A DNA stretch of 64,000 bases from Desulforamulus ruminis DSM 2154 (GTDB lineage: Bacteria; Bacillota; Desulfotomaculia; Desulfotomaculales; Desulfotomaculaceae). Location: contig NC_015589.1 in NCBI RefSeq assembly GCF_000215085.1, positions 3,608,120 to 3,672,119 on the forward strand, written 5' to 3'. Below, in pieces: positions 1 to 64,000 of this stretch. Position 1 is the stretch's first letter; each line of letters begins with the position of its first letter. Both the position numbers and the translations under genes were made by a program. The notes under the pieces are model-generated. The model did no database searches. It worked only from the letters and a program-made list of their open reading frames with translations, and was not told the origin of the DNA.

Positions 1-369
1 GAGAAGAGATACGTCAAAATCGGCCGCCTGCAAATCAGCAAGCTCTACCGAGAGCATCTCCGCGTCCCAGCCAGCGTTCAGGGCGAGACGGTTGTCAGCT
101 ATAATGTAGGCCCGCTTCTGGGCTTCGGTCAGGTGTTCCGCAAACACGCAAGGTACTTCAGTAATACCTTCCTCCTTGGCAGCGAGGATACGCCCGTGTC
201 CCGCGATGACATTGAGGTCTTTGTCTACGATGACCGGGTTGACGAAACCGAACTCCCTTAGTGATGCTCGAAGCTGAAGTATTTGTTCCTTGCTATGGGT
301 GCGGGCATTACGAGCATAAGGTACTAACCGGTCAATATTAACTTTTTTAAAACGCTCGGTTGTGTTCAT
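1..369 (-). CDS. ParB-like N-terminal domain of a phage DNA methyltransferase-type protein (3' part outside window)
   Basis: The 123 visible codons form a ParB/sulfiredoxin-like domain. It opens with a short region containing VPYARNARTHS, then a GFVNPVIVD strand and the GHGR signature, and ends with TEAQKRAYIIADNRLAL. In phages this domain typically forms the N-terminus of an adenine-type DNA modification methylase encoded next to the terminase. That is the likely identity here, but the methylase part would lie beyond position 1. The ATG at 369 lies 7 bp after the stop of the upstream small terminase gene, so the two are probably co-transcribed. A stand-alone ParB-like nuclease is the alternative. 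Confidence 0.75.
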   Translation of the reverse strand, partial: MNTTERFKKVNIDRLVPYARNARTHSKEQILQLRASLREFGFVNPVIVDKDLNVIAGHGRILAAKEEGITEVPCVFAEHLTEAQKRAYIIADNRLALNAGWDAEMLSVELADLQAADFDVSLL

Positions 370-375
370 CTATAC

Positions 376-954
376 CTACCGTCCTTTCCTGCCTGACAGC
401 AGGGCTTCCATAATATCATCCTGCGGGTTGCCGACGAAGGCTGTAGTGCAATTCTGTTTTACGATGTCAAAAATCTCGTACCAGATGAGGTTGGCCTGCT
501 TCTGAAAAGATTGGCTCATCTGTACGAAGGGGCTGGCTATAGCGCCACCCGTGGTCGGATGTTTGCCCAAAAGCCCGTAGGTGCTGATAGCTTCCTCACA
601 CTGGATGTAACGAGTGAAAGCCTGGGCATAGGCTTCAATCAATCTTGGGTTAACGAATTTTTCGCACCCGCGCTCTTTAAGCCATTTCCAGGTTTCTTTG
701 AACAGATCGTCAGCGCCCAGCGGCTTACCATCTCTCTGTCTCGCGCTGAGGTAATCGCTGGGCGTTGGCATATCTTCTCCGTATAAATCGGCTGCATCAT
801 CAAGGTCGTCCGCTTCAAGCATCGACTCGGGATGCAGTTCCGGGGCTGTTAAGACTTTTGCGGCCTTTCCGGCCGAGATTTTGTCAGCCAGGGGCAGCGG
901 CTTGTCACCGGCGCGGACCCTGCGGCCGCCCCTATTGGTTCCGTCTTTTGCCAC
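376..954 (-). CDS. P27-family phage terminase small subunit
   Basis: This 192-residue protein would recognise phage DNA and load the large terminase during packaging. A basic glycine-rich N-terminus is followed by an acidic linker. The C-terminal half carries the features I associate with the P27 family in clostridial phages: WKWLKERGC, RYIQCEEAISTYG, HPTTGGAIASPFV and a terminal helix. The start is GTG at 954, behind the strong ribosome-binding site AAGGAGGTGA. It lies downstream of an HNH gene, a pairing typical of cos-type HK97-like phages. The large terminase would be expected to the left of the window. Confidence 0.8.
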   Translation of the reverse strand: MAKDGTNRGGRRVRAGDKPLPLADKISAGKAAKVLTAPELHPESMLEADDLDDAADLYGEDMPTPSDYLSARQRDGKPLGADDLFKETWKWLKERGCEKFVNPRLIEAYAQAFTRYIQCEEAISTYGLLGKHPTTGGAIASPFVQMSQSFQKQANLIWYEIFDIVKQNCTTAFVGNPQDDIMEALLSGRKGR

Positions 955-1090
955 AAGCCTTCACCTCCTTGCTGTGGCAGGGTTTAATTCCCCGTTTGAA
1001 CCGTGATTTTTACGCGCGAAGGGGGCCGCCCGTTCTCCTGATCAGGGCTGCAGAGATTTAGATCCCCCTCCCCTTGAGGTTTCTTTGTTT

Positions 1091-1112
1091 CTTTGATAAT
1101 ATTTAATCAAAG
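1091..1112. promoter_or_regulatory. Palindromic operator candidate upstream of the AbrB/RelE pair
   Basis: The arms CTTTGAT (1091-1097) and ATCAAAG (1106-1112) form an AT-rich inverted repeat about 55-90 bp upstream of the antitoxin start. Type II antitoxins usually repress their own promoter at such palindromes. The assignment rests on position and symmetry only. Confidence 0.35.
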
Positions 1113-1199
1113 ATTCTTTGTATGTTTACAGTTGGATCAGCATATACTACCAAAGGAGGAATACTAGTGCCGCAAGTTAAAACCAAAGGAGAAAATCCT

Positions 1200-1541
1200 A
1201 TGATAAAAAAACGTATCTCGGTATCTCAGAAACGCCAGATAACCATACCGATTGAGTTCTATAACAGCCTCGGCATTGACAAGGAAGTAGAATGCTATGT
1301 CCAAAACAATGCCATCGTCATCCGTCCCGTTCGGGAAAGCAGCGGCGAATTTGACGAACAGATCCTGGCCGATTTAATAGCTCAAGGGCTGTCAGGACAA
1401 GAACTGCTTGATAAGTTTAGGGAAACCCGCCGCCAAATCCGTCCCGCTGTGGAACGCTTGCTTGATGAAGCCCGTCTTGCTGCTCAGGGCCAAGCATCGA
1501 GCAAAACTTATGAAGATGTTTTTGGCCCGGAGGCAGACTGA
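1200..1541 (+). CDS. AbrB/SpoVT-type antitoxin
   Basis: The protein has about 113 residues. Residues 5-45 form a swapped-hairpin AbrB domain (ISVSQKRQITIPIEFYNSLGI then ECYVQNNAIVIRPV). A helical C-terminal tail of about 65 residues presumably wraps the toxin. Two starts are plausible: ATG 1200 behind AAAGGAGA, or GTG 1167 behind the stronger AAAGGAGGA, which adds 11 residues. I chose 1200 because the domain begins there. Its stop overlaps the ATG of the downstream toxin. The pair reads against the surrounding phage operon, like a moron. Confidence 0.8.
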   Translation: MIKKRISVSQKRQITIPIEFYNSLGIDKEVECYVQNNAIVIRPVRESSGEFDEQILADLIAQGLSGQELLDKFRETRRQIRPAVERLLDEARLAAQGQASSKTYEDVFGPEAD

Positions 1542-1831
1542 TGACCAAATTAGTCATTCTGCCTCCCGCAGCACGCTATTTCAAAAAGCTAAAAGAGAAA
1601 CCGCTGAAAGACAAATTTCAAGCCGTCATTGACCAGCTTCTGCTAGATCCCTATTTTGGTGAACCTAAAACCGGTGATCTTAGCGGCGTATATTGCTGTG
1701 ATGTCTTCCACAATAAAACCAACTACGAGTTGGCCTATACCATTGTTGAAGAAGATGACGAAACCGTAGTCGTGATACTTGCGGGTACCCGCGAAAACTT
1801 CTATGAAGAACTGAAGCGGTACATGAAGTAA
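1541..1831 (+). CDS. RelE/ParE-superfamily toxin
   Basis: This 96-residue protein has the compact RelE/ParE layout: an N-terminal strand (KLVILPPAARYFKKL), two helices with the LLDPYFGEPKTGDLSG loop typical of the family, then strands ending in VVVILAGTRENFYEELKRYMK. RelE members cleave mRNA at the ribosome and ParE members poison gyrase. The sequence does not tell me which activity applies. Its ATG overlaps the antitoxin stop (TGATG), so the two are translationally coupled. Confidence 0.75.
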   Translation: MTKLVILPPAARYFKKLKEKPLKDKFQAVIDQLLLDPYFGEPKTGDLSGVYCCDVFHNKTNYELAYTIVEEDDETVVVILAGTRENFYEELKRYMK

Positions 1832-1870
1832 TGATGCCAATTCTTAACCATAGCTTTGTGATATATCTCT

Positions 1871-2224
1871 TTACCCCCAGCGGCCGCCTTCCTTAGCTGT
1901 TATGGTTGAGTGGCAGCTAGTGCATAACGCCATGAGATTATCCGCTGCATGGGTTCCACCCCTTGAAAGCGGTACAACATGGTGCACCTCCTCAGCTGGT
2001 GTCAATTTACCTTCCTTCTGACACCTTTCGCAAAGGGGATGCTCATTTATATACCGGTCGCGAATGCGCTTCCAAGTCCTGTTGTAGCGTTTTTTCACGA
2101 TCGGGTCACGCTGGTACTTTTCATATTGTTTGTCGGTCAGCTTTTGATGTTCTTCGCAAAACCTGCCGCGTGTCAGCTTTGGACAGCCCGGGTAAGAACA
2201 CGGCCGTTTGGGTTTAAATGGCAT
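1871..2224 (-). CDS. Phage HNH endonuclease
   Basis: The 117-residue protein has an N-terminal zinc-ribbon-like segment (CSYPGCPKLTRGRFCEEH). A basic helical part follows, then CERCQKEG and the catalytic ββα-metal core VHHVVPLSRGGTH...NLMALCTSCHS. Small HNH proteins beside terminase genes take part in cos cleavage and genome packaging in HK97-like phages. Its position just upstream of the terminase gene fits that role. The two genes are separated by the plus-strand toxin-antitoxin pair. Confidence 0.85.
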   Translation of the reverse strand: MPFKPKRPCSYPGCPKLTRGRFCEEHQKLTDKQYEKYQRDPIVKKRYNRTWKRIRDRYINEHPLCERCQKEGKLTPAEEVHHVVPLSRGGTHAADNLMALCTSCHSTITAKEGGRWG

Positions 2225-2249
2225 AATGCTTCACCTCAATTAGGCATAA

Positions 2250-2282
2250 AGAAAGCCCCCGCAGGTTGGTCCCGCGAAGGCT
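2250..2282 (-). terminator. Rho-independent terminator upstream of the HNH gene
   Basis: On the minus strand an 11-bp stem (2281-2271 pairing with 2265-2255, three G-U pairs) encloses a 5-nt loop. It is followed by TTTCTTTA. It lies between the ArpU-like gene and the HNH gene, so it could separate early from packaging transcription. Confidence 0.6.
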
Positions 2283-2353
2283 CTTGATACAGCTTTCGAT
2301 ACTATTATTATACATGGTCCTGGATCAAACACTCCCTCATAATTCCCTCATCT

Positions 2354-2803
2354 TTATCCGAACAGCATACTGCGTAGGTGATTCAGCGCATTGCTCCTCA
2401 GCCGCTCGATATGGCTTTCACTGTAGCTGAGTTCACTCATCAGTCGGTAGGTTGCGCCGGACTTCTGGTTGTCGCCCATGTAGAATTCAGATAGGATGTG
2501 CTGCTCGGTATCAGTCAGGCTTGACCAGGCAGGCTCAAACCATGCCATATACTCTATCGCCTGGCTGTAGCGTTCCCGCAAGATGTCCAGCTTGTCAATC
2601 TGCGCCGCCAGTTTGTCGGCTCCAGCCTGCGGATTCCTTGCGGATGGCATCCTGGATAGCTTGGGGGTTCTGGGCGCAATCATTTTTTCGTATACACTCT
2701 TTATTTCCTCCGAAGTGTTGTTGATGATAAACCGCATATTGTTGTAGTCGCGGATGGCGGCAATCGTCGCCGCGTTCTTATTGATGTATTTCAGCGCAAT
2801 CAT
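2354..2803 (-). CDS. ArpU/DUF1492-like phage late-transcription regulator
   Basis: The 149-residue protein is helical. A segment rich in charged residues is followed by a C-terminal sigma-region-4-like helix-turn-helix: LTDTEQHILSEFYMG, then LMSELSYSESHIERLRSNALNHL. Proteins of this kind sit just before the packaging genes in Gram-positive phages and control late transcription. This position, directly upstream of HNH-terminase, matches. The gene overlaps the preceding helicase gene by 4 bp (ATGA), which suggests coupled translation. Family assignment is by pattern. Confidence 0.65.
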   Translation of the reverse strand: MIALKYINKNAATIAAIRDYNNMRFIINNTSEEIKSVYEKMIAPRTPKLSRMPSARNPQAGADKLAAQIDKLDILRERYSQAIEYMAWFEPAWSSLTDTEQHILSEFYMGDNQKSGATYRLMSELSYSESHIERLRSNALNHLRSMLFG

Positions 2804-4155
2804 ATGACCGCCTCCTTTAAATTTGCTTTGACCGCATCAATCAAAGCGGTCTGGGTCTTGTCTTTTCTTTTCAAGGCCAGCATCACATCTTCATCAATGG
2901 TGCCTTTGGTAATGATGTGGTGGATAACCACCGTATCCTTCTGGCCCTGCCGCCACAGCCTGGCATTGGTCTGCTGGTAGAGTTCAAGGCTCCAGGTAAG
3001 CCCGAACCACACCAGGGTGGAACCGCCCGCCTGCAAATTCAATCCGTGCCCGGTTGATGCCGGGTGAATTACTGCCAGTGGTATTTCTCCGTCATTCCAC
3101 CGTTTTATAGAATCGGCGCTGTCCAACTTCTCAGCGGGGAAGCGGTTTAATATCCGCTCCAGGTCATGCTTAAACCAGTAAGCCACCAGAACCGGCTTGC
3201 CGTTGGCGGCTTCGATAATATCCTCTAACGCATCCAGCTTGCGGTCGTGAATCTTAGCTACTGAGCCATCATCGGCATAGACCGCCCCGTTTGCCATCTG
3301 CAGCAGTTTGTTTGACAGGCTGGCGGCATTTAAGGCATCAATCTCCCAACCTTCAAGTGAAAGCACCAAATCCCGCTTCATGGTGTCATAGACTTTTTGC
3401 TCTTTGTCCGCCAGCCAAACAGGGATCTCGTTCATCACCAGTTCCGGCAACTTTAAATAATCGGTGTTCTTCATGCTGATGGTGATGTCGGAAATCAGCC
3501 GGTAAATAGTTTCCTCGGCACCGGGCCGGGGCTTGTATGAAAACACCATCTGCTGGTTACGCTTGTCCGGCATAAAATAATTATTGCGGAAGTGGGTGAT
3601 ATACCGGCCAAGGCGCTGTCCCATATCGAGGACGCCGATTTCAGCCCACAGGTCCATCAATCCATTGGCTGAAGGTGTTCCTGTAAGGCCGACTATCCTT
3701 CTGACACCGGGCCGAACCTTGCGCAGGGCCTTGAACCGTTTGGAGCCGTTATCCTTGAAAGAACTCAACTCATCGATTACCACCATATCGAAGTCGAAGG
3801 GAAGACCACTCTTGTTAACCAACCAGTCCACGTTTTCCCGGTTGATAATATACACTTGCGCTCTCTTCAAAAGGGCGGCTTTCCGCTGTGCTTCACTTCC
3901 GATGGCCACCGAGCAGGTAAGTCCCTTGAGGTGATCCCATTTTTCAATTTCCGCGGGCCATGTATCCCGTGCTACTCTGAGCGGGGCAATGACCAGAACC
4001 CTACGGATCTCGAAACTGTCCAGGGTAAGGTCGAAGATGGCTGTCAGCGTTATAACGCTTTTGCCGAGTCCCATTTCAAGCAAAACAGCCGCGATCGGAT
4101 GCTCAAGGATGAATCTTGTGGCATAATCCTGGTATTCATGTGGCTCGTATCTCAT
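2800..4155 (-). CDS. Phage SNF2-family DEAD-like helicase
   Basis: This is a 451-residue superfamily 2 ATPase. It has Walker A in LLEMGLGKSVITL (residues about 24-36), a DELS-type motif II in VVIDELSSFKDNGSKR, motif III in VGLTGTPSANG, and C-terminal helicase motifs including STGHGLNLQAG and NARLWRQGQKD. It is the short SNF2-like helicase common in clostridial phage replication modules. It probably remodels DNA during phage replication or recombination. It overlaps the VRR-NUC gene by 20 bp at its 5' end. Confidence 0.88.
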   Translation of the reverse strand: MRYEPHEYQDYATRFILEHPIAAVLLEMGLGKSVITLTAIFDLTLDSFEIRRVLVIAPLRVARDTWPAEIEKWDHLKGLTCSVAIGSEAQRKAALLKRAQVYIINRENVDWLVNKSGLPFDFDMVVIDELSSFKDNGSKRFKALRKVRPGVRRIVGLTGTPSANGLMDLWAEIGVLDMGQRLGRYITHFRNNYFMPDKRNQQMVFSYKPRPGAEETIYRLISDITISMKNTDYLKLPELVMNEIPVWLADKEQKVYDTMKRDLVLSLEGWEIDALNAASLSNKLLQMANGAVYADDGSVAKIHDRKLDALEDIIEAANGKPVLVAYWFKHDLERILNRFPAEKLDSADSIKRWNDGEIPLAVIHPASTGHGLNLQAGGSTLVWFGLTWSLELYQQTNARLWRQGQKDTVVIHHIITKGTIDEDVMLALKRKDKTQTALIDAVKANLKEAVI

Positions 4156-4447
4156 TCAGCATCCCTCCAATCTGCTCCGGGCTATCTATGACGTACACCG
4201 AAAAACCTAACGCTTCCAGTTGTCTTTTTCTTCTTACCTGCAAAGGTCGTAATTTGCATCCCATCGCCTTAACTTCTGCAAAGGCTATCCGTCCATAGGG
4301 CAATAAAATTAAGCGGTCGGGCACTCCATCGAACCCTGGTGACACAAATTTCAGCGCTAAACCATCCATGCCACGGACTGCCTTGACCAGTTTTTGTTCT
4401 ATCTGTTTTTCTCGCATAGGACTCACCACAGCATTTTTTCCTTTCAT
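4136..4447 (-). CDS. VRR-NUC domain nuclease
   Basis: The protein has about 100 residues. It carries the PD-(D/E)XK-type VRR-NUC core: FVSPGFDGVPDRLILLPYGRIAFAEVKA supplies the D and ExK catalytic residues, and LRPLQVRRKRQLEALGF is the closing helix. Stand-alone phage VRR-NUC proteins are predicted structure-specific DNases. They usually accompany a SNF2 helicase, as here. The start is uncertain. ATG 4447 lacks a clear ribosome-binding site, while GTG or ATG codons 20-30 bp further in follow AAAGGA. Confidence 0.8.
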   Translation of the reverse strand: MKGKNAVVSPMREKQIEQKLVKAVRGMDGLALKFVSPGFDGVPDRLILLPYGRIAFAEVKAMGCKLRPLQVRRKRQLEALGFSVYVIDSPEQIGGMLNEIRAT

Positions 4448-4471
4448 CTTGTTGTTGCTTAATAATCAGCT

Positions 4472-4747
4472 GGAACGGAACACACCCTGGAACAAAACCC
4501 GGAACAGCCCTAAACCCTGAATTTACGAGGCATTCCGCTTAGTTGTGTTCCAACCGTACCGAAAAATTCCTTATAGATTCTTACGCGTGTATATAGTTCC
4601 ATATAGGTATAGGAAGTAATAATACAAATAACTCATATATAATTCTTGGAACACTCGGAACAAAACTCGTCAAGTAGCCTATTTTTCTAAGCTAACGCCT
4701 GTTCCCACCGTTCAGTTTTCCTGGAACAAACCCGGAACGCTTGGAAC
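4472..4747. repeat. Cluster of GGAAC motifs, candidate phage replication origin
   Basis: The 309-bp gap between the VRR-NUC and VapE genes holds no convincing gene. It contains twelve GGAAC/GTTCC pentamers: plus orientation at 4472, 4477, 4489, 4501, 4648, 4657, 4723, 4734 and 4743, and minus orientation at 4547, 4596 and 4701. Several are paired at 9-12 bp spacing. The unit ctggaacaaaacccggaac occurs at 4487-4505 and again, one base shorter, at 4721-4738. An AT-rich stretch (about 4570-4645) lies between the two groups. Iterons flanking an AT-rich unwinding region beside the primase-helicase gene suggest an origin. Confidence 0.45.
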
Positions 4748-4756
4748 ATTTAAGCC

Positions 4757-7108
4757 TTAATCCGGCTTTCTCAACCACACATTTTGCGGGCCGTAGCCGA
4801 TGATCCGGATCTTCTTATCCCCGCGCCGCCAGTCGGTCATCTTCTGCATGATGGCGGTGATTTCATAGCTATCGCGGGTTCTGATGTCCTCGCGGTTCTT
4901 GTTCAGGCACTCGCACCAGATCTCAATATTGCTAACAATATCGCGCTGTTTAACACCTGGCGGCCTGGTTGGGTCATTCTGATCCCGGAAATAGTCACGC
5001 CTGCGATACACATCCAAGGTATCCCAGTTCTCCGGCAGGAGCATGTCGAGATACTCGCGCACCAAGCCTTCACGTTCATCGGATTCCATGGCGTCTGCCT
5101 GCTCGCTGACCGCCGCTTCCGCATCGGCTCCCTCAAGGTAGAGCTTCTCACCGTTGTTCCATATCAGTTTGGCCTCAGCCCAGATCTGAAGAACATCCTC
5201 ATCTGTGATATCCCAACCGCGCCGGGCATTTTTGCCGCTGACACGAACTGGCCAGAAGCGGCGGTTGCCGGTCACATCACGTAGAAACCCGGCACTTTCA
5301 CTGTTGGTGCTGCCTACGATAATACATTGCCGCGGATGACTTTCTGTTGTATGGCCGTAGCTGGCACGGTAGTTATCGTCGCGGCGGGATAAAAATGCTT
5401 TTACATTGTTGACATCGGTTTTTCTGATACCAGCAAGTTCTGGGATTTCAATGATCCAAAACCCCTGTATCTTTTCAGGAGCGTCCTTGCCTTTGCCCAT
5501 GTCGGCAAAGGTCAGGCTGTCGGAAAACCACTCTCCGGCCAGCTTGCCAAAGAACGTGGATTTTCCAAGTCCGGTCGCGCCATTAATGACCAGCATGTAG
5601 TCAAACTTAATCCCCGGCTGATAAATGCGGGCGACTGCCGCCGCAAAAGTCTTTCTGGTAACAGCCCTGGTGTACGGGGTATCTTCTGCGCCAAAGTAAT
5701 CAATCAGAAGCGTTTCGACTCTTTTAACACCGTCCCAGGCGGGAAGGGTGTTTAGATACTCACGTATCGGATGGAACTGCCGGGCGGCGGCGGCTGCCAT
5801 AACGGCATTATTCGTCTTAGTCGGTGAGTAGATGCCATAGTGATTTTGCAGATATTCGTAAAGTTTCGCCGCGTCCGTTTCGCTCCAGCCAGGTTTGTAC
5901 CTTTGCCAGGGTATTTCCCCGCGAACATCCACACCGTCCCGCAGTTGGTTAAAAACGATACCGCTCAAATTAGGGTCATTGTTTAATATCAGAAGATAGT
6001 TTCCGAAACTGTCTTTAACAGCGCCGGTCTTTTCAAGTTCCAAGGCTTTCTGCCAATCCGTATCCCTAAACTCCTTCTCCGCCTGGGCTTTGCGTTCTTC
6101 AGCCAATTGCTCCTTGACCCGTTCATCCTTTATGGCTAGTTCCGTCATGGCCCTAAAGGAGGGCAGCTTGCCCGGAGGGGTATCCATAGCGGTCTTGTCG
6201 TCGAGGTCGCGGAAGCGGTGTATTCGCACCAAATCAAAGGCATTCAGCAGCCTGCCGCAGGCCGGATCGGTAGCGTGATGGCTGTAGGCGAATTTGCCAT
6301 CGTATATAACCAGTCCCGCTGAAGAATCAGCAGGGATATAGTCGTAGCGGCCATTCATCGCGCTGGGTTCATAGACATCGGATAGAAAAGTCGCAATTGC
6401 GTCCTCAATGGAATAAGCCCGACAGAAGGCACCCACTACACCTTCCTTAGTGAGCGGATCTGCCTGCTGAGTAATCTGGTTGCGAACCACTTCTGACTGA
6501 CGCGAGGATACAGGCCACATGGAAGTATCCCGCCAGTCAGCGTATTTTCCGAGGTATGCATCGGGGTTGAGAAGTTCGCCTTCCTTTTCTTGGAATACAA
6601 ACTCACCGTCAGATGGCGTTGACGGCCAATACATCAGCCGTGATGGCTCATAAGTCGTGTCATCAAACAAGTCGATACCGATTTCCTTGGCTACCATGCG
6701 ACCAAGAGCGGGGTACTCGTCCTCGCTTACCTCGCGGGACAGGGGAATAACAAGCCGCAGGCGCGGTGCATCCGGCGTGTGTTTGTGAGTGGAGTAAACG
6801 CAGCACTTGAAATCGTAGAGCATATTAATTTCATCCCAAATTCCTGGCCTGGCATAGTCCATATCCAAGGTGAGCAGGGAGCGGCAAAGGACATAACCGT
6901 TCCTGCGTTTGCCCTTGCGCAGAGCGCCGCCCACGAAGCCGCCCACATCTTTGATGGAATCCTGCTGCGCACGGCTCATCTTACGGAATTCCGATACCGT
7001 TTCGGTGGTGCGGATCGTCGTGCTAACCCGGGTGAGGAAATTTTCCCATGAGATGTCCCTGTTTTTCCATTTCTTATCCATGCGGCTGTTGCCGACCGCT
7101 ATCTTCAC
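4757..7108 (-). CDS. VapE-type phage primase-helicase
   Basis: This 783-residue protein combines a primase-like N-terminal half with a virulence-associated-E helicase. The N-terminal half has LLTLDMDYARPG and the charged residues of an archaeo-eukaryotic-type primase. The helicase part begins near residue 430. Walker A is INGATGLGKSTFF (about 508-520), Walker B-like WIIEIPEL follows, and an arginine-finger region lies in TGNRRFWPV. Such proteins start and drive phage DNA replication. The gene overlaps the DUF4406 gene (ATGA) and is followed by the GGAAC cluster, a plausible target. Confidence 0.88.
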   Translation of the reverse strand: MKIAVGNSRMDKKWKNRDISWENFLTRVSTTIRTTETVSEFRKMSRAQQDSIKDVGGFVGGALRKGKRRNGYVLCRSLLTLDMDYARPGIWDEINMLYDFKCCVYSTHKHTPDAPRLRLVIPLSREVSEDEYPALGRMVAKEIGIDLFDDTTYEPSRLMYWPSTPSDGEFVFQEKEGELLNPDAYLGKYADWRDTSMWPVSSRQSEVVRNQITQQADPLTKEGVVGAFCRAYSIEDAIATFLSDVYEPSAMNGRYDYIPADSSAGLVIYDGKFAYSHHATDPACGRLLNAFDLVRIHRFRDLDDKTAMDTPPGKLPSFRAMTELAIKDERVKEQLAEERKAQAEKEFRDTDWQKALELEKTGAVKDSFGNYLLILNNDPNLSGIVFNQLRDGVDVRGEIPWQRYKPGWSETDAAKLYEYLQNHYGIYSPTKTNNAVMAAAAARQFHPIREYLNTLPAWDGVKRVETLLIDYFGAEDTPYTRAVTRKTFAAAVARIYQPGIKFDYMLVINGATGLGKSTFFGKLAGEWFSDSLTFADMGKGKDAPEKIQGFWIIEIPELAGIRKTDVNNVKAFLSRRDDNYRASYGHTTESHPRQCIIVGSTNSESAGFLRDVTGNRRFWPVRVSGKNARRGWDITDEDVLQIWAEAKLIWNNGEKLYLEGADAEAAVSEQADAMESDEREGLVREYLDMLLPENWDTLDVYRRRDYFRDQNDPTRPPGVKQRDIVSNIEIWCECLNKNREDIRTRDSYEITAIMQKMTDWRRGDKKIRIIGYGPQNVWLRKPD

Positions 7109-7518
7109 GTTACCTGCACCTCCTCACACTTCTCGGTAAAGTGCCGAATGGGTATACCCTGCTTTTTTGCTTTGCTGATTTCCTGAGCCATACCATCTGA
7201 TACCCGGTGCCCGAACACCCATAGCTGATCGCATTTGCTAAGTAGAACCAGGGCAAAATATAGTCCGAGTTCGCGCTCTTTTTGGTCACTATCATCCATA
7301 AACTGTGGGTAGTGAAGATGAGGCGCGAGGGGAATAAATCCCTTGCTAACTGCAAACCGACAATAGCCCAGCACACGGATGATGTTGTGTTTCGTGTCAC
7401 CGGCAAAAGGAGAGCATATGTAAACCAGCGAACGGCGCCTTATTTCCTTTTGCGCCGCACAGTCCAAAGAAAGAGTGGCTATATGTTCCGGGCAGCCCTC
7501 GCTGTTATGCTCGTCCAT
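7105..7518 (-). CDS. DUF4406-like phage protein
   Basis: The 137-residue protein is Rossmann-like. Its core, VYICSPFAGDTKHNI, FAVSKGFIPLAPHLHYPQF, LLSKCDQLWVFG and GMAQEISKAKKQGIPIR, matches the DUF4406 / nucleoside 2-deoxyribosyltransferase-like fold. Phage members may act on nucleotides, but no activity can be assigned from sequence. I use ATG 7518, behind GGAGGGGTGG. It overlaps the antirepressor stop by 14 bp. Further upstream the frame is open only as a shadow of that gene. Confidence 0.65.
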   Translation of the reverse strand: MDEHNSEGCPEHIATLSLDCAAQKEIRRRSLVYICSPFAGDTKHNIIRVLGYCRFAVSKGFIPLAPHLHYPQFMDDSDQKERELGLYFALVLLSKCDQLWVFGHRVSDGMAQEISKAKKQGIPIRHFTEKCEEVQVT

Positions 7519-8290
7519 CCCTATCCACCCCTCCCCCGAGGAAGTAGTTGACAAAATACTGCTGCCCTTTGCCAGTAACTTTGGTGGTTTTACTGATGGT
7601 GACATGACCATCCGAATGGGTAATGGCGGTTTCTTTAACTTTGAAAAGACCAAGTTCCATGGCCTTCTGAGTCGGCGCGTTGTAGTCGGTGCCTTTGCGC
7701 TTGATAAGGAAACCGTCCTGGCGGAGCCTTTCAAACAGGCGGTTCTGCCCGATTTCGATACCGTTTCCTTTGAGAATTTTAGCCAGTTCGCCGATTAAAA
7801 TGGTACCGTCCGATGCTGATACAGCATCGGCAAATACCACTTTCGGCTTATCCTGAGCAGCCTGCAGCTGAAGCTGAGCTTTTTCCTGGCGTTCTTCTTT
7901 CAGGGCGGTCAGCAGCTTGATCCAAGAGTCGGGATCATTCATGATTTCTTCTATTTTGGATGTCGTGATGTAGGCTCCGTGTCTCCTTATCTGAGGAAGC
8001 ACCTCATGAGTAACCCAGCGTTTAAACTTCTTGGCTTCGGGCTTGTCAGAGCGCAGGATAACGTTGTAAAGCCCGCTCTCATTAACGATGTTGGTTTGCT
8101 GCCGCCTGCCCATGCTGTCGGTGACGTAAGCCAGACTTACATCATCCTCATCAAGCCGGTCGGCAATCATGCGAGCATTGCTGAGTCCCAGCACTCCGCA
8201 CACATCCTTTAGTACCCACCATGTTTCGCCGTTCCTCTGGATGGTTCTGATCTCCTTTCCCTCGTAGGAGAATACCTGTAGTTCGTTCAT
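7505..8290 (-). CDS. BRO-N / KilAC phage antirepressor
   Basis: The protein has 261 residues. A Bro-N domain covers residues 1-110 (GETWWVLKDVCGVLGLSNARMIADRL, ESGLYNVILRSDKPEAKKFKRWVTHEVLPQIRRHG). A charged linker follows. The C-terminal KilAC DNA-binding domain holds ILIGELAKILKGNGIEIGQNRLFERLRQDGFL and a WFVNYF-like ending (QYFVNYF). Antirepressors of this type switch temperate phages to lytic growth. ATG 8290 fits the Bro-N domain start. A structured intergenic element precedes it. Confidence 0.85.
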   Translation of the reverse strand: MNELQVFSYEGKEIRTIQRNGETWWVLKDVCGVLGLSNARMIADRLDEDDVSLAYVTDSMGRRQQTNIVNESGLYNVILRSDKPEAKKFKRWVTHEVLPQIRRHGAYITTSKIEEIMNDPDSWIKLLTALKEERQEKAQLQLQAAQDKPKVVFADAVSASDGTILIGELAKILKGNGIEIGQNRLFERLRQDGFLIKRKGTDYNAPTQKAMELGLFKVKETAITHSDGHVTISKTTKVTGKGQQYFVNYFLGGGVDRDGRA

Positions 8291-8300
8291 ATGGATTCGT

Positions 8301-8380
8301 CCTTTCCGAAGGCTTAGATTTTGTTTGTGGCCTTCGCTATATCGCCACCACAAGGAGCGGAATCGGATGGTCCATTAACT
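8301..8380 (-). ncRNA. Candidate structured RNA element, copy A
   Basis: The gap between the polymerase and antirepressor genes shares an ordered set of blocks with 13122-13197. Read on the minus strand these are GTTA..., TCCGATTC, GGTGGC, GAAGGC and GCCTTCGGAAAGG just before the start codon. The last block folds into a CCTT-CGGA-AAGG tetraloop hairpin. TTGTGG...CCACAA can form a second stem. The element may be a cis-regulatory leader. It recalls the computationally predicted RNA motifs named after DUF2800 and DUF2815 phage genes, but I could not compare it with those models. Confidence 0.45.
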
Positions 8381-8385
8381 TTTTT

Positions 8386-10332
8386 CTAATCTTTTTTATA
8401 GAACTGGCACTCAAAGCCATCGGCGCGAAGCAAAAGCCCCTTTGCCCAAGTTGGGGACTCACTCATGACGGTGCAGATATCATCAACCGATGCCCGAGCC
8501 GGGGCTTCAATCACAACCTCGTCATGAACATGCATCACTATGTTGTAGCCCAAGGCATCCAAACGGCGCATGGCATAACAAAGGATATCCCTGGATGCTG
8601 CCTGTACAATGTTCTCAACAAACTTAGGCCCGTAGCTTTCGATGCGTTCCCATTTTTTTGCGGCACCAATACCCTCATATGTCACCGATTCGCTGCCGAA
8701 GCGGTTTAATTCTATTCGGGGCTTTACATAGTAAAGGTTCCTGCCGGATGGCAAGGTGATGAATAGCATTCCGCTACGGTACCCAATACGGATTCCGTGT
8801 GTTTCCGTAGTGACGCGATCCTTGACCGCCCTTTTCGCAGCCCGGTCAACGTCCCACCAGAACCGGACGATATTGGGATTAGCCTTTCGCCAGGCGGTTA
8901 CTAGCGGCTGGAGTTCATCCTCAGTAAGCCCCATATCAAGAGCGCCCATAGCGGTTAAAGCGCCGACTGATCCGCCGTAGCCAAGCGCCAATTCGGCTAT
9001 TTTCCCTTTCTGGCGCAGCGGGCTGCCTTTGGTGACCTCTTCAATGGGGACATGGAATATCTGCGCCGCCGATGCTTCATAAATCTTGCCGTGGGTGGCA
9101 AATACCTCATTACGCCAAGTTTCACCCGCCAACCAGGCTATTACCCTGGCTTCAATGGCGGAAAAGTCAGCAACGATAAATTTGAATCCAGATTGGGGGA
9201 TGAATGCGGTACGGATAAGTTCGGATAAAACGGAGGGCACAGAATCATAGAGCATCTCTGCTGCATCAAATTGCCCGGAGCGAATAAGATTGCGCGCTTC
9301 CTCCAAATCTGGTAGATGGTTTTGCGGAAGGTTTTGTACTTGAATCAACCGCCCAGCAAAACGCCCGGTACGATTAGCTCCGTAGAACTGCAGCAACCCG
9401 CGCGCCCTGCCGTCGGAGCAGACTGCGTTTTCCATGCCTGTGTATTTCTTTATACTGGACTTGGCTAGCTTCTGCCGTAATTCTAAAACACGTCCCAGAT
9501 TTCCGGGTGCGGTCTTAAGCAGTTCCTTAACCGTGGCCTTGTCCAACGTGTCTGTTTCAAGACCATGATCAGCGAGCCAGGACTTCATCTGCACGACTGA
9601 GTTGGGATTATCCAGTGCGGTCAGCTCTTGCATAACTCGCGTCAGTTCCGACCGGGATTGCTCATCGCAGCGGATCGCCTGCCTGACCAGGGTCATGTCC
9701 AGAAGGATACCTCGGTCATTGATTTCCTGGTCGAGGATATAGTTTTTCCACTCATCCTCCGGTACGGGGAAGTTCGCCAGCTTTGCCTGTATTGCCATTT
9801 CCGTTTCCACATCGCGGGCATTGTAGGCTTTGAAGCGTTCCCACCTTTCAGGGTCGTGTTCGGGGAGATTACGTGTTCGCTGGCCGTTTGTTTTTGTGGG
9901 CTTGCAGGGCATGGAGAAGTAGCGGATTAGATCTTTCCCCTCGATCAGCTTTTGCTTTTCCGCGCCGGTGACCAACGCAGCACCCTCCAGCGATAAAGGC
10001 AGACCAAGATAGGCGGACCAGACCATGGTGCAGCGCCAGGAATTTGGTTTCAGCCACTGGTTAAGATAGCGGGACAGGCATACCCGTTCAAACTGCGCAT
10101 TATGTGCCCATTTGATAACGGATTCATCTAAAAGGGCGCTGTAAATCTCATCTGGCAGATGTTCACCGCTGGCCAGATCAATAACCTGAACACCTCCGCC
10201 GTCAACACTGTAACCGAACAACAGGATTTCAAAGTCCGGGGACTCAGCATAGCGATAGACCCCGCTTTTGGCGAGGTCTATGGACGAAAATGTTTCCAAG
10301 TCCAAGAAGAGTGTTTTTATTTGATCCACCAA
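8386..10332 (-). CDS. Phage family A DNA polymerase
   Basis: The protein has about 648 residues. A 3'-5' exonuclease domain (residues about 5-190) starts with TLFLDLETFSSIDL. A polymerase I domain follows. Motif A is FIVADFSAIEARVIAWLAG, the motif B/O-helix region is KGSPLRQKGKIAELALGYGG, and motif C is NIVMHVHDEVVIEAP. No 5' nuclease domain is present, as is usual for phage enzymes. The start is TTG 10332 or GTG 10329, behind GGGAGG. The 5' end overlaps the HNH gene by 16 bp. Confidence 0.92.
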   Translation of the reverse strand: MVDQIKTLFLDLETFSSIDLAKSGVYRYAESPDFEILLFGYSVDGGGVQVIDLASGEHLPDEIYSALLDESVIKWAHNAQFERVCLSRYLNQWLKPNSWRCTMVWSAYLGLPLSLEGAALVTGAEKQKLIEGKDLIRYFSMPCKPTKTNGQRTRNLPEHDPERWERFKAYNARDVETEMAIQAKLANFPVPEDEWKNYILDQEINDRGILLDMTLVRQAIRCDEQSRSELTRVMQELTALDNPNSVVQMKSWLADHGLETDTLDKATVKELLKTAPGNLGRVLELRQKLAKSSIKKYTGMENAVCSDGRARGLLQFYGANRTGRFAGRLIQVQNLPQNHLPDLEEARNLIRSGQFDAAEMLYDSVPSVLSELIRTAFIPQSGFKFIVADFSAIEARVIAWLAGETWRNEVFATHGKIYEASAAQIFHVPIEEVTKGSPLRQKGKIAELALGYGGSVGALTAMGALDMGLTEDELQPLVTAWRKANPNIVRFWWDVDRAAKRAVKDRVTTETHGIRIGYRSGMLFITLPSGRNLYYVKPRIELNRFGSESVTYEGIGAAKKWERIESYGPKFVENIVQAASRDILCYAMRRLDALGYNIVMHVHDEVVIEAPARASVDDICTVMSESPTWAKGLLLRADGFECQFYKKD

Positions 10333-10895
10333 TATATCCTCCCGTACTTGATATTGCTAATCGTTGTTTGAGACACTCCGAATTCGTTTGCCAAGTCAAC
10401 ACCACGCATTCCGCAATAGAGGGAAAAACGTATCGATTCAACATCTTCTATACTCAGCTTCCTCCAACGTCCGCCTTGCCGGTAAACATCCAAAATATTC
10501 TCGGTACGTGTGCCGTAGCGAAGATTCTCTATACGGTTGTCCGTCGGGTCACCGTTAATGTGGAGCACCTCCATTTCAACAGGCGGGTTCCCTTTAAAAG
10601 TCTTTATTACAAGTTGGTGAACCGGCTGACCATTACCGCCATGTTCCAGAACTACAGATAAGTGTCCGCTTTTGGAATATTGGCCTGGACGCAATATACG
10701 TTCCGGTACGGTTCTAAGAAACTCTCTGCCCGTATAATGATTTACGCTGCGGACTTTGCGTTCGAGGCTCTTAACCCGTCCAAGACTGCTTGCTTGGTAC
10801 CGTCCTTCGTAACCGGGAATATCTTTCCAAATCTCTGATTCTTCAGATGCCGCAAAGGGAGTGACACATACTCCCTTTGCAGTTAATAGCCTCAT
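10317..10895 (-). CDS. NUMOD4/HNH homing-type endonuclease
   Basis: The 192-residue protein has three parts. NUMOD4 comes first (EIWKDIPGYEGRYQASSLGRVKSL). An HNH core follows (VHQLVIKTFKGNPPVEMEVLHINGDPTDNRIENLRYGT). The C-terminal helix-turn-helix is VDLANEFGVSQTTISNIKYG. This is the layout of free-standing homing endonucleases of phages. It is inserted between the DUF2815 and polymerase genes with short overlaps on both sides (4 bp and 16 bp). An intron is not apparent, since both neighbours look intact. Confidence 0.82.
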   Translation of the reverse strand: MRLLTAKGVCVTPFAASEESEIWKDIPGYEGRYQASSLGRVKSLERKVRSVNHYTGREFLRTVPERILRPGQYSKSGHLSVVLEHGGNGQPVHQLVIKTFKGNPPVEMEVLHINGDPTDNRIENLRYGTRTENILDVYRQGGRWRKLSIEDVESIRFSLYCGMRGVDLANEFGVSQTTISNIKYGRIYWWIK

Positions 10896-11470
10896 GACAG
10901 GAAATCATCGTCCACATCAGCGGCAAAATCGTCAGCAGCATTGGATCTGCCACCCAGCGGTTCACCGTCACGGATTTTCTGGATGTTGCCCAGACCACAG
11001 GCAATTCCTTTGTTGCCGTTGGAGTTGAAGGCATAGAAGTTGATGCTGACTCTCGCGTAAACGCCAGAATAAATCTCTGAACGTTCAAGGATAGGGTTGA
11101 CTTGCCTGTCCACGATTTGCGGAGCGGTATTGCTATTGGCGTTTACAAAATAGCTGTTGGCGTAGGCTTCGTCATCAGGGCGGTCGACATCGCCATCACG
11201 GAGCGGAAGTTTTAACTGCGCTTTAGAGGGAATCTTGCCGCCAAATTTGCCTTTGCCTTCCTCGATAGCAGCATCCACAGCAGCATTGATGGCCGCGATG
11301 GTCTTGGTGTCTGACTTAGGGATAATCAGGCTGACACTGTATTTCTCCGCGCCGCCGTTGATGGACTTGGGTTCCCATACGTTCGCATAGGATAGACGTA
11401 CAATGCCGGTGATAACCTTGGTGGGATTTTTCCCAGGACTACGATTAACTCTGCTTGCTGTATTTGACAT
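10892..11470 (-). CDS. DUF2815 phage ssDNA-binding protein
   Basis: The 192-residue protein matches the DUF2815 pattern. It has an early RLSYANVWEPKSINGGAEKYSVSLIIPK strand region and a central PLRDGDVDRPDDEAYANSYFVNANS. An OB-fold-like IYSGVYARVSINFYAFN comes later, and the tail is acidic (ADDFAADVDDDFLS). Acidic tails and this fold are typical of T7 gp2.5-like single-strand DNA-binding proteins. The family lies beside DUF2800 nucleases in recombination/replication modules, as here. ATG 11470 follows GGAGGTTTAA. Confidence 0.82.
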   Translation of the reverse strand: MSNTASRVNRSPGKNPTKVITGIVRLSYANVWEPKSINGGAEKYSVSLIIPKSDTKTIAAINAAVDAAIEEGKGKFGGKIPSKAQLKLPLRDGDVDRPDDEAYANSYFVNANSNTAPQIVDRQVNPILERSEIYSGVYARVSINFYAFNSNGNKGIACGLGNIQKIRDGEPLGGRSNAADDFAADVDDDFLS

Positions 11471-11474
11471 AGTA

Positions 11475-12602
11475 TTAAACCTCCAAAAATTCATTTTTTG
11501 CGTTTGATGTACTCATTGCCGGTCGCTTATCCGTAACCGGAACCAGGGTCGGTTTGCCGGGCGGCTTTATAACCAGTCCGCCGAGGATTTCATTAAACCT
11601 GGATTTGCCCATCAGCTTTTCCATCTCAGTAATAGTGATAAGGCTCTCTCTATAGATGTCGCGGTATCCAGCGGCTTTTGCCGCTTCGGCGACGGCTTTC
11701 TCATCGGTATATTTCCGGACGGAGCGCCCCTCGACCACCTTGAAGCCGGGCCATTCCTTGCCATGGTTCACAGCGGCGTCTGTGGCATAGGCAATAATCT
11801 CATTTGCCCAACTGGTCAGGTCACCGATCAAATTGAGAACCTCGCCAATTTCCTCATCGGAAAGCAAGGGAGGAAGGGCAAACTCAAAGGCCGCCAGTTT
11901 AAGCTTGGCTTCGGCTCTGGCTCGACACTTTACCGCAGCCCGGCAGAACTGACAGTGTTCACCCGGGGCGTACTCGCCCTCACCTTTAAAAGCCAACTGA
12001 GCGGTGGGTATCAGTGTTTCCTCCGCCCATTGATAAAGCGATTCTTTAAATACCGTGAAGGTGCTGACATTCTCCCGGCGTGGCTGGAAAATGGTCATGG
12101 CCACTGTGCTGATGTCATATATCCCGTCAAACAACTCCAGGGTACCAAGTGCATACAGCTTCATCTGGGGATTGTCCTTGGCATTCACTAGAACGCCCTG
12201 CCCATACTTAAAATCAATAACATGGAGTGTACCATCGCCGATAATAACGCAGTCACCGGTTCCGAAACCATCCGGTACATACCTGGAAAAATCCAACCTC
12301 TGCTCAATCAGTACCAACGGGTCGTTGCAGGTCAACTTTATCTGGGCAATAGTTTCAAGCACAAAATCCACGTAAGCGTCGGTGTGGGCGTCCATTTCGT
12401 CGCAGTCGTACTTGGAGATTGGCTTCCTTGAGCGCATTTTTAGTGCCCGGCGCAGCTTGTGTTCAGCAAGGGCATGAGCAGCGGTACCCTCAGCAGCAGC
12501 TTCGCTTTCACTCTCATCAAACTCCAGTTCCAGCCTGGCTGATGGAGTACAGTTCATCCAGCGGTGCGCCCCGGAAGCAGAGAGAATAGCATGTTTGCTC
12601 AT
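11475..12602 (-). CDS. DUF2800 RecB/Cas4-like nuclease
   Basis: The 375-residue protein begins LSASGAHRWMNCTPSARLE and has EGTAAHALAEHKL. The PD-(D/E)XK centre lies in FGTGDCVIIGDGTLHVIDFKYGQGV. Three cysteines in a CQFCRAAVKC cluster, with the Cys near residue 13, could hold an iron-sulfur cluster as in Cas4/AddB nucleases. It likely processes DNA ends for phage recombination with the DUF2815 protein. It is tightly packed between the upstream small gene (4-bp overlap) and DUF2815. Confidence 0.85.
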   Translation of the reverse strand: MSKHAILSASGAHRWMNCTPSARLELEFDESESEAAAEGTAAHALAEHKLRRALKMRSRKPISKYDCDEMDAHTDAYVDFVLETIAQIKLTCNDPLVLIEQRLDFSRYVPDGFGTGDCVIIGDGTLHVIDFKYGQGVLVNAKDNPQMKLYALGTLELFDGIYDISTVAMTIFQPRRENVSTFTVFKESLYQWAEETLIPTAQLAFKGEGEYAPGEHCQFCRAAVKCRARAEAKLKLAAFEFALPPLLSDEEIGEVLNLIGDLTSWANEIIAYATDAAVNHGKEWPGFKVVEGRSVRKYTDEKAVAEAAKAAGYRDIYRESLITITEMEKLMGKSRFNEILGGLVIKPPGKPTLVPVTDKRPAMSTSNAKNEFLEV

Positions 12603-12922
12603 TTCAGCTCCTCCGCATCTGCAAGAAGTGCGGGATAATTTGCCGGGTCAATTTCACTGAGCCTTGATGCACCGTGCTTCTCCAACAGTGCTCGGACCTC
12701 AGCGGTAAAGCCGTCATGGCTTTTCGCAGCCAGCACAGCCCGGACTTGCTCAAGCGTGACCGCTTTGGTTTCAGACTTTTCTTCCTTATTGACAGTTGGT
12801 GCTACCGGCTTCAAGGCCCCGCCAGGCTCACCATCCGCCACTGCCTCTGCTACTGCCCAAATGCTGTCTGCCAGATTACTCAGGTTAGCCGCTACATCCA
12901 GCAACAGCTTGGTTTTGCTCAT
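12599..12922 (-). CDS. Small phage protein of unknown function
   Basis: The protein has 107 residues. An N-terminal helix (LLLDVAANLSNLADSIWAVAEAVAD) is followed by a proline- and lysine-rich linker. The C-terminal segment, TLEQVRAVLAAKSHDGFTAEVRALLEKHGASRLSEIDPANYPALLADAEEL, resembles domains found in small phage proteins next to DUF2800. No function can be assigned. ATG 12922 follows GGGAGGTGAG, a strong site. The stop overlaps the DUF2800 start. Confidence 0.65.
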   Translation of the reverse strand: MSKTKLLLDVAANLSNLADSIWAVAEAVADGEPGGALKPVAPTVNKEEKSETKAVTLEQVRAVLAAKSHDGFTAEVRALLEKHGASRLSEIDPANYPALLADAEELK

Positions 12923-13109
12923 GGCCCTCACCTCCCTCCTCAATAATTGAAAGCGCTCTCACGCTGTCGCCAGGGACAATGACCGTCAGCCTTTGCTTAT
13001 CACCCAGCAGGAGACGCAGCAGTCTCTCGCGCACGGTAACATGGCGACAGCCAACTATTCCGCCGCCCTGAGGTTCCTTTGAAACACTGATTCTAAGGGT
13101 GTGCTTCAT
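12885..13109 (-). CDS. Small conserved-type phage protein
   Basis: The protein has 74 residues: a KHTLRISVSK strand, then VTVRERLLRLLLGDKQRLTVIVPGDSVRALSI. This resembles a small early protein I recall from clostridial phages that begins M-K-x-T-x-R-x-S and contains the RERLLR...VLVPGDSV block. The function is unknown. It is the first gene after structured element copy B. Its last part overlaps the next gene by 38 bp in another frame. Confidence 0.55.
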   Translation of the reverse strand: MKHTLRISVSKEPQGGGIVGCRHVTVRERLLRLLLGDKQRLTVIVPGDSVRALSIIEEGGEGHEQNQAVAGCSG

Positions 13110-13121
13110 GCGGATCACCTT

Positions 13122-13197
13122 GCCTTTCCGAAGGCTGATTTCTTGTGCCTTCTGCCTTATGCCACCTGCGGAAGATGAATCGGACGGTTACTATAAC
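13122..13197 (-). ncRNA. Candidate structured RNA element, copy B
   Basis: This is the second copy of the element at 8301-8380, with the same block order on the minus strand: GTTA, GTCCGATTC, GGTGGCAT, GAAGGCAC, then GCCTTCGGAAAGGC directly before the next gene. The last block is a five-pair hairpin with a CGGA loop. It overlaps the final codons of the sigma-like gene and heads the DUF2800/DUF2815 gene group. Confidence 0.45.
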
Positions 13198-13574
13198 ATT
13201 TTTTTGAGTTTGTTCTTTGCTCGGTTTACGGCGTGGCGTATAGCGGACTCGTCCACGCCTTCCAGTGCAGCAAGTTCTGTGTATTTCCAACCTTCCAGAC
13301 AGGTTTTACGGATAAGGTACTGCTGTCGCTCGGTCAGGTGGGACATAGCGCGGCTAACAGTTTCTGAAGCTATAAGGTCGGCAAGCAAGTCCGTTCCATC
13401 GTCAAAGAACCGCTTGTCCTCATAGGTGAAACTCTCAAGGGAAGTGTGGCGGCGGGTTTCCCGCCGTTCATTTTTCTTTTCTTCTTCTACGGAACTGAGA
13501 TAGAAGGTACCGACTTCGTCAGAAACCTCCAATTCGATGATTCTGCCATCGGCATCTTTGTAATTTATTAACAT
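13191..13574 (-). CDS. Sigma-70 region 4-like phage regulator
   Basis: The 127-residue protein has a small N-terminal β-domain (DADGRIIELEVSDEVGTFYL). A charged linker follows. The C-terminal sigma region 4 fold is SHLTERQQYLIRKTCLEGWKYTELAALEGVDESAIRHAVNRAKNKL. It probably binds promoter DNA or RNA polymerase to steer early phage transcription. ATG 13574 follows AGGAGGAAAA. The upstream in-frame codons lack a ribosome-binding site. Confidence 0.8.
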   Translation of the reverse strand: MLINYKDADGRIIELEVSDEVGTFYLSSVEEEKKNERRETRRHTSLESFTYEDKRFFDDGTDLLADLIASETVSRAMSHLTERQQYLIRKTCLEGWKYTELAALEGVDESAIRHAVNRAKNKLKKML

Positions 13575-13634
13575 CTTTTTCCTCCTGCGATTTTCAAAAG
13601 TTGGCTTGAAAATCCGCAGGGGCCGATGTCTCAA

Positions 13635-13711
13635 ATCCGTAGAAACAAAACGAGACGGGCGGCAACACCAGTGGTTGGTGTCGTCCTGCCCGTCTCGCGG
13701 TTCTGCGGATT
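13635..13711 (-). terminator. Nested hairpin with terminator character
   Basis: Three nested stems share one axis: aatccg/cggatt (13635-13640 with 13706-13711), cgagacgggc/gcccgtctcg (13651-13660 with 13688-13697) and acacca/tggtgt (13665-13670 with 13676-13681). On the minus strand the main stem is followed by TTTTGTTT, as in an intrinsic terminator or attenuator. It separates the first small phage gene from the sigma-like gene. Confidence 0.6.
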
Positions 13712-13736
13712 CTCGTTATTGACTTGTGTTTTGCGG

Positions 13737-13886
13737 TTATGCTGCTTCTGTATTTATGATTTCTGCTGTTCCATCTGGTTTAAAACAAATCAGCGTCTTA
13801 CAACCTTTGTGGACGATTTCTACGACGCCAGCTTTTTCATCCAGGCGGCAGACCAGCTTGCCGCGAGCGTTTCGGATGTCTCGCAT
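13737..13886 (-). CDS. Small early phage protein
   Basis: The protein has 49 residues: RDIRNARGKLVCRLDEKAG, then VVEIVHKGCKTLICFKPDGTAEIINTE. Short β-rich proteins with this ARGKLVCR...VEIV.KGC.T pattern appear at the head of clostridial phage early operons as I remember them. No function is known. I use ATG 13886, placed 9 bp after AAAGGAGA. An in-frame ATG at 13937 would lengthen it by 17 residues. Confidence 0.55.
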   Translation of the reverse strand: MRDIRNARGKLVCRLDEKAGVVEIVHKGCKTLICFKPDGTAEIINTEAA

Positions 13887-13951
13887 CTCGTTGAATCTCC
13901 TTTCCATGATGAAATTGGTTGTGGTTTCGCGTTGCATGCGTTTGGGCGTAT

Positions 13952-13980
13952 TTACAGGTATTTAAATTGAGTTACAGGTA
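13952..13980. promoter_or_regulatory. Direct repeats ttacaggta in the divergent intergenic region
   Basis: The sequence ttacaggta occurs at 13952-13960 and 13972-13980, exactly 20 bp apart (about two helical turns). The 295-bp gap between the leftward phage genes and the rightward defence island (13938-14232) also holds two gatttacc copies near 14178-14198. These may be operators for either direction. No clear -35/-10 pair was recognised. Confidence 0.3.
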
Positions 13981-14100
13981 AATGTGTTGAAATATATACA
14001 AACAAGTAATATAATGAAATTTAGACACAATTGGCGAAATCTGCCAGAAGGCTATGAGCAATCTTTGCAGGGGGCACGCCGTTATTGCCTACACAGCCAT

Positions 14101-14137
14101 AAAAAAACCCCTTTCCTGTAATGCTTACAAGAAAAGG
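14101..14137 (-). terminator. Orphan terminator-like hairpin on the minus strand
   Basis: Read on the minus strand, CCTTTTCTTGTAA and TTACAGGAAAGG pair imperfectly around a 3-nt loop and are followed by seven T residues (14107-14101). No minus-strand gene precedes it for more than 5 kb. It may be a remnant, or it may end a small RNA or stop leftward read-through from the island. Confidence 0.4.
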
Positions 14138-14232
14138 ATAACGGTTGGCGGAGCATAAGTATTTCCTCTGGACTTACCGTGATTTACCTTTGATTTACCA
14201 TTATGCTTAGCTAGTGAAAGAAGGTCACTTAG

Positions 14233-15216
14233 ATGAGCAGACTTTGCTTTGGTACATATGCAAAAATATTGCAGAGCGTGATGCAAGAGCCAAACGATAA
14301 TCAGGCAATAGCCGATTTGTTGCTTGGTCTTATGACCGACAATGAGCAGGTAATACCGAAAGTTGTAAGTCGCCTTTTTAACTTCAAACAGGAAGTTCCA
14401 AAGGCCATAGTTGCTGAGGCTTCATCACCCAGAGTGGTTCAGGGGGCATATAAATACTTCAATGAAAAAATAGTCGCCTTCCTGAACCCACACAACAAAG
14501 ATGAACTATTGCCACATATGACAAAGCTCATCAAAGATGACAGCACTATAACTGCTGATAAAAAGAAGGCGTTACTTGGTAAAGCAACGCCTGAAACGCT
14601 TGCTGAATTTTTAGCAGATACTTTTTTATACGCACTTCATCGGCCAAATAAGCTACCTACCGGTGATGCCGACAAGAAGATAAGCAGCGAACTAATCGCT
14701 GCCTTGAATGATATAGAGAAGCTGCAAGAAATACTTTCCAGGTTTCCTCGCCCAGCAGCCTTAGAGATACCCGAAGAAGTAGAATCGGACGAATTGACAT
14801 ACGTAACGGAACTGTTGGCGGCTTATGCCGACGCAGAGGGAATAGCCTATTTACCAAAAGAATCGCTAACACAATACCCGAAGTATAAAGCTGATTTTGA
14901 GCGCCGGAGAAAAGACTATTATGCAGCCGAAACCATCAGGAGAGGTTCAAGAGACGTTTTCGGAGAAAAAGACCCCGATCAGTTTGATGTTTTGAAAGAT
15001 GAAACTTACGACGGCGTAATTGATGTGCATTCGCAGGATTTTCCTCATGGCTTTGCCCGGTTAAATAAGGTTATGGCGCAAGCTGCCACTATCCGTGTAG
15101 ATAAATGCTTGCTGAGTCGTCTGCCTGATTGGATTGGCGCTAGTGAGAAGAAAGGCGTGTGCCATATTCTAGTGAATGATAAAAGAATCAGGGGATGGGT
15201 GGCAAACGATGAATAA
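14233..15216 (+). CDS. ABC-three-component system C-terminal-domain protein
   Basis: The 327-residue protein begins SRLCFGTYAKILQS and is otherwise helical and soluble. The last 65 residues (VIDVHSQDFPHGFARLNKVM through LPDWIGASEKKGVCHILVNDKRIRGWV) resemble the C-terminal domain shared by the variable protein of ABC-3C defence systems. In those systems this protein is thought to carry the effector, controlled by an SMC/RecF-type ATPase and a small middle protein. Both follow directly here with overlapping ends. The nature of the N-terminal effector is not evident. Confidence 0.65.
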   Translation: MSRLCFGTYAKILQSVMQEPNDNQAIADLLLGLMTDNEQVIPKVVSRLFNFKQEVPKAIVAEASSPRVVQGAYKYFNEKIVAFLNPHNKDELLPHMTKLIKDDSTITADKKKALLGKATPETLAEFLADTFLYALHRPNKLPTGDADKKISSELIAALNDIEKLQEILSRFPRPAALEIPEEVESDELTYVTELLAAYADAEGIAYLPKESLTQYPKYKADFERRRKDYYAAETIRRGSRDVFGEKDPDQFDVLKDETYDGVIDVHSQDFPHGFARLNKVMAQAATIRVDKCLLSRLPDWIGASEKKGVCHILVNDKRIRGWVANDE

Positions 15217-15670
15217 CGTATTCAACACGCCGTTTGAGATATCACTACGCGCCTTGCTGATTCTGGAAACTGCCGGGGAACGATGGGTAACAGCTGACAT
15301 GATCGCTGCAGCAGACTTTATAACCGTTTATGGCAGGGACTTCGGCATATCGGATGTGAATCTTCATGGTGAAAACAGTTTTAAATTTAGCGAGTTTACA
15401 CTGCGCCGTGAGCTTATGAAAAAGGCAGTTAAGCTACTTGTGAAAAATGGTCTGATAAATGTGTCGCCCACCGATAACGGCTTTTCCTACTCAATAAACC
15501 AGAAGGGCATTGATTATTGCGCAAGGTTTACGAATGATTACGCTGATACATACCGTCGCCTGGCAAAACAAGCCCGAGCATACATAGCAGGTAAATCGGA
15601 GCGTGAGATGCTTGCACTGATTAACCGGCACGCGTTATCCTCGCTGCAAAGGAGTGAAATAGATGTCTAA
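15209..15670 (+). CDS. ABC-three-component system middle component
   Basis: The 153-residue protein looks like a winged-helix protein. It opens NNVFNTPFEISLRALLILETAGERWVTADMIAAADFITVYG. The phrase LRRELMKKAVKLLVKNGLINV follows, and then a β-wing with YSINQKGIDYC. It fits the middle-component families of ABC-3C systems. The ATG at 15209 overlaps the upstream stop by 8 bp. The 3' end overlaps the ATPase start by 8 bp, so all three proteins are translationally coupled. DNA binding is inferred. Confidence 0.72.
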   Translation: MNNVFNTPFEISLRALLILETAGERWVTADMIAAADFITVYGRDFGISDVNLHGENSFKFSEFTLRRELMKKAVKLLVKNGLINVSPTDNGFSYSINQKGIDYCARFTNDYADTYRRLAKQARAYIAGKSEREMLALINRHALSSLQRSEIDV

Positions 15671-17438
15671 TTTCTATATTGAGAGGTTGATTGTTACAGG
15701 CAACGGCAAGGAACCCTCTATCCTGGAATTCAAAGAGGGGCTTAATATCGTTTGCGGGCCGTCCGATACCGGTAAAAGCTATGTACTTGAATGTATAGAT
15801 TATTTATTTGGCAGTGACAAAATTCGTTTTGACAGAAACACAGGATATGACTGGGTGAAGCTTATTATTGCCACTGAAAATGGCAGAATTACATTTGAGC
15901 GCCAGTTGGATACCAAGAAAATTGAAGTCCATAGTACAGACCGTGATTTTAAGTCTGGTAGTTATGGGATTAGCGGAAAAAAGAATAATATCAGTGATTT
16001 ATGGCTGCAATTAATCGGTATAGACGAGGAACACCATATTATAAAAAACTCAAGGTTTGAGAAACAGCGTCTTACCTGGAGAACGTTCTCTCATATGTTC
16101 CTCATTAAGGAAACTAATGTTTTTCAAGAACAGTCCATAATCTTGCCCAAACAGAACACGGCATCAACAGCAGCACTTTCCGCACTGCTCTTTCTGATAA
16201 GCGGGATAGACTTTGCTGAAGTCGTTCCTCTTGAGGAAAAAAAGATTAAAGAAGCCCGAAAAAAGGCTGTAGTTGATTATATACACAAGCGGCTGGCTGG
16301 TTTCGCTGACCGCAAAGAAGAATTGAGTAGTATCCCTTATCTGGATGCTTCGAATCTCCAAGGGAAGGTTGAAGCCGTCCTTGATGATATTGCCGAAACC
16401 GAAAGAGCTATCGCAGAATCCATCAAACACAATAAGCAGTTATTGAAAGAGATACTTGCAGTAAATGCACAATTAGCAGAGTGCAACACCCTTTATAATC
16501 GCTATCAAGTGCTTAGGAGTCAGTATGCTTCTGATATAAAAAGATTGACCTTTATTGTTGAAGGGGAATTAAACAAAGACAGTATCAAAGAAACAACAAA
16601 ATGTCCTTTCTGCGAAAGCGATATTCCGGTGCAAGATGAGGGGGGTTACGTTGAGGCATCTCATGCCGAACTGCATAGAATACAGCTTCAACTTGTCGAC
16701 TTAGAAGAAGCCAATCACGACATTGTTAATGAACGCGCAGCTCTTGAAATGAAGATTGCAGACTTAAATGAGAAAAAGTTAGGGATCGAGGTTCTCCTCA
16801 ACAATGAGTTAAAACCTAAAGTGGCGGCGCTTAAACAAACACTAGCGGAATACCGCCGAGCTATTGAAATTCAGAACGAAGCGGCGGTTATTAGCGAGTT
16901 TGAAATAAGTATGAAAACGGAATTATTTGAAGTGCAAATGGAAGACGATTCGGAAGCAGAGTTTAAGGTAAAGAACTATTTTGACCGCGATATTTTAGGT
17001 CCTTTAGATGACTACCTAAACAAAACCCTTGAATTGTGTAAATATGAGGGGCTTAGTTCGGCCTATTTTAGCCCAAGCAACTTCGATGTGTTTATCAACG
17101 GCAAATCAAAGGACGCTTTCGGTAAGGGATATCGAGCATTTTTGAATACGGTGCTTGCTCTTACACTTATGAAGTATTTGGTGGAGCGTGGGAAATACGC
17201 GCCAGGAATACTAGTTGTTGATTCACCGATTCTTTCGCTAAAAGAACGCGGGGACGAGAAAACACCCGATACTATGAAAGCTGCGCTGTTCCAATATCTG
17301 TTGGATAACCAAAGCTACGGTCAGGTTATTATCATTGAAAACAATGTCCCTGAGTTAGATTACAGCAAAGCGAATGTAATTGCTTTTACAAAAGATGAAA
17401 CCCATGGTCGTTATGGATTCTTAAATGGCGTACGCTAA
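15663..17438 (+). CDS. ABC-3C SMC/RecF-like ATPase with CxxC hook
   Basis: The 591-residue protein is a split ABC ATPase of the Rad50/SMC/RecF type. Walker A is GPSDTGKS (residues 32-39) after a β-hairpin. A long coiled coil (about 185-420) is interrupted by CPFC (about 314-317), like the zinc hook of Rad50 but with one visible CxxC pair. The C-terminal lobe has LNTVLALTLMKYL and the Walker B region GILVVDSPILSLKERG. It likely senses invading DNA and gates the effector encoded two genes upstream. Confidence 0.82.
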   Translation: MSNFYIERLIVTGNGKEPSILEFKEGLNIVCGPSDTGKSYVLECIDYLFGSDKIRFDRNTGYDWVKLIIATENGRITFERQLDTKKIEVHSTDRDFKSGSYGISGKKNNISDLWLQLIGIDEEHHIIKNSRFEKQRLTWRTFSHMFLIKETNVFQEQSIILPKQNTASTAALSALLFLISGIDFAEVVPLEEKKIKEARKKAVVDYIHKRLAGFADRKEELSSIPYLDASNLQGKVEAVLDDIAETERAIAESIKHNKQLLKEILAVNAQLAECNTLYNRYQVLRSQYASDIKRLTFIVEGELNKDSIKETTKCPFCESDIPVQDEGGYVEASHAELHRIQLQLVDLEEANHDIVNERAALEMKIADLNEKKLGIEVLLNNELKPKVAALKQTLAEYRRAIEIQNEAAVISEFEISMKTELFEVQMEDDSEAEFKVKNYFDRDILGPLDDYLNKTLELCKYEGLSSAYFSPSNFDVFINGKSKDAFGKGYRAFLNTVLALTLMKYLVERGKYAPGILVVDSPILSLKERGDEKTPDTMKAALFQYLLDNQSYGQVIIIENNVPELDYSKANVIAFTKDETHGRYGFLNGVR

Positions 17439-17462
17439 TAACTTTATGGAGGTCCTTTAGAT

Positions 17463-17687
17463 ATGGACAATGAACAAAAACTCGAAAAGTGGTCATCTAT
17501 GGATACTATAACAGACTATCTTGGTGTAAGCCGCGAAACAGTGCTGCAATGGATTAGTAACCGTAATATGCCTGCGCATAAAGTCGGTAGGCTTTGGAAG
17601 TTCAAGATTTCCGAAGTGGACGAATGGATTCGTTCCGGTGGCGCGGCTGACAAAGATAGCTTAACTAAAGATGCCCCAAAGGAGTGA
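17463..17687 (+). CDS. Excisionase-like MerR/HTH_17 DNA-binding protein
   Basis: The protein has 74 residues. A single winged helix-turn-helix covers residues 10-58 (MDTITDYLGVSRETVLQWISNRNMPAHKVGRLWKF), followed by EVDEWIRSGGA. Such proteins act as excisionases or local regulators. It sits between the ABC-3C ATPase and hsdM, ending 7 bp before the hsdM start, behind GGAGGTCC. It may control the restriction genes or assist the recombinase encoded downstream; neither can be shown. Confidence 0.8.
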   Translation: MDNEQKLEKWSSMDTITDYLGVSRETVLQWISNRNMPAHKVGRLWKFKISEVDEWIRSGGAADKDSLTKDAPKE

Positions 17688-17694
17688 AGAAAAT

Positions 17695-19236
17695 ATGGCA
17701 AACGGGAATAACACAGCCGATATCGGTTTCGAACAACAAATCTGGGCGGCAGCAGACATTTTGCGCGGAAATATGGATGCCGCCGAGTATAAGCACGTGG
17801 TCCTGGGGCTTATCTTCCTAAAGTACATATCGGACAAGTTCGAGGAGCGCTATCAGGAACTCCTCGCTGATGATGACGATGTGGAGGATAAGGATGCTTA
17901 CACTGAAGCGAACATCTTTTACGTACCGCCTATCGCACGGTGGAGTGTGATTGCTGAATGGGCACACAAAACCGGAAAAATAACAGATGAAAACGGCAAG
18001 GAAGAGTTTTTCGACATTGGCGGTATAATTGACCGCGCTATGAGAGCTATTGAAAAGGAAAACAAACGGCTTAAGGATGTTCTCCCTAAGAACTATGCCC
18101 GTAGCGAACTTGATAAGCGCCGACTCGGGAATGTGGTTGATTTATTTACCAACATACAGATGATTGAGCACGGCACGGATAAGGACATCCTTGGTCGTAC
18201 CTATGAATATTGCCTCGCCAAATTCGCTGAGCAAGAAGGCAAACGCGCGGGTGAATTCTATACGCCGTCCTGCGTTGTTCGGACGCTTGTTGAGGTGTTG
18301 AAGCCCTTCAAAGGGCGAGTGTACGACCCCTGCTGCGGTTCGGGCGGAATGTTCGTGCAATCCGCAGACTTCGTAAGTCACCATGCCGGCAATATCAACA
18401 ATTTATCTATTTTCGGACAAGATGCGAACCCGACAACACGCAAAATGGCATTAATGAACCTTGCTATTCGCGGCATCGAAGCTGACCTGGGCGGGTATAA
18501 CGCTGATACTTTTCATAATGACTTGCACCCCACGCTGAAAGCGGACTTTATACTTGCCAATCCGCCGTTCAATCTTTCGGACTGGAATGACGGATCGTTA
18601 AACGATGACCCGCGCTGGAAGTACGGCTTACCGCCATCGGGCAATGCCAACTTTGCGTGGCTTCAACATATGATTTACCACCTTTCACCAAACGGCAAAA
18701 TTGGTATGGTGCTTGCCAACGGCTCGCTGTCCTCTCAAAGCGGAGGAGAGGGTGATATTCGTCGCAAAATTGTAGAGGATGATCTCGTAGAGGGAATTGT
18801 CGCGATGCCGACGCAGCTCTTCTACACCACGCAGATTCCAGTTTCGCTATGGTTTATCAATCGTAACAAGAAACAGAAGGGCAAGACATTATTTGTTGAC
18901 GCCCGCAAGATGGGGACGATGGTTAATCGCCGCTTGCGCGAGATGACTACCGAGGACATTGCCAAAATAGCTGCTACTTTCGAGGCGTTTGACAACGGGA
19001 CGCTGGAGGATGTGAAGGGCTATTGCGCCGCTGTAACGACCGCTGATATCGCAAAGCAGGACTACATACTTACACCAGGGCGCTATGTTGGAATTGAGGA
19101 GCAAGAGGACGACGGCGAACCCTTTGATGAGAAAATGGCTCGGCTGACAAGCGAACTATCCGAAATGTTCAAACGCTCTCATGAATTGGAGGACGAAATA
19201 CGCAAAAGACTGGGGGCAATTGGATATGACATCTAA
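17695..19236 (+). CDS. hsdM: Type I restriction-modification DNA methyltransferase subunit HsdM
   Basis: The 513-residue subunit methylates adenine in the bipartite site chosen by HsdS. An N-terminal helical HsdM domain (FEQQIWAAADILRGNMDAAEYKHVVLGLIFLKYISD) precedes the N6-adenine methylase fold. SAM motif I is VYDPCCGSGGMFVQ and catalytic motif IV is ILANPPFNLSDW. ATG 17695 lies behind AAAGGAGTGAAG and fits the family N-terminus. The stop overlaps the first hsdS start by 11 bp. With HsdS it forms a methylase; with HsdR it forms the restriction complex. Confidence 0.97.
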   Translation: MANGNNTADIGFEQQIWAAADILRGNMDAAEYKHVVLGLIFLKYISDKFEERYQELLADDDDVEDKDAYTEANIFYVPPIARWSVIAEWAHKTGKITDENGKEEFFDIGGIIDRAMRAIEKENKRLKDVLPKNYARSELDKRRLGNVVDLFTNIQMIEHGTDKDILGRTYEYCLAKFAEQEGKRAGEFYTPSCVVRTLVEVLKPFKGRVYDPCCGSGGMFVQSADFVSHHAGNINNLSIFGQDANPTTRKMALMNLAIRGIEADLGGYNADTFHNDLHPTLKADFILANPPFNLSDWNDGSLNDDPRWKYGLPPSGNANFAWLQHMIYHLSPNGKIGMVLANGSLSSQSGGEGDIRRKIVEDDLVEGIVAMPTQLFYTTQIPVSLWFINRNKKQKGKTLFVDARKMGTMVNRRLREMTTEDIAKIAATFEAFDNGTLEDVKGYCAAVTTADIAKQDYILTPGRYVGIEEQEDDGEPFDEKMARLTSELSEMFKRSHELEDEIRKRLGAIGYDI

Positions 19237-19735
19237 GTTGGTGCTTTCCGACCTTTGCTATTTCGCCGATGGTCGGGTTGCAGTTTCCGACTTGAATTTG
19301 GATACCTATATTTCCACGGAGAACATGCTTCCGAACAAGGAGGGAATTACCCGCTCGGCGGGGTTGCCGACTGTTTCACAGACACAAGCTTACCAAGTGA
19401 ATGACGTGTTAGTGTCAAACATCCGCCCTTACTTTCGCAAGATATGGTTTGCCGATCGTGACGGTGGCTGTTCAAATGATGTGTTGGTTCTGAGGGCTAA
19501 GAAGGGCTGCAATCCGGGTTTCCTCTACTACCTGTTGTCGGATGACAATTTTTTTGAATATGCGACGGCAACAGCGAAAGGCACAAAGATGCCACGAGGT
19601 GATAAAGGAGCGATTATGCGGTACGGAGTACCCGACCTGCCGCTTGATATACAGATTGGAATTAGCAAGATCTTGTCCGCTCTTGATGCGCGGATATCCA
19701 TAAATAGGGCGATAAATCATCATTTAGTGGCTTAG
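19226..19735 (+). CDS. hsdS: HsdS 5' half gene (truncated by shufflon inversion)
   Basis: The gene encodes one target-recognition domain and the first part of the conserved helix, 169 residues in all. It ends INRAINHHLVA when the frame meets a stop 8 bp past repeat copy 1. Full type I HsdS proteins carry two such units. The missing second unit lies inverted next to it (19732-20445). If copies 1 and 2 recombine, the frame continues NHHLEQMAQAIFKSW and gives a 394-residue HsdS, the size of the intact second one. Single-unit HsdS proteins can also work as dimers, so the half form may not be inert. Confidence 0.85.
   Translation: MTSKLVLSDLCYFADGRVAVSDLNLDTYISTENMLPNKEGITRSAGLPTVSQTQAYQVNDVLVSNIRPYFRKIWFADRDGGCSNDVLVLRAKKGCNPGFLYYLLSDDNFFEYATATAKGTKMPRGDKGAIMRYGVPDLPLDIQIGISKILSALDARISINRAINHHLVA
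19713..19727 (+). repeat. hsdS shufflon recombination site, copy 1
   Basis: The sequence taaatcatcatttag encodes NHHL at the end of the first hsdS half. It is built from the arms TAAAT and ATTTA around an asymmetric CATC centre. Copies 2 and 4 are inverted relative to it and copy 3 is direct. Confidence 0.85.
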
Positions 19736-20445
19736 ATGTTGGTGACGGACAACTCGCCTGACATCAAGCGGGGTAACAAGGTATCCCTGGTTTGCCTAAG
19801 TAGACGGTTTTCAAGATGGTTCTGCTCAAATTTCTCATAAATAGATGCAACTTTATCGCAAAAGTCATCAATGATTCTATCAGGTGGTACAACCACAGCA
19901 AAAGCGAGTGTATCGCTCGGAATAGCGCGTTGTCGGCTTCCTGTAGATCCTGTTACATGTGATAATAGGAAATCCGTGAAGGAGGCACTATCAATGATAG
20001 AGTAATAAAAGTCCTTATGTGATGGGTTCTTCGCCTTGTAAACGATGAACTCAGTAGAACACACAGCATTATCGCTGATACAATAGGGTCGCCAGATACG
20101 CTTAATGCTCGGGTTGAGTTTGGAAATCAAAAAGCAAGACTTATCTACAATATACTTGTTGCTTTTGATTCCAGAAGCTACCTCAAACACGGGCAAGCAG
20201 GTCTCGTCAAATGCTGGTATACTGTAATGCTCCAATACTACATCCGGGCAAGATTGCGGGTTAATTGTCTTAGTGCTTATATCGACAACATCACCAAGCG
20301 GCAGAACCCGCCACCCTGCAGGAATTTCACCCAGTTCGCTCTCGATAAACTCACCGTCAGCGAACGGTTCGAAGTCTACGAACCACGACTTGAAAATCGC
20401 CTGTGCCATCTGCTCTAAATGATGATTTACTGCCCCTCCTGCCAA
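19732..20445 (-). CDS. hsdS: Silent inverted HsdS 3' cassette (second target-recognition domain)
   Basis: The open frame of about 237 codons reads NHHLEQMAQAIFKSWFVDFEPF, a target-recognition domain (LGEIPAGWRVLPLGDVVDIS), and the conserved HsdS ending ENRLLRQTRDTLLPRLMSGELS. It has no hsdS-type start. It corresponds exactly to the second half of an HsdS and begins in repeat copy 2. The stop lies 4 bp from copy 1. Inversion fuses it in frame to the upstream half. An AGGAGG sequence just before the cassette might allow some translation from the minus strand. Confidence 0.85.
   Translation of the reverse strand: MAGGAVNHHLEQMAQAIFKSWFVDFEPFADGEFIESELGEIPAGWRVLPLGDVVDISTKTINPQSCPDVVLEHYSIPAFDETCLPVFEVASGIKSNKYIVDKSCFLISKLNPSIKRIWRPYCISDNAVCSTEFIVYKAKNPSHKDFYYSIIDSASFTDFLLSHVTGSTGSRQRAIPSDTLAFAVVVPPDRIIDDFCDKVASIYEKFEQNHLENRLLRQTRDTLLPRLMSGELSVTNI
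20415..20429 (-). repeat. hsdS shufflon recombination site, copy 2
   Basis: This is the exact 15-bp inverse of copy 1 (ctaaatgatgattta on the plus strand). The identity with copy 3 extends over the following codons for EQMAQAI. Confidence 0.85.
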
Positions 20446-20478
20446 CGCACAAAACCCATTTTACCGAAAGGCAGGAGG
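20435..20478 (+). promoter_or_regulatory. Inverted repeat covering the recombinase ribosome-binding site
   Basis: The sequence cctcctgcc (20435-20443) is perfectly complementary to ggcaggagg (20470-20478), and the latter contains the Shine-Dalgarno sequence of the recombinase (ATG at 20483). Pairing would hide the ribosome-binding site. The reverse strand also offers AGGAGG just ahead of the inverted cassette. The loop is 26 nt. Confidence 0.45.
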
Positions 20479-20482
20479 AACT

Positions 20483-21475
20483 ATGAAAGATAAATTGATA
20501 ACAGAGATTCAGGCAAGTATGGCATCGATGCTCACACTGGCGCAATTGGAGGAACTCCGGCGAGTGCTTACGCAAAGCCTCCACAACGTGGATGTTACTG
20601 AGCGCAAAGCTCCGGAGTCACATGAAAACGCCGAGAACGAAGGGCTGCTTGAAGTGTTTATTTCAGCAAAACGCATTGAAGGTTGTTCGGAAAAATCGCT
20701 TAAATACTACTACGCGACAATCTGCAATATGCTTAACAGCATTAAGAAACCCGTGCGAGAAATCAGTACGGACGACCTGCGCGGCTACCTGGCCGATTAT
20801 CAGAAGGAGCGCGGTTCAAGCAAGGTAACGATTGACAATATGCGGCGCATATTCTCCAGCTTCTTCGGGTGGCTCGAAGATGAGGATTACATTCTTAAAA
20901 GCCCCGTGCGGCGCATTCATAAGATAAAGACGGATAAGACCATTAAGGAAACCTTTTCTGATGAGGGGTTGGAACTACTCCGCGACGCATGCGAGGAAAT
21001 CCGCGACTTGGCAATAATTGACCTGCTTGCGTCAACAGGAATGCGTGTCGGTGAATTGGTTCAACTAAACCGCAAGGACATCAACTTTCATGAGCGTGAG
21101 TGCGTGGTGTTTGGTAAAGGCAGCAGCGAGCGGGTGGTTTACTTCGATGCCCGAACTAAAGTCCACCTGCTTAACTATCTCAACAGCCGCACCGATAATA
21201 ACCCTGCACTGTTTGTGTCGTTAACCCAGCCCCATGAGCGGCTGATGATAGGCGGCGTGGAAACACGGCTCCGTGAAATTGGTAAACGAGCGGATATGCC
21301 GAAGGTACACCCGCACAAATTTCGGCGAACGCTCGCTACACGAGCCATTGACAAAGGAATGCCCATAGAGCAGGTTCAGCGCCTGCTCGGTCATGTAAAG
21401 ATAGATACGACCATGCACTACGCGATGGTCAATCAGGCGAATGTAAAGAATTCACATAGGAAATTTATTGGATAA
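20483..21475 (+). CDS. Tyrosine recombinase (HsdS invertase)
   Basis: The 330-residue XerC/D-type recombinase has an N-terminal SAM-like core-binding domain (residues about 50-140). The catalytic domain shows all active-site residues: Arg in STGMRVGEL, Lys in VFGKGSSER, HPHKFRRT, the second His in RLLGHVKIDTTMHY, and the Tyr nucleophile in that same segment. It lies between two hsdS genes and inside the array of 15-bp repeats. The most direct reading is that it moves the hsdS cassettes rather than integrating the island. The ribosome-binding site GGCAGGAGG may be sequestered in a hairpin. Confidence 0.92.
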   Translation: MKDKLITEIQASMASMLTLAQLEELRRVLTQSLHNVDVTERKAPESHENAENEGLLEVFISAKRIEGCSEKSLKYYYATICNMLNSIKKPVREISTDDLRGYLADYQKERGSSKVTIDNMRRIFSSFFGWLEDEDYILKSPVRRIHKIKTDKTIKETFSDEGLELLRDACEEIRDLAIIDLLASTGMRVGELVQLNRKDINFHERECVVFGKGSSERVVYFDARTKVHLLNYLNSRTDNNPALFVSLTQPHERLMIGGVETRLREIGKRADMPKVHPHKFRRTLATRAIDKGMPIEQVQRLLGHVKIDTTMHYAMVNQANVKNSHRKFIG

Positions 21476-21488
21476 GGAGGAAACGTCG

Positions 21489-22679
21489 ATGCCTCAAGGT
21501 TGGAAGCCTACACGGATAGGCGACATTTGCAAGACGAACCAGCAGACCTATTCGCTGTCAGAGAAGTGGCCGTTCGTCAATTATTTGGACACTGGGAATA
21601 TCACGGAAAACCGAATCAGCGAAATCCAGCACCTCGTCACAGGGCAGGATACCCTGCCAAGCAGGGCGCGGCGCAAGGTTGCCGTTGACGACATCCTTTA
21701 TTCGACTGTTCGCCCGAATCAGCGACATTATGGCATAGTCAAAGAGGTACTGCCGAATATGCTTGTATCTACGGGCTTTGCGGTCATCACAGCGGACAAG
21801 TCGGTAGCGGACAGCGATTTTCTCTACTACTACTTGACGCAGAAAGAAATCGTGGATAGTCTACACGCTATTGGCGAGCAGAGCGTTTCGGCGTACCCGT
21901 CCATAAAACCGTCCGACATAGAGGGCTTGGAGCTGATGCTGCCGCCATTGTATGAGCAACACGAAATTGGACGTACATTGCGGGCGTTGGACGATAAAAT
22001 CGCCAACAACACAATGATAAATCATCATTTAGAGCAGATGGCGCAGGCCATTTATGCTGATTTTGTGGCGAGTGTTGATGGGGCAACTATGAAGCTAAAA
22101 GAACTCTGCGCCTTCCAAGAAGGGTATGTCAACCCATCGCAAAGCCGAACAGAGTATTTTGATGGTGCGATCAAATGGCTTCGGGCGGTTGACATCAACG
22201 AGTCCTTTATCTTCGATACTTCGCGAACACTCACAGACTGCGGTTTTGGGAGTGCGGGTAAAAGCGCGTATTTGTTTAAACCGAACACTATTGCCATTAG
22301 CAAATCGGGCACCATTGGGCGTTTAGGCTTTGTTGCTGACTTTATGTGCGGCAATCGAGCAGTAATCAATATCTCCCCTAACAACACGCGGATTCTGCCG
22401 TTTGTATATCTGTACTTGAAGTCGCGGCAAACAGAGTACCCCGATTTGGCTGTCGGTAGCGTACAGAAAAACCTATACGTCCCGATTTTGCAGGAGCTTG
22501 ATATTCTCGTACCTGAAGAGAGTGTACTACTGGAATTCTGTGATTCAGTTGCTCCTTTGTTTGAACAATGGAAAAACAACGTAGCCGAAAACCGAACGCT
22601 ATCACAAACCCGCGATGCTCTCTTACCCCGCTTGATGTCCGGAGAGTTGTCCGTTGCCGACCACGGCAATGCTAAATGA
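21489..22679 (+). CDS. hsdS: Type I restriction-modification specificity subunit HsdS (intact)
   Basis: The 396-residue HsdS has two target-recognition domains, beginning at GWKPTRIGDICKT and at MKLKELCAFQEGY. Each is followed by a conserved helical spacer (LDDKIANNTMINHHLEQMAQAIYADF and APLFEQWKNNVAENRTLSQTRDALLPRLMSGELS). The two domains set the two halves of the DNA site. ATG 21489 follows AAGGAGG. An in-frame TTG at 21468 is less likely. Repeat copy 3 lies at the junction of the halves, and copy 4 contains the stop codon. The 3' half is therefore a movable cassette. Confidence 0.95.
   Translation: MPQGWKPTRIGDICKTNQQTYSLSEKWPFVNYLDTGNITENRISEIQHLVTGQDTLPSRARRKVAVDDILYSTVRPNQRHYGIVKEVLPNMLVSTGFAVITADKSVADSDFLYYYLTQKEIVDSLHAIGEQSVSAYPSIKPSDIEGLELMLPPLYEQHEIGRTLRALDDKIANNTMINHHLEQMAQAIYADFVASVDGATMKLKELCAFQEGYVNPSQSRTEYFDGAIKWLRAVDINESFIFDTSRTLTDCGFGSAGKSAYLFKPNTIAISKSGTIGRLGFVADFMCGNRAVINISPNNTRILPFVYLYLKSRQTEYPDLAVGSVQKNLYVPILQELDILVPEESVLLEFCDSVAPLFEQWKNNVAENRTLSQTRDALLPRLMSGELSVADHGNAK
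22018..22032 (+). repeat. hsdS shufflon recombination site, copy 3
   Basis: The same 15 bp as copy 1, in the same orientation and reading frame (NHHL), lie between the two halves of the intact hsdS. Confidence 0.85.
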
Positions 22680-22686
22680 TGATTTA
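22672..22686 (-). repeat. hsdS shufflon recombination site, copy 4
   Basis: This exact inverse copy spans the stop codon of the intact hsdS (gct aaa tga) and ends 18 bp before the next gene. It closes the second 3' cassette. Confidence 0.85.
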
Positions 22687-22703
22687 CTAAAGGAGACTTC
22701 TCT

Positions 22704-23552
22704 ATGAGTTATACAGTAAGCGAAAATCAGATGTTGGCAACAATGATAGCCGTTTTGAAAGATGACGGCAAGACAGACCTTGCCAACATTCTAAGCGTGT
22801 CAAAGTTTAACTTTGACCCTCAATGGGAGTTTTCAGGTATAGTTTCTTATCAAAGAAAACTATATTCAAACTTGAAAGTACCCATTGCTTTCCGTGCCAT
22901 GGTCAAGGAAGCGTTACCCGAGCTCTCGAAGATTGCCTGTAGCATCTACGAAGATGACGATACTTATTACTATTTAGGCATCAATGATGTTGGTGTTTTA
23001 GCAATTAACCTTGAAGAGATTACTTTTGAGGAGCGAAAAGTAATTGTCGAGAAGAATAGCGTCTTTACGAGTTTTATGAAATATCTGGCTGATAATACCG
23101 ATGTTCCCGAAATACAGAAGAAGTATCTATTCGAGGCTTGTGAAAATGGCTATTCCAACAATATGTTATCAGCCACAGTAATGTTGGGTTGCTCTGCTGA
23201 ACTGCTACTGCTTGAATTGAGTCGTGCGTATTATGAATATCTCAAAAAGCATGGTACTCCTTCAGAACAATCCGAGTATGAAAGAAAAGTCATCAATGCA
23301 AAGGTAGCATCTGTCCGATTAACAGAGTTAATGAAGCGTATCGAAGCAAACCCAACAATCTTTGAGTCGTTTGGGTTCGAAAATGTACGCTTAAACTTCA
23401 ATTATTTGGACGTGATTCGGCAGAATCGAAATGATAGCGGTCATCCCACAGGCAAAATTATAACAAAAGAACAATTTGAAATGATATTGACTAACTATCA
23501 AGCCTTTCTGCCAAAAACTATTAAGGCTATAAGAGAGTTGCCTAACCTATAA
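22704..23552 (+). CDS. HEPN-domain protein, possible RNase effector
   Basis: The 282-residue protein has an α/β N-terminal half (KFNFDPQWEFSGIVSYQRKLY through YYYLGINDVGVLAI). A helical C-terminal half ends with VIRQNRNDSGHPTG. RNDSGH (residues 242-247) fits the Rx4-6H signature of HEPN ribonucleases, with a polar residue right after the Arg. The surrounding helices fit that fold. HEPN domains are frequent in or near type I restriction systems and can cut RNA upon activation. The ribosome-binding site AAAGGAG directly follows shufflon copy 4. HsdR follows after 21 bp. Confidence 0.6.
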   Translation: MSYTVSENQMLATMIAVLKDDGKTDLANILSVSKFNFDPQWEFSGIVSYQRKLYSNLKVPIAFRAMVKEALPELSKIACSIYEDDDTYYYLGINDVGVLAINLEEITFEERKVIVEKNSVFTSFMKYLADNTDVPEIQKKYLFEACENGYSNNMLSATVMLGCSAELLLLELSRAYYEYLKKHGTPSEQSEYERKVINAKVASVRLTELMKRIEANPTIFESFGFENVRLNFNYLDVIRQNRNDSGHPTGKIITKEQFEMILTNYQAFLPKTIKAIRELPNL

Positions 23553-23573
23553 CGTCATAAGGAGGTTCACCCT

Positions 23574-26500
23574 ATGCCATATACCGAAGCAAATTATGAA
23601 AATGCGGTGCTTGAGGTTTTCCGCGACACATTGGGTTACGGCTATTCCTACGGGCCTGATGTTGTGCGCGATTATTCCGACCCACTGTATACAGACGAGT
23701 TGCTGCCTGCCCTGCGGCGCGTCAACTCGAAACTCCCGGAAGTTGCACTCTCCGAGGCGGTTTATAAGCTGCGCAATTTCGAAGGTGGCACGGTGTTGCA
23801 GAAAAACGTCCAATTTATGGACTACCTCCAAAACGGCGTATCAGTGAATTATTATGACAAGGGTGAACAACGTTCCGCACTCGTTCAGCTTGTGGACTTT
23901 GATAACATCAAGCAAAACACTTTCACTGTCGCTAACCAGTGGACTATTACCGAAAACAGTGAGAAACGTCCAGATGTTATTGTGTTCCTGAACGGTCTGC
24001 CTGTAGTGGTATTCGAGTTAAAGTCACCGAGTCGCGAGGAAACCGATGCTAGCGAAGCTTATCGCCAGCTTCGTAACTATATGAAAGAGATCCCATCCCT
24101 GTTCATCTACAACGCTTTTCTTGTGATGAGCGACCTCGCCACTTCCAAAGCGGGTACAATCACCGCCGATGAAGACCGTTTTATGGAATGGAAAACAAAA
24201 GACGGCAGTTACGAAAATACGCAGTACGCCCAGTTCGACACCTTCATTGAAGGAATGTTCGAGAAGGGGCGACTGCTTGATATTATCAAGAATTTTATCT
24301 GCTTCTCCGGCGACGCGAAGATTCTTGGTGCCTATCACCAATATTTTGCCGTGCGGAAGGCCATTACTTCCACCGCCAAGGCAACCGAAACAGACGGGCG
24401 TGGCGGTGTTTTTTGGCATACGCAAGGCAGTGGCAAGTCATTGTCTATGGTATTCTACGCCCATCTTTTACAGGAGATATTGAACTCCCCTACAATCGTT
24501 GTGCTGACCGACCGTAACGACCTTGACGATCAGCTGTTCGGGCAATTTGCAAAGTGTGCGGACTTCCTGCGCCAAACGCCCCAACAAGCCGAAAGCCGTA
24601 TTCATTTAAAAGAGCTTCTCGCGGGGCGGCAAGCGAACGGTATTATCTTCACTACGATGCAAAAGTTTGAGGAATCCTCCGAAGCCCTCTCCGACCGACG
24701 CAACATCATCGTTATGGCGGACGAGGCGCACCGTGGGCAATATGGACTTGAGGAAAAGGTGGATGCCAAGACAGGACGTGTTATCCTCGGTACGGCTCGG
24801 ATTATCCGTGACAGCCTGCCAAATGCGACCTACATAGGATTTACTGGCACCCCCATCTCCTCGAAAGACCGCTCGACAATTGAGGTTTTCGGCAATTACA
24901 TTGATATCTACGATATGACTCAAGCTGTGGAGGACGGCGCAACTCGCCCGGTCTACTATGAGAGCCGGGTTATTCACTTGAAATTAGACGAGGATGTTTT
25001 GCAGCTAATCGATGCCGAATACGACATTATGGGTGAGAATGCCGAACCATATGCCATAGAGAAAAGCAAAAAGGAACTTGGGCAGATGGAAAGCATCCTT
25101 GGTGCCGACCAGACGATAACTGCCCTGTGTGAGGACATCGTAAAGCATTATGAGGAAAACCGCCAGTATGAACTGACTGGCAAGGCAATGATAGTTGCTT
25201 ACTCTCGCCCGATTGCTATGAAGATTTACCATAAGATTCTTCAAATGCGTCCAGATTGGACAGAAAAACTTGGTGTGGTGATGACAAGCGGTAACAACGA
25301 CCCTGAAGAATGGCGCGAGATCATCGGCAATAAGCGCCACAAAGACGAAATGGCGAAGAAGTTCAAGGATAATAACAGCCCCCTTAAAATCGCCATTGTG
25401 GTGGATATGTGGCTAACAGGATTCGATGTTCCGAGCCTTGCAACGATGTACGTTTACAAGCCGATGGCGGGTCATAATCTTATGCAGGCAATCGCACGCG
25501 TCAATCGCGTTTATAAGAATAAAGAAGGCGGCTTAGTGGTTGATTATGTTGGTATCGCGTCCGCGCTGAAACAGGCGATGAACGACTACACCAACCGTGA
25601 TAAACAGAACTACGGGGAACAGGATATTGCCAAGACCGCCCTCCCGAAGTTTATTGAAAAGTTGGAAGTTTGCCGTGACTTGTTCCATGGGTTTGACTAC
25701 GCCGGCTTTATGGACGCGAAAGCTACAGACCTTGCCCGCGCCAAGGCAATCAGTGGCGGCGTAAACTTCCTGTCTGGTATAGATAAAGAAAAGCAGCGCG
25801 AGTCTTTCGTTAAAGAGGCTATGCTGCTCCGTCAGGCGTTGTCACTCTGTCGCTCACTCCTTAAGCCTGAACAGCGATTTGAAGCGGCATATTTTGAAGC
25901 AGTTCGGACTCTCCTAACCCGTATTACGGGCGAAGGTAAGCCGCTGTCCCTGAAAGAAATAAATGCCCGCGTCAACGAACTGTTAAAAGCGAGCATTCAG
26001 AGCGAAGGCGTTATAAACCTGTTTTCTGATATAGATACGGGGTTCTCGCTTTTCGACCCGAAGTTTCTCGAGGAAATCGCTAAGATGAAGGAACGCAACC
26101 TCGCGGTAGAAATCCTTAAAAAACTTCTCGCCGAGCAAGTATCGCTCTACCGTCGAACGAATCTTGTTAAGTCAGAAAAGTTTTCCGAAATGCTATCCCG
26201 TGCAATGAAAGCGTACTTGAACGGGATGCTTTCCAATGAGGAAGTTATTGCCGAACTAATGAAGATGGCAAAGGACATGGCAAACGCTCAAGCGGAGGGC
26301 GACGCGCTTGGACTGAATGATGAAGAGCTGGCATTCTATGATGCTCTGACTCGTCCCGAAGCAGTAAAGGATTTCTATCAAAATGAAGAACTTGTAGCAA
26401 TGACTCATGAGCTTACCGATATGCTCCGCAAGAACCGCACTATCGACTGGCAGAAGAAAGAATCTGCTCGCGCCGGAATGCGACGCATGGTAAAGAAGCT

Positions 26501-26588
26501 GTTGAAAAAATATAAATACCCGCCTGATGGTATGGAAGATGCAATCGCCACCGTAATTGGTCAGTGCGAGATGTGGGCAGATAACTAA
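23574..26588 (+). CDS. hsdR: Type I restriction endonuclease subunit HsdR
   Basis: The 1004-residue motor and nuclease subunit translocates and cuts unmodified DNA. The PD-(D/E)XK nuclease core lies near residues 130-155 (RPDVIVFLNGLPVVVFELKSPS). Walker A is HTQGSGKSLSM (about 281-291), and motif II is MADEAHRGQYG (about 380-390). Further motifs are YIGFTGTPIS, DMWLTGFDVPSL and MQAIARVNRVYKNK. A long helical C-terminal part contacts the methylase. It is the usual length for HsdR and appears intact. Confidence 0.97.
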   Translation: MPYTEANYENAVLEVFRDTLGYGYSYGPDVVRDYSDPLYTDELLPALRRVNSKLPEVALSEAVYKLRNFEGGTVLQKNVQFMDYLQNGVSVNYYDKGEQRSALVQLVDFDNIKQNTFTVANQWTITENSEKRPDVIVFLNGLPVVVFELKSPSREETDASEAYRQLRNYMKEIPSLFIYNAFLVMSDLATSKAGTITADEDRFMEWKTKDGSYENTQYAQFDTFIEGMFEKGRLLDIIKNFICFSGDAKILGAYHQYFAVRKAITSTAKATETDGRGGVFWHTQGSGKSLSMVFYAHLLQEILNSPTIVVLTDRNDLDDQLFGQFAKCADFLRQTPQQAESRIHLKELLAGRQANGIIFTTMQKFEESSEALSDRRNIIVMADEAHRGQYGLEEKVDAKTGRVILGTARIIRDSLPNATYIGFTGTPISSKDRSTIEVFGNYIDIYDMTQAVEDGATRPVYYESRVIHLKLDEDVLQLIDAEYDIMGENAEPYAIEKSKKELGQMESILGADQTITALCEDIVKHYEENRQYELTGKAMIVAYSRPIAMKIYHKILQMRPDWTEKLGVVMTSGNNDPEEWREIIGNKRHKDEMAKKFKDNNSPLKIAIVVDMWLTGFDVPSLATMYVYKPMAGHNLMQAIARVNRVYKNKEGGLVVDYVGIASALKQAMNDYTNRDKQNYGEQDIAKTALPKFIEKLEVCRDLFHGFDYAGFMDAKATDLARAKAISGGVNFLSGIDKEKQRESFVKEAMLLRQALSLCRSLLKPEQRFEAAYFEAVRTLLTRITGEGKPLSLKEINARVNELLKASIQSEGVINLFSDIDTGFSLFDPKFLEEIAKMKERNLAVEILKKLLAEQVSLYRRTNLVKSEKFSEMLSRAMKAYLNGMLSNEEVIAELMKMAKDMANAQAEGDALGLNDEELAFYDALTRPEAVKDFYQNEELVAMTHELTDMLRKNRTIDWQKKESARAGMRRMVKKLLKKYKYPPDGMEDAIATVIGQCEMWADN

Positions 26589-26604
26589 TGCGGGGGGATA
26601 GAAA

Positions 26605-28686
26605 ATGGATGCTACAAAAGGTAATATCTATCAAATATTGAATGGGTCTAAGCAGTTTGTTATACCCGTCTATCAACGCACCTACAGTTGGGAGAAGGAA
26701 CAGTGTATGCGCCTTTGGCGTGATATAGCTGCCATGCAAAAATCTAACCGGGAAGGGCATTTTGTCGGTTCTATAGTAAACATCGAGGAAAAGGCCATGC
26801 CCATAGGGGTTCAAAAATACATGATCATTGACGGGCAGCAGCGCCTTACCACGCTAACGCTCTTGTTAATTGCGCTGCGCGACTATGCCAGTGTGCATTC
26901 AGAAGAAGCTGGAATTAACGCACATAAAATTACCGACACGCTTCTGCTCAATGCCTACGAAAGCGGTAGTGATCGTTATAAACTATTCTTGACACAAACA
27001 GACCGGGAAGTGCTGATAAAACTTATTGAACATTCACCCATAGGTGAAGAGGTTAGATCTCGGCTGATCGACAACTATTTATTCTTCGCCGGGCAGATAG
27101 CTAAAATGGAATTATCCCCGATTGAAGTCTATCAGTCTATTGGGAAATTACAGATAGTGAATATCACGCTCGATCGTCAGTCTGATGATCCGCAAGCGAT
27201 TTTTGAAAGCCTGAATTCTACCGGCATAGACTTGTCGGAGTCCGACCTTATTAGAAACCATATTCTTATGGGACTGGATACGGATAAGCAAACAGCAGTG
27301 TATAACAATACTTGGAGGCCAACTGAGCTTTTATTTAATTATGAGAGGGCGAGCTCTCTCATGGATAAATTTTTCCGTGACTATCTTACCATGAAACTTG
27401 GAAGAATCCCAAACAAGAATAAGGTTTACGAGGAATTTAAGGCATACCATGCCAATTGCGGTTTGGAAGTAAGCGATCTATGCCTTGATATTTATTCTTT
27501 CTCCAAGCATTATACAGATATGTACTTTTGCAGGAGCGGCGATGAACGCTTAAAATCCCTTTACGAGGAAATGCGCTCTGTTCAAATGGAGGTAGCGTAT
27601 CCGTTCCTCATGAAGGTTCATGATGATTGCGATAGTGGCATGATAACACTAGATGAACTATTGGAAATCATCAGGTTGTGCGTGAGTTATGTGCTTAGGC
27701 GAAGCATTTGCGATATTCCGACGAATTCCCTCAATAAGACTTTTGCTACCATGAAAAATCACATTCGAGCAGATGACTACCTGAATTCTGTAAAGGCCTT
27801 TTTTGTCTTGCAGGATTCATATAAAGAGTTCCCTAACGATGAGCGGTTTATTTCTGCCTTTTTATCACGTGATATTTACCACATGCGTGTTTGCAATTAT
27901 ATCCTTAGCCGCCTTGAGAACTATAACAACAAGTCGGCTGTGAAAACTGATGCGCTGACGATTGAACATATCATCCCTCAAAATCCAAAGTTATCGATGG
28001 AATGGGTTGCTAATCTCGGTGAAAACTGGAAGGAAGTGCAGAAGAAATATTTGCATACTATTGGAAACCTTACATTGACTGCTTACAATTCTGAAATGAG
28101 CGATTCATCCTTTACGGATAAACTTGATATGGAAGGCGGATTCAAACAGAGTGCCCTCCGATTGAATAAATATGTCGTGATGCAGACGACTTGGGGCGAA
28201 GATCAAGTCAAGACTCGCGGCTCGGAACTCGGTGAGTTAGCCAAAAGCATATGGCCATTCCCTGCTTTGAATGATGAGCAGCTTGCCCCTTATATAAAAC
28301 AAGACGATATTGTACCACAGTATTCCATTGACAGCTATGAACAACTGAATGCTTTTAACCGAATCCTGTTTGAGAAACTCAATGCATGCATCATGAATCT
28401 TTCCGCTTTTGTTAAACGTGAATTCAAGAAACTGTACATTGCCTATAAGGTGGATACAAACTTTGTAGATGTTGTAATACAAAAATCGCGGCTGCGTTTG
28501 TCAGTGAACATGAAGTTCGCAGACGTTATAGACCCAAAAGGTCTTTGCAAAGACATAACCGGGTTGGGACGTTGGGGAAATGGAGATGTCGAATTATTCT
28601 TGGATAGTTTGGAACAACTTGATGATGTAATGTTTATAGTTGAGCAGGGCTTCCAGGAACAGATGGGTATCGAAGTCAAGAATTAA
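26605..28686 (+). CDS. DUF262/DUF1524 (GmrSD-like) restriction protein
   Basis: The protein has 693 residues. The N-terminal DUF262 domain shows the YQRTYSWEKEQ strand and MIIDGQQRLTTLTLLLIALRD (DGQQR motif), as in ParB-like NTPase/nuclease folds. DUF1524 around residues 440-500 carries a His-Me finger (TIEHIIPQNPK ... TIGNLTLTAYNSEMS). The C-terminal 110 residues resemble DUF5655. GmrSD-type enzymes of this layout cut modified phage DNA. The gene follows hsdR by 16 bp and probably complements the type I system against phages that escape through DNA modification. Confidence 0.85.
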   Translation: MDATKGNIYQILNGSKQFVIPVYQRTYSWEKEQCMRLWRDIAAMQKSNREGHFVGSIVNIEEKAMPIGVQKYMIIDGQQRLTTLTLLLIALRDYASVHSEEAGINAHKITDTLLLNAYESGSDRYKLFLTQTDREVLIKLIEHSPIGEEVRSRLIDNYLFFAGQIAKMELSPIEVYQSIGKLQIVNITLDRQSDDPQAIFESLNSTGIDLSESDLIRNHILMGLDTDKQTAVYNNTWRPTELLFNYERASSLMDKFFRDYLTMKLGRIPNKNKVYEEFKAYHANCGLEVSDLCLDIYSFSKHYTDMYFCRSGDERLKSLYEEMRSVQMEVAYPFLMKVHDDCDSGMITLDELLEIIRLCVSYVLRRSICDIPTNSLNKTFATMKNHIRADDYLNSVKAFFVLQDSYKEFPNDERFISAFLSRDIYHMRVCNYILSRLENYNNKSAVKTDALTIEHIIPQNPKLSMEWVANLGENWKEVQKKYLHTIGNLTLTAYNSEMSDSSFTDKLDMEGGFKQSALRLNKYVVMQTTWGEDQVKTRGSELGELAKSIWPFPALNDEQLAPYIKQDDIVPQYSIDSYEQLNAFNRILFEKLNACIMNLSAFVKREFKKLYIAYKVDTNFVDVVIQKSRLRLSVNMKFADVIDPKGLCKDITGLGRWGNGDVELFLDSLEQLDDVMFIVEQGFQEQMGIEVKN

Positions 28687-28706
28687 AAATTAACGATAAC
28701 CCCAAT

Positions 28707-28763
28707 CTTTCAACGATTACCTGTTAGCGATGCACACCCCATGCTAACTTTCAACGATTACCT
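28707..28763. repeat. 16-bp direct repeats at the end of the defence island
   Basis: The sequence ctttcaacgattacct occurs at 28707-28722 and 28748-28763, 41 bp apart. Both lie in the non-coding gap after the last island gene, about 180 bp from the 3' end of ssrA. They may be recombinase-binding sites or remains of an insertion. No function is proven. Confidence 0.5.
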
Positions 28764-28830
28764 CTGCCAATGCCATGAAAAAAAGTAAGGGTTATAACTT
28801 TTTATGGACAAAATTACACAACAAAGAGCG

Positions 28831-28863
28831 AAAAAGCCGCTCCTCCAAACTGAAGGAACGGCT
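28831..28863 (-). terminator. Terminator of the smpB-ssrA unit
   Basis: On the minus strand a 12-bp stem (28863-28852 with 28846-28835, two G-U pairs) with a 5-nt loop is followed by TTTT. It lies about 75 bp after the mature tmRNA end. Confidence 0.7.
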
Positions 28864-28938
28864 CTATTACTGGCTTTTTAGGCAAAACAAAAACCACCCA
28901 CCGATAAAATTCTTTTTATCAATAGATGGTAGATAATC

Positions 28939-29289
28939 TGGTGGAGGCGGGGGGAGTTGAACCCACCGTCCGAAAGAACGACCACAACAGGCTCTACGAG
29001 CGTATACTATGCTTTAGGTTTCACTTCATTGTCGGCCATAGTCAACCTACAATGTTGCTATCCCGGTAGTCTTAGCTATAGCCCTCCGAGAATCAAGCTA
29101 TAGAGCGTCCCGCTAGATTGACCCTCTATCCCGCACCGCGGGCGCAGCAGGTAGAAGGTTAGACAGCAATTAAGCTGCTAAAGCGTATTCTTCGTTGGCA
29201 ATTAAATTGCGTTCACCGTTTAACGGGTAGGTGAGATCCCGGCTCGCTCCTCTTGCCACCGCTTCCCCCGTCGAAGCCATTTCGCCCCC
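28939..29289 (-). ncRNA. ssrA: Transfer-messenger RNA (tmRNA)
   Basis: The 351-nt gene begins GGGGGCGAAATGGCTTCGAC and ends GGTTCAACTCCCCCCGCCTCCACCA. The end strand CGCCTCC pairs with the 5' GGGGGCG to form the acceptor stem, and CCA is encoded. The tag frame (29199-29170) reads ANEEYALAA followed by TAA, a normal proteolysis tag resembling other clostridial ones. tmRNA with SmpB rescues stalled ribosomes. The 3' end is a well-known integration site for phages and islands, and the defence island abuts it. Confidence 0.97.
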
Positions 29290-29325
29290 ATATTTTATTA
29301 TCATAGTGCCAACTTTAAAAGCAAT

Positions 29326-29814
29326 TTATACCTTCTGCCGCTCCCGGATAGCGCGGTCCATATCCCGCTTGGCATCCCGGGCGGCAATATCCTGACGCTT
29401 GTCATAGGATTTTTTACCTTGTCCCAATCCCAGTTCCACTTTGACCCGGCCTCTGGGATTAAAGTACACTTTTAAGGGAATTAAAGTTAAACCCTTTTCT
29501 CTGATCTTACCCAGCAGCCGCATGATTTCCTGTTTATGCATCAGAAGCCTGCGGTTTCTCTTGGGCTCATGGTTAAACCGGTTGCCCTGTTCATAAGGAC
29601 TTATATGCATATTATACAGGATCAGTTCGCCGTTATCAACGCGGGCATAACTGTCTTGCAGGTTGGATTTCCCGGCCCGCAGGGATTTTACTTCGGTTCC
29701 CTTCAGTTCTATCCCCGCCTCGTAGGTTTCCAGGATATGATATTCGTGCCGTGCCCGGCGGTTTTCAATGATGGTTTTAAAGGTTTTTCCGGATGGAGCA
29801 GGTTTTGACGTCAT
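29326..29814 (-). CDS. smpB: SsrA-binding protein SmpB
   Basis: The 162-residue protein binds tmRNA and delivers it to stalled ribosomes. Diagnostic segments are [43 protein letters not shown], the RKLLMH-like [10 protein letters not shown], and the basic tail with [23 protein letters not shown] 29814 is 6 bp after GAGGTG. A GTG three codons upstream is also possible. It lies directly upstream of ssrA on the same strand. Confidence 0.97.
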
Positions 29815-29942
29815 AAAAAACACCTCGGGAGAAAAAAGCCCTGGTCCTCTTAGCGAGATCGGGCTTCTTGAAAAAATCCAAAAGCAATTTTAAAAGTATA
29901 TTCATTATAACATTGTTAATTATTCTGTCAAGCTAAGAATTA

Positions 29943-30494
29943 TTAAAGACCCAGTTGGTCTGAAGCATTTTGCATGGCTTCCAGGCTTAAGCCTAAAAAC
30001 TCTTCCAGGGTTAAACCCAGTTCGGAGGAAGAGCGGATTTGCTCACGGTTGGCCCCCCGGGCAAAGGATTTTTCATTCATCCTATTCACTAAAAAGGGCA
30101 CGTCGATGGCCGAAAGCTTTTTCTCCGGCTTGATCAAAGCACCGGCCACAATCAATCCGGTAGTAGGGTCGGCAGCGTACAGTGCCTTATCCATGAGGCT
30201 GTTGCGGGGCAACCCGTGACATTCATTATGCACCTTTACAGCATAAACAAGGTCCTCGGGCAAGCCCATTTCTGAAAGCATTTCTGCTCCCAGCAAACTG
30301 TGCCGCTCCGGCTGATCTTTGGTGTTATCATAATCAATGTCGTGAAGCAGCCCTGCCAGACCCCATTTCTCCTCGTCTTCCCCGAAGTGCAGGGCCAGTC
30401 GTCTCATCACCACTTCCGCCGCCACGCAATGATTAACCAGATTTTTATTCTTTAGATTCTTCTTCAATATCTGCAGTGCTTCTTCCCGATTCAA
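29943..30494 (-). CDS. HD-domain phosphohydrolase
   Basis: The 183-residue protein has a single HD domain with metal-binding residues. NHCVAAEVVMRRLA supplies the first His, LAGLLHDIDYDN the HD pair, RHSLLGAEML the next His, and ALYAADPTTGLIVAG the final Asp. It probably hydrolyses a phosphate ester of unknown identity. The start overlaps the thioesterase stop by 50 bp, so both genes form one unit. Confidence 0.85.
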   Translation of the reverse strand: MNREEALQILKKNLKNKNLVNHCVAAEVVMRRLALHFGEDEEKWGLAGLLHDIDYDNTKDQPERHSLLGAEMLSEMGLPEDLVYAVKVHNECHGLPRNSLMDKALYAADPTTGLIVAGALIKPEKKLSAIDVPFLVNRMNEKSFARGANREQIRSSSELGLTLEEFLGLSLEAMQNASDQLGL

Positions 30495-30927
30495 TCTGTA
30501 AACCCCTCTCTGTCTTGATAAACTTGGCTACCGCCTTTGCCACTTTGGTTCCATCGGCCAGCGTCACTTCCGCCTCCATGTTGGCAATCCTGCCCCGGTC
30601 CAACTGCTGCCTGGCGGTAACAATAATAGGCTCTCCAATGGGTACCGGCTTCAGATAGCGCGCGGTCATCTCCACGGTCATGGCCGGAGTTCCTCTTCCC
30701 CACAGCCAGTGGGCCATCACTTCATCCATCACCGTGGAAAGAAGACCTCCGTGCATGACATTTAACCAGCCGGAGTGTTCGGCCTTGGGTGTAAAGGTGG
30801 TATAGCAAATATCGTCCTTATGTTTAATTTTTAGTTTTAGGCCTATAGGGTTGTTCCGACCGCAAGCAAAGCATTTATTTACTTCCTGCCATTTTTCGCT
30901 GTTGTAAATATCCTGATTCTTTTGCAA
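30445..30927 (-). CDS. PaaI-type hotdog thioesterase
   Basis: The protein has 160 residues. It has a short N-terminal CFACGRNNPIGLKL motif and a hotdog domain with GWLNVMHGGLLSTVMDEVMAHW, the PaaI-family HGG(L/A) catalytic region. ARYLKPVPIGEPIIVTARQ follows. It probably cleaves an acyl-CoA thioester of unknown chain. The reading frame has no suitable ATG. TTG 30927 sits 7 bp after AGGGGG and fits the domain start. Confidence 0.82.
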   Translation of the reverse strand: MQKNQDIYNSEKWQEVNKCFACGRNNPIGLKLKIKHKDDICYTTFTPKAEHSGWLNVMHGGLLSTVMDEVMAHWLWGRGTPAMTVEMTARYLKPVPIGEPIIVTARQQLDRGRIANMEAEVTLADGTKVAKAVAKFIKTERGLQIESGRSTADIEEESKE

Positions 30928-31021
30928 TCCTATTCCCCCTATAAAAAATGCTTTCTGTAATATTTTACAAAAAACAAAGGCTTCTGGCAACTGAGCTTGA
31001 TGTATAGACAATTTGCCATAT

Positions 31022-31050
31022 AAAAAAATATACCGGGCCTTCGCCCGGTA
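31022..31050 (-). terminator. Terminator downstream of hppA
   Basis: An 8-bp perfect stem (taccgggc, 31031-31038, with gcccggta, 31043-31050) with a 4-nt loop is followed on the minus strand by a T-rich run (31030-31022). It lies 14 bp after the hppA stop. Confidence 0.88.
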
Positions 31051-31063
31051 TATAAGGTTTCTC

Positions 31064-33154
31064 CTACAGTCTGGTAAGCAGGGGGCCAAGAATCAGGGAA
31101 ATGGTTCCTGCAACCTTGATCAGCGGGTTCATAGCAGGACCGGAGGTGTCTTTGCAGGGGTCACCTACAGTGTCACCCACAACGGCTGCTTTGTGAGGAT
31201 CGGATTTCTTACCGCCCAGGTTACCTTGCTCAATCCATTTCTTAGCGTTATCCCAAGCACCACCGGCGTTAGCCAGGAACAGAGCCAGCAGAACGCCTAC
31301 GCAAGTTAGACCAGCCAGGAAACCGGCCAGAGCTTTGGCGCCAAGAAGGAAACCAACCAGTATAGGAGCGGAAACCGCTACGATACCAGGAGCAATCATT
31401 TTAGCAATGGCGGAACGGGTCGCAATGTCAACGCAACGAGCGTAATCCGCTTTGGCACCGGGTTTGCCTTCCAGCAGACCAGGGATTTCACGGAACTGAC
31501 GGCGAACTTCTTCCACCATACCGAAGGCAGCTTCACCCACAGCACGCATGGTTTGAGCGCCAACTAAGAAAGGAACGGCGCCGCCGATGAACAGGCCCAC
31601 AAGAACCATGGGCTCAGTCAGGTTAACGATAAATTCACCACCGGGCAGAACATCGGCAAACTTATGTTTAACTCCATCTACATAAGCACTGAACAGAGCC
31701 AGAGCAGTCAGAGCAGCGGAACCGATGGCAAAGCCCTTGGCAATAGCAGCGGTGGTGTTACCAACTGCGTCCAGTTTGTCGGTTTTAACACGAACTTCCG
31801 GAGGAAGTTCAGCCATTTCTGCGATACCACCGGCGTTGTCCGCAACGGGGCCGAAGGAGTCCATGGCTACAACCATACCAGCGGTGGAAAGCATACCCAT
31901 AGCAGCCATGGCAATACCATAGATCGCCCACAGGCCGGCTTTATCCGGAGGAGAAGCGGAACCAACCGCCCAGAAGGAGAAGTAAATGGCAGCGGCAAAT
32001 ACCAGCATGGGCAGTACGGTGGATTCCATACCAACAGCCAGGCCGTGAATTACGTTGGTAGCAGGGCCGGACTTGGAAGCCTCGGCAATACGGTTAACGG
32101 CAGGTTTGCCGGCACCGGTATACATTTCTGTCAGGTAACCAACAGCCACGTTAACAATCAGACCGGCTAATACAGCCATGAATACGCCAAAACCAATTCC
32201 CTGCTCAGCAAAGAGCGTGTTGGCCAGGAAGTACACGCCCACAGCGGTCATCACGTTGGTGGACCAGAGGCCTACGTTCAAGGCAGCCTGAGGGTTGCCG
32301 TCTTCAGAGGTGCGAACAAAGAAGGTTCCAATAATGGAGGCAATAATACCAATAGCACCTACCAGCAGCGGGAAGATAATACCGGTAAAACCAAACAGGG
32401 TGTTACCAATCAGCATAGCAGCAATGGTGGTAGCAGCATAGGATTCAAACAGGTCGGCACCCATACCGGCGGTGTCACCTACGTTATCACCCACGTTATC
32501 GGCAATAACCGCAGGGTTACGCGGATCATCTTCAGGGATGCCGGCTTCAACCTTACCAACCAGGTCAGCGCCTACGTCAGCAGCTTTGGTATAGATACCG
32601 CCGCCGATACGGGCGAAGAACGCGATGGCAGATGCACCAAAAGCAAAGGAGTTAATAACCAGAGGACTCTGGAAGACGATATACAAAACAGAAACCCCTA
32701 ACAGACCCAGACCGGCAACGGACAGACCCATAACGGCGCCGGCACGGAAGGAAACGTTAAGCGCTTTGGCCATGCCATGGCTGCGGGCAGCCTCGGTGGT
32801 ACGGGCATTGGCCTTGGTGGTGGAGGTCATGCCGATGTAACCGGCAACGGCTGATAAAACAGCACCCACTAAGAAGGAGATAGCAGAAGTTCCGCCAACC
32901 GGCAGGTGCTCCCCGCCTTCAACAAAGAACTTAGCGCCATAGAGAAGAATAAAAATAATTACGACAAAAGGAATCAAAGTTTTATATTGGCGGTTTAAGA
33001 AAGCCATAGCGCCTTCATGAATCGCCTCAGAGATTTCACGCATTTTGGGAGTGCCCATATCTTCTTTAAGCACGCTTGACAGGGTAAATAAGGCAAAAAG
33101 CAAAGCCAAAGCGCCGGCACCCGCAGCGTAATAAGCGAGCATCATATTATCCAC
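31064..33154 (-). CDS. hppA: Membrane-bound ion-translocating pyrophosphatase
   Basis: The 696-residue protein has about sixteen membrane segments. It couples pyrophosphate hydrolysis to H+ or Na+ transport. The active-site loop [51 protein letters not shown] is unmistakable, and the second acidic loop is near the C-terminus ([31 protein letters not shown]). Ala near the conserved [14 protein letters not shown] segment fits the K+-dependent subclass, but ion choice cannot be read safely. GTG 33154 follows AAGGAGGG. Confidence 0.97.
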
Positions 33155-33196
33155 TTGAAGTTACCCTCCTTGTCCCGATATAAAATTTAAAAAGAC

Positions 33197-33424
33197 CTAC
33201 TTCATTACCACTAATACCATGGAAGTCAATCCAAAGGCAACCGCGGTAAAGGCCGTGATTCTGCCGAGCTTCTCATCTAATCCTTTCTTTTTTCCGAAGA
33301 ATTGCTCGGCTCCTCCGGCGATAGCTCCGGATAACCCGGCACTTTTACCAGACTGCAGCAAGATCGTAGCAATTAATCCTAACGCGATAAGTACATGTAC
33401 GGCAGTCAACAAGCCTTTTAACAC
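33197..33424 (-). CDS. secG: Preprotein translocase subunit SecG
   Basis: The 75-residue SecG has two membrane helices: LLTAVHVLIALGLIATILLQ, and RITAFTAVAFGLTSMVLVV near the end. Between them is the family loop LLQSGKSAGLSGAIAGGAEQFFGKKKG. It joins SecYE in the membrane and assists protein export. GTG 33424 follows AAAGGAGGTGGG. It lies downstream of eno, a common Gram-positive arrangement, after a terminator-like hairpin. Confidence 0.95.
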   Translation of the reverse strand: MLKGLLTAVHVLIALGLIATILLQSGKSAGLSGAIAGGAEQFFGKKKGLDEKLGRITAFTAVAFGLTSMVLVVMK

Positions 33425-33518
33425 AAACCCACCTCCTTTTGCAAATTATGTAAATATAAGGACTTGTATACTTTGTCATTATATCACAACGTGAAAAATG
33501 TGACAATCTGTATTCTCT

Positions 33519-33557
33519 CAAAAATAGGTGTCCCGGGCTTATTGGGACAAGCCCAGG
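33519..33557 (-). terminator. Terminator between eno and secG
   Basis: On the minus strand, cctgggctt (33557-33549) pairs with aagcccggg (33540-33532) around an 8-nt loop with one G-U pair. A TATTTTTG run follows. It lies about 40 bp after the eno stop. Confidence 0.6.
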
Positions 33558-33597
33558 CGTCTTATTTTGCGAGTTTTGTGATTATATTAACAAGCCC

Positions 33598-34896
<1,299 letters not shown>

Positions 34897-34923
34897 CTAA
34901 ATTAGGTTATTGTTCCTTGTTTC

Positions 34924-34995
34924 GTTGTTAGCCTAATTCCGTATTTCTCTGAGGTTCTGTTGTTGGACTAAATAAGCATTTCTTTTGGGTCTTGT
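34924..34995 (+). repeat. Dispersed intergenic repeat, copy upstream of eno
   Basis: About 72 bp here align over most of their length with the reverse complement of 44991-45061. Shared blocks are gttgttag, gtatttct, gaggttctgttg, gg.cta and gggtc.tgt. Both lie in intergenic DNA beside minus-strand genes. The rest of the 227-bp gpmI-eno gap holds no gene that I can see. Confidence 0.6.
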
Positions 34996-35111
34996 ATATC
35001 ATACAGCTTCACAGGACGAATGTCCAATATCAAACCACACAGCCCTAAAAAACCCCTGATAAGCCGGTCTCAACAGAAATACCCCACAGGCCAACGACCG
35101 GACCCTAAGAA

Positions 35112-36662
35112 TTAGCCCTTAAGCAACAAACTCTCTCCCGTCATTTCCGGGGGTTTGGGCAGTCCCAGGAGGTCCAGGATGGTGGGGGAAATATCCTGCA
35201 GGCTGCCGCCTCTCCTCAATTTCGCTCCTTTGTGGCCATCGTTAACGAGGATAAAGGGTACCGGATCGGTGGTATGGGCGGTAAAGGCCCCTCCTTTTTC
35301 ATCCCTCATTTTTTCGGCATTTCCATGGTCCGCGGTAATCAGTACCGTGCCGGATTTCTCCAGTACGGCAGCAACAATCTTTCCAATGCATTTGTCCACG
35401 GTTTCAATAGCGATCCGAGTGGCTTTTAGATCCCCGGTATGTCCCACCATATCCGGGTTGGCAAAATTCACCACCATCACCTGATATTTACCGGATTTCA
35501 AGTTTTCCAGAAAGGCTTCGGTTACTTCATAGGCAGACATTTCCGGTTCTAAATCATAGGTGGCCACCTTGGGAGACGGTATGAGCACCCGGTCTTCTTT
35601 GGGATTGGGGGCTTCCACTCCCCCGTTGAAGAAAAAGGTAACATGAGCGTATTTCTCTGTTTCCGCCAGCCGCAATTGCCGGCAACCCTGTTTACTGAGC
35701 CATTCGCCCAGAGTGTTTTCCAGTTTGGTCGGCGGGAAGGCTACCGGTGCGTCAATGGTTTTATCGTAGACGGTCATGCAGACAAAATGGACTTTGGGTC
35801 TTTGAGCCCCCCGGTCGAAGCCGGTAAAATCCTCATCCACAAAAGCCCGGGTGATTTGTCTGGCCCGGTCCGGCCGAAAGTTGATAAAAAGTACGGCATC
35901 CCCGTCGGCGATCTTGGCCAGGGGTTGTTTGTGGTCGTCCGTAACCACGGTGGGTTTGATAAATTCGTCGGTTTCTTGCCGTTCGTAACCCACGTCAATG
36001 GCTTCCACCGGCGAATTGGCCAGCAGGCCTTCTCCATAGACCATGGCCCGGTAAGCCAGTTCGGTGCGTTCCCAGCGGCGGTCCCGGTCCATGGCGTAGT
36101 AGCGCCCCGCAACGGTGGCGATTTGTCCCACCCCGATTTCCTTCATTTTGGCCAGCAAGGCATTCATATAAACTTTCGCACTGGAGGGCGGTACATCCCT
36201 TCCGTCCAGGAAGGCATGCAGGTAGACCTTGGTTAATCCCTGCTGCTGCGCCAGTTTAAGGGCGGCCATGAGGTGTTTAATATGGCTGTGTACGCCTCCG
36301 TCCGAAAGAAGTCCCAGGATATGTAAAGCCGAGTCCTTTGCCTTAACCATTTGCATGGCTTCCAAAAGAACGGGATTTTTAAAAAAGTCCCCGTCTTTAA
36401 TGGACTTGGTGATACGGGTCAGTTCCTGGTAGACCACCCGTCCGGCCCCAATGTTCAGGTGCCCCACTTCCGAGTTGCCCATTTGTCCCTGGGGCAATCC
36501 CACGGCTTCTCCCGAGCATGCCAGTTGCGTGTGGGGATACTGGAAAAGCAGCCGATTTATGTTGGGTGTATCGGCCAGGGCGATGGCATTGCCGTCCCGG
36601 TTGGCGCTTAACCCCCAGCCATCCAGCACAATTAAGGCCAGGGGCCTTTGTTCTGTGGTCAA
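35112..36662 (-). CDS. gpmI: 2,3-bisphosphoglycerate-independent phosphoglycerate mutase
   Basis: The 516-residue Mn-dependent enzyme interconverts 3- and 2-phosphoglycerate. The N-terminal metal site and nucleophile Ser region are ALIVLDGWGLSANRDGNAI and GLPQGQMGNSEVGHLNIGAGRVVYQ. Further sites are LHAFLDGRDVPPSSA, FINFRPDRARQITRA, NFANPDMVGHTGD and TADHGNAEKM. Its length and motifs are standard. It lies 99 bp downstream of tpiA in the glycolytic gene series. Confidence 0.98.
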   Translation of the reverse strand: MTTEQRPLALIVLDGWGLSANRDGNAIALADTPNINRLLFQYPHTQLACSGEAVGLPQGQMGNSEVGHLNIGAGRVVYQELTRITKSIKDGDFFKNPVLLEAMQMVKAKDSALHILGLLSDGGVHSHIKHLMAALKLAQQQGLTKVYLHAFLDGRDVPPSSAKVYMNALLAKMKEIGVGQIATVAGRYYAMDRDRRWERTELAYRAMVYGEGLLANSPVEAIDVGYERQETDEFIKPTVVTDDHKQPLAKIADGDAVLFINFRPDRARQITRAFVDEDFTGFDRGAQRPKVHFVCMTVYDKTIDAPVAFPPTKLENTLGEWLSKQGCRQLRLAETEKYAHVTFFFNGGVEAPNPKEDRVLIPSPKVATYDLEPEMSAYEVTEAFLENLKSGKYQVMVVNFANPDMVGHTGDLKATRIAIETVDKCIGKIVAAVLEKSGTVLITADHGNAEKMRDEKGGAFTAHTTDPVPFILVNDGHKGAKLRRGGSLQDISPTILDLLGLPKPPEMTGESLLLKG

Positions 36663-36761
36663 CCTCGCTAACCTCCCTTTTCAGCCTTCGATATGTACCA
36701 AAAGGGCTTATGTGAATACCCTATCTCCTCAGTCTTAGAAGCATTGAACTTAATAAAAACA

Positions 36762-37529
36762 TCAAATCAAGGAGCTTTGAGCCTCGCTTATAATTCCTGC
36801 AAAATCCTCCACTTTAAGACTGGCCCCGCCCACCAGCGCTCCGTCAATATCCGGTTGGGACATTAAGCCCCGGGTGTTGGCGGGTTTTACACTGCCACCA
36901 TATTGAATACGAACGGCGTCCGCAGCTTCGGCACCATATGCACCGGCAATAATTTCACGAATTAAGCCGTTTACTTGTTGAGCATCTTGATCGGATGCCG
37001 TTTTTCCGGTGCCAATGGCCCACACAGGTTCATAAGCAAAGACCAGTCCGGCTACCTGTTCGGTAGTTAAACCGGATAAAGCCGCTCTCGTCTGAGTTTC
37101 TACGGTAACGGCTGTTTTTCCTGCTTCCCTTTGCTCCAGAGTCTCACCCACGCAAATAATGGGGATCAAACTGTGCTCCAGAGCTGCCTTTACCTTCCGG
37201 TTTACCTTTTCGTCCGTTTCCCCGTCATACTGGCGGCGCTCGGAGTGGCCCAAAATAACATATTTGCAGCCCAATTCCTTCAGCATCAAGGGAGAAATTT
37301 CCCCGGTAAAGGCTCCCTGGGCCTCCCAGTGCATGTTTTGGGCCGCCAAACGAATAGCGCTTCCTTTTAATGCCTCAGCCACCGGAGCCAGAGCGGTAAA
37401 AGCCGGACATACCACCACTTCCACCCGGGAATCCAGGCCGGAGGACTGAAGCTCCTGGACAAAGCTTAACGCTTCAGCCACGGTTTTATGCATTTTCCAG
37501 TTACCGGCAATGATCAACTGTCGCATCAT
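36762..37529 (-). CDS. tpiA: Triosephosphate isomerase
   Basis: The 255-residue TIM barrel interconverts dihydroxyacetone phosphate and glyceraldehyde 3-phosphate. The catalytic Lys is in IAGNWKMHK, the His in YVILGHSERRQ, the Glu in FAYEPVWAIGTGKTAS, and the phosphate loops are IQYGGSVKPAN and GALVGGASLK. The start may be ATG 37529 or the adjacent ATG 37526. Confidence 0.98.
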   Translation of the reverse strand: MMRQLIIAGNWKMHKTVAEALSFVQELQSSGLDSRVEVVVCPAFTALAPVAEALKGSAIRLAAQNMHWEAQGAFTGEISPLMLKELGCKYVILGHSERRQYDGETDEKVNRKVKAALEHSLIPIICVGETLEQREAGKTAVTVETQTRAALSGLTTEQVAGLVFAYEPVWAIGTGKTASDQDAQQVNGLIREIIAGAYGAEAADAVRIQYGGSVKPANTRGLMSQPDIDGALVGGASLKVEDFAGIISEAQSSLI

Positions 37530-37551
37530 AGCACCCCTTCCTTAAGATGCA

Positions 37552-37626
37552 AGAAGTGAGAGGTTTGAAGTGAGATTGAAAAATTCTGCCAACCCATTTT
37601 CCGCTCACTCTCAGTCTCTCACTTCT
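37552..37626. repeat. Inverted repeat between pgk and tpiA
   Basis: The sequence agaagtgagag (37552-37562) is inverted at 37616-37626 (ctctcacttct), with partly repeated gaagtgag units inside. It lies in the 145-bp gap between pgk and tpiA and could form a hairpin in the glycolytic message. Confidence 0.5.
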
Positions 37627-37674
37627 CCATTGTTAGCATGCCTAATCCCGCTAAAAACATGATGACGTAAAATA

Positions 37675-38856
37675 CTATTTATTCTGCAAAGCTGCGACCC
37701 CCGGCAGTTCCTTTCCTTCCAGAAATTCCAGAGAAGCCCCGCCTCCGGTGGAAATATGGCTGATTTTTTCGGCCACGCCGGTTTTGTTAACCGCCGCCAC
37801 CGAATCCCCGCCACCCACAATGGTGGTGCCTTTGGAAGCAGCCAGAGCGTGGGCCAGTGCCTCGGTCCCTTTGGCAAAGGGCTCCATCTCAAAGACTCCC
37901 ATGGGTCCGTTCCAAACAACGGTCGCTGCTTTCTCAATGGCGGCAGTAAACCGTCGAGCAGTCTCCGGGCCGATATCCAGCACCATCCAGTCACCGGGAA
38001 TCTCACTGACAGGAACGACTTTTTGTTGGGCCGCAGGTTCCATGGCCAGGGCCACAACGGCATCGGTGGGTAGCAACAGCTCTACGCCCCGGGTCCGGGC
38101 CCGCTCAATCAAATCTTTGGCCAGGTCAACCTTGTCTTGTTCCAGCAGGGATTTGCCTGTGGCATACCCTTGGGCTTTCAGAAAGGTGTTGGCCATCCCG
38201 CCGCCAATGATGAGGGCATCCACCTTACTGAGAAGGTTCTCGATCACACCAATTTTATCCGATACCTTGGCGCCTCCGATGATGGCCACAAAGGGCCGTT
38301 CTGGATGGGTTACGGCCTTGCCCAGCATCTCTAATTCCTTTTCCATCAGGAAACCGGCCACGGCAGGCAGGTACTCGGCAATACCGGCGGTGGAAGCGTG
38401 GGCCCGGTGGGCAGCACCAAAGGCATCGTTTACATAAATATCCGCCAGTTCCGCCAACTGGCGGGCATATTTCTCGTCGTTCTTGGTCTCTTCGGCATGG
38501 AAGCGAACATTTTCCAGCAGGAGAACATCCCCGTCCCGCATGCCTTCAATGGCCTGCTGGACTTGAGGTCCTACCGAGTCGTTCACCTTGATGACTTCTT
38601 TTCCCAGCAGTCCGGAAAGTCTCCCGGCCACCGGGGTGAGGCGGTATTTTTCCACCACTTCCCCTTTGGGACGTCCCAGATGGGAGGCCAGGATCACTTT
38701 GGCCCCCTGGTTAATCAGGTATTCAATGGTAGGCAAAGCTTTTTGAATACGGGTATCGTCGGTGATGCGCTCCCCTTCCAGAGGTACGTTGAAATCAACC
38801 CGTACAAAGACTCTTTTGCTCTTGACATCAATGTCCTTGACGGACTTCTTTTGCAT
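37675..38856 (-). CDS. pgk: Phosphoglycerate kinase
   Basis: The 393-residue kinase makes ATP from 1,3-bisphosphoglycerate. The N-terminal substrate domain has [20 protein letters not shown] and [11 protein letters not shown]. The C-terminal nucleotide domain has [33 protein letters not shown] and [12 protein letters not shown]. It starts 3 bp after the gap stop, so the two are co-transcribed. Confidence 0.98.
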
Positions 38857-38859
38857 CTT

Positions 38860-39984
<1,125 letters not shown>

Positions 39985-40043
39985 TCAACAATAAATCCAA
40001 TATCCCTGCCTCAACATGAAAATTTTTAGGTTTCTTGGTAAAA

Positions 40044-41468
40044 TTAATATCTTCTACGCCGGCTGGTGGAGGGAATGCCCAGTTCATCCCGGTACTTGGT
40101 TACCGTGCGGCGGGAAATGGTAATTCCCCGGCTGCCAAAGAGTTCGGCAATCTTCTGATCGCTTAAGGGATTAGCGGGATTTTCCTCTTGTATAATCTCC
40201 TGTAAAATCTTCTTTAAACTTTCGGCGGATACCTGCGTGCCGCTGGCTGCATTCAGTCCGGTGGAAAAGAAATATTTCATCTCAAACACCCCCTGGGGCG
40301 TTTGAATGTATTTATTGGAAGTGGCCCGGCTGACGGTGGATTCATGGACGCCAACCACCTCCGCCACCTTTTTCAAATTCAGGGGTTTTAAATATTTCAC
40401 CCCATAGTCAAGAAAATCCCTTTGCATTTCCACCAGGCAGTTGGCCACCTTATACAGGGTAAGCCTTCTCTGCTCAATACTGCGAATAAGCCAAGCCGCC
40501 GAATTTAACTTTTCCTCCACAAAACGCTTGGTATCGGAATCAGCATCGCTCCCCTTGGCCAGAACATTGCGGTAGGTATTATTGATGGTCAGCCGGGGAA
40601 TGGCCACATCATTGACTAGAATAATGTACTGATCCTCTATCTTCTCCAATACCACATCCGGGAGAATATAGCGGGTGTCGTTCTCATGGCTGAAATTACG
40701 CCCGGGCTTGGGCTCCAATTTTTTCAACAGATCCGCGGCCCGCTGCACTTCCCGGGGAGAAACATTTAGTTTTGAGGCAATTTTGGCCAGCCGTCCTTCG
40801 GCCAAATCGGAAAGATGGTCGGCGATAAGCAGCCGAACAATGGGGTCATCCTCCCCCTTGAGGTCTAGTTGAATATTGAGACACTCCTGTAAATCTCTCG
40901 CCCCCACTCCCGGAGGATCAAAACTCTGCAAAATTTGCAGAGCCTGTTCCAGTTGCTCCATTTCTACTCCCAACTGGTCCCGGGCCTCTTCCAGGGTGAT
41001 GCCGAGGTAACCCCGGGCATCCATATTGCCGATAAAATATTGTACAATTTTTCTTAAATCTTCATTAACAGAACTGATTAAGCCCAATTGAAAGGTTAAA
41101 TGATCTACCAGGGTCGGGGCCTGGCTTAAAAAGTTTTCGTAAGCGGGCTGTTCCGATATTTCCCGCTGACCACGGTTGGGATAAATCCCCAGGTCACTGC
41201 CGTCATGAAAATATTCAACCCAGTCGGGATCGAATTCTTTTTTTTCGGCAACGGCTGAAAGCGGGTCCTCTTGATCTCTTTCTGTTTCCTCTCCTCGTTC
41301 CCCATCATGGTCCCGGGTTTCCAAGAGCGGGTTCTCCAAAACCTGTTCTTCCACATAGTGGGTTAGTTCCAGTGAAGACATCTGCAAAACAGTGATGGCT
41401 TGACGAAGTTCAGGCGTCATCATCAGCTTTTGAGTCTGCTCCAGGTTAAGACCAAAATCCATTCGCAA
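40044..41468 (-). CDS. rpoN: RNA polymerase sigma-54 factor
   Basis: The 474-residue factor directs RNA polymerase to -24/-12 promoters with an activator ATPase. Region I is Gln/Leu-rich (LNLEQTQKLMMTPELRQAITVLQMSSLELTHYVEEQVLENPLLE). An acidic region II follows. The core-binding domain comes next, then the helix-turn-helix (LKKVAEVVGVHESTVSRATSNKYIQTPQG). The RpoN box is ISRRTVTKYRDELGIPS. The start is TTG 41468 or ATG 41462. It lies just upstream of gap on the same strand. Confidence 0.97.
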   Translation of the reverse strand: MRMDFGLNLEQTQKLMMTPELRQAITVLQMSSLELTHYVEEQVLENPLLETRDHDGERGEETERDQEDPLSAVAEKKEFDPDWVEYFHDGSDLGIYPNRGQREISEQPAYENFLSQAPTLVDHLTFQLGLISSVNEDLRKIVQYFIGNMDARGYLGITLEEARDQLGVEMEQLEQALQILQSFDPPGVGARDLQECLNIQLDLKGEDDPIVRLLIADHLSDLAEGRLAKIASKLNVSPREVQRAADLLKKLEPKPGRNFSHENDTRYILPDVVLEKIEDQYIILVNDVAIPRLTINNTYRNVLAKGSDADSDTKRFVEEKLNSAAWLIRSIEQRRLTLYKVANCLVEMQRDFLDYGVKYLKPLNLKKVAEVVGVHESTVSRATSNKYIQTPQGVFEMKYFFSTGLNAASGTQVSAESLKKILQEIIQEENPANPLSDQKIAELFGSRGITISRRTVTKYRDELGIPSTSRRRRY

Positions 41469-41593
41469 GCTCCATCACCCTCCTTAGTCTAACCAGCAGC
41501 CATAAACATCATGATAAATCTTTACAAGGTTTCTATATTAACCTTCTCAGATAAACTTTTTTTATGATTTTCTCAAACACTTTTTCTCAATGG

Positions 41594-42607
41594 TTAACCG
41601 GATCCATTGTCTTCTCCCGGCGGGCCTAACTGTTGACTGATATTATAGACCCCTCCGTCCTCGGCATAGAGGGTTGGAATTCCGGTTTTCTTTTCCACGA
41701 ATTGCGCCATGGCGGGGCGAAGATCTTCCGGCCAAAGGCAGCAGTGGTTAAAGTGAGTTATAAAACAAAGTTTTACCCTGCTGTGCTGAAGCAGATGAGA
41801 TAAACCCAGGGTGGTTATATGCCGGTGGGCATAAACATTATGAGTGGTTACATTGGCAATTAAAACATCCACCTGACTAAAGGCTTCTTTAATATCCTTA
41901 CGGCAATCCACCACATCAATCAGGTCCATAATAGGCCCCCGCCAGCCCATATCCACCACTCCTGTTGGAGTGGTATAGCTTTGAATATAGCTGGTATCGC
42001 TGGTGTAACCAATGGTCATCCCGCCGGTATCCAGGATAAAACCATAGTTTTCCCCGGCGTGGTGAACGGGCACCGGTGTTAGTGTGATGTTTTTCAAGGT
42101 TATAGGCCGGTTGGGCTCCAAGGGCACCACGGTAGGCCCTCCCTTGTAACCGGACAAGGTGCGGTTCAATCCCTGGTGATAACGGCTTAAAAGGTGGTCC
42201 CGCTCCAGCACCTGCCCAGGGGCCAGAAGGTAGCCCCGGCGGGAGAACATGCCCCAGCACATCCCCTCAATAACCGCCTCTGCCCCGGCATAATGATCCA
42301 GATGTCCATGAGATATGTAAACAGCATCCAAAGTCCCCAGGTCGATGCCGGCGTCCTTTGCCCGGACCACCGCTCCGGGGCCTGGATCCACATACAGCCG
42401 GACCCCTTCTACCATTAGAACAAACCCGGCGGTATGCGGCACCTGACTGAAAACAGCCTCCGGGTTGCCTCCGGTGCCCAGAAAGGTCACCGTCACGCCC
42501 GGGGGAGACGCCTCCGGCTCTTCCCGATGGCGCCAGCGGCTGAAAGATTCCGCCGCAGCCTGAGCGGTTTTTTTTCGCAAGTCAGCGTCCATCTTTTCCA
42601 GCGTCAT
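41594..42607 (-). CDS. Metallo-beta-lactamase-fold hydrolase
   Basis: The 337-residue protein has the MBL metal motif [17 protein letters not shown], an upstream [24 protein letters not shown], and later metal ligands in [17 protein letters not shown] and FITHFNH. The early TFLGTGG signature recalls RNase Z-like and related phosphodiesterases. The fusion-free layout and the position between whiA and rpoN give no substrate. The 5' end overlaps whiA by 26 bp, so they are likely co-expressed. Confidence 0.82.
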
Positions 42608-43556
42608 GGCGATCCTTCCTTGAGCGAACCTTTTCAGCCAATCGTTCCAGCTTGCGCATGCGGTGATTTACGCCGGACTTCCCCACCGGAGGGTCCCAGA
42701 GCTCTCCCAGTTCCTTCAGGCTGGCATCCGGGTACTGCAATCTTAACTCCGCGGCCTCCCGGAGGGACCGGGGCAGCTTCTCCAAACCGATGGTGTCCGC
42801 CAGATATTGAATATTATCCAACTGCCGTACAGCCGCATTGACTGTTTTATTTAAATTGGCCGTTTCACAGTTTACCAGCCGGTTGACCTGGTTGCGCATA
42901 TCTTTATAAATTCGCACGTTCTCAAAATCCAGCAGCGCCGAGTGAGCCCCCATATGATTCAGGCACTCTACAATTTGTTCACTGCCTTTGAGGTAAACCA
43001 CATACCAGTTTTTACGCGGACTCACCTTGGCGGACAGGTTAAATTTTTGCATCAGACCGGCAATATCCCGGGCATGGGGCAAGTTGTCGGTTATGATTTC
43101 CAGATGGTAGGTACCCTCAGGATTATTTACAGAGCCGCCTCCCAAAAAGGCGCCTCTCAGATAGGCCCTGCGGCAGCAATCCCAGGTTACCAGCTTTTCC
43201 GCAATACCCTCTTCGGACAAGGCAAAGCCACCCTCCACCATTCCCAGGGCCTTGAGAATTTCCATCACTCCTGGCTGGGGAGGTATTCGAACTAAATATA
43301 CATTGTTTTTACGAAGTCTCACCTTGCGTCGGACTAAAACTTCTGTGGAAAGTCCAAATAAACTTTTCACTAATTTAAAAATTTTTCGAGCTGTGGCCGC
43401 ATTCTCGGTAACAATGTTCAAGGAAAGTTGCTTTTGCCCGCTGATCTGTACACTTCCATCCATTTTTATCAGGGCAGACAATTCTGCCACCCGGCAACAT
43501 TTCTTTGTGCCGATAATTCTCGCTAATTCATCTTTCGTCACAGCCGAGAAGGACAT
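42582..43556 (-). CDS. whiA: DNA-binding protein WhiA
   Basis: The 324-residue WhiA has an LAGLIDADG-homing-endonuclease-like N-terminal fold ([28 protein letters not shown]) without endonuclease activity. The C-terminal helix-turn-helix is [22 protein letters not shown]...[18 protein letters not shown]. It influences cell division and chromosome segregation in Bacillus and sporulation in Streptomyces. ATG 43556 follows GGAGGGG. As in other Firmicutes it lies near yvcK and rapZ, but here a deacetylase gene intervenes. Confidence 0.95.
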
Positions 43557-43668
43557 GGTCGACCCCTCCACTCCGTAGGTGTATTATACCACATAATGCC
43601 AAAGCCTTAATAATATATTGTTTTTAGTAAAGATCATCGGGCAAATCGGTATCCGGAGAGGAACTAAA

Positions 43669-43782
43669 TTGATTACCTCTTTTGACAAGAAAATAATTTG
43701 CTTTATCGGCATGCCGGTATTAGGATTAGTAACTGGTGCCATATCTTATACTGCATCCAAGGATACTCCCGTAAATCAATAG
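43669..43782 (+). CDS. Possible small membrane peptide
   Basis: A 37-codon frame from TTG, 8 bp after GGAGAGG, reads DKKIICFIGMPVLGLVTGAIS followed by a short polar tail. That is one predicted membrane helix with two flanking lysines. It lies alone on the plus strand in the roughly 445-bp gap between whiA and the deacetylase gene. Nothing similar was recognised. It may be a real small protein or a chance frame. Confidence 0.3.
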   Translation: MITSFDKKIICFIGMPVLGLVTGAISYTASKDTPVNQ

Positions 43783-43912
43783 CTTCAAAAACGGCAAATG
43801 ACACCTAAGACTATCCCTTGCAACTATCTGTGAATGATTGAGAGGAAGATACCGTTCACCCGCGGTGGAGGAGTAAGATTTGGGGTGAAATAGCTCGCTC
43901 AAGGAAAACATC

Positions 43913-43989
43913 GGGGTCCGGCTATCCGTTATCGTTTTCAGCCATCGGATTAAAACCGAATGACAGAAAACAACCGACAGCCAGACCCC
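43913..43989. repeat. Long imperfect hairpin downstream of the deacetylase gene
   Basis: Arms of about 35 bp (43913-43948 and 43956-43989) are inverted with few mismatches around a 7-bp loop. The outer bases ggggtc...gacccc pair. No T-run follows on either strand, so it is not a typical terminator. The rest of the 43572-44001 gap shows nothing else apart from the possible small peptide. Confidence 0.6.
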
Positions 43990-44001
43990 AAGAACAGCTC
44001 G

Positions 44002-44838
44002 TTAATATTTATGCAGTTGCTCAATAAATTTCTCGTTGCTGTAACGACCGGTGATACGGACCCGGGGAATTTTGTACGGGTTGCAGCCTAGATCGTCCAG
44101 CCCCAACCGGGTGGTAACCGCAGCCCGGTATCCGGCCTGCTTTACCAGCTCGGCTACCTGATCGTTGTGACTGCCGTAGGGATAGCAGAATACTTCCACC
44201 GGTTTTTTCAGTCCATGTTCCAAGACCCGTTTGGATTCCTCTATTTCGTAACGGGCCGTTTCGGGAGATACCTCCGCCAGATGGGGATGATCCACCGTAT
44301 GAGAACCGATGGTAAACCCGGCCTTGTCCAATTCCCGGAGTTCATGCCAATCCATCATTTTATTCACCGGTTGAAGTTTTTTCTCCACATCAAAGAAGTT
44401 GGTATTGCCAATGGACTGGGTCACTACAAAAACCGTCCCGGTAAAACCATATTTCTTCATAATGGGATAAGCAAATTCATAATTGTCCTTATAGCCGTCA
44501 TCAAAGGTGATGACAATGGGTCGATCGGGCAGATGTTTGCCCTTTTCAAAGTGATCCATAACATCCGTTAAGGAAACTGTTTCGTAATAATTTTTCTTTA
44601 AATATTTCATCTGCCATTCAAATTGATCCGGAGGAACCCTTAGGCCTAAGCCGCCGGTGCGGGGGTCGGGGTTCACCTTGTGGTACATTAGAATAGGAAT
44701 TCTATGTGATTTTTTATATTGGGCATTCGAGGGTATCGCATTATATTGGTACTGGTACCAGAAGCCTGTCCCAACCAATGCCAGAACTATTGCTGCAGCT
44801 AGAGCGAATACTAAGTTACGCTTCACCCGGGCAAGCAA
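44002..44838 (-). CDS. Polysaccharide deacetylase (NodB family), membrane-anchored
   Basis: The 278-residue protein has an N-terminal signal anchor (LVFALAAAIVLALVGTGFWY, residues about 9-28). The NodB domain follows, with IPILMYHKV, the catalytic-metal motif VITFDDGYKDN, the SHTVDHPHL His pair and a FCYPYG loop. Such enzymes remove N-acetyl groups from peptidoglycan or other surface polysaccharide outside the membrane. Its position between whiA and yvcK links it loosely to cell-envelope genes. Confidence 0.9.
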   Translation of the reverse strand: MLARVKRNLVFALAAAIVLALVGTGFWYQYQYNAIPSNAQYKKSHRIPILMYHKVNPDPRTGGLGLRVPPDQFEWQMKYLKKNYYETVSLTDVMDHFEKGKHLPDRPIVITFDDGYKDNYEFAYPIMKKYGFTGTVFVVTQSIGNTNFFDVEKKLQPVNKMMDWHELRELDKAGFTIGSHTVDHPHLAEVSPETARYEIEESKRVLEHGLKKPVEVFCYPYGSHNDQVAELVKQAGYRAAVTTRLGLDDLGCNPYKIPRVRITGRYSNEKFIEQLHKY

Positions 44839-44844
44839 CCTCCT

Positions 44845-45061
44845 TTAGACTTTTGGGTAATACCTTTTGTCTTGCCTTAAAGGCATTCCTATTAAGTCCT
44901 GTTGTTAGCCTCAAAGGCTTTTCTATAGAGTCAGTTGTTCGTTGTATCCCTTGCAAATACACATTATAACCAACGAACTAATTCGATTTGACAGGACCCC
45001 AAATATGTGCAGTATTAGGCCAGCAACAGAACCTCAAGAAATACAGCATAAGTCTAACAAC
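44845..45061. repeat. Dispersed intergenic repeat pair
   Basis: The 252-bp gap between yvcK and the deacetylase gene carries two members of the repeat family. The 44850-44940 part (with gtcctgttgttagcctcaa at 44896-44914) reads plus. The 44991-45061 part is the inverse type that aligns with 34924-34995. No promoter or gene was recognised in this gap. Confidence 0.6.
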
Positions 45062-45090
45062 TTGACCCTAAATCATACTTGGTAGCCTCT

Positions 45091-46431
45091 TCATCTTTTA
45101 GCTGTTTGTCGAAATCCCCGGGAGGGCTGATATATCCTTAAGGATTCCTGTCCGGAAGCAGCCGCCTTTGGATTTGAAATAATTTCCATAATGGCATAGG
45201 CCAGCTTCTCCGGCTGGTGCCTTACCACATTGGTATGCTGCACTAAATATTTAGAATAAATTTTTATGCCCAAGTCCTCCAGGCGGTTGGCGTCCACCTT
45301 AACGGGCCTGGCATTTTGCTCCCGGTATTTTTTAAGCAGCCGGGAAGGAATGGGTTCGCTGTTTACCAGTATATGCTCAACCACCGGGCCGGCATGATCT
45401 AAAATAGCCTTAACATGATCATAGACGGAATAGCCTCTGGTTTCTCCCGGTTGGGTCATAATATTGCAAATGTAAATTTTCTGGGCGGGAGAAGTTTGAA
45501 TGGCCTGGGCCATGCCATCCACCAGCAGATTGGGTATAACGCTGGTGTACAGGCTTCCCGGTCCCAAAATAACGGCATCGGCCTCCTTAATGGCCGCCAG
45601 GGCCTCAGGTAAGGGCTGGCATAGGTGAGGACGCAGAAATACCCGGTTAATCCGACAGGTGGTGGCAGAAATATTGCATTCCCCAAAAATCACGCGCTTA
45701 TCTTCCAGATCCGCTCCCAAAACCACATTTTCCAGGGTTGCAGGCAGCACCTGGCCCCGGATGGCCAGCACCTTGGACAGGGCCTTTACGGCTCCGTCAA
45801 ATCCCCCGGATACATCATTCAGACCGGCTAGAAGAAGATTGCCCAGGTTATGGCCTGCTAACTCACCACTGTCAAAGCGATACTGAAGCACTTCCTCCAT
45901 CAGGGTTTCTTTGTCTGCCAAAGCCACCAGACAATTGCGAATATCCCCGGGAGGCAAAATCCCCAGGTTATACCGTAAACGACCGGAACTGCCGCCATCG
46001 TCGGTAACGGCCACGATGGCCGTAATGTTGCTGGTGTATTCCTTCAGCCCCTTTAAAAGACTGGAAAGGCCGGTTCCCCCTCCGATCACCACCACCTTCG
46101 GACCCCTCTGCAGGGATCTGCGCTGGTAAATGGTTTCCACCAGTTTTTCCGATTGATCCGGTCGAACAACACCCATTACCGACCGCAAAGCCATTTTAAA
46201 GCCGTAACCCATCATTGTCAGGCCAAAAAGAACCGCCAGCACTCCAAGCAGCCACTGGGGGAAATCAGTTAGCCGATTAGCCAGCGTATCCATGACGGCC
46301 GTCATCCAGCCAACCAGATGGCGATCCAGTAACGCCAGCCCTAGACCCAGGACCGGAAGTCCCAGCAAACCTAGAAAAAGCCAACGTTTTACTTTCATTC
46401 CTGGAGAAAGCCATTTGATAAATGAGGCCAT
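45091..46431 (-). CDS. yvcK: YvcK/CofD-like gluconeogenesis factor with membrane segments
   Basis: The 446-residue protein has two N-terminal membrane helices (residues about 17-35 and 60-85), then the YvcK domain. That domain has KVVVIGGGTGLSSLLKGLKEYTSNITAIVAVTDDGGSSGRLR, ILPPGDIRNCLVALAD, AVILGPGSLYTSVIPNLLVDG and NIMTQPGETRGYSVYDHVKAI. YvcK binds UDP-sugars and is needed for growth on gluconeogenic carbon and for normal cell shape. It follows rapZ by 11 bp. Confidence 0.93.
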   Translation of the reverse strand: MASFIKWLSPGMKVKRWLFLGLLGLPVLGLGLALLDRHLVGWMTAVMDTLANRLTDFPQWLLGVLAVLFGLTMMGYGFKMALRSVMGVVRPDQSEKLVETIYQRRSLQRGPKVVVIGGGTGLSSLLKGLKEYTSNITAIVAVTDDGGSSGRLRYNLGILPPGDIRNCLVALADKETLMEEVLQYRFDSGELAGHNLGNLLLAGLNDVSGGFDGAVKALSKVLAIRGQVLPATLENVVLGADLEDKRVIFGECNISATTCRINRVFLRPHLCQPLPEALAAIKEADAVILGPGSLYTSVIPNLLVDGMAQAIQTSPAQKIYICNIMTQPGETRGYSVYDHVKAILDHAGPVVEHILVNSEPIPSRLLKKYREQNARPVKVDANRLEDLGIKIYSKYLVQHTNVVRHQPEKLAYAIMEIISNPKAAASGQESLRIYQPSRGFRQTAKR

Positions 46432-46442
46432 TTTTCCACCGC

Positions 46443-47312
46443 CTATACTCGCATGATATCCCGGTGCCGTACATTCACACGGTAGCCTTTCTGAAGCAGT
46501 ATTTCTCCCAACTTATTGGCCAGGGTTACCGAACGGTGCATGCCCCCGGTACAGCCAATGGCAATCATCAGGGTTGCTTTACCTTCGTTTTCATAATGGG
46601 GAATTAAGAAATTGACGAAGTCCGTTAGTTTCTCCATGAATTGATTGGTCACATCATGGGACATCACATGCCGCTGTACCGGTTCGTCGTTTCCGGTCAA
46701 ACAGCGCAGCTCCGGAATATAATGGGGATTGGGCAAAAAACGGACGTCCAGCACCAGGTCGGAGTCCAGGGGAATGCCATATTTGTAGCCAAAGGAAATA
46801 ACCGTAATCAACAGCCGGTTACGGTCCTCCTTGTCCCCGCCATACTGGGTAATAATCTGCTCCTTCAACTGATTGTTGGATACATTGGAGGTGTCAATAA
46901 TTTTATTGGCCCGCCCCCGGATTTCCTGAAGCAGTTCCCTTTCTTCCCGGATCACTGCCAGTACTTCCCCGTGATTATCCAAAGGATGACGCCGACGGGA
47001 CTCCTTATATCTACGCACCAGGGTCTCATCGGAGGCTTCCAAAAATAAAATTTCATATTTGTAACCCTGTTGGCTAAAATCTTTCAACACCTCGGTAAGC
47101 TGATGAAAAAAAGTCCCTCCCCGAATGTCAACCACCAGGGCGCTCTTATCAATTTTACCATTGGATTGGGCCACCAGTTCCGCAAATTTCGGGATCAAAG
47201 CCGGGGGTAGATTATCCACACAAAAGTAGCCTAAATCCTCTAAACTCTGGATGGCCTGGGTTTTGCCCGCTCCGGACATCCCTGTTACAATGAGCAATCT
47301 TGGCTCAGCCAC
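46443..47312 (-). CDS. rapZ: RapZ/YvcJ nucleotide-binding protein
   Basis: The 289-residue P-loop protein has Walker [29 protein letters not shown] at the N-terminus. The family segment VVDIRGG follows, then [11 protein letters not shown]. The C-terminal domain includes [13 protein letters not shown] and [13 protein letters not shown]. In enterobacteria RapZ controls glucosamine-6-phosphate synthase through small RNAs; in Firmicutes its role is not settled. GTG 47312 follows GGGGTGAG. Upstream codons in frame lack a ribosome-binding site. Confidence 0.95.
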
Positions 47313-47491
47313 CTTCTCACCCCCTGAAAAAATACAAGCGTACACTTATTTTAATCGGACATGGGACAGAAAGCAAACACAGATGGTGGCAGGGGTGGGC
47401 GAGTTTGTAAAAAATTCAGGTTTAGATCAGTATATTGAATTTCCCGCCTGAAAGGTGCCAGTAAACACCTGGCCCGCCTGTTATTTCCTGC

Positions 47492-47743
47492 CTATCTTCC
47501 ATCCTCCAGCAGACTGCTTAATACATCCATGGCCAGGGCGGCGTCTTCCCCGTCCACCGACAGAATCAGTTCTTCTTCCTGGTGATTGGCCAGTTCCATA
47601 ACGCTCATCATGCTTTTTCCATTTACCCTGTGGCCACCCTTCTCCAGGGTGACCTCCGAAAGAAACTGGTTGGCTGCCTTAACGAACTTTGCCGCTGGCT
47701 GAGCTTTCAATTGGTTTGGACCATGCAGGCACTTTTTTAACAT
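47492..47743 (-). CDS. Crh-like HPr paralogue lacking the active-site histidine
   Basis: The 83-residue HPr-fold protein has LKAQPAAKFVKAANQF where HPr has (G)LHARPAA. The phosphocarrier His15 is replaced by Lys13 and the neighbouring Arg by Gln. The regulatory serine is kept in VNGKSMMSVM (Ser44, equivalent to Ser46). This is the pattern of Crh, which has Gln instead of His and acts in carbon catabolite control via HPr kinase and CcpA. It lies upstream of rapZ-yvcK, while crh is downstream of whiA in Bacillus. Confidence 0.8.
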   Translation of the reverse strand: MLKKCLHGPNQLKAQPAAKFVKAANQFLSEVTLEKGGHRVNGKSMMSVMELANHQEEELILSVDGEDAALAMDVLSSLLEDGR

Positions 47744-47828
47744 CCAAAGTCCCCCTCGGATTGGAATTCTTTTCGTTATGAATCATTGAACGGGCCGGCA
47801 GGTATTAATATTCTCATCCAATCGGTTT

Positions 47829-48641
47829 TCAATCCTCAAAGATGAATTTGGCAATGACTTCGGCAACACCGTCCTGCTCGTTGGATTGGGTGATATAATC
47901 CGCTTTTGCTTTTATATCGGGACAGGCATTGCCCATCACCACACCCAGTCCCGCATATTCAATCATTTCCAGGTCGTTATAGCTGTCCCCCACGGCAATC
48001 ACCTGGTCTCTGGTTAAGTCCCAGCGGCGGGCCAGGGTATCCAGAGCATGGCCTTTGGTCGCCTCCGGGTGGGAAAGCTCTAAAAAATGAGGTTTGGATT
48101 TGCAAATATGCAGGGTTTTGCCAAAACGATCCAACATTTGCTCACCCAATTCATCCATGGCGGTTTCTTCTCCCACCACCAGCACTTTAGTAGGGGCCAC
48201 CCCCCGCTTATCCAGGAGTTTTACCAAATCCCCCACCGGATAAATGGGTACCCCTGATATTTTCCGGTATTTTTCAGCCTCCGGAGTCAGCTTTCCCACA
48301 TAAAGGTTATCGTCCAAATAAACGTTTACATGATGCCCTTGGGAACTAGCCAGAGCCACCGCTTCCCGGGCCAGTTCCAGGGGCAGCGGACGGTGCAGCA
48401 GAACTTCTTCGGTGGCAACTTCCTTTATCAAGGCACCCTGGTAAGTAATTAGGGGCAGGTTCAGCTCCAGCTCGCGGGCGTAGGGCAGAGCCGACCGGTA
48501 CATTCTGCCGGTAGCCAAGGTCACATGGACTCCCGCGTCTCTAGCCCTGCGGATCGCTTCCTTGGTTCGCGGGGATATTTGAAGCCGGCTGTTCAGCAGG
48601 GTATCATCCAGATCAATGGCTAGCATACGGTATCGTGTCAA
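47829..48641 (-). CDS. Cof-type HAD-IIB sugar phosphatase
   Basis: The 270-residue HAD phosphatase has motif I MLAIDLDDTLLNS, motif II VTLATGRM and cap domain type IIB. The motif III Lys region lies in ATKGHALDTLARRW, and motif IV is VIAVGDSYNDLEMIEYAGLGVVMGNA. It probably removes phosphate from a sugar phosphate or cofactor such as a flavin precursor. The start is TTG 48641, behind AAAGGAGGAAC. Upstream in-frame codons fall in repeat and uvrC sequence. Confidence 0.88.
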   Translation of the reverse strand: MTRYRMLAIDLDDTLLNSRLQISPRTKEAIRRARDAGVHVTLATGRMYRSALPYARELELNLPLITYQGALIKEVATEEVLLHRPLPLELAREAVALASSQGHHVNVYLDDNLYVGKLTPEAEKYRKISGVPIYPVGDLVKLLDKRGVAPTKVLVVGEETAMDELGEQMLDRFGKTLHICKSKPHFLELSHPEATKGHALDTLARRWDLTRDQVIAVGDSYNDLEMIEYAGLGVVMGNACPDIKAKADYITQSNEQDGVAEVIAKFIFED

Positions 48642-48660
48642 GAGTGTTCCTCCTTTGTTT

Positions 48661-48714
48661 TTAGACTTTGGAGCATTTATTTCGGGTCCTGTTGTTAGCC
48701 TCAAGGGCATTCCT
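48661..48714 (+). repeat. Dispersed intergenic repeat overlapping the uvrC 3' end
   Basis: The 19-nt block gtcctgttgttagcctcaa (48686-48704) is identical to 44896-44914. The flanks are similar (ttagactttgg before, gggcattcct after). The uvrC stop codon (48703-48701) lies inside it. Confidence 0.65.
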
Positions 48715-50569
48715 CCCGAAAATACCTCCACACCGCCTCGGCGGACTTCATGTTCATACCCGGCACCTTGGCCAGTTCTTCCAGCGAAGCCTGTTGAATT
48801 GCTGCCAGATTTTTATAGGCCTTGTAAAGCTCACGGCGGCGCACCGCGCCAATGCCGTCTATTTCATCCAACAAGGATTTAAGATTTCTTCGGGTGCGCA
48901 GTTTCCGGTGGTAGGTTACCGCAAAGCGATGGGCCTCATCCCTAAGCCGCTGCAGTATCTGCAGTCCCTTGGACTCCCGGGGCAGCCGGATGGGGTCCGG
49001 ACGTCCCGGTGCGAAAAGCAGTTCTTCTTCCTTGGCCAGGCCAAAGGTGGCAATATGGGCAAAGCCCTGCTCCAGCATGGCTTCCCGAGCTGCGGAGAGC
49101 TGCCCTTTGCCGCCGTCGATAATGATTAAATCCGGCAGCCGGATAAATTTCGCCTGTTTGAGGGTTATCTCTCCCCGTTCCAAAAGGGCCTGTTCTTCCC
49201 TGGCCTGGGCGAAACGCCGGGTTAAGGTCTCATGCATGGAAGCAAAGTCGTTGGCTCCCTGGACCCAGCGAATCTTAAATCTCCGGTACTGGTCCTTTTT
49301 AGGCCGCCCTTCTTCAAAAACCACCATGGAGGAAACAGTTTCCGTCCCCTGGATGTTGGAAATATCGTAGCATTCCATCCGGTGGGGAGGCTTCTCCAAA
49401 CCCAGGGCCGCCATCAGTTCGGACAGGGCTCCGTCCACCGCTTCCCGGTTGGCCTGGCGCTGCAGTTGGGTCTGTTCCAAAGACAGCAAAGCGTTTTGAG
49501 CCGCCATTTCCACCAGTTTCTGTTTATCCCCCCGTTTAGGGGTTTTGATGACCACCCGGCTGCCTCTCAGTTTACTGAGCCAGGCTGTCAGCAGCTCCGG
49601 ATTGGCGATCTCTTCGGACAGGAGTAATTCAGCGGGGATAAACTCCGTTTGATTGTAAAACTGCTGGATAAAGGCGGCCATAATTTCTCCCCGCTCCAGG
49701 ATATCGGTACCTTCCAGGAAATAATGCTCCCGGCCGATGAGCTTGCCGCTCCGGATAAAAAATACAGTCAGGCAGGACTCATCAAAACCTCTGGCCATGG
49801 CAATCACATCCTGGTCCACCCCTTCGGTGGATACCACCTTTTGCCGCTCTACAATCTTTTCCACCGCCCGCACTTGGTCCCGCAGTTCCGCAGCCTTTTC
49901 AAACTCCAGATTTTCCGCAGCCTCTTCCATGCGCTGCCGTAATCGTTTGATTAGATCCTCCTGCCGTCCTTCTAGAAACAGCACCACTTCGTTAACGGTT
50001 TCCCGGTAGGTTTGCCGCTCCACCAGACCGCAGCAGGGACCCAGACAGCGTTTAATGTGGTAATTCAGACAGGGACGATCCCTAGGACTCAGTTCCCGCT
50101 GCTTGCAGGTGCGCAAAGGAAAAATTTTTTTCAGCAGCCGCATGGTTTCATTGACCGCCCCCACATTGGTGAAGGGACCAAAATAGCGCGCACGGTCTTT
50201 GAGCACCCGGCGGGTTAGATATACCCGGGGAAAATCCTCATGAACAGTTACCTTGATATAAGGATAGGTTTTATCATCCTTTAAGAGGATATTGTACTTG
50301 GGACGGTGTTCTTTGATCAGGTTATTTTCTAAAATCAGGGCTTCCATTTCGGAATCGGTGACAATGAAATCCAGATCTACGGCCCGACTGAGCATGGCCT
50401 TCACTTTGGGCGCCTGTTTGGCCCCGGCCTGAAAGTACGAGCGAACCCGGTTCTTTAGGGACACCGCCTTGCCCACATAGATAACCTGTCCGTCTTCATT
50501 TTTATATAAATAAACCCCTGGGCGGGCCGGAATGTTTTTAATTTTTTCCGATAACGGCAGTTTCATCAC
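48701..50569 (-). CDS. uvrC: Excinuclease ABC subunit UvrC
   Basis: The 622-residue UvrC makes the dual incisions in nucleotide-excision repair. The N-terminal GIY-YIG nuclease starts PGVYLYKNEDGQVIYVGKAVSLKNRVRSYF. A UvrB-binding UVR segment follows (EEAAENLEFEKAAELRDQVRAVE). The RNase H-like domain has ISNIQGTETVSSMVVFEEGRP and DLIIIDGGKGQLSAA, and tandem HhH motifs close the protein. The last codons and stop overlap the dispersed repeat, so the natural C-terminus may have been edited. Confidence 0.97.
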   Translation of the reverse strand: MMKLPLSEKIKNIPARPGVYLYKNEDGQVIYVGKAVSLKNRVRSYFQAGAKQAPKVKAMLSRAVDLDFIVTDSEMEALILENNLIKEHRPKYNILLKDDKTYPYIKVTVHEDFPRVYLTRRVLKDRARYFGPFTNVGAVNETMRLLKKIFPLRTCKQRELSPRDRPCLNYHIKRCLGPCCGLVERQTYRETVNEVVLFLEGRQEDLIKRLRQRMEEAAENLEFEKAAELRDQVRAVEKIVERQKVVSTEGVDQDVIAMARGFDESCLTVFFIRSGKLIGREHYFLEGTDILERGEIMAAFIQQFYNQTEFIPAELLLSEEIANPELLTAWLSKLRGSRVVIKTPKRGDKQKLVEMAAQNALLSLEQTQLQRQANREAVDGALSELMAALGLEKPPHRMECYDISNIQGTETVSSMVVFEEGRPKKDQYRRFKIRWVQGANDFASMHETLTRRFAQAREEQALLERGEITLKQAKFIRLPDLIIIDGGKGQLSAAREAMLEQGFAHIATFGLAKEEELLFAPGRPDPIRLPRESKGLQILQRLRDEAHRFAVTYHRKLRTRRNLKSLLDEIDGIGAVRRRELYKAYKNLAAIQQASLEELAKVPGMNMKSAEAVWRYFREECP

Positions 50570-50707
50570 CCCACGCTTACTGAATTCAATGGATGGCTTT
50601 TATTTGACTGCTAATCCTATTTTATCACTTCCGGGCCAGGGGAATAGTAAGAATTTCTTAAACTAGTATTGCCCTGGCCTGGCATAAAAAAGATCTTGTC
50701 CTCCGTC

Positions 50708-50737
50708 TTGACAACGGGATGGTATAGGATCAAAATA
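50708..50737 (+). promoter_or_regulatory. Possible promoter of the tetR-exporter operon
   Basis: TTGACA (50708-50713) and AAAATA (50732-50737) are spaced 18 bp. The -10 is poor, so this is tentative. The palindromic operator lies just downstream. Confidence 0.35.
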
Positions 50738-50750
50738 GAGGCATAAAAGT

Positions 50751-50770
50751 AAGTAACTAGTTAGTTACTT
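50751..50770. promoter_or_regulatory. TetR operator candidate
   Basis: A perfect palindrome, aagtaacta-gt-tagttactt, lies 22 bp before the TetR start and covers the transcription start region. TetR regulators usually bind such sites upstream of their own genes. Confidence 0.7.
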
Positions 50771-50792
50771 TATTTCATCCCTGGAGGTTGTT

Positions 50793-51422
50793 ATGAATCA
50801 AGAGGAAATGTCCCGGGCTGAGGAAAGTAAAAACCGGATACTTTTGGCGGCGGCGGGCGTCTTTTCGCGCAAAGGACTGCATGGGGCCAGAGTGGATGAG
50901 ATTGCTGCCGCTGCCAAGATTAACAAACGAATGATCTACCATTACTTTGAAAGTAAGGAAAACCTGTATGTGGAGGTGCTTCGCTACAACCTTCAAAAGA
51001 TCCAGCAGTTCAGTCAGGGAGCCTTTGTTCCAGGAGGGGATCCGGTGGAAAATGTAACCCGGACCCTGCGCCAATACTTCTATTTTCTGGCTGAGGATGA
51101 GGAATTTGTACGCCTGCTTAGTTGGGAGGCCCTGAACCGGGGCCACTACAGCAGTAAACTGCTGCCTCAGCTCTTTCATTTGTTCCAGTCGGACCTGGGA
51201 CAAATCTTGCAGGAGGGCATTACCCGGAAAGTGTTTCGCCGGAATCTGGATGTGGGCCAAATTTTGCTGAGCATTCACGCCCTCTGCCTGGCTTATTTTA
51301 CCCGCCGGGAGATGATGCAGCCCATAGGATCCGGCAATCGAATGTCCGGTGAAATGTTGGAAGACCGTCTGAACCATATCCTGGATCTGGTCTTTCAGGG
51401 AATTTTGAACCGGCCCGAATGA
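50793..51422 (+). CDS. TetR-family transcriptional regulator
   Basis: The 209-residue protein has an N-terminal helix-turn-helix: KNRILLAAAGVFSRKGLHGARVDEIAAAAKINKRMIYHYFESKENLYVEVL. The C-terminal ligand domain ends with a helical LNHILDLVFQGI. It probably represses itself and the exporter genes downstream through the palindrome at 50751-50770 and responds to a transported compound. ATG 50793 follows GGAGG. Confidence 0.92.
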   Translation: MNQEEMSRAEESKNRILLAAAGVFSRKGLHGARVDEIAAAAKINKRMIYHYFESKENLYVEVLRYNLQKIQQFSQGAFVPGGDPVENVTRTLRQYFYFLAEDEEFVRLLSWEALNRGHYSSKLLPQLFHLFQSDLGQILQEGITRKVFRRNLDVGQILLSIHALCLAYFTRREMMQPIGSGNRMSGEMLEDRLNHILDLVFQGILNRPE

Positions 51423-51491
51423 ACTTAGCCGACGCCAAGCCCTTAAGAAAGTACTGTATAAATCCCATTTTGAACCGGAGGTGCAATCTTT

Positions 51492-52553
51492 ATGGATGAG
51501 TTGCTAAAGGTACAGCAAAAGAAAAAGAAGATTCTGCTGCTGTTCCTGTCCTTGATGATTTTAGCTGCCCTGATCTTGGGCGGGTATTTTTATAAAATCC
51601 AAACCAAACAAGCCCGGGAGCAGGAGAGCCTGACGGCTACCGGAACCCTTGAGGCTACCCGGGTGATGGCGTCCTTTAAGGTAGCGGGCCGGATGGATGC
51701 CCTTCTGGTGGATGAAGGCGCCCGGGTAAAAAAGGGAGACCTTCTGGCTACCCTGGAACCGAAGGAACTGCAGGCCAAATTATCCCAAGCCCAGGGAGCC
51801 CATGAAGCAGCCCTGGCCGCCAGCCAGCAGGCCTCAGAGGCCGTTCCCCTCACCCGTCAGCAGGTGGAGGCCACCATTGCCCAATGCCAGGCCAAAGTAG
51901 AACAGGCCGCAGTCAAACTTCGCAGCGCCAAGCAGCTTTATGACCGCATGGTAGAGTTACATAAGGCCGGGGCCATCTCGGACAGTCAACTGGAGGATGC
52001 CACCAACAATTATGATGCCGCCCAACAACAGCAGGAAGAGGCCAAGGCCGCTTTGGCTCAAGCCGAAGCAGCCCGGCTGCAGGTGGAGGTCTCCCAGGCT
52101 CAATATGACGCTGCAGTGGGGCAGGTCAATCAGGCCCAAGGGGCATTGGAAGAGGCCAAGGCCTATTTGGAAAACAGCCAGTTAAAAGCCGCTATGGACG
52201 GATTCATTACGCAAAAGTACCTGGAGCAGGGTGAAATGCTGAATGCCGGAACCCCGGTCTTTGAAATCACCGACCTGGAACATACTTTTGTGAAAGTGTT
52301 TATCAGTGAAAAAAAGATCGGCCGGGTTCATCTGGGGCAGCAAGCCGAAATCAGAGTCCTTGCCTTCCCGGATAAAGTCTTTAAAGGAAAGGTTGTGTTT
52401 GTTAACAACGCCGGCGACTTTGCCGTGAAAAAAGCGGTGAACGAGCAAAATCAACATGATATCCGCAGCTTTGAGGTGAAAATTGATGTGCCCAACCAGG
52501 ATCTTCTTTTAAAAGTAGGCATGACCGCCACTGTCAGGATATTGGAGGAATAA
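51492..52553 (+). CDS. HlyD-family membrane-fusion (adaptor) protein
   Basis: The 353-residue adaptor has one N-terminal membrane helix (ILLLFLSLMILAALILGGYFY). A biotinyl-lipoyl half motif follows (VAGRMDALLVDEGARVKKGDLLATLEPKEL), then a long coiled coil of about 130 residues, the second lipoyl half, and a β-barrel with FVKVFISEKKIGRVHLGQQAEIRV. It links the inner-membrane ABC exporter to the outside. The layout is like YbhG. The next gene starts 2 bp after its stop. Confidence 0.93.
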   Translation: MDELLKVQQKKKKILLLFLSLMILAALILGGYFYKIQTKQAREQESLTATGTLEATRVMASFKVAGRMDALLVDEGARVKKGDLLATLEPKELQAKLSQAQGAHEAALAASQQASEAVPLTRQQVEATIAQCQAKVEQAAVKLRSAKQLYDRMVELHKAGAISDSQLEDATNNYDAAQQQQEEAKAALAQAEAARLQVEVSQAQYDAAVGQVNQAQGALEEAKAYLENSQLKAAMDGFITQKYLEQGEMLNAGTPVFEITDLEHTFVKVFISEKKIGRVHLGQQAEIRVLAFPDKVFKGKVVFVNNAGDFAVKKAVNEQNQHDIRSFEVKIDVPNQDLLLKVGMTATVRILEE

Positions 52554-52555
52554 AG

Positions 52556-53263
52556 ATGCAGCCTGTCATAAAAGCCCATGATGTGGTGCAGGTTCTCAAT
52601 AAAAAAACCGTTTTAAAAGGGATTAACCTGGAAGTTCCTGCAGGGGAGGCCCTAGGCATCTTTGGCACCCGGGGAACGGGAAAAACCACTCTGCTCCATC
52701 TTCTGGCCGGTATCGATCAATTTCATTCCGGCAGGGTGGAAATTCTGGGGATGGATATCCAAAAGGACAATGCCTATAAAAAACACCTGGGACTGGTAAC
52801 CCAGGAGCGCAGTTTATTCCGGGAATTAAAGGTGGCGGAGAATCTTGACTTTATTGCCACCCTGAGAGGCGGCAGCCGGGCCGTCCTCGGTCAATTGGTA
52901 AAGTCATTGGAATTAAATCCCTTATTAAAAGAACCGGTCTCCACCTTGGAAGACGGCGCCTATCAGCGGGTGGCCTTGGCCTGCGCCCTGTTGGGTGACC
53001 CTAAAATCTTATTAGCGGATGAGTTAATTCGGGATATTGATTTTTATTCTCAGAGATTGCTTCTAAAAATCGTACGGCAGTTTTTAAAAGAGGGCGGCAC
53101 CTTTGTCTGCGGTTTTAGTCAGATGGATTATGCCGGACAGTTGAACCGGATAGCCTGGCTGACGGACGGCCAATTAACCTTCTACCGCCCGGAAGAAGCA
53201 GTAAAGGAATGGCAGAGACAGTTTCAGGAAATCAACCGACAGAGCGGTGAACCCCATGATTAG
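52556..53263 (+). CDS. ABC transporter ATP-binding protein with degenerate motifs
   Basis: The 235-residue ATPase has Walker A GTRGTGKTT (residues 37-45), a Q-loop VTQERSLFRELKVAENL and Walker B ILLADEL. The signature is LEDGAYQR instead of LSGGxxQR. The D-loop reads RDIDF instead of a typical GLD. The switch-His region reads FVCGFSQMDYAG with no His. The core ATPase may be slow or rely on a partner. It is followed by two ABC-2 permeases, so it is the likely energy unit of this exporter. Confidence 0.88.
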   Translation: MQPVIKAHDVVQVLNKKTVLKGINLEVPAGEALGIFGTRGTGKTTLLHLLAGIDQFHSGRVEILGMDIQKDNAYKKHLGLVTQERSLFRELKVAENLDFIATLRGGSRAVLGQLVKSLELNPLLKEPVSTLEDGAYQRVALACALLGDPKILLADELIRDIDFYSQRLLLKIVRQFLKEGGTFVCGFSQMDYAGQLNRIAWLTDGQLTFYRPEEAVKEWQRQFQEINRQSGEPHD

Positions 53264-54386
53264 GGCCCTGATACAGCGGGAATTACTTTATTTGTGGCGG
53301 GACCGGGGACTGCGCAATATTTTGCTTTTCGGCTCGTTGCTGGGGCTGGCTTTGTTTTTCGCCACTTACAGTGCACAGGTTCTGCAAAATATCCCCACCG
53401 CGGTGGTGGATCTGGATCATTCCAGCGCCAGCCACCAGTTAATCGAAAAGGTTGCTCAGGCAGAGAATTTACAGGTGGCAGCCTACCCGGACAGTTATGA
53501 GGAAGCCGAGGAACTGATGAAACGGGGTAAAATCGTAGTAACCATGGTCATCCCGGAGAACTACGGCAAAACCCTTGCCTTGGGGCGTCAAGGCAACGTC
53601 TATATGGCCATCGACGGCAGTAACATGATCTACTCCACCAATGCCACCACAGCAGCACTGACCGTAGCTAAGACCATTAGCGCCCAGGCCGGGGTTAAGG
53701 CCCTGCTGGCCCGGGGATTTCAGCCCTCCGAAGCCCAAAATGCCTATCTGGGGGTGGAACTGCGGGAAGAAGCCTGGTTCAATCCCACCCTCAATTACGC
53801 CTACTTTCTGGTTTTGGCCTTGGTTCTAAACATCTGGCAGCAGTGTTGTACTCTGGCTGCAGCCACCAATATCATCAGCGAAACCGGCCGACCCAGTTGG
53901 AAGCAATTTAAAATGGCCGGCTTATCCAAGTGGACTTTATTTGCCAGCAAATCCGCTGTGCATATCGTCCTTTTTATGTTCATGGTACTGCCGGTGTACC
54001 TCATTTCCTTTGCTGTTTTTAAGGTGCCCCTGCACTGCAGCGGCTGGCTGTTGCTGTTCTTTACCCTGGCCTTTACCATCGCTTTGCACAGTGTGGGCAC
54101 CTTTACTTCCAGCATTGGCCGGAATGCCGTGGATACCACCCGGTATGGCATGATCATTGCCCTGCCTTCCTTTATTTTATCCGGCTACGGTTGGCCTCTG
54201 GAGTCCATGCCGGCCTTTCTGCAGTCTCTGGTCAAACTGCTGCCCCAGACCTGGTTTTTCCAGGGTTTGAATTATTTAACCTTTAAAAATCCGGATCTGT
54301 CCTTTGTACAGACTTATTTTTGGGCTTTTGGTATCATCTCGGTGGTTTGTTACGGTGCAACGGCACTGTTGACATCCCGCAAGTAA
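53256..54386 (+). CDS. ABC-2 type transporter permease (YhgE/YbhS type)
   Basis: The permease has about 376 residues. A first membrane helix (LLFGSLLGLALFFATY) is followed by a large extracytoplasmic domain with VVDLDHSSASHQLIEKV. Five C-terminal helices follow, including HIVLFMFMVLPVYLISFAVF and the conserved FILSGYGWPLESMPAFLQSL. The ATG at 53256 overlaps the ATPase gene. It is a paralogue of the next gene, and the pair probably forms a heterodimer. Confidence 0.9.
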   Translation: MIRALIQRELLYLWRDRGLRNILLFGSLLGLALFFATYSAQVLQNIPTAVVDLDHSSASHQLIEKVAQAENLQVAAYPDSYEEAEELMKRGKIVVTMVIPENYGKTLALGRQGNVYMAIDGSNMIYSTNATTAALTVAKTISAQAGVKALLARGFQPSEAQNAYLGVELREEAWFNPTLNYAYFLVLALVLNIWQQCCTLAAATNIISETGRPSWKQFKMAGLSKWTLFASKSAVHIVLFMFMVLPVYLISFAVFKVPLHCSGWLLLFFTLAFTIALHSVGTFTSSIGRNAVDTTRYGMIIALPSFILSGYGWPLESMPAFLQSLVKLLPQTWFFQGLNYLTFKNPDLSFVQTYFWAFGIISVVCYGATALLTSRK

Positions 54387-54399
54387 GGGGGCCTTTTAA

Positions 54400-55593
54400 T
54401 TGAGAGCAATTTTTACCATTGCTTGTTATGAAACCCTGCTGATTTTAAAGGACCGGACGCTCCGTTTGATGCTTTTTGTCGTTCCTTTGCTTTATGCCGT
54501 AGTTTTTGGTTTTGTTTATATGCAGGGAGTTCTCAGCCAGGTACCCCTGGCGATCGTGGATCTGGATCATTCGGCAGTCAGCCGGGAGGTTCGCACCTCC
54601 TTTGAAAACAGTCCTTATTTTCGCCTTGTGCCCGGTATAGAAAGTCCGGATCAACTGGAAAAAGCCATGCGGGAGGGAAAAGTCCGGGCGGGAATTGTAA
54701 TCCCGGAGCAGTTTGCCCTGAATATTCAGAGACACCGGCCCACAGAACTGCTGGGGGTTTATGATGCTTCCAACCTGATCTGGGGGTATAACACCCGGCG
54801 CTATATGCGGGAGGTCGCCACTGATTTCAATACCCAGCAAACGGCGGCTTACTTAGCGGGCCTGGGTATTTCCAAAAATCAGATCCAGGGCATTATGAAT
54901 ACCGTGAATTTAAATTATGAGGTTTGGTATAATCCCACCTTTAGCTACGCCACCTACTTTTACCCGGGCCTGTTATTGATGGTTATTCATCAGATTTCCC
55001 TGCTGAGCGTCAGCCTGACCGTGACCCGGGAAAAAGAACGGAACACCTGGGTCCAGTATCTCAGTTCTTTCCTGCCTAGTTGGAAAATCTTTCTGGGTAA
55101 GGCTCTGCCCTACTTTATCGTCAATTTCTTTAACTATGCTTTGCTGCTGTGGATTGCCTCTTATTTTGTCAATGCCCGGCTGGAAGGTTCGGTGGGGTTG
55201 ATTGTGCTCTTTGGGCTGCTTTTTGACATCATTATTACCTCTCTTGGCTTTTTGATTTCCGTTCATGCGCCCAATTCCCTGCAGGTAACCCGTTACCTCA
55301 TGCTGATTTCCGTTCCGATTTTTATGGCCTCGGGCTTCAGTTGGCCCCAAAGCCATATTCCCCGGGCCGTCAACGCTTTGTCCTCCTTGCTGCCCTTTCC
55401 CTGGATGGCTGAGGCTTTCCGCATGATTACCGTGAAGAATCTGCCTCTAGCCTATGTGCTGAAGCACCTCTTAGTGCTGTTGGCTATGGCCGGGGGTTCC
55501 CTAGGTCTGGCCATGACCTTCAAAAAGAAGCGCCGTCCTCCTTCTTCCAGGGGGGTGGCGGTAAACAGCAGCCACAGTTATCCCGGCTTGTAA
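54400..55593 (+). CDS. ABC-2 type transporter permease, second subunit
   Basis: The 397-residue permease is similar to the preceding gene product. It has a first helix (LRLMLFVVPLLYAVVFGFVY) and an external loop with IVDLDHSAVSREVRTSFENSPYF. Five C-terminal helices include the FMASGFSWPQSHIPRAVNALSSLLPF motif. It starts at TTG 54400 after AAGGGGG. With the HlyD protein and ATPase it makes a TetR-controlled exporter; the substrate is not known. Confidence 0.9.
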   Translation: MRAIFTIACYETLLILKDRTLRLMLFVVPLLYAVVFGFVYMQGVLSQVPLAIVDLDHSAVSREVRTSFENSPYFRLVPGIESPDQLEKAMREGKVRAGIVIPEQFALNIQRHRPTELLGVYDASNLIWGYNTRRYMREVATDFNTQQTAAYLAGLGISKNQIQGIMNTVNLNYEVWYNPTFSYATYFYPGLLLMVIHQISLLSVSLTVTREKERNTWVQYLSSFLPSWKIFLGKALPYFIVNFFNYALLLWIASYFVNARLEGSVGLIVLFGLLFDIIITSLGFLISVHAPNSLQVTRYLMLISVPIFMASGFSWPQSHIPRAVNALSSLLPFPWMAEAFRMITVKNLPLAYVLKHLLVLLAMAGGSLGLAMTFKKKRRPPSSRGVAVNSSHSYPGL

Positions 55594-55600
55594 GCAAAAG

Positions 55601-55650
55601 AGGGCTGAGCAAAAGAAACACAGAATGTTCTACTGCTCAGCCCTTATTTA
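55601..55650 (+). terminator. Terminator of the exporter operon
   Basis: An 11-bp perfect stem (agggctgagca, 55601-55611, with tgctcagccct, 55634-55644) and TTATTTA follow the last permease by 7 bp. Downstream, ggattgtcat is repeated in tandem (55693 onward) before the convergent uvrA stop. Confidence 0.75.
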
Positions 55651-55772
55651 CTAAAATAAAAGAATGGAACATGGATTTTACGGATTTCCGCGGATTGTCA
55701 TGGATTGTCATGGATTTTTTAATGTTATTTAAAATCTGCGCCCATCCCTATGATCGTTCAAGCGTGTTCTAT

Positions 55773-58652
55773 TTAGGCACTGACAATTAAGGAAGATATT
55801 TTTTTACCGCTCTCCAATGACTCCAGGGTACGCCGGCGGTCCCTTTCCAGAGCCGGCTTGAGGAAATGTCCGGTGTAAGAGGCGGAAACCCGGCAGATTT
55901 CTTCCGGTGCGCCGGTGGCCACCACCATCCCCCCTTTATTCCCGCCCTCGGGCCCCAGATCAATAATGTAATCCGCGGTTTTAATCACATCCAGGTTATG
56001 TTCAATCACCACCACGGTGCTGCCGTTTTCCACCAGACGGTGCAACACTTCCAGCAGCCGGGCAATATCATCGGTATGCAGCCCGGTGGTGGGCTCATCC
56101 AAAATATAAATGGTTCCGCCATTGGTTCGGCGGCTTAATTCCGTAGCCAGTTTCACCCGCTGGGCTTCGCCGCCGGAAAGTTCCGGGGCCGGCTGCCCCA
56201 GGCGGATATAACCCAGCCCTACATCCTGCAGGGTCTTGAGACGGCGGTGGATTTTGGGGATGTTGGCAAAAAACTCAACGGCCTCGTCCACTTCCATATT
56301 CAGTACATCGGCAATGCTTTTGCCCTTATATTTAACCTCCAGAGTTTCCCGGTTGTAGCGCAGTCCCTTGCACACCTCACAGGGCACGTAAACATCCGGC
56401 AGGAAGTGCATCTCAATCTTAATGATGCCGTCTCCCTGGCAGGCTTCGCAGCGGCCGCCCTTTACGTTAAAGCTGAAGCGGCCGGGTTTATAACCCCGCA
56501 CCTTGGCTTCGGGCAGTTGGGTAAACAGTTCCCGGATATCCCCGAAAACCCCGGTATAGGTCGCCGGATTGGAGCGGGGCGTACGGCCGATGGGAGACTG
56601 GTTGACATCAATCACCTTTTCCAGGTGCTCCAGTCCCTCCACGGTCAGATGCTGGCCGGGCTTTCCTTTGGCCCGGTGCAGTTTCTGGGCCAGGGTTTTA
56701 TAAAGGATTTCATTCACCAGGGTGCTCTTGCCTGAGCCGGATACTCCGGTAACACAGGTGAACACACCCAAGGGAAATTCCACATCAATTTTCTTTAAAT
56801 TATTTTCCTCCGCCCCCCGGACCACCAGGCTGCAACCCTTTCCAAGACGGCGGTTAAGGGGCACCGGGATAAATTTTTCGCCGCTGAGATACTGGCCGGT
56901 AATGGACTCCGGTATCTTTATAATTTCTTCCATGGTGCCGGCCGCCACCAACCGGCCTCCGTGCTGGCCGGCCCGGGGACCAATATCAATGACATGGTCG
57001 GAAACCCGGATGGTGTCTTCGTCATGCTCCACCACAATGAGGGTATTGCCCAGGTTCCGTAACCTTTCCAGGGTGGCAATCAGCCGCTGGTTGTCCCGCT
57101 GGTGCAGGCCGATGCTGGGCTCGTCCAGAATATACAGCACGCCCATGAGGCCGGAACCGATCTGGGTCGCCAGTCGGATGCGCTGAGCCTCGCCGCCGGA
57201 AAGGGTCCCGGCGGCCCGGTTTAAGGTCAGATAATCCAGACCAACATTGACCAGAAAGCCCAGTCGTTCGTTAATCTCCTTAAGGATCTGGCGGGCAATC
57301 ATCTGTTCCCGGGGAGTCAGGTCCAGGGCGGCAAAAAATTGAACCGCCTCGGATACCGGCAGGGCGGTAACCTGGGCAATGTTTCTGCCTCCCACCTTCA
57401 CCGCCAGGGCTTCGGGTTTCAAGCGGTCCCCGCCGCAACTGGGACAGGGTTTAATGCTCATATATTTTTCAAATTCTTCCCGCATGGATTCGGACTGGGT
57501 TTCCCGGTAACGCCGGGAAAGGTTGCCGATAATGCCTTCAAAGGGAACCTCGTAACGATGTAAATGGCCGTAACCGTCCCGGTAGTTAAATTTTACCTTT
57601 TCATGCCCGGTCCCGTAAAGGATGGCCTGGAGCTGTTTCGGCGTCAGTTGCTCCATGGGGCTGTCCAGGCTGAAGTCGTATTTCTCCGCCAGCCCGGCCA
57701 GGTAACCGGCGGCAATTTGCCCCTTGTGCCAGCCCTCAATAGCCCCTTCCCGGATGCTTTTGGACGGATCGGGAATAATCAGTTCCGGATCAAATTCATG
57801 GTTGACCCCCAGGCCGGTGCAGGCCGGGCAGGCTCCGTGGGGGTTGTTAAAGGAAAACAGCCGGGGGCTGATCTCGGCAATATTAATGCCGCAGTCGCTA
57901 CAGGCAAAGTTTTCGGAAAAAGTATACTCCTCCCCTTCCAGCACCGAGGCCACCACCATGCCCTCGCTTTGTTTGAGGGCGGTTTCCAGGGAGTCCGCCA
58001 GCCTCTTTTCGCTGCCGGGGCGGATAATCACGCGGTCCACCACAATCTCTACGGTATGTTTTTTCTTTTTGTCCAGGGCGGGCGGTTCGGCAACGTCATA
58101 AATCTCTCCATTGACCCGGACCCGCACAAAGCCGTTGCGCCGGATCTCTTCAAAGATTTTTACATGCTCCCCTTTTTTACCCCGCACCACCGGAGCCAGA
58201 AGCTGCAGCTTGGTCCCCTCGGGCAGGACCATCAACTGGTCCACCATTTGCTGAATGGTTTGCTGGGTAATGGGTTGGCCGCACTTGGGACAGTGTGCCC
58301 TGCCGGCCCGGGCAAAGAGCAGGCGCAGGTAATCATAGATTTCCGTGACGGTGCCTACGGTAGACCGGGGATTGTGGCTGGTAGTCTTTTGGTCGATGGA
58401 AATGGCCGGGGATAACCCTTCAATATAATCCACATCGGGCTTGTTCATCTGTCCCAGGAACTGCCGGGCATAGGCTGAAAGGGATTCCACGTAGCGGCGC
58501 TGCCCTTCGGCGTAAATGGTATCAAAGGCCAGGGAGGATTTTCCTGAACCCGATAAGCCTGTAATCACCACCAGTTTATCCCTGGGTATTTCCACATCAA
58601 TATTTTTGAGATTATGGGCACGGGCCCCCCGTACCACGATCTTGTCCTGCAT
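55773..58652 (-). CDS. uvrA: Excinuclease ABC subunit UvrA
   Basis: The 959-residue damage-sensing ATPase has two ABC units. Walker A sites are [14 protein letters not shown] near residue 30 and [17 protein letters not shown] near 640. Two zinc modules with CPKCGQP, CSDCG, CPACTG, CPSCGGD and [14 protein letters not shown] are present, along with [12 protein letters not shown] and [12 protein letters not shown] signatures. It loads UvrB onto damaged DNA. It lies downstream of uvrB, separated by 331 bp with repeats and a possible LexA box. Confidence 0.98.
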
Positions 58653-58680
58653 GAGCTTACTCCTTATTTGACTTATAAAT

Positions 58681-58982
58681 ATTTCTTTGGGCTCCGGTGG
58701 TTTCCCTAAAAAGCTTTTCTCCGGTCCCGCTGTTCGTCGTTCGTATATAGGTATTTCTTTAAGGACTCTTTCTTAAATATACTTTATCTTACAAAAAATA
58801 ACAACCGCTTTCCGAACATTTGTACGATATTTGTAATATTTACTTCGATGCTTTATCATAACAAAGCACCCTTTTACGGGTGCTCATTTTTTTATTTATA
58901 TCAACCTTAAAACATCCCCGCCCCAAAGGCCCACCCCGATCCGAACAACAGGACCCGCACGCGCTACCCTTAAGTCTAAAAG
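58681..58982. repeat. Intergenic repeat-bearing region between uvrA and uvrB
   Basis: The 331-bp gap holds degenerate members of the dispersed family at both ends. Plus-type words sit at 58681-58742 (tttctttgggctccgg, cggtcccgctgttcg). An inverse member with aacaacaggaccc lies at 58944-58956. The hairpin agcaccc-ttttac-gggtgct (58865-58884) is followed on the plus strand by a T-run. No gene was found in the gap. Confidence 0.45.
58813..58826. promoter_or_regulatory. Possible LexA (SOS) box upstream of uvrA
   Basis: CGAACATTTGTACG differs by one base from the Firmicutes SOS pattern CGAACNNNNGTTCG. It lies about 160 bp upstream of the uvrA start, so a promoter for uvrA near it would be damage-inducible. 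Confidence 0.45.
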
Positions 58983-58983
58983 T

Positions 58984-61032
58984 CTAACCCACTTCCTCCG
59001 GGCTTGGAATGGCCGGGCGAATGTCCTTATCTCCCCGCAGTTGCAGACGCAGTTCAATGAGAGCGTCTCTGAGCTGGGCGGCCCGCTCGAATTCCAGGTG
59101 TTTGGCTGATTCCTTCATTTCCTTCTCCAGCCGGGCAATCATCTTTTTCATATCGGTTTTGGTCATTTTGCCGGCCTTGGTCCGGGCCACATAGGGGGCT
59201 TTTTCCTCCGCTGCCCGGGTGGCTTCAATCACATCCCGCACCGCTTTACGGACAGTCTCCGGGGTGATGCCGTGCTTCCGGTTGTACTCCGTTTGAATCT
59301 TGCGGCGGCGTTCGGTCTCTCCAATGGCCTTTTTCATGGAATCGGTGTGCTTATCGGCATACATGATGACCGTCCCTTCAGCGTTACGGGCGGCCCGGCC
59401 GATGGTTTGAATCAGTGAGCGCTCGGAACGCAGGTAGCCCTCCTTATCCGCATCTAAAATGGCCACCAGGCTGACCTCCGGCAGGTCCAGGCCCTCCCGG
59501 AGAAGGTTAATGCCCACCAGCACATCAAAGGTGCCCAGGCGCAGATCCCTTAAAATCTCCATCCGCTCCATGGTATTGATATCGGAATGCAGGTAACGAA
59601 CCCGGACTCCGTGTTCTTTAAAATAATCCGTTAAATCTTCAGCCATCTTCTTGGTCAGAGTGGTAACCAGCACCCGTTCGTCCCGGTCCACCCGTTTTCT
59701 TATTTCTCCCAGCAGGTCGTCAATCTGTCCCCGGGTGGGCCGCACGGAAATCTCCGGGTCCACCAGCCCGGTGGGCCGGATAATTTGTTCCACCACCTGG
59801 GAACTGTGCTTCAGTTCATAACTGCCGGGCGTGGCGGAAACATAAATAACCTGATTGACCTTGTCCGAGAACTCAGGGAACTTCAAGGGACGGTTGTCCA
59901 GCGCCGAAGGCAGCCGGAAACCGTGCTCCACCAAAGTGGTTTTCCGGGAACGGTCTCCTTCATACATGCCTCCCACCTGGGGTACCGCTACGTGTGATTC
60001 GTCAATAATCAACAACCAGTCCTCCGGAAAGAAATCCAACAGGGTAAAGGGCGCTTCGCCAATCGCCCGTCCCGTCAGATGCCGGGAGTAGTTTTCAATG
60101 CCGGAGCAAAAGCCCACCTCCTGCATCATCTCCAGGTCGTAGCGGGTGCGCTGCTCCAGACGCTGGGCCTCCAGCAGCTTGTCGGCATCCCGCAGCTTCT
60201 TCAACTGCTGTTCCAGTTCGGCTTCGATGGAAGCAATGGCCAGCTTTAAATTTTCCTCTTTGGTGACAAAGTGACTGGCCGGAAATACGGCAATGTGCTG
60301 CCGCTGTCCCAGGATTTCCCCGGTAACCACGTCGATTTCCAGCAGGCGCTCCACCTCGTCGCCAAACATTTCCACCCGCAAGGCCCGTTCGCTGGCGTTA
60401 GCGGGAAAGATTTCAATGACATCGCCGCGGACCCGGAATTTGTTCCGGGTAAAATTCAAATCATTGCGTTCATACTGAATGTCCACCAGCTTGCGCAAAA
60501 TGGCATCCCGGTCGTAGGTTCCTCCCACCCGCAGGGATAACACTAGATCCCGGTAACTTTCCGGGTTACCTAAACCGTAAATACAGGAAACACTGGCCAC
60601 AATGACGACATCCCTGCGCTCCAGCAGGGCGGTGGTAGCCGAGTGACGCAGCTTGTCAATCTCCTCGTTCAGAGAGGAATCCTTTTCAATGTAAGTATCG
60701 GTATGGGGAATATAAGCCTCGGGCTGGTAGTAGTCAAAATAGCTAACGAAATACTCAACGGAATTTTCCGGGAAGAATTCTTTAAATTCGCTGCACAACT
60801 GTGCCGCCAAAGTCTTGTTGGGTGCCAGGATCAGGGTGGGCCGCCGGACCTGCTGAATGATATTGGCCATGGTAAAGGTTTTGCCCGTACCCGTTGCCCC
60901 CAGTAAGGTCTGGTGCCTCATTCCCTGCTGCAGTCCCCCCACCAACTGCTCAATGGCCTTGGGTTGATCGCCTCCGGGGCGGAATTCGGATTTCAGTTTA
61001 AATTCCAAACCATCACCTGCTTTCTGCTTCAT
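58984..61032 (-). CDS. uvrB: Excinuclease ABC subunit UvrB
   Basis: The 682-residue helicase-like subunit has Walker [17 protein letters not shown], the β-hairpin region [28 protein letters not shown], motif [34 protein letters not shown] and [14 protein letters not shown]-terminal UVR segment binds UvrC ([25 protein letters not shown]). It verifies damage and positions the UvrC cuts. The start at 61032 adds about 10 residues before the usual FKLKSEF beginning. Confidence 0.98.
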
Positions 61033-61060
61033 TTTATATTATATCATTTCGGTCAAGATC

Positions 61061-61096
61061 AAAAACAAAGCCGGGGGTAAACTTTACCCCCGGCTT
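61061..61096 (-). terminator. Terminator between the UDG gene and uvrB
   Basis: A near-perfect 14-bp palindrome (aagccgggggtaaa / tttacccccggctt, 61068-61096) is followed on the minus strand by TGTTTTTG. It lies 10 bp past the glycosylase stop. Confidence 0.88.
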
Positions 61097-61105
61097 AAGC
61101 GTTTG

Positions 61106-61669
61106 CTATCTTTTTCCCTCGAGCTTTAAATATTCCTCCTGAATCTTCTGGAAATCCTCCCAAACCGGGCGGCGTTTGCTTGGGTCCCGCAGCACCGCTG
61201 CCGGGTGAAAAGTAGGCAAAATTTTAATTCCGCTTTTGCTCTCCAGCCACTGACCCCTCATTTTAGTTATCCGGGCCTGGGGCCCGATTAAATTTTGCAG
61301 GGCGGTGCTGCCTAGCAGGATGATGATTTGGGGCTGAATCATTTCAATTTGCTTATATAAATAAGGCAGGCAGGCCGCCGCCTCCATCCGGGTGGGAACC
61401 CGGTTGTCCGGAGGCCGGCATTTTACTACGTTGCCAATATAAACATCCTCCCGGGTCAGTTGAATGGCCGCCAAAATGCGGTCCAAAAGCTGGCCGGCTT
61501 TGCCCACAAAAGGAAGTCCTTGCTCATCCTCATCCCTGCCCGGCCCCTCCCCGATGATCATGATCCGGCTCCGGGGATTGCCGCTGCCGAAAACAATCCG
61601 GTTCCGGCCTTCGGACAAACCGCACCGGGTACAACCCTGCAACTCTGAAGCCAACTGTTCTAAGGTCAT
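61106..61669 (-). CDS. Type-4 uracil-DNA glycosylase
   Basis: The 187-residue glycosylase removes uracil from DNA. CTRCGLSEGRNRIVFGSGNP at the start and CRPPDN...C(L) in the middle supply cysteines for the Fe-S cluster. The active-site segments are IGEGPGRDEDEQGLPFVGKAGQLLDRIL and LPTFHPAAVLRDPSKRRPVWEDF. This is the family 4 pattern. It lies just upstream of the uvrB gene, with a terminator between. Confidence 0.92.
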   Translation of the reverse strand: MTLEQLASELQGCTRCGLSEGRNRIVFGSGNPRSRIMIIGEGPGRDEDEQGLPFVGKAGQLLDRILAAIQLTREDVYIGNVVKCRPPDNRVPTRMEAAACLPYLYKQIEMIQPQIIILLGSTALQNLIGPQARITKMRGQWLESKSGIKILPTFHPAAVLRDPSKRRPVWEDFQKIQEEYLKLEGKR

Positions 61670-61839
61670 TTTCTTCCCTCCGGACTTACTTTCTCACTCA
61701 TCATAGAATAAAAGGGACTTGCCTGGCAATACCAGTCTTTTATTTCCAACAATGTATATTTTATCTCCTGCTTGCCAAACTATAGGTGAAATCGGTGGCT
61801 GGGCTACTAATTTATGTTGAAACAAGGAGGAAATGCAGA

Positions 61840-62103
61840 ATGCTGGATTTAAGCAAAGCCAACGCCAGTTGGGACAATTGGAAAAAATATCTCGGGCAGG
61901 CCATGGAATTTGCCGAGGAACTGGGTATCTCTAAGGATAAAATTGAAAACTATGCGCTAACCGCAGGGGCAATTCTGGCGGACAATGTTCAACCCACCAA
62001 CCCCGAGCAAAAAGTGCTGAAAGAATTATGGGATGTGGCGGATAAAGACGAGCAGCAGATTATTGCCCGCCTGATGGCTAAACTGGCCAGTCGGTCCCGC
62101 TAA
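61840..62103 (+). CDS. DUF3243 protein
   Basis: The 87-residue helical protein reads WDNWKKYLGQAMEFAEELGISKDKIENYALTAGAILADNVQPTNPEQKVLKELWDVADKDEQQIIARLMAKL. That fits DUF3243, a small conserved Firmicutes protein of unknown role. ATG 61840 follows AAGGAGG. Upstream codons in the same frame are not preceded by such a site. The gene is convergent with the CooT-like gene and shares the hairpin at 62107-62152. Confidence 0.85.
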   Translation: MLDLSKANASWDNWKKYLGQAMEFAEELGISKDKIENYALTAGAILADNVQPTNPEQKVLKELWDVADKDEQQIIARLMAKLASRSR

Positions 62104-62106
62104 CCA

Positions 62107-62152
62107 GATGAAAGGTAAAGACCACGTCCAGACGTGGTCTTTACCTTTCATC
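62107..62152. terminator. Bidirectional terminator between convergent genes
   Basis: A perfect 22-bp inverted repeat (62107-62128 with 62131-62152) has a 2-bp centre. It overlaps the stop codon of the minus-strand CooT-like gene, so its last 4 codons lie in the stem. A T-run follows on the plus side (gatctttt). Confidence 0.8.
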
Positions 62153-62338
62153 GATCTTTTCCAGGTAAATTTTATGCTCCACCAGGGACAATTCTTTGAT
62201 CCTGGCCCGAACCATTTTCCGGTGCCCAAAAATATCCTCCAGCAGCAGCCCGTCCTCCTGAGGGAGGACCTTATCCACGCTTTCCAAAATCAATTCTTCC
62301 TTATCCCCTGCAATAAAATAAGCATTGGCCTCACACAC
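62141..62338 (-). CDS. CooT-like nickel-binding family protein
   Basis: The 65-residue protein starts MCEANAYFIAG, then EELILESVDKVLPQEDGLLLEDIFGHRKMVRARIKELSLVEHKIYLEKI. This matches the CooT family, whose N-terminal Met-Cys binds nickel as a dimer. GTG 62338 gives the family-typical MC start and sits 9 bp after AAAGGGG. The ATG at 62347 is directly next to that site and would put three residues before the Cys. CooT is linked to CO dehydrogenase maturation in other bacteria. Confidence 0.8.
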   Translation of the reverse strand: MCEANAYFIAGDKEELILESVDKVLPQEDGLLLEDIFGHRKMVRARIKELSLVEHKIYLEKIDER

Positions 62339-62356
62339 AACCGCCATCCCCTTTCG

Positions 62357-63592
62357 TTAACGGCCTTTTCCTAAAAGGTTATTAAACCATCTCTTAACGG
62401 GACCGCCGGTGGAAAGCTCCATAAAGCTTTCTTCATTCCCTTCGGGCACCGGCAAGATTCCCATCATCCCCTTCAGGGAATGATCCATCCCTTCCCGGTA
62501 CACTTTATCCTCTTTGGCCGACCAATAGGTCAGTTGAGGCTGCTGATGGTAAATATTCAAAGCAAATTCCAGGCCCTGGCGGCCATTCACCGCCATGCCG
62601 TTTACCTCCAGGATTATATCCCCCGAACGAAGTCCCGCTTGCCAAGCCGGATACCCCGGGATGACATCCAGCAGTTTCACACCCCTCGAGGGGGGCTGGT
62701 AAATGGATTTACCCGTTTCCAACCGCTTACCGATAAAAATGACCAGTTCGTGGCCTAAGGGAGAAAACAAGGCCGCCACAAAACCCATGATCAAGGATCG
62801 ATCGGCCAGTACTGCCAGACCCAGCAGCACCAAGCTGTACAAAGCCAGGATCACCGAGGAAATTCTGCTTTTTTGTTCCGGCGTCCGGGCGGCAGCCAGA
62901 TCCCCATACCCTAAACCGGCCACCACCGGCATCAGGGCGTAAATCACCTGATCCATATCCCTGCCCAGCTCACCCCGAATCAGGGGCCACCAGTCCGGCA
63001 TACCAATTCCTCCGGCGGGGGTACTGGAATACCCGGCTACCACCAGGGCGGCCAAAGGAATGGGCCAGAATTTTTGCAAGGCAAAGCCGCCCACCACCCG
63101 GCCCTCGGTATTTTTAATAAAGGTGGGTACCGCTCCCATATGTCCGCTGACCAGAATCAAAAGAGCCTCCACCATGTGCAGAACCGCTACCAAACCCAAG
63201 ACTTGGGGCACACTGACATCGGGCCAGCCAAAAATCAGCGAGCTGAGGGCCAGGATTCCTCCGGCATAGGCAAAACAAAGAAACCGGGCGTCCACCAGCA
63301 TCAGCAAAATGGCCAGGGGCCAGAGGTAGATCAAACCGGAGCCGGAAAGAGTCAGCCCGATGCCCACCATAAGGTAACTGGCCGCCACACCTCCCAGCAA
63401 TCCAAAACCGGTGGCCAGGAGGACATCACGCCAGGTTCCCCGGGGTTTAAGGCCAAAAAAACGCTCCTTTACTTTACCCATACGATTATACTGCAGGGCT
63501 ACAATGGCCACCACCAGCCAGAACAGGGGGTCCGTCACCACCGCTCCCAGAGTGCCCAACAGCATGGGTGTTACTTCCTTAAAGGGAAACAT
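62357..63592 (-). CDS. PDZ-domain membrane protein, MinJ-like
   Basis: The protein has about 411 residues. Roughly eight hydrophobic helices come first (for example LLGTLGAVVTDPLFWLVVAIVALQY and LLGLAVLADRSLIMGFVAALFSPLGHEL). A C-terminal PDZ domain follows, with GVKLLDVIPGYPAWQAGLRSGDIILEVNGMAV. The layout resembles MinJ of Bacillus, which connects DivIVA with MinD at division sites, but homology is not shown. ATG 63592 is chosen with weak GAAGTGAG. ATG 63607 is an alternative. Confidence 0.65.
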   Translation of the reverse strand: MFPFKEVTPMLLGTLGAVVTDPLFWLVVAIVALQYNRMGKVKERFFGLKPRGTWRDVLLATGFGLLGGVAASYLMVGIGLTLSGSGLIYLWPLAILLMLVDARFLCFAYAGGILALSSLIFGWPDVSVPQVLGLVAVLHMVEALLILVSGHMGAVPTFIKNTEGRVVGGFALQKFWPIPLAALVVAGYSSTPAGGIGMPDWWPLIRGELGRDMDQVIYALMPVVAGLGYGDLAAARTPEQKSRISSVILALYSLVLLGLAVLADRSLIMGFVAALFSPLGHELVIFIGKRLETGKSIYQPPSRGVKLLDVIPGYPAWQAGLRSGDIILEVNGMAVNGRQGLEFALNIYHQQPQLTYWSAKEDKVYREGMDHSLKGMMGILPVPEGNEESFMELSTGGPVKRWFNNLLGKGR

Positions 63593-63615
63593 GGACTCAC
63601 TTCTCATTTCTCAAA

Positions 63616-64000
63616 TCACTTGTCTATTTTCTCCCGGACCAGTTGAACGGCTTTCTCCAACTGCTTATCTTCCTCGGCAGCAGGTTCCTGATCCAACACC
63701 AAATCCGGAGCAATGCCCTTTTTATGAATGTCATGCTTTTTTGGGGTAAGATACCGGGCTGTGGTCAATTTCAGCCCTGCCCCGTTGTCAATGGGGAATA
63801 CCGTTTGTACAATGCCTTTGCCAAAGGTCTGGGTTCCCACCAAGGTGCCCACTCCGGCGTCTTTGATGGCTCCAGCCAAAATTTCCGCGGCGCTGGCGCT
63901 TCCTTTGTTCACCAGAACGGACAAGGGTAAATTCAGTTGATCCGGCTCTGCATCAAAGGTCTGATCCCGGCCTACCCGGTAATCAATATGCACGATGGGC
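63616..64000 (-). CDS. CtpA-type C-terminal-processing protease, 3' end
   Basis: The visible 127 codons are the end of an S41 peptidase. The catalytic Ser is in LVNKGSASAAEILAGAI and the Lys in GTQTFGKGIVQTVF. A closing region with LKLTTARYLTPKKHDIHKKGIAPD follows, and the tail is short. The PDZ domain and signal peptide would lie beyond the window. It lies upstream of the MinJ-like gene. Confidence 0.9.
   Translation of the reverse strand, partial: PIVHIDYRVGRDQTFDAEPDQLNLPLSVLVNKGSASAAEILAGAIKDAGVGTLVGTQTFGKGIVQTVFPIDNGAGLKLTTARYLTPKKHDIHKKGIAPDLVLDQEPAAEEDKQLEKAVQLVREKIDK

What the first reader, a model, noticed from the sequence alone, without database searches (positions are those of the whole stretch)
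19713..22686. HsdS shufflon with four 15-bp sites and an internal tyrosine recombinase
Four exact copies of taaatcatcatttag occur, two in each orientation: 19713-19727 and 22018-22032 plus, 20415-20429 and 22672-22686 minus. Each 3' half of hsdS is bracketed by a plus and a minus copy. The junction codons NHHL are in the same frame in both genes. The first gene is now a half gene with its 3' half inverted, and flipping restores a 394-residue HsdS. Two 5' halves and two 3' halves would allow four specificities and off-states.
Basis: partly seen in the sequence, partly recalled or inferred. Interest (0 to 1): 0.75.

Follow-up and report, generated by a model that had tools for sequence, protein, structure and literature searches.

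The report
Four-site hsdS shuffling locus, SsuCC20p type
This is a DNA-methylating and DNA-cutting bacterial defence system whose target-recognition gene can be re-cut and re-pasted by its own recombinase at four identical 14-15-base sites; the same design is already proven in Streptococcus suis, and here it turns up in at least six bacterial phyla, nearly always arranged so that exactly one complete recognition gene exists at a time.

Summary
Four exact copies of TAAATCATCATTTAG (+,-,+,-) bracket two hsdS 3' halves around a tyrosine-recombinase gene in a type I R-M operon, and they are the only exact copies in the 3.97-Mb genome. The locus is a new member of a known kind. SsuCC20p of Streptococcus suis (PMC10790761, PMC5198162) has the same four 14-bp repeats, gene order, two 5' plus two 3' TRDs and internal xerD. 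Its xerD-dependent shuffling into four alleles has been shown experimentally.

Beyond that report, which found the system only in streptococci, I recovered 64 further four-site loci from six named bacterial phyla. (1) The central 6 bp has 13 versions between loci but never differs among the four sites of one locus, the signature of a crossover region. (2) In loci with the recombinase parallel to hsdM, the two 3' halves point opposite ways in 49 of 51, leaving exactly one complete hsdS. (3) Near-identical Lactococcus plasmids carry different arrangements. The window is in such a state: the hsdS behind the recombinase is complete, the one behind hsdM is cut.

Switching in this strain itself was not observed.

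The parts
17671..19236 (+). hsdM, DNA methyltransferase subunit
   Evidence: Pfam N6_Mtase 1e-108 and HsdM_N 7e-26
19226..19735 (+). 5' half of hsdS A, now truncated right after the recombination site (NHHLVA stop)
   Evidence: Methylase_S 7e-7; ORF and flip simulation
19713..19727 (+). recombination site s1
   Evidence: exact 15-mer
19732..20430 (-). 3' half I of hsdS, currently inverted and silent, intact (232 codons)
   Evidence: aligns end to end with 3' halves of relatives, up to 75% identity; weak Methylase_S 0.05
20415..20429 (-). recombination site s2
   Evidence: exact 15-mer
20483..21475 (+). tyrosine recombinase (XerA/XerC/XerD-like, 330 aa, Tyr313)
   Evidence: Phage_integrase 1.5e-33; NF040815 above cut-off; catalytic residues
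21489..22679 (+). complete hsdS B (5' half B + 3' half II), the ON gene in this assembly; alternative TTG start at 21468
   Evidence: Methylase_S 6e-26
22018..22032 (+). recombination site s3
   Evidence: exact 15-mer
22033..22679 (+). 3' half II of hsdS, forward; its stop codon (TGA) lies inside site s4
   Evidence: Methylase_S 4e-11; sequence
22672..22686 (-). recombination site s4
   Evidence: exact 15-mer
22704..23552 (+). protein without a family match, between hsdS and hsdR
   Evidence: no Pfam or NCBIfam match
23574..26588 (+). hsdR, restriction subunit
   Evidence: HSDR_N, SWI2_SNF2, T1RH-like_C; TIGR00348 6e-181

Best explanation
[quoted passage not shown] The internal tyrosine recombinase recombines four identical sites at the hsdS half-junctions and so re-assorts two 5' halves (one behind hsdM, one behind the recombinase) with two 3' halves, giving four HsdS specificities and so four possible methylation and restriction patterns. 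The strands are most likely exchanged within the central 6 bp, which needs only to match between partner sites. Exchanges may well come in pairs: all three ways of pairing the four sites (12|34, 14|23, 13|24) turn one 'exactly one complete hsdS' state into another without loss of DNA or net inversion of the recombinase. Shown here: anatomy, frame, undamaged silent half, within-locus site identity, opposite orientation in relatives, rearranged near-identical relatives. Shown by others in S. suis: recombinase dependence, four alleles, distinct methylomes. Inferred: that this strain switches (likely), and that exchange is coupled (about 0.4; see novel case and first rival).
For: Exact repeats and restored reading frame. 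SsuCC20p has the identical repeats TAAATCATCATTTA/TAAATGATGATTTA, four TRDs and an xerD; deleting xerD freezes the allele (PMC10790761; also PMC5198162). Recombinase about 76% identical to those of streptococcal members (L058, L060-L062) and up to 88% to other relatives in the same layout. 65 four-site loci including the window: 13 central sextets between loci; of 20 mismatches among 260 sites, 19 lie at the outermost positions and none in the sextet. Opposite 3' halves in 49 of 51 parallel-layout loci, with changes between the two opposite states spread over the recombinase tree (at least 15 state changes among these loci). Lactococcus plasmids pJM2A and pUC073A versus pUCCL627F: 100% identical blocks with the two 3' halves exchanged and turned.
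Against: No reads or second isolate of this strain; its locus could be locked. The Lactococcus and other pairs come from different strains, not one clone. Coupling rests on assembly states; selection against zero or two complete genes could give the same pattern, and a Bacteroidota clade with a different layout shows no orientation coupling (4 of 7 same-facing).
Confidence: 0.9

Rival explanations
1. Same shuffling locus, but the sites recombine singly and independently; states with zero or two complete hsdS arise and are removed by selection (self-restriction, or cost of two specificities), so assemblies show one complete gene. This is a rival for the coupled-exchange step only.
For: In the convergent Bacteroidota layout, where one complete hsdS is guaranteed by geometry, 3' halves face the same way in 4 of 7 loci, so single inversions or TRD replacements must have happened there; one double-on (L039) and one off (L148) locus exist.
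Against: Zero and two complete genes are equally rare, although two specificities should be less harmful than a wrong switch; in S. suis cultures PCR and long reads found neither; four sporadically inverted loci outside Bacteroidota, which are free to be same-facing, are all opposite (4 of 4, weak).
Confidence: 0.4
2. The locus is a relic: the recombinase or sites no longer work in this strain and the current arrangement is fixed.
For: No switching seen in this strain; the S. agalactiae ATCC 13813 locus has lost sites (L060; compare).
Against: All four sites exact, recombinase with all catalytic residues, silent 3' half without any stop over 232 codons.
Confidence: 0.08
3. The repeats are only a conserved coding motif (NHHL) of the HsdS central region, not recombination sites.
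For: They lie in a conserved region of HsdS.
Against: Two of the four copies are not at an hsdS junction of a gene in its present state (s4 holds a stop codon); the sextet changes between loci but in step within a locus; identity falls off abruptly outside 12-14 bp; identical repeats lie at the proven switch points in S. suis.
Confidence: 0.01

Closest known systems
SsuCC20p of Streptococcus suis (PMC10790761, PMC5198162)
   Same: Identical 14-bp repeats, hsdM-hsdS-recombinase-hsdS-hsdR order, two 5' and two 3' TRDs with both 3' ones bracketed, exactly one complete hsdS; the S. suis 10581 locus (L062) shares 62% HsdM, 74% HsdR and 76% recombinase identity with the window
   Different: Different organism and TRDs; one protein without family match instead of two hypothetical proteins; lies in a defence island next to ssrA rather than in a prophage; switching untested here
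S. pneumoniae cod/SpnIII locus with PsrA/CreX (PMC7096588, PMC4948785)
   Same: Tyrosine recombinase inside a type I R-M locus inverting hsdS parts at repeats, one pair being 15 bp
   Different: Three unlike repeat pairs (15, 85, about 300 bp), only the hsdS behind hsdM active, six alleles, and a recombinase numbered with catalytic Y247 against Tyr313 here
Inverting type I loci catalogued in REBASE (PMC7394358)
   Same: Duplicated hsdS with inverted repeats, often with a recombinase
   Different: That survey set a minimum repeat length and describes layouts with repeats before and between TRDs; whether four-site 14-bp loci were captured was not checked

Membership tests
SsuCC20p-type phase-variable type I R-M | Two identical pairs of TAAATCATCATTTA / TAAATGATGATTTA repeats | tested here: met
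SsuCC20p-type phase-variable type I R-M | Order hsdM, hsdS, recombinase, hsdS, hsdR with recombinase parallel to hsdM | tested here: met
SsuCC20p-type phase-variable type I R-M | Four TRDs; both 3' TRDs bracketed by opposite sites | tested here: met
   (3' half I is recognised by homologues, only weakly by Pfam)
SsuCC20p-type phase-variable type I R-M | Homologous recombinase | tested here: met
   74-78% identical to streptococcal members; same tree
SsuCC20p-type phase-variable type I R-M | Exactly one complete hsdS | tested here: met
SsuCC20p-type phase-variable type I R-M | Recombinase-dependent switching among four alleles in a culture | not testable with these tools
   needs reads or mutants of this strain
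Pneumococcal PsrA/cod locus | Three unlike repeat pairs and three hsdS genes | tested here: not met
   one repeat type, four copies, two hsdS

The most novel reading that the evidence does not exclude
The recombinase family carries out coupled exchange: all four sites are paired and recombined in two exchanges of one event, so the locus moves only among the four arrangements with exactly one complete hsdS (a closed set under the three pairings). The machine would then keep the number of complete genes at one by geometry, and the Bacteroidota branch reaches the same end by another layout in which both 5' halves face one 3' half.
Probability: 0.4. Interest if true: 0.65.

Novelty: new member of a known kind. 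Interest (0 to 1): 0.45.

Why it matters
The published account found SsuCC20p only in streptococci. The comparison here places the same four-site machine in at least six named bacterial phyla, on plasmids and beside other defence genes, and turns a remark about one species ('only one complete hsdS is ever seen') into a rule that holds in 49 of 51 parallel-layout loci. That makes the unsolved mechanism, coupled double exchange or selection, directly testable, and the concerted central sextet predicts where the strands are exchanged.

Tried and rejected
No plasmid record resembles the window's locus at DNA level; the Pectobacterium recombinase gene has no DNA relative in 5,426 E. coli genomes, so no many-strain series could be used. 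None of the same-genus genomes searched, and only 4 of about 400 same-phylum genomes, hold a close recombinase, so no sister strain of the window was available. pJM1A carries the same 3' half in both positions; an exchange between molecules is possible, but an assembly blend of a mixed population explains it equally and I do not lean on it. Three further viral-contig scans and a phylum scan added few complete loci. A search for an att repeat of the ssrA 3' end found nothing convincing. The idea that the opposite orientation is merely inherited was rejected: both opposite states recur, with at least 15 state changes on the tree. No file of the whole genome could be had.

Full report
OBSERVATION. 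Dinucleotide shuffles of the window expect 0.19 matches at up to two mismatches and never gave four; in the whole 3.97-Mb genome there is no fifth exact copy, and the reversed-pattern control gives none. The copies sit at the junctions of hsdS halves: s1 (19713+) ends 5' half A, s1 and s2 (20415-) bracket 3' half I, s3 (22018+) joins 5' half B to 3' half II, and s4 (22672-) closes 3' half II and holds its stop codon. Simulated inversion s1 x s2 gives a 394-residue HsdS, as claimed. Inversions alone reach 16 arrangements. By counting, 12 have one complete hsdS, two have two and two have none.

SURROUNDINGS. hsdM (17671-19236), the hsdS region, a protein without family match (22704-23552) and hsdR (23574-26588) form one operon-like run. 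The recombinase is a XerA/XerC/XerD-like tyrosine recombinase, NF040815 above cut-off, with R188, K212, H278/R281, H304 and Y313. An ATPase and an ABC-3C protein (CTD6) lie upstream and a GmrSD enzyme downstream, and the run ends at the 3' side of ssrA: a defence island, with G+C of 42-44% in several of its 2-kb blocks against about 50% around it.

KNOWN COUNTERPART. SsuCC20p of S. suis carries the identical 14-bp repeats, four TRDs and xerD. Three alleles were found in one culture (a fourth later), xerD deletion freezes the allele, locked mutants have distinct methylomes, and no assembly, read or PCR showed two complete, no complete, or an inverted xerD in S. suis (PMC10790761). The authors leave the mechanism open and speculate on coordinated double recombination; they found the locus only in streptococci. 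An earlier paper (PMC5198162) shows the four variants in isolates. The library holds no other paper with this 14-mer.

FAMILY. A scan of 84,980 species genomes returned 80 loci with recombinases 64-88% identical, with more from viral contigs and plasmids. A 13-mer repeated in +,-,[recombinase],+,- order was found without presupposing its sequence in most of them. 65 loci including the window have the four sites, from Bacillota, Bacteroidota, Spirochaetota, Synergistota, Pseudomonadota and Actinomycetota by record title; several are metagenome bins, so single phylum labels may be wrong. A recombinase relative (63%) also lies on a plasmid of the archaeon Methanosphaera, without annotated hsd genes nearby.

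SITE ANATOMY. The common form is TAAA-N6-TTTA. N6 takes 13 values between loci. Within loci, among 260 sites, there are 20 mismatches: 14 at the first base, 5 at the last and one at the first base of the right arm (position 10 counted from 0), none in N6. Identity of the four copies falls from 64/64 inside to 6/64 one base upstream and 27/64 one base downstream. The reading is that the arms bind the recombinase and the sextet is the overlap in which strands are swapped; this is inference.

ONE COMPLETE GENE. Orientation was called from open frames and the C-terminal motif. Of 51 loci with the recombinase parallel to hsdM, 22 are forward/reverse, 27 reverse/forward, one forward/forward (L039) and one reverse/reverse (L148): 49 opposite, naive binomial p = 1e-12. 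The loci are related, so that p-value is too strong, but both opposite states recur, with at least 15 state changes among these loci on the recombinase tree. Eleven loci have the recombinase block inverted relative to hsdM; both 5' halves then face the same 3' half, and exactly one is complete whatever its orientation. Seven of these form one clade, mostly Bacteroidota, and there orientation is free (4 of 7 same-facing); the other four are scattered and all opposite. So one complete hsdS is found in 59 of 62 loci; the third exception, L094, has a broken 5' half.

SWITCHING IN NATURE. Lactococcus plasmids pJM2A and pUC073A on one side and pUCCL627F on the other are 100% identical in recombinase, both 5' halves and both 3' halves, but the 3' halves have changed places and turned, the product of paired exchange s1 x s4 with s2 x s3. 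In pJM1A the other gene is complete. L042 and L044 (99% identical recombinase) differ by inversion of the whole block plus one replaced TRD; L093 and L095 share a 3' half that sits in opposite positions.

MECHANISM. Any of the three pairings of four sites, done as two exchanges, maps a one-complete state to another; a single exchange between s1 and s2 or s3 and s4 does not in the parallel layout. Coupled exchange therefore explains the rule directly; selection against wrong counts explains it too, and the free orientation in the Bacteroidota layout shows that single inversions (or TRD replacements in the other direction) do occur somewhere in the family. I hold coupling at about 0.4 and selection about as likely; the two are separable by experiment.

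VERDICT. An active-looking member of a known kind. The window adds a species; the family comparison adds a rule and a likely crossover region.

Noticed in passing
17671-28686 with 14233-17438, beside ssrA at 28939-29289: Defence island next to the 3' side of the tmRNA gene: ABC-3C (CTD6) protein with an ATPase, an HTH_17 protein, this type I R-M locus and a GmrSD type IV enzyme; no att repeat of the ssrA end was found.
   Followed up: partly
19713-19735 and the like in relatives: When a 5' half faces an inverted 3' half, its reading frame ends exactly six codons from the site start (NxxL plus two) in 40 of 51 cases, so the truncated HsdS half is a defined product; whether it acts (for example as a half-subunit dimer) is unknown.
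   Followed up: partly
L102, L103, L115: Bacteroidota relatives with hsdM directly before the recombinase and same-facing site copies downstream, a further layout of the family not worked out here.
   Followed up: no
L141 (pJM1A) 5277-8169: Both positions hold the same 3' half (100% identical), one inverted and one forward: exchange between molecules, or an assembly blend.
   Followed up: partly
L144 (Methanosphaera plasmid pNP174) 6001-6999: Archaeal plasmid encodes a recombinase 63% identical to the window's, without annotated hsd genes within 6 kb.
   Followed up: no
window 20483-20650: The recombinase family has a moderately conserved N-terminal stretch of about 50 residues before the SAM-like domain; a role in synapsis is conceivable but untested.
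   Followed up: no
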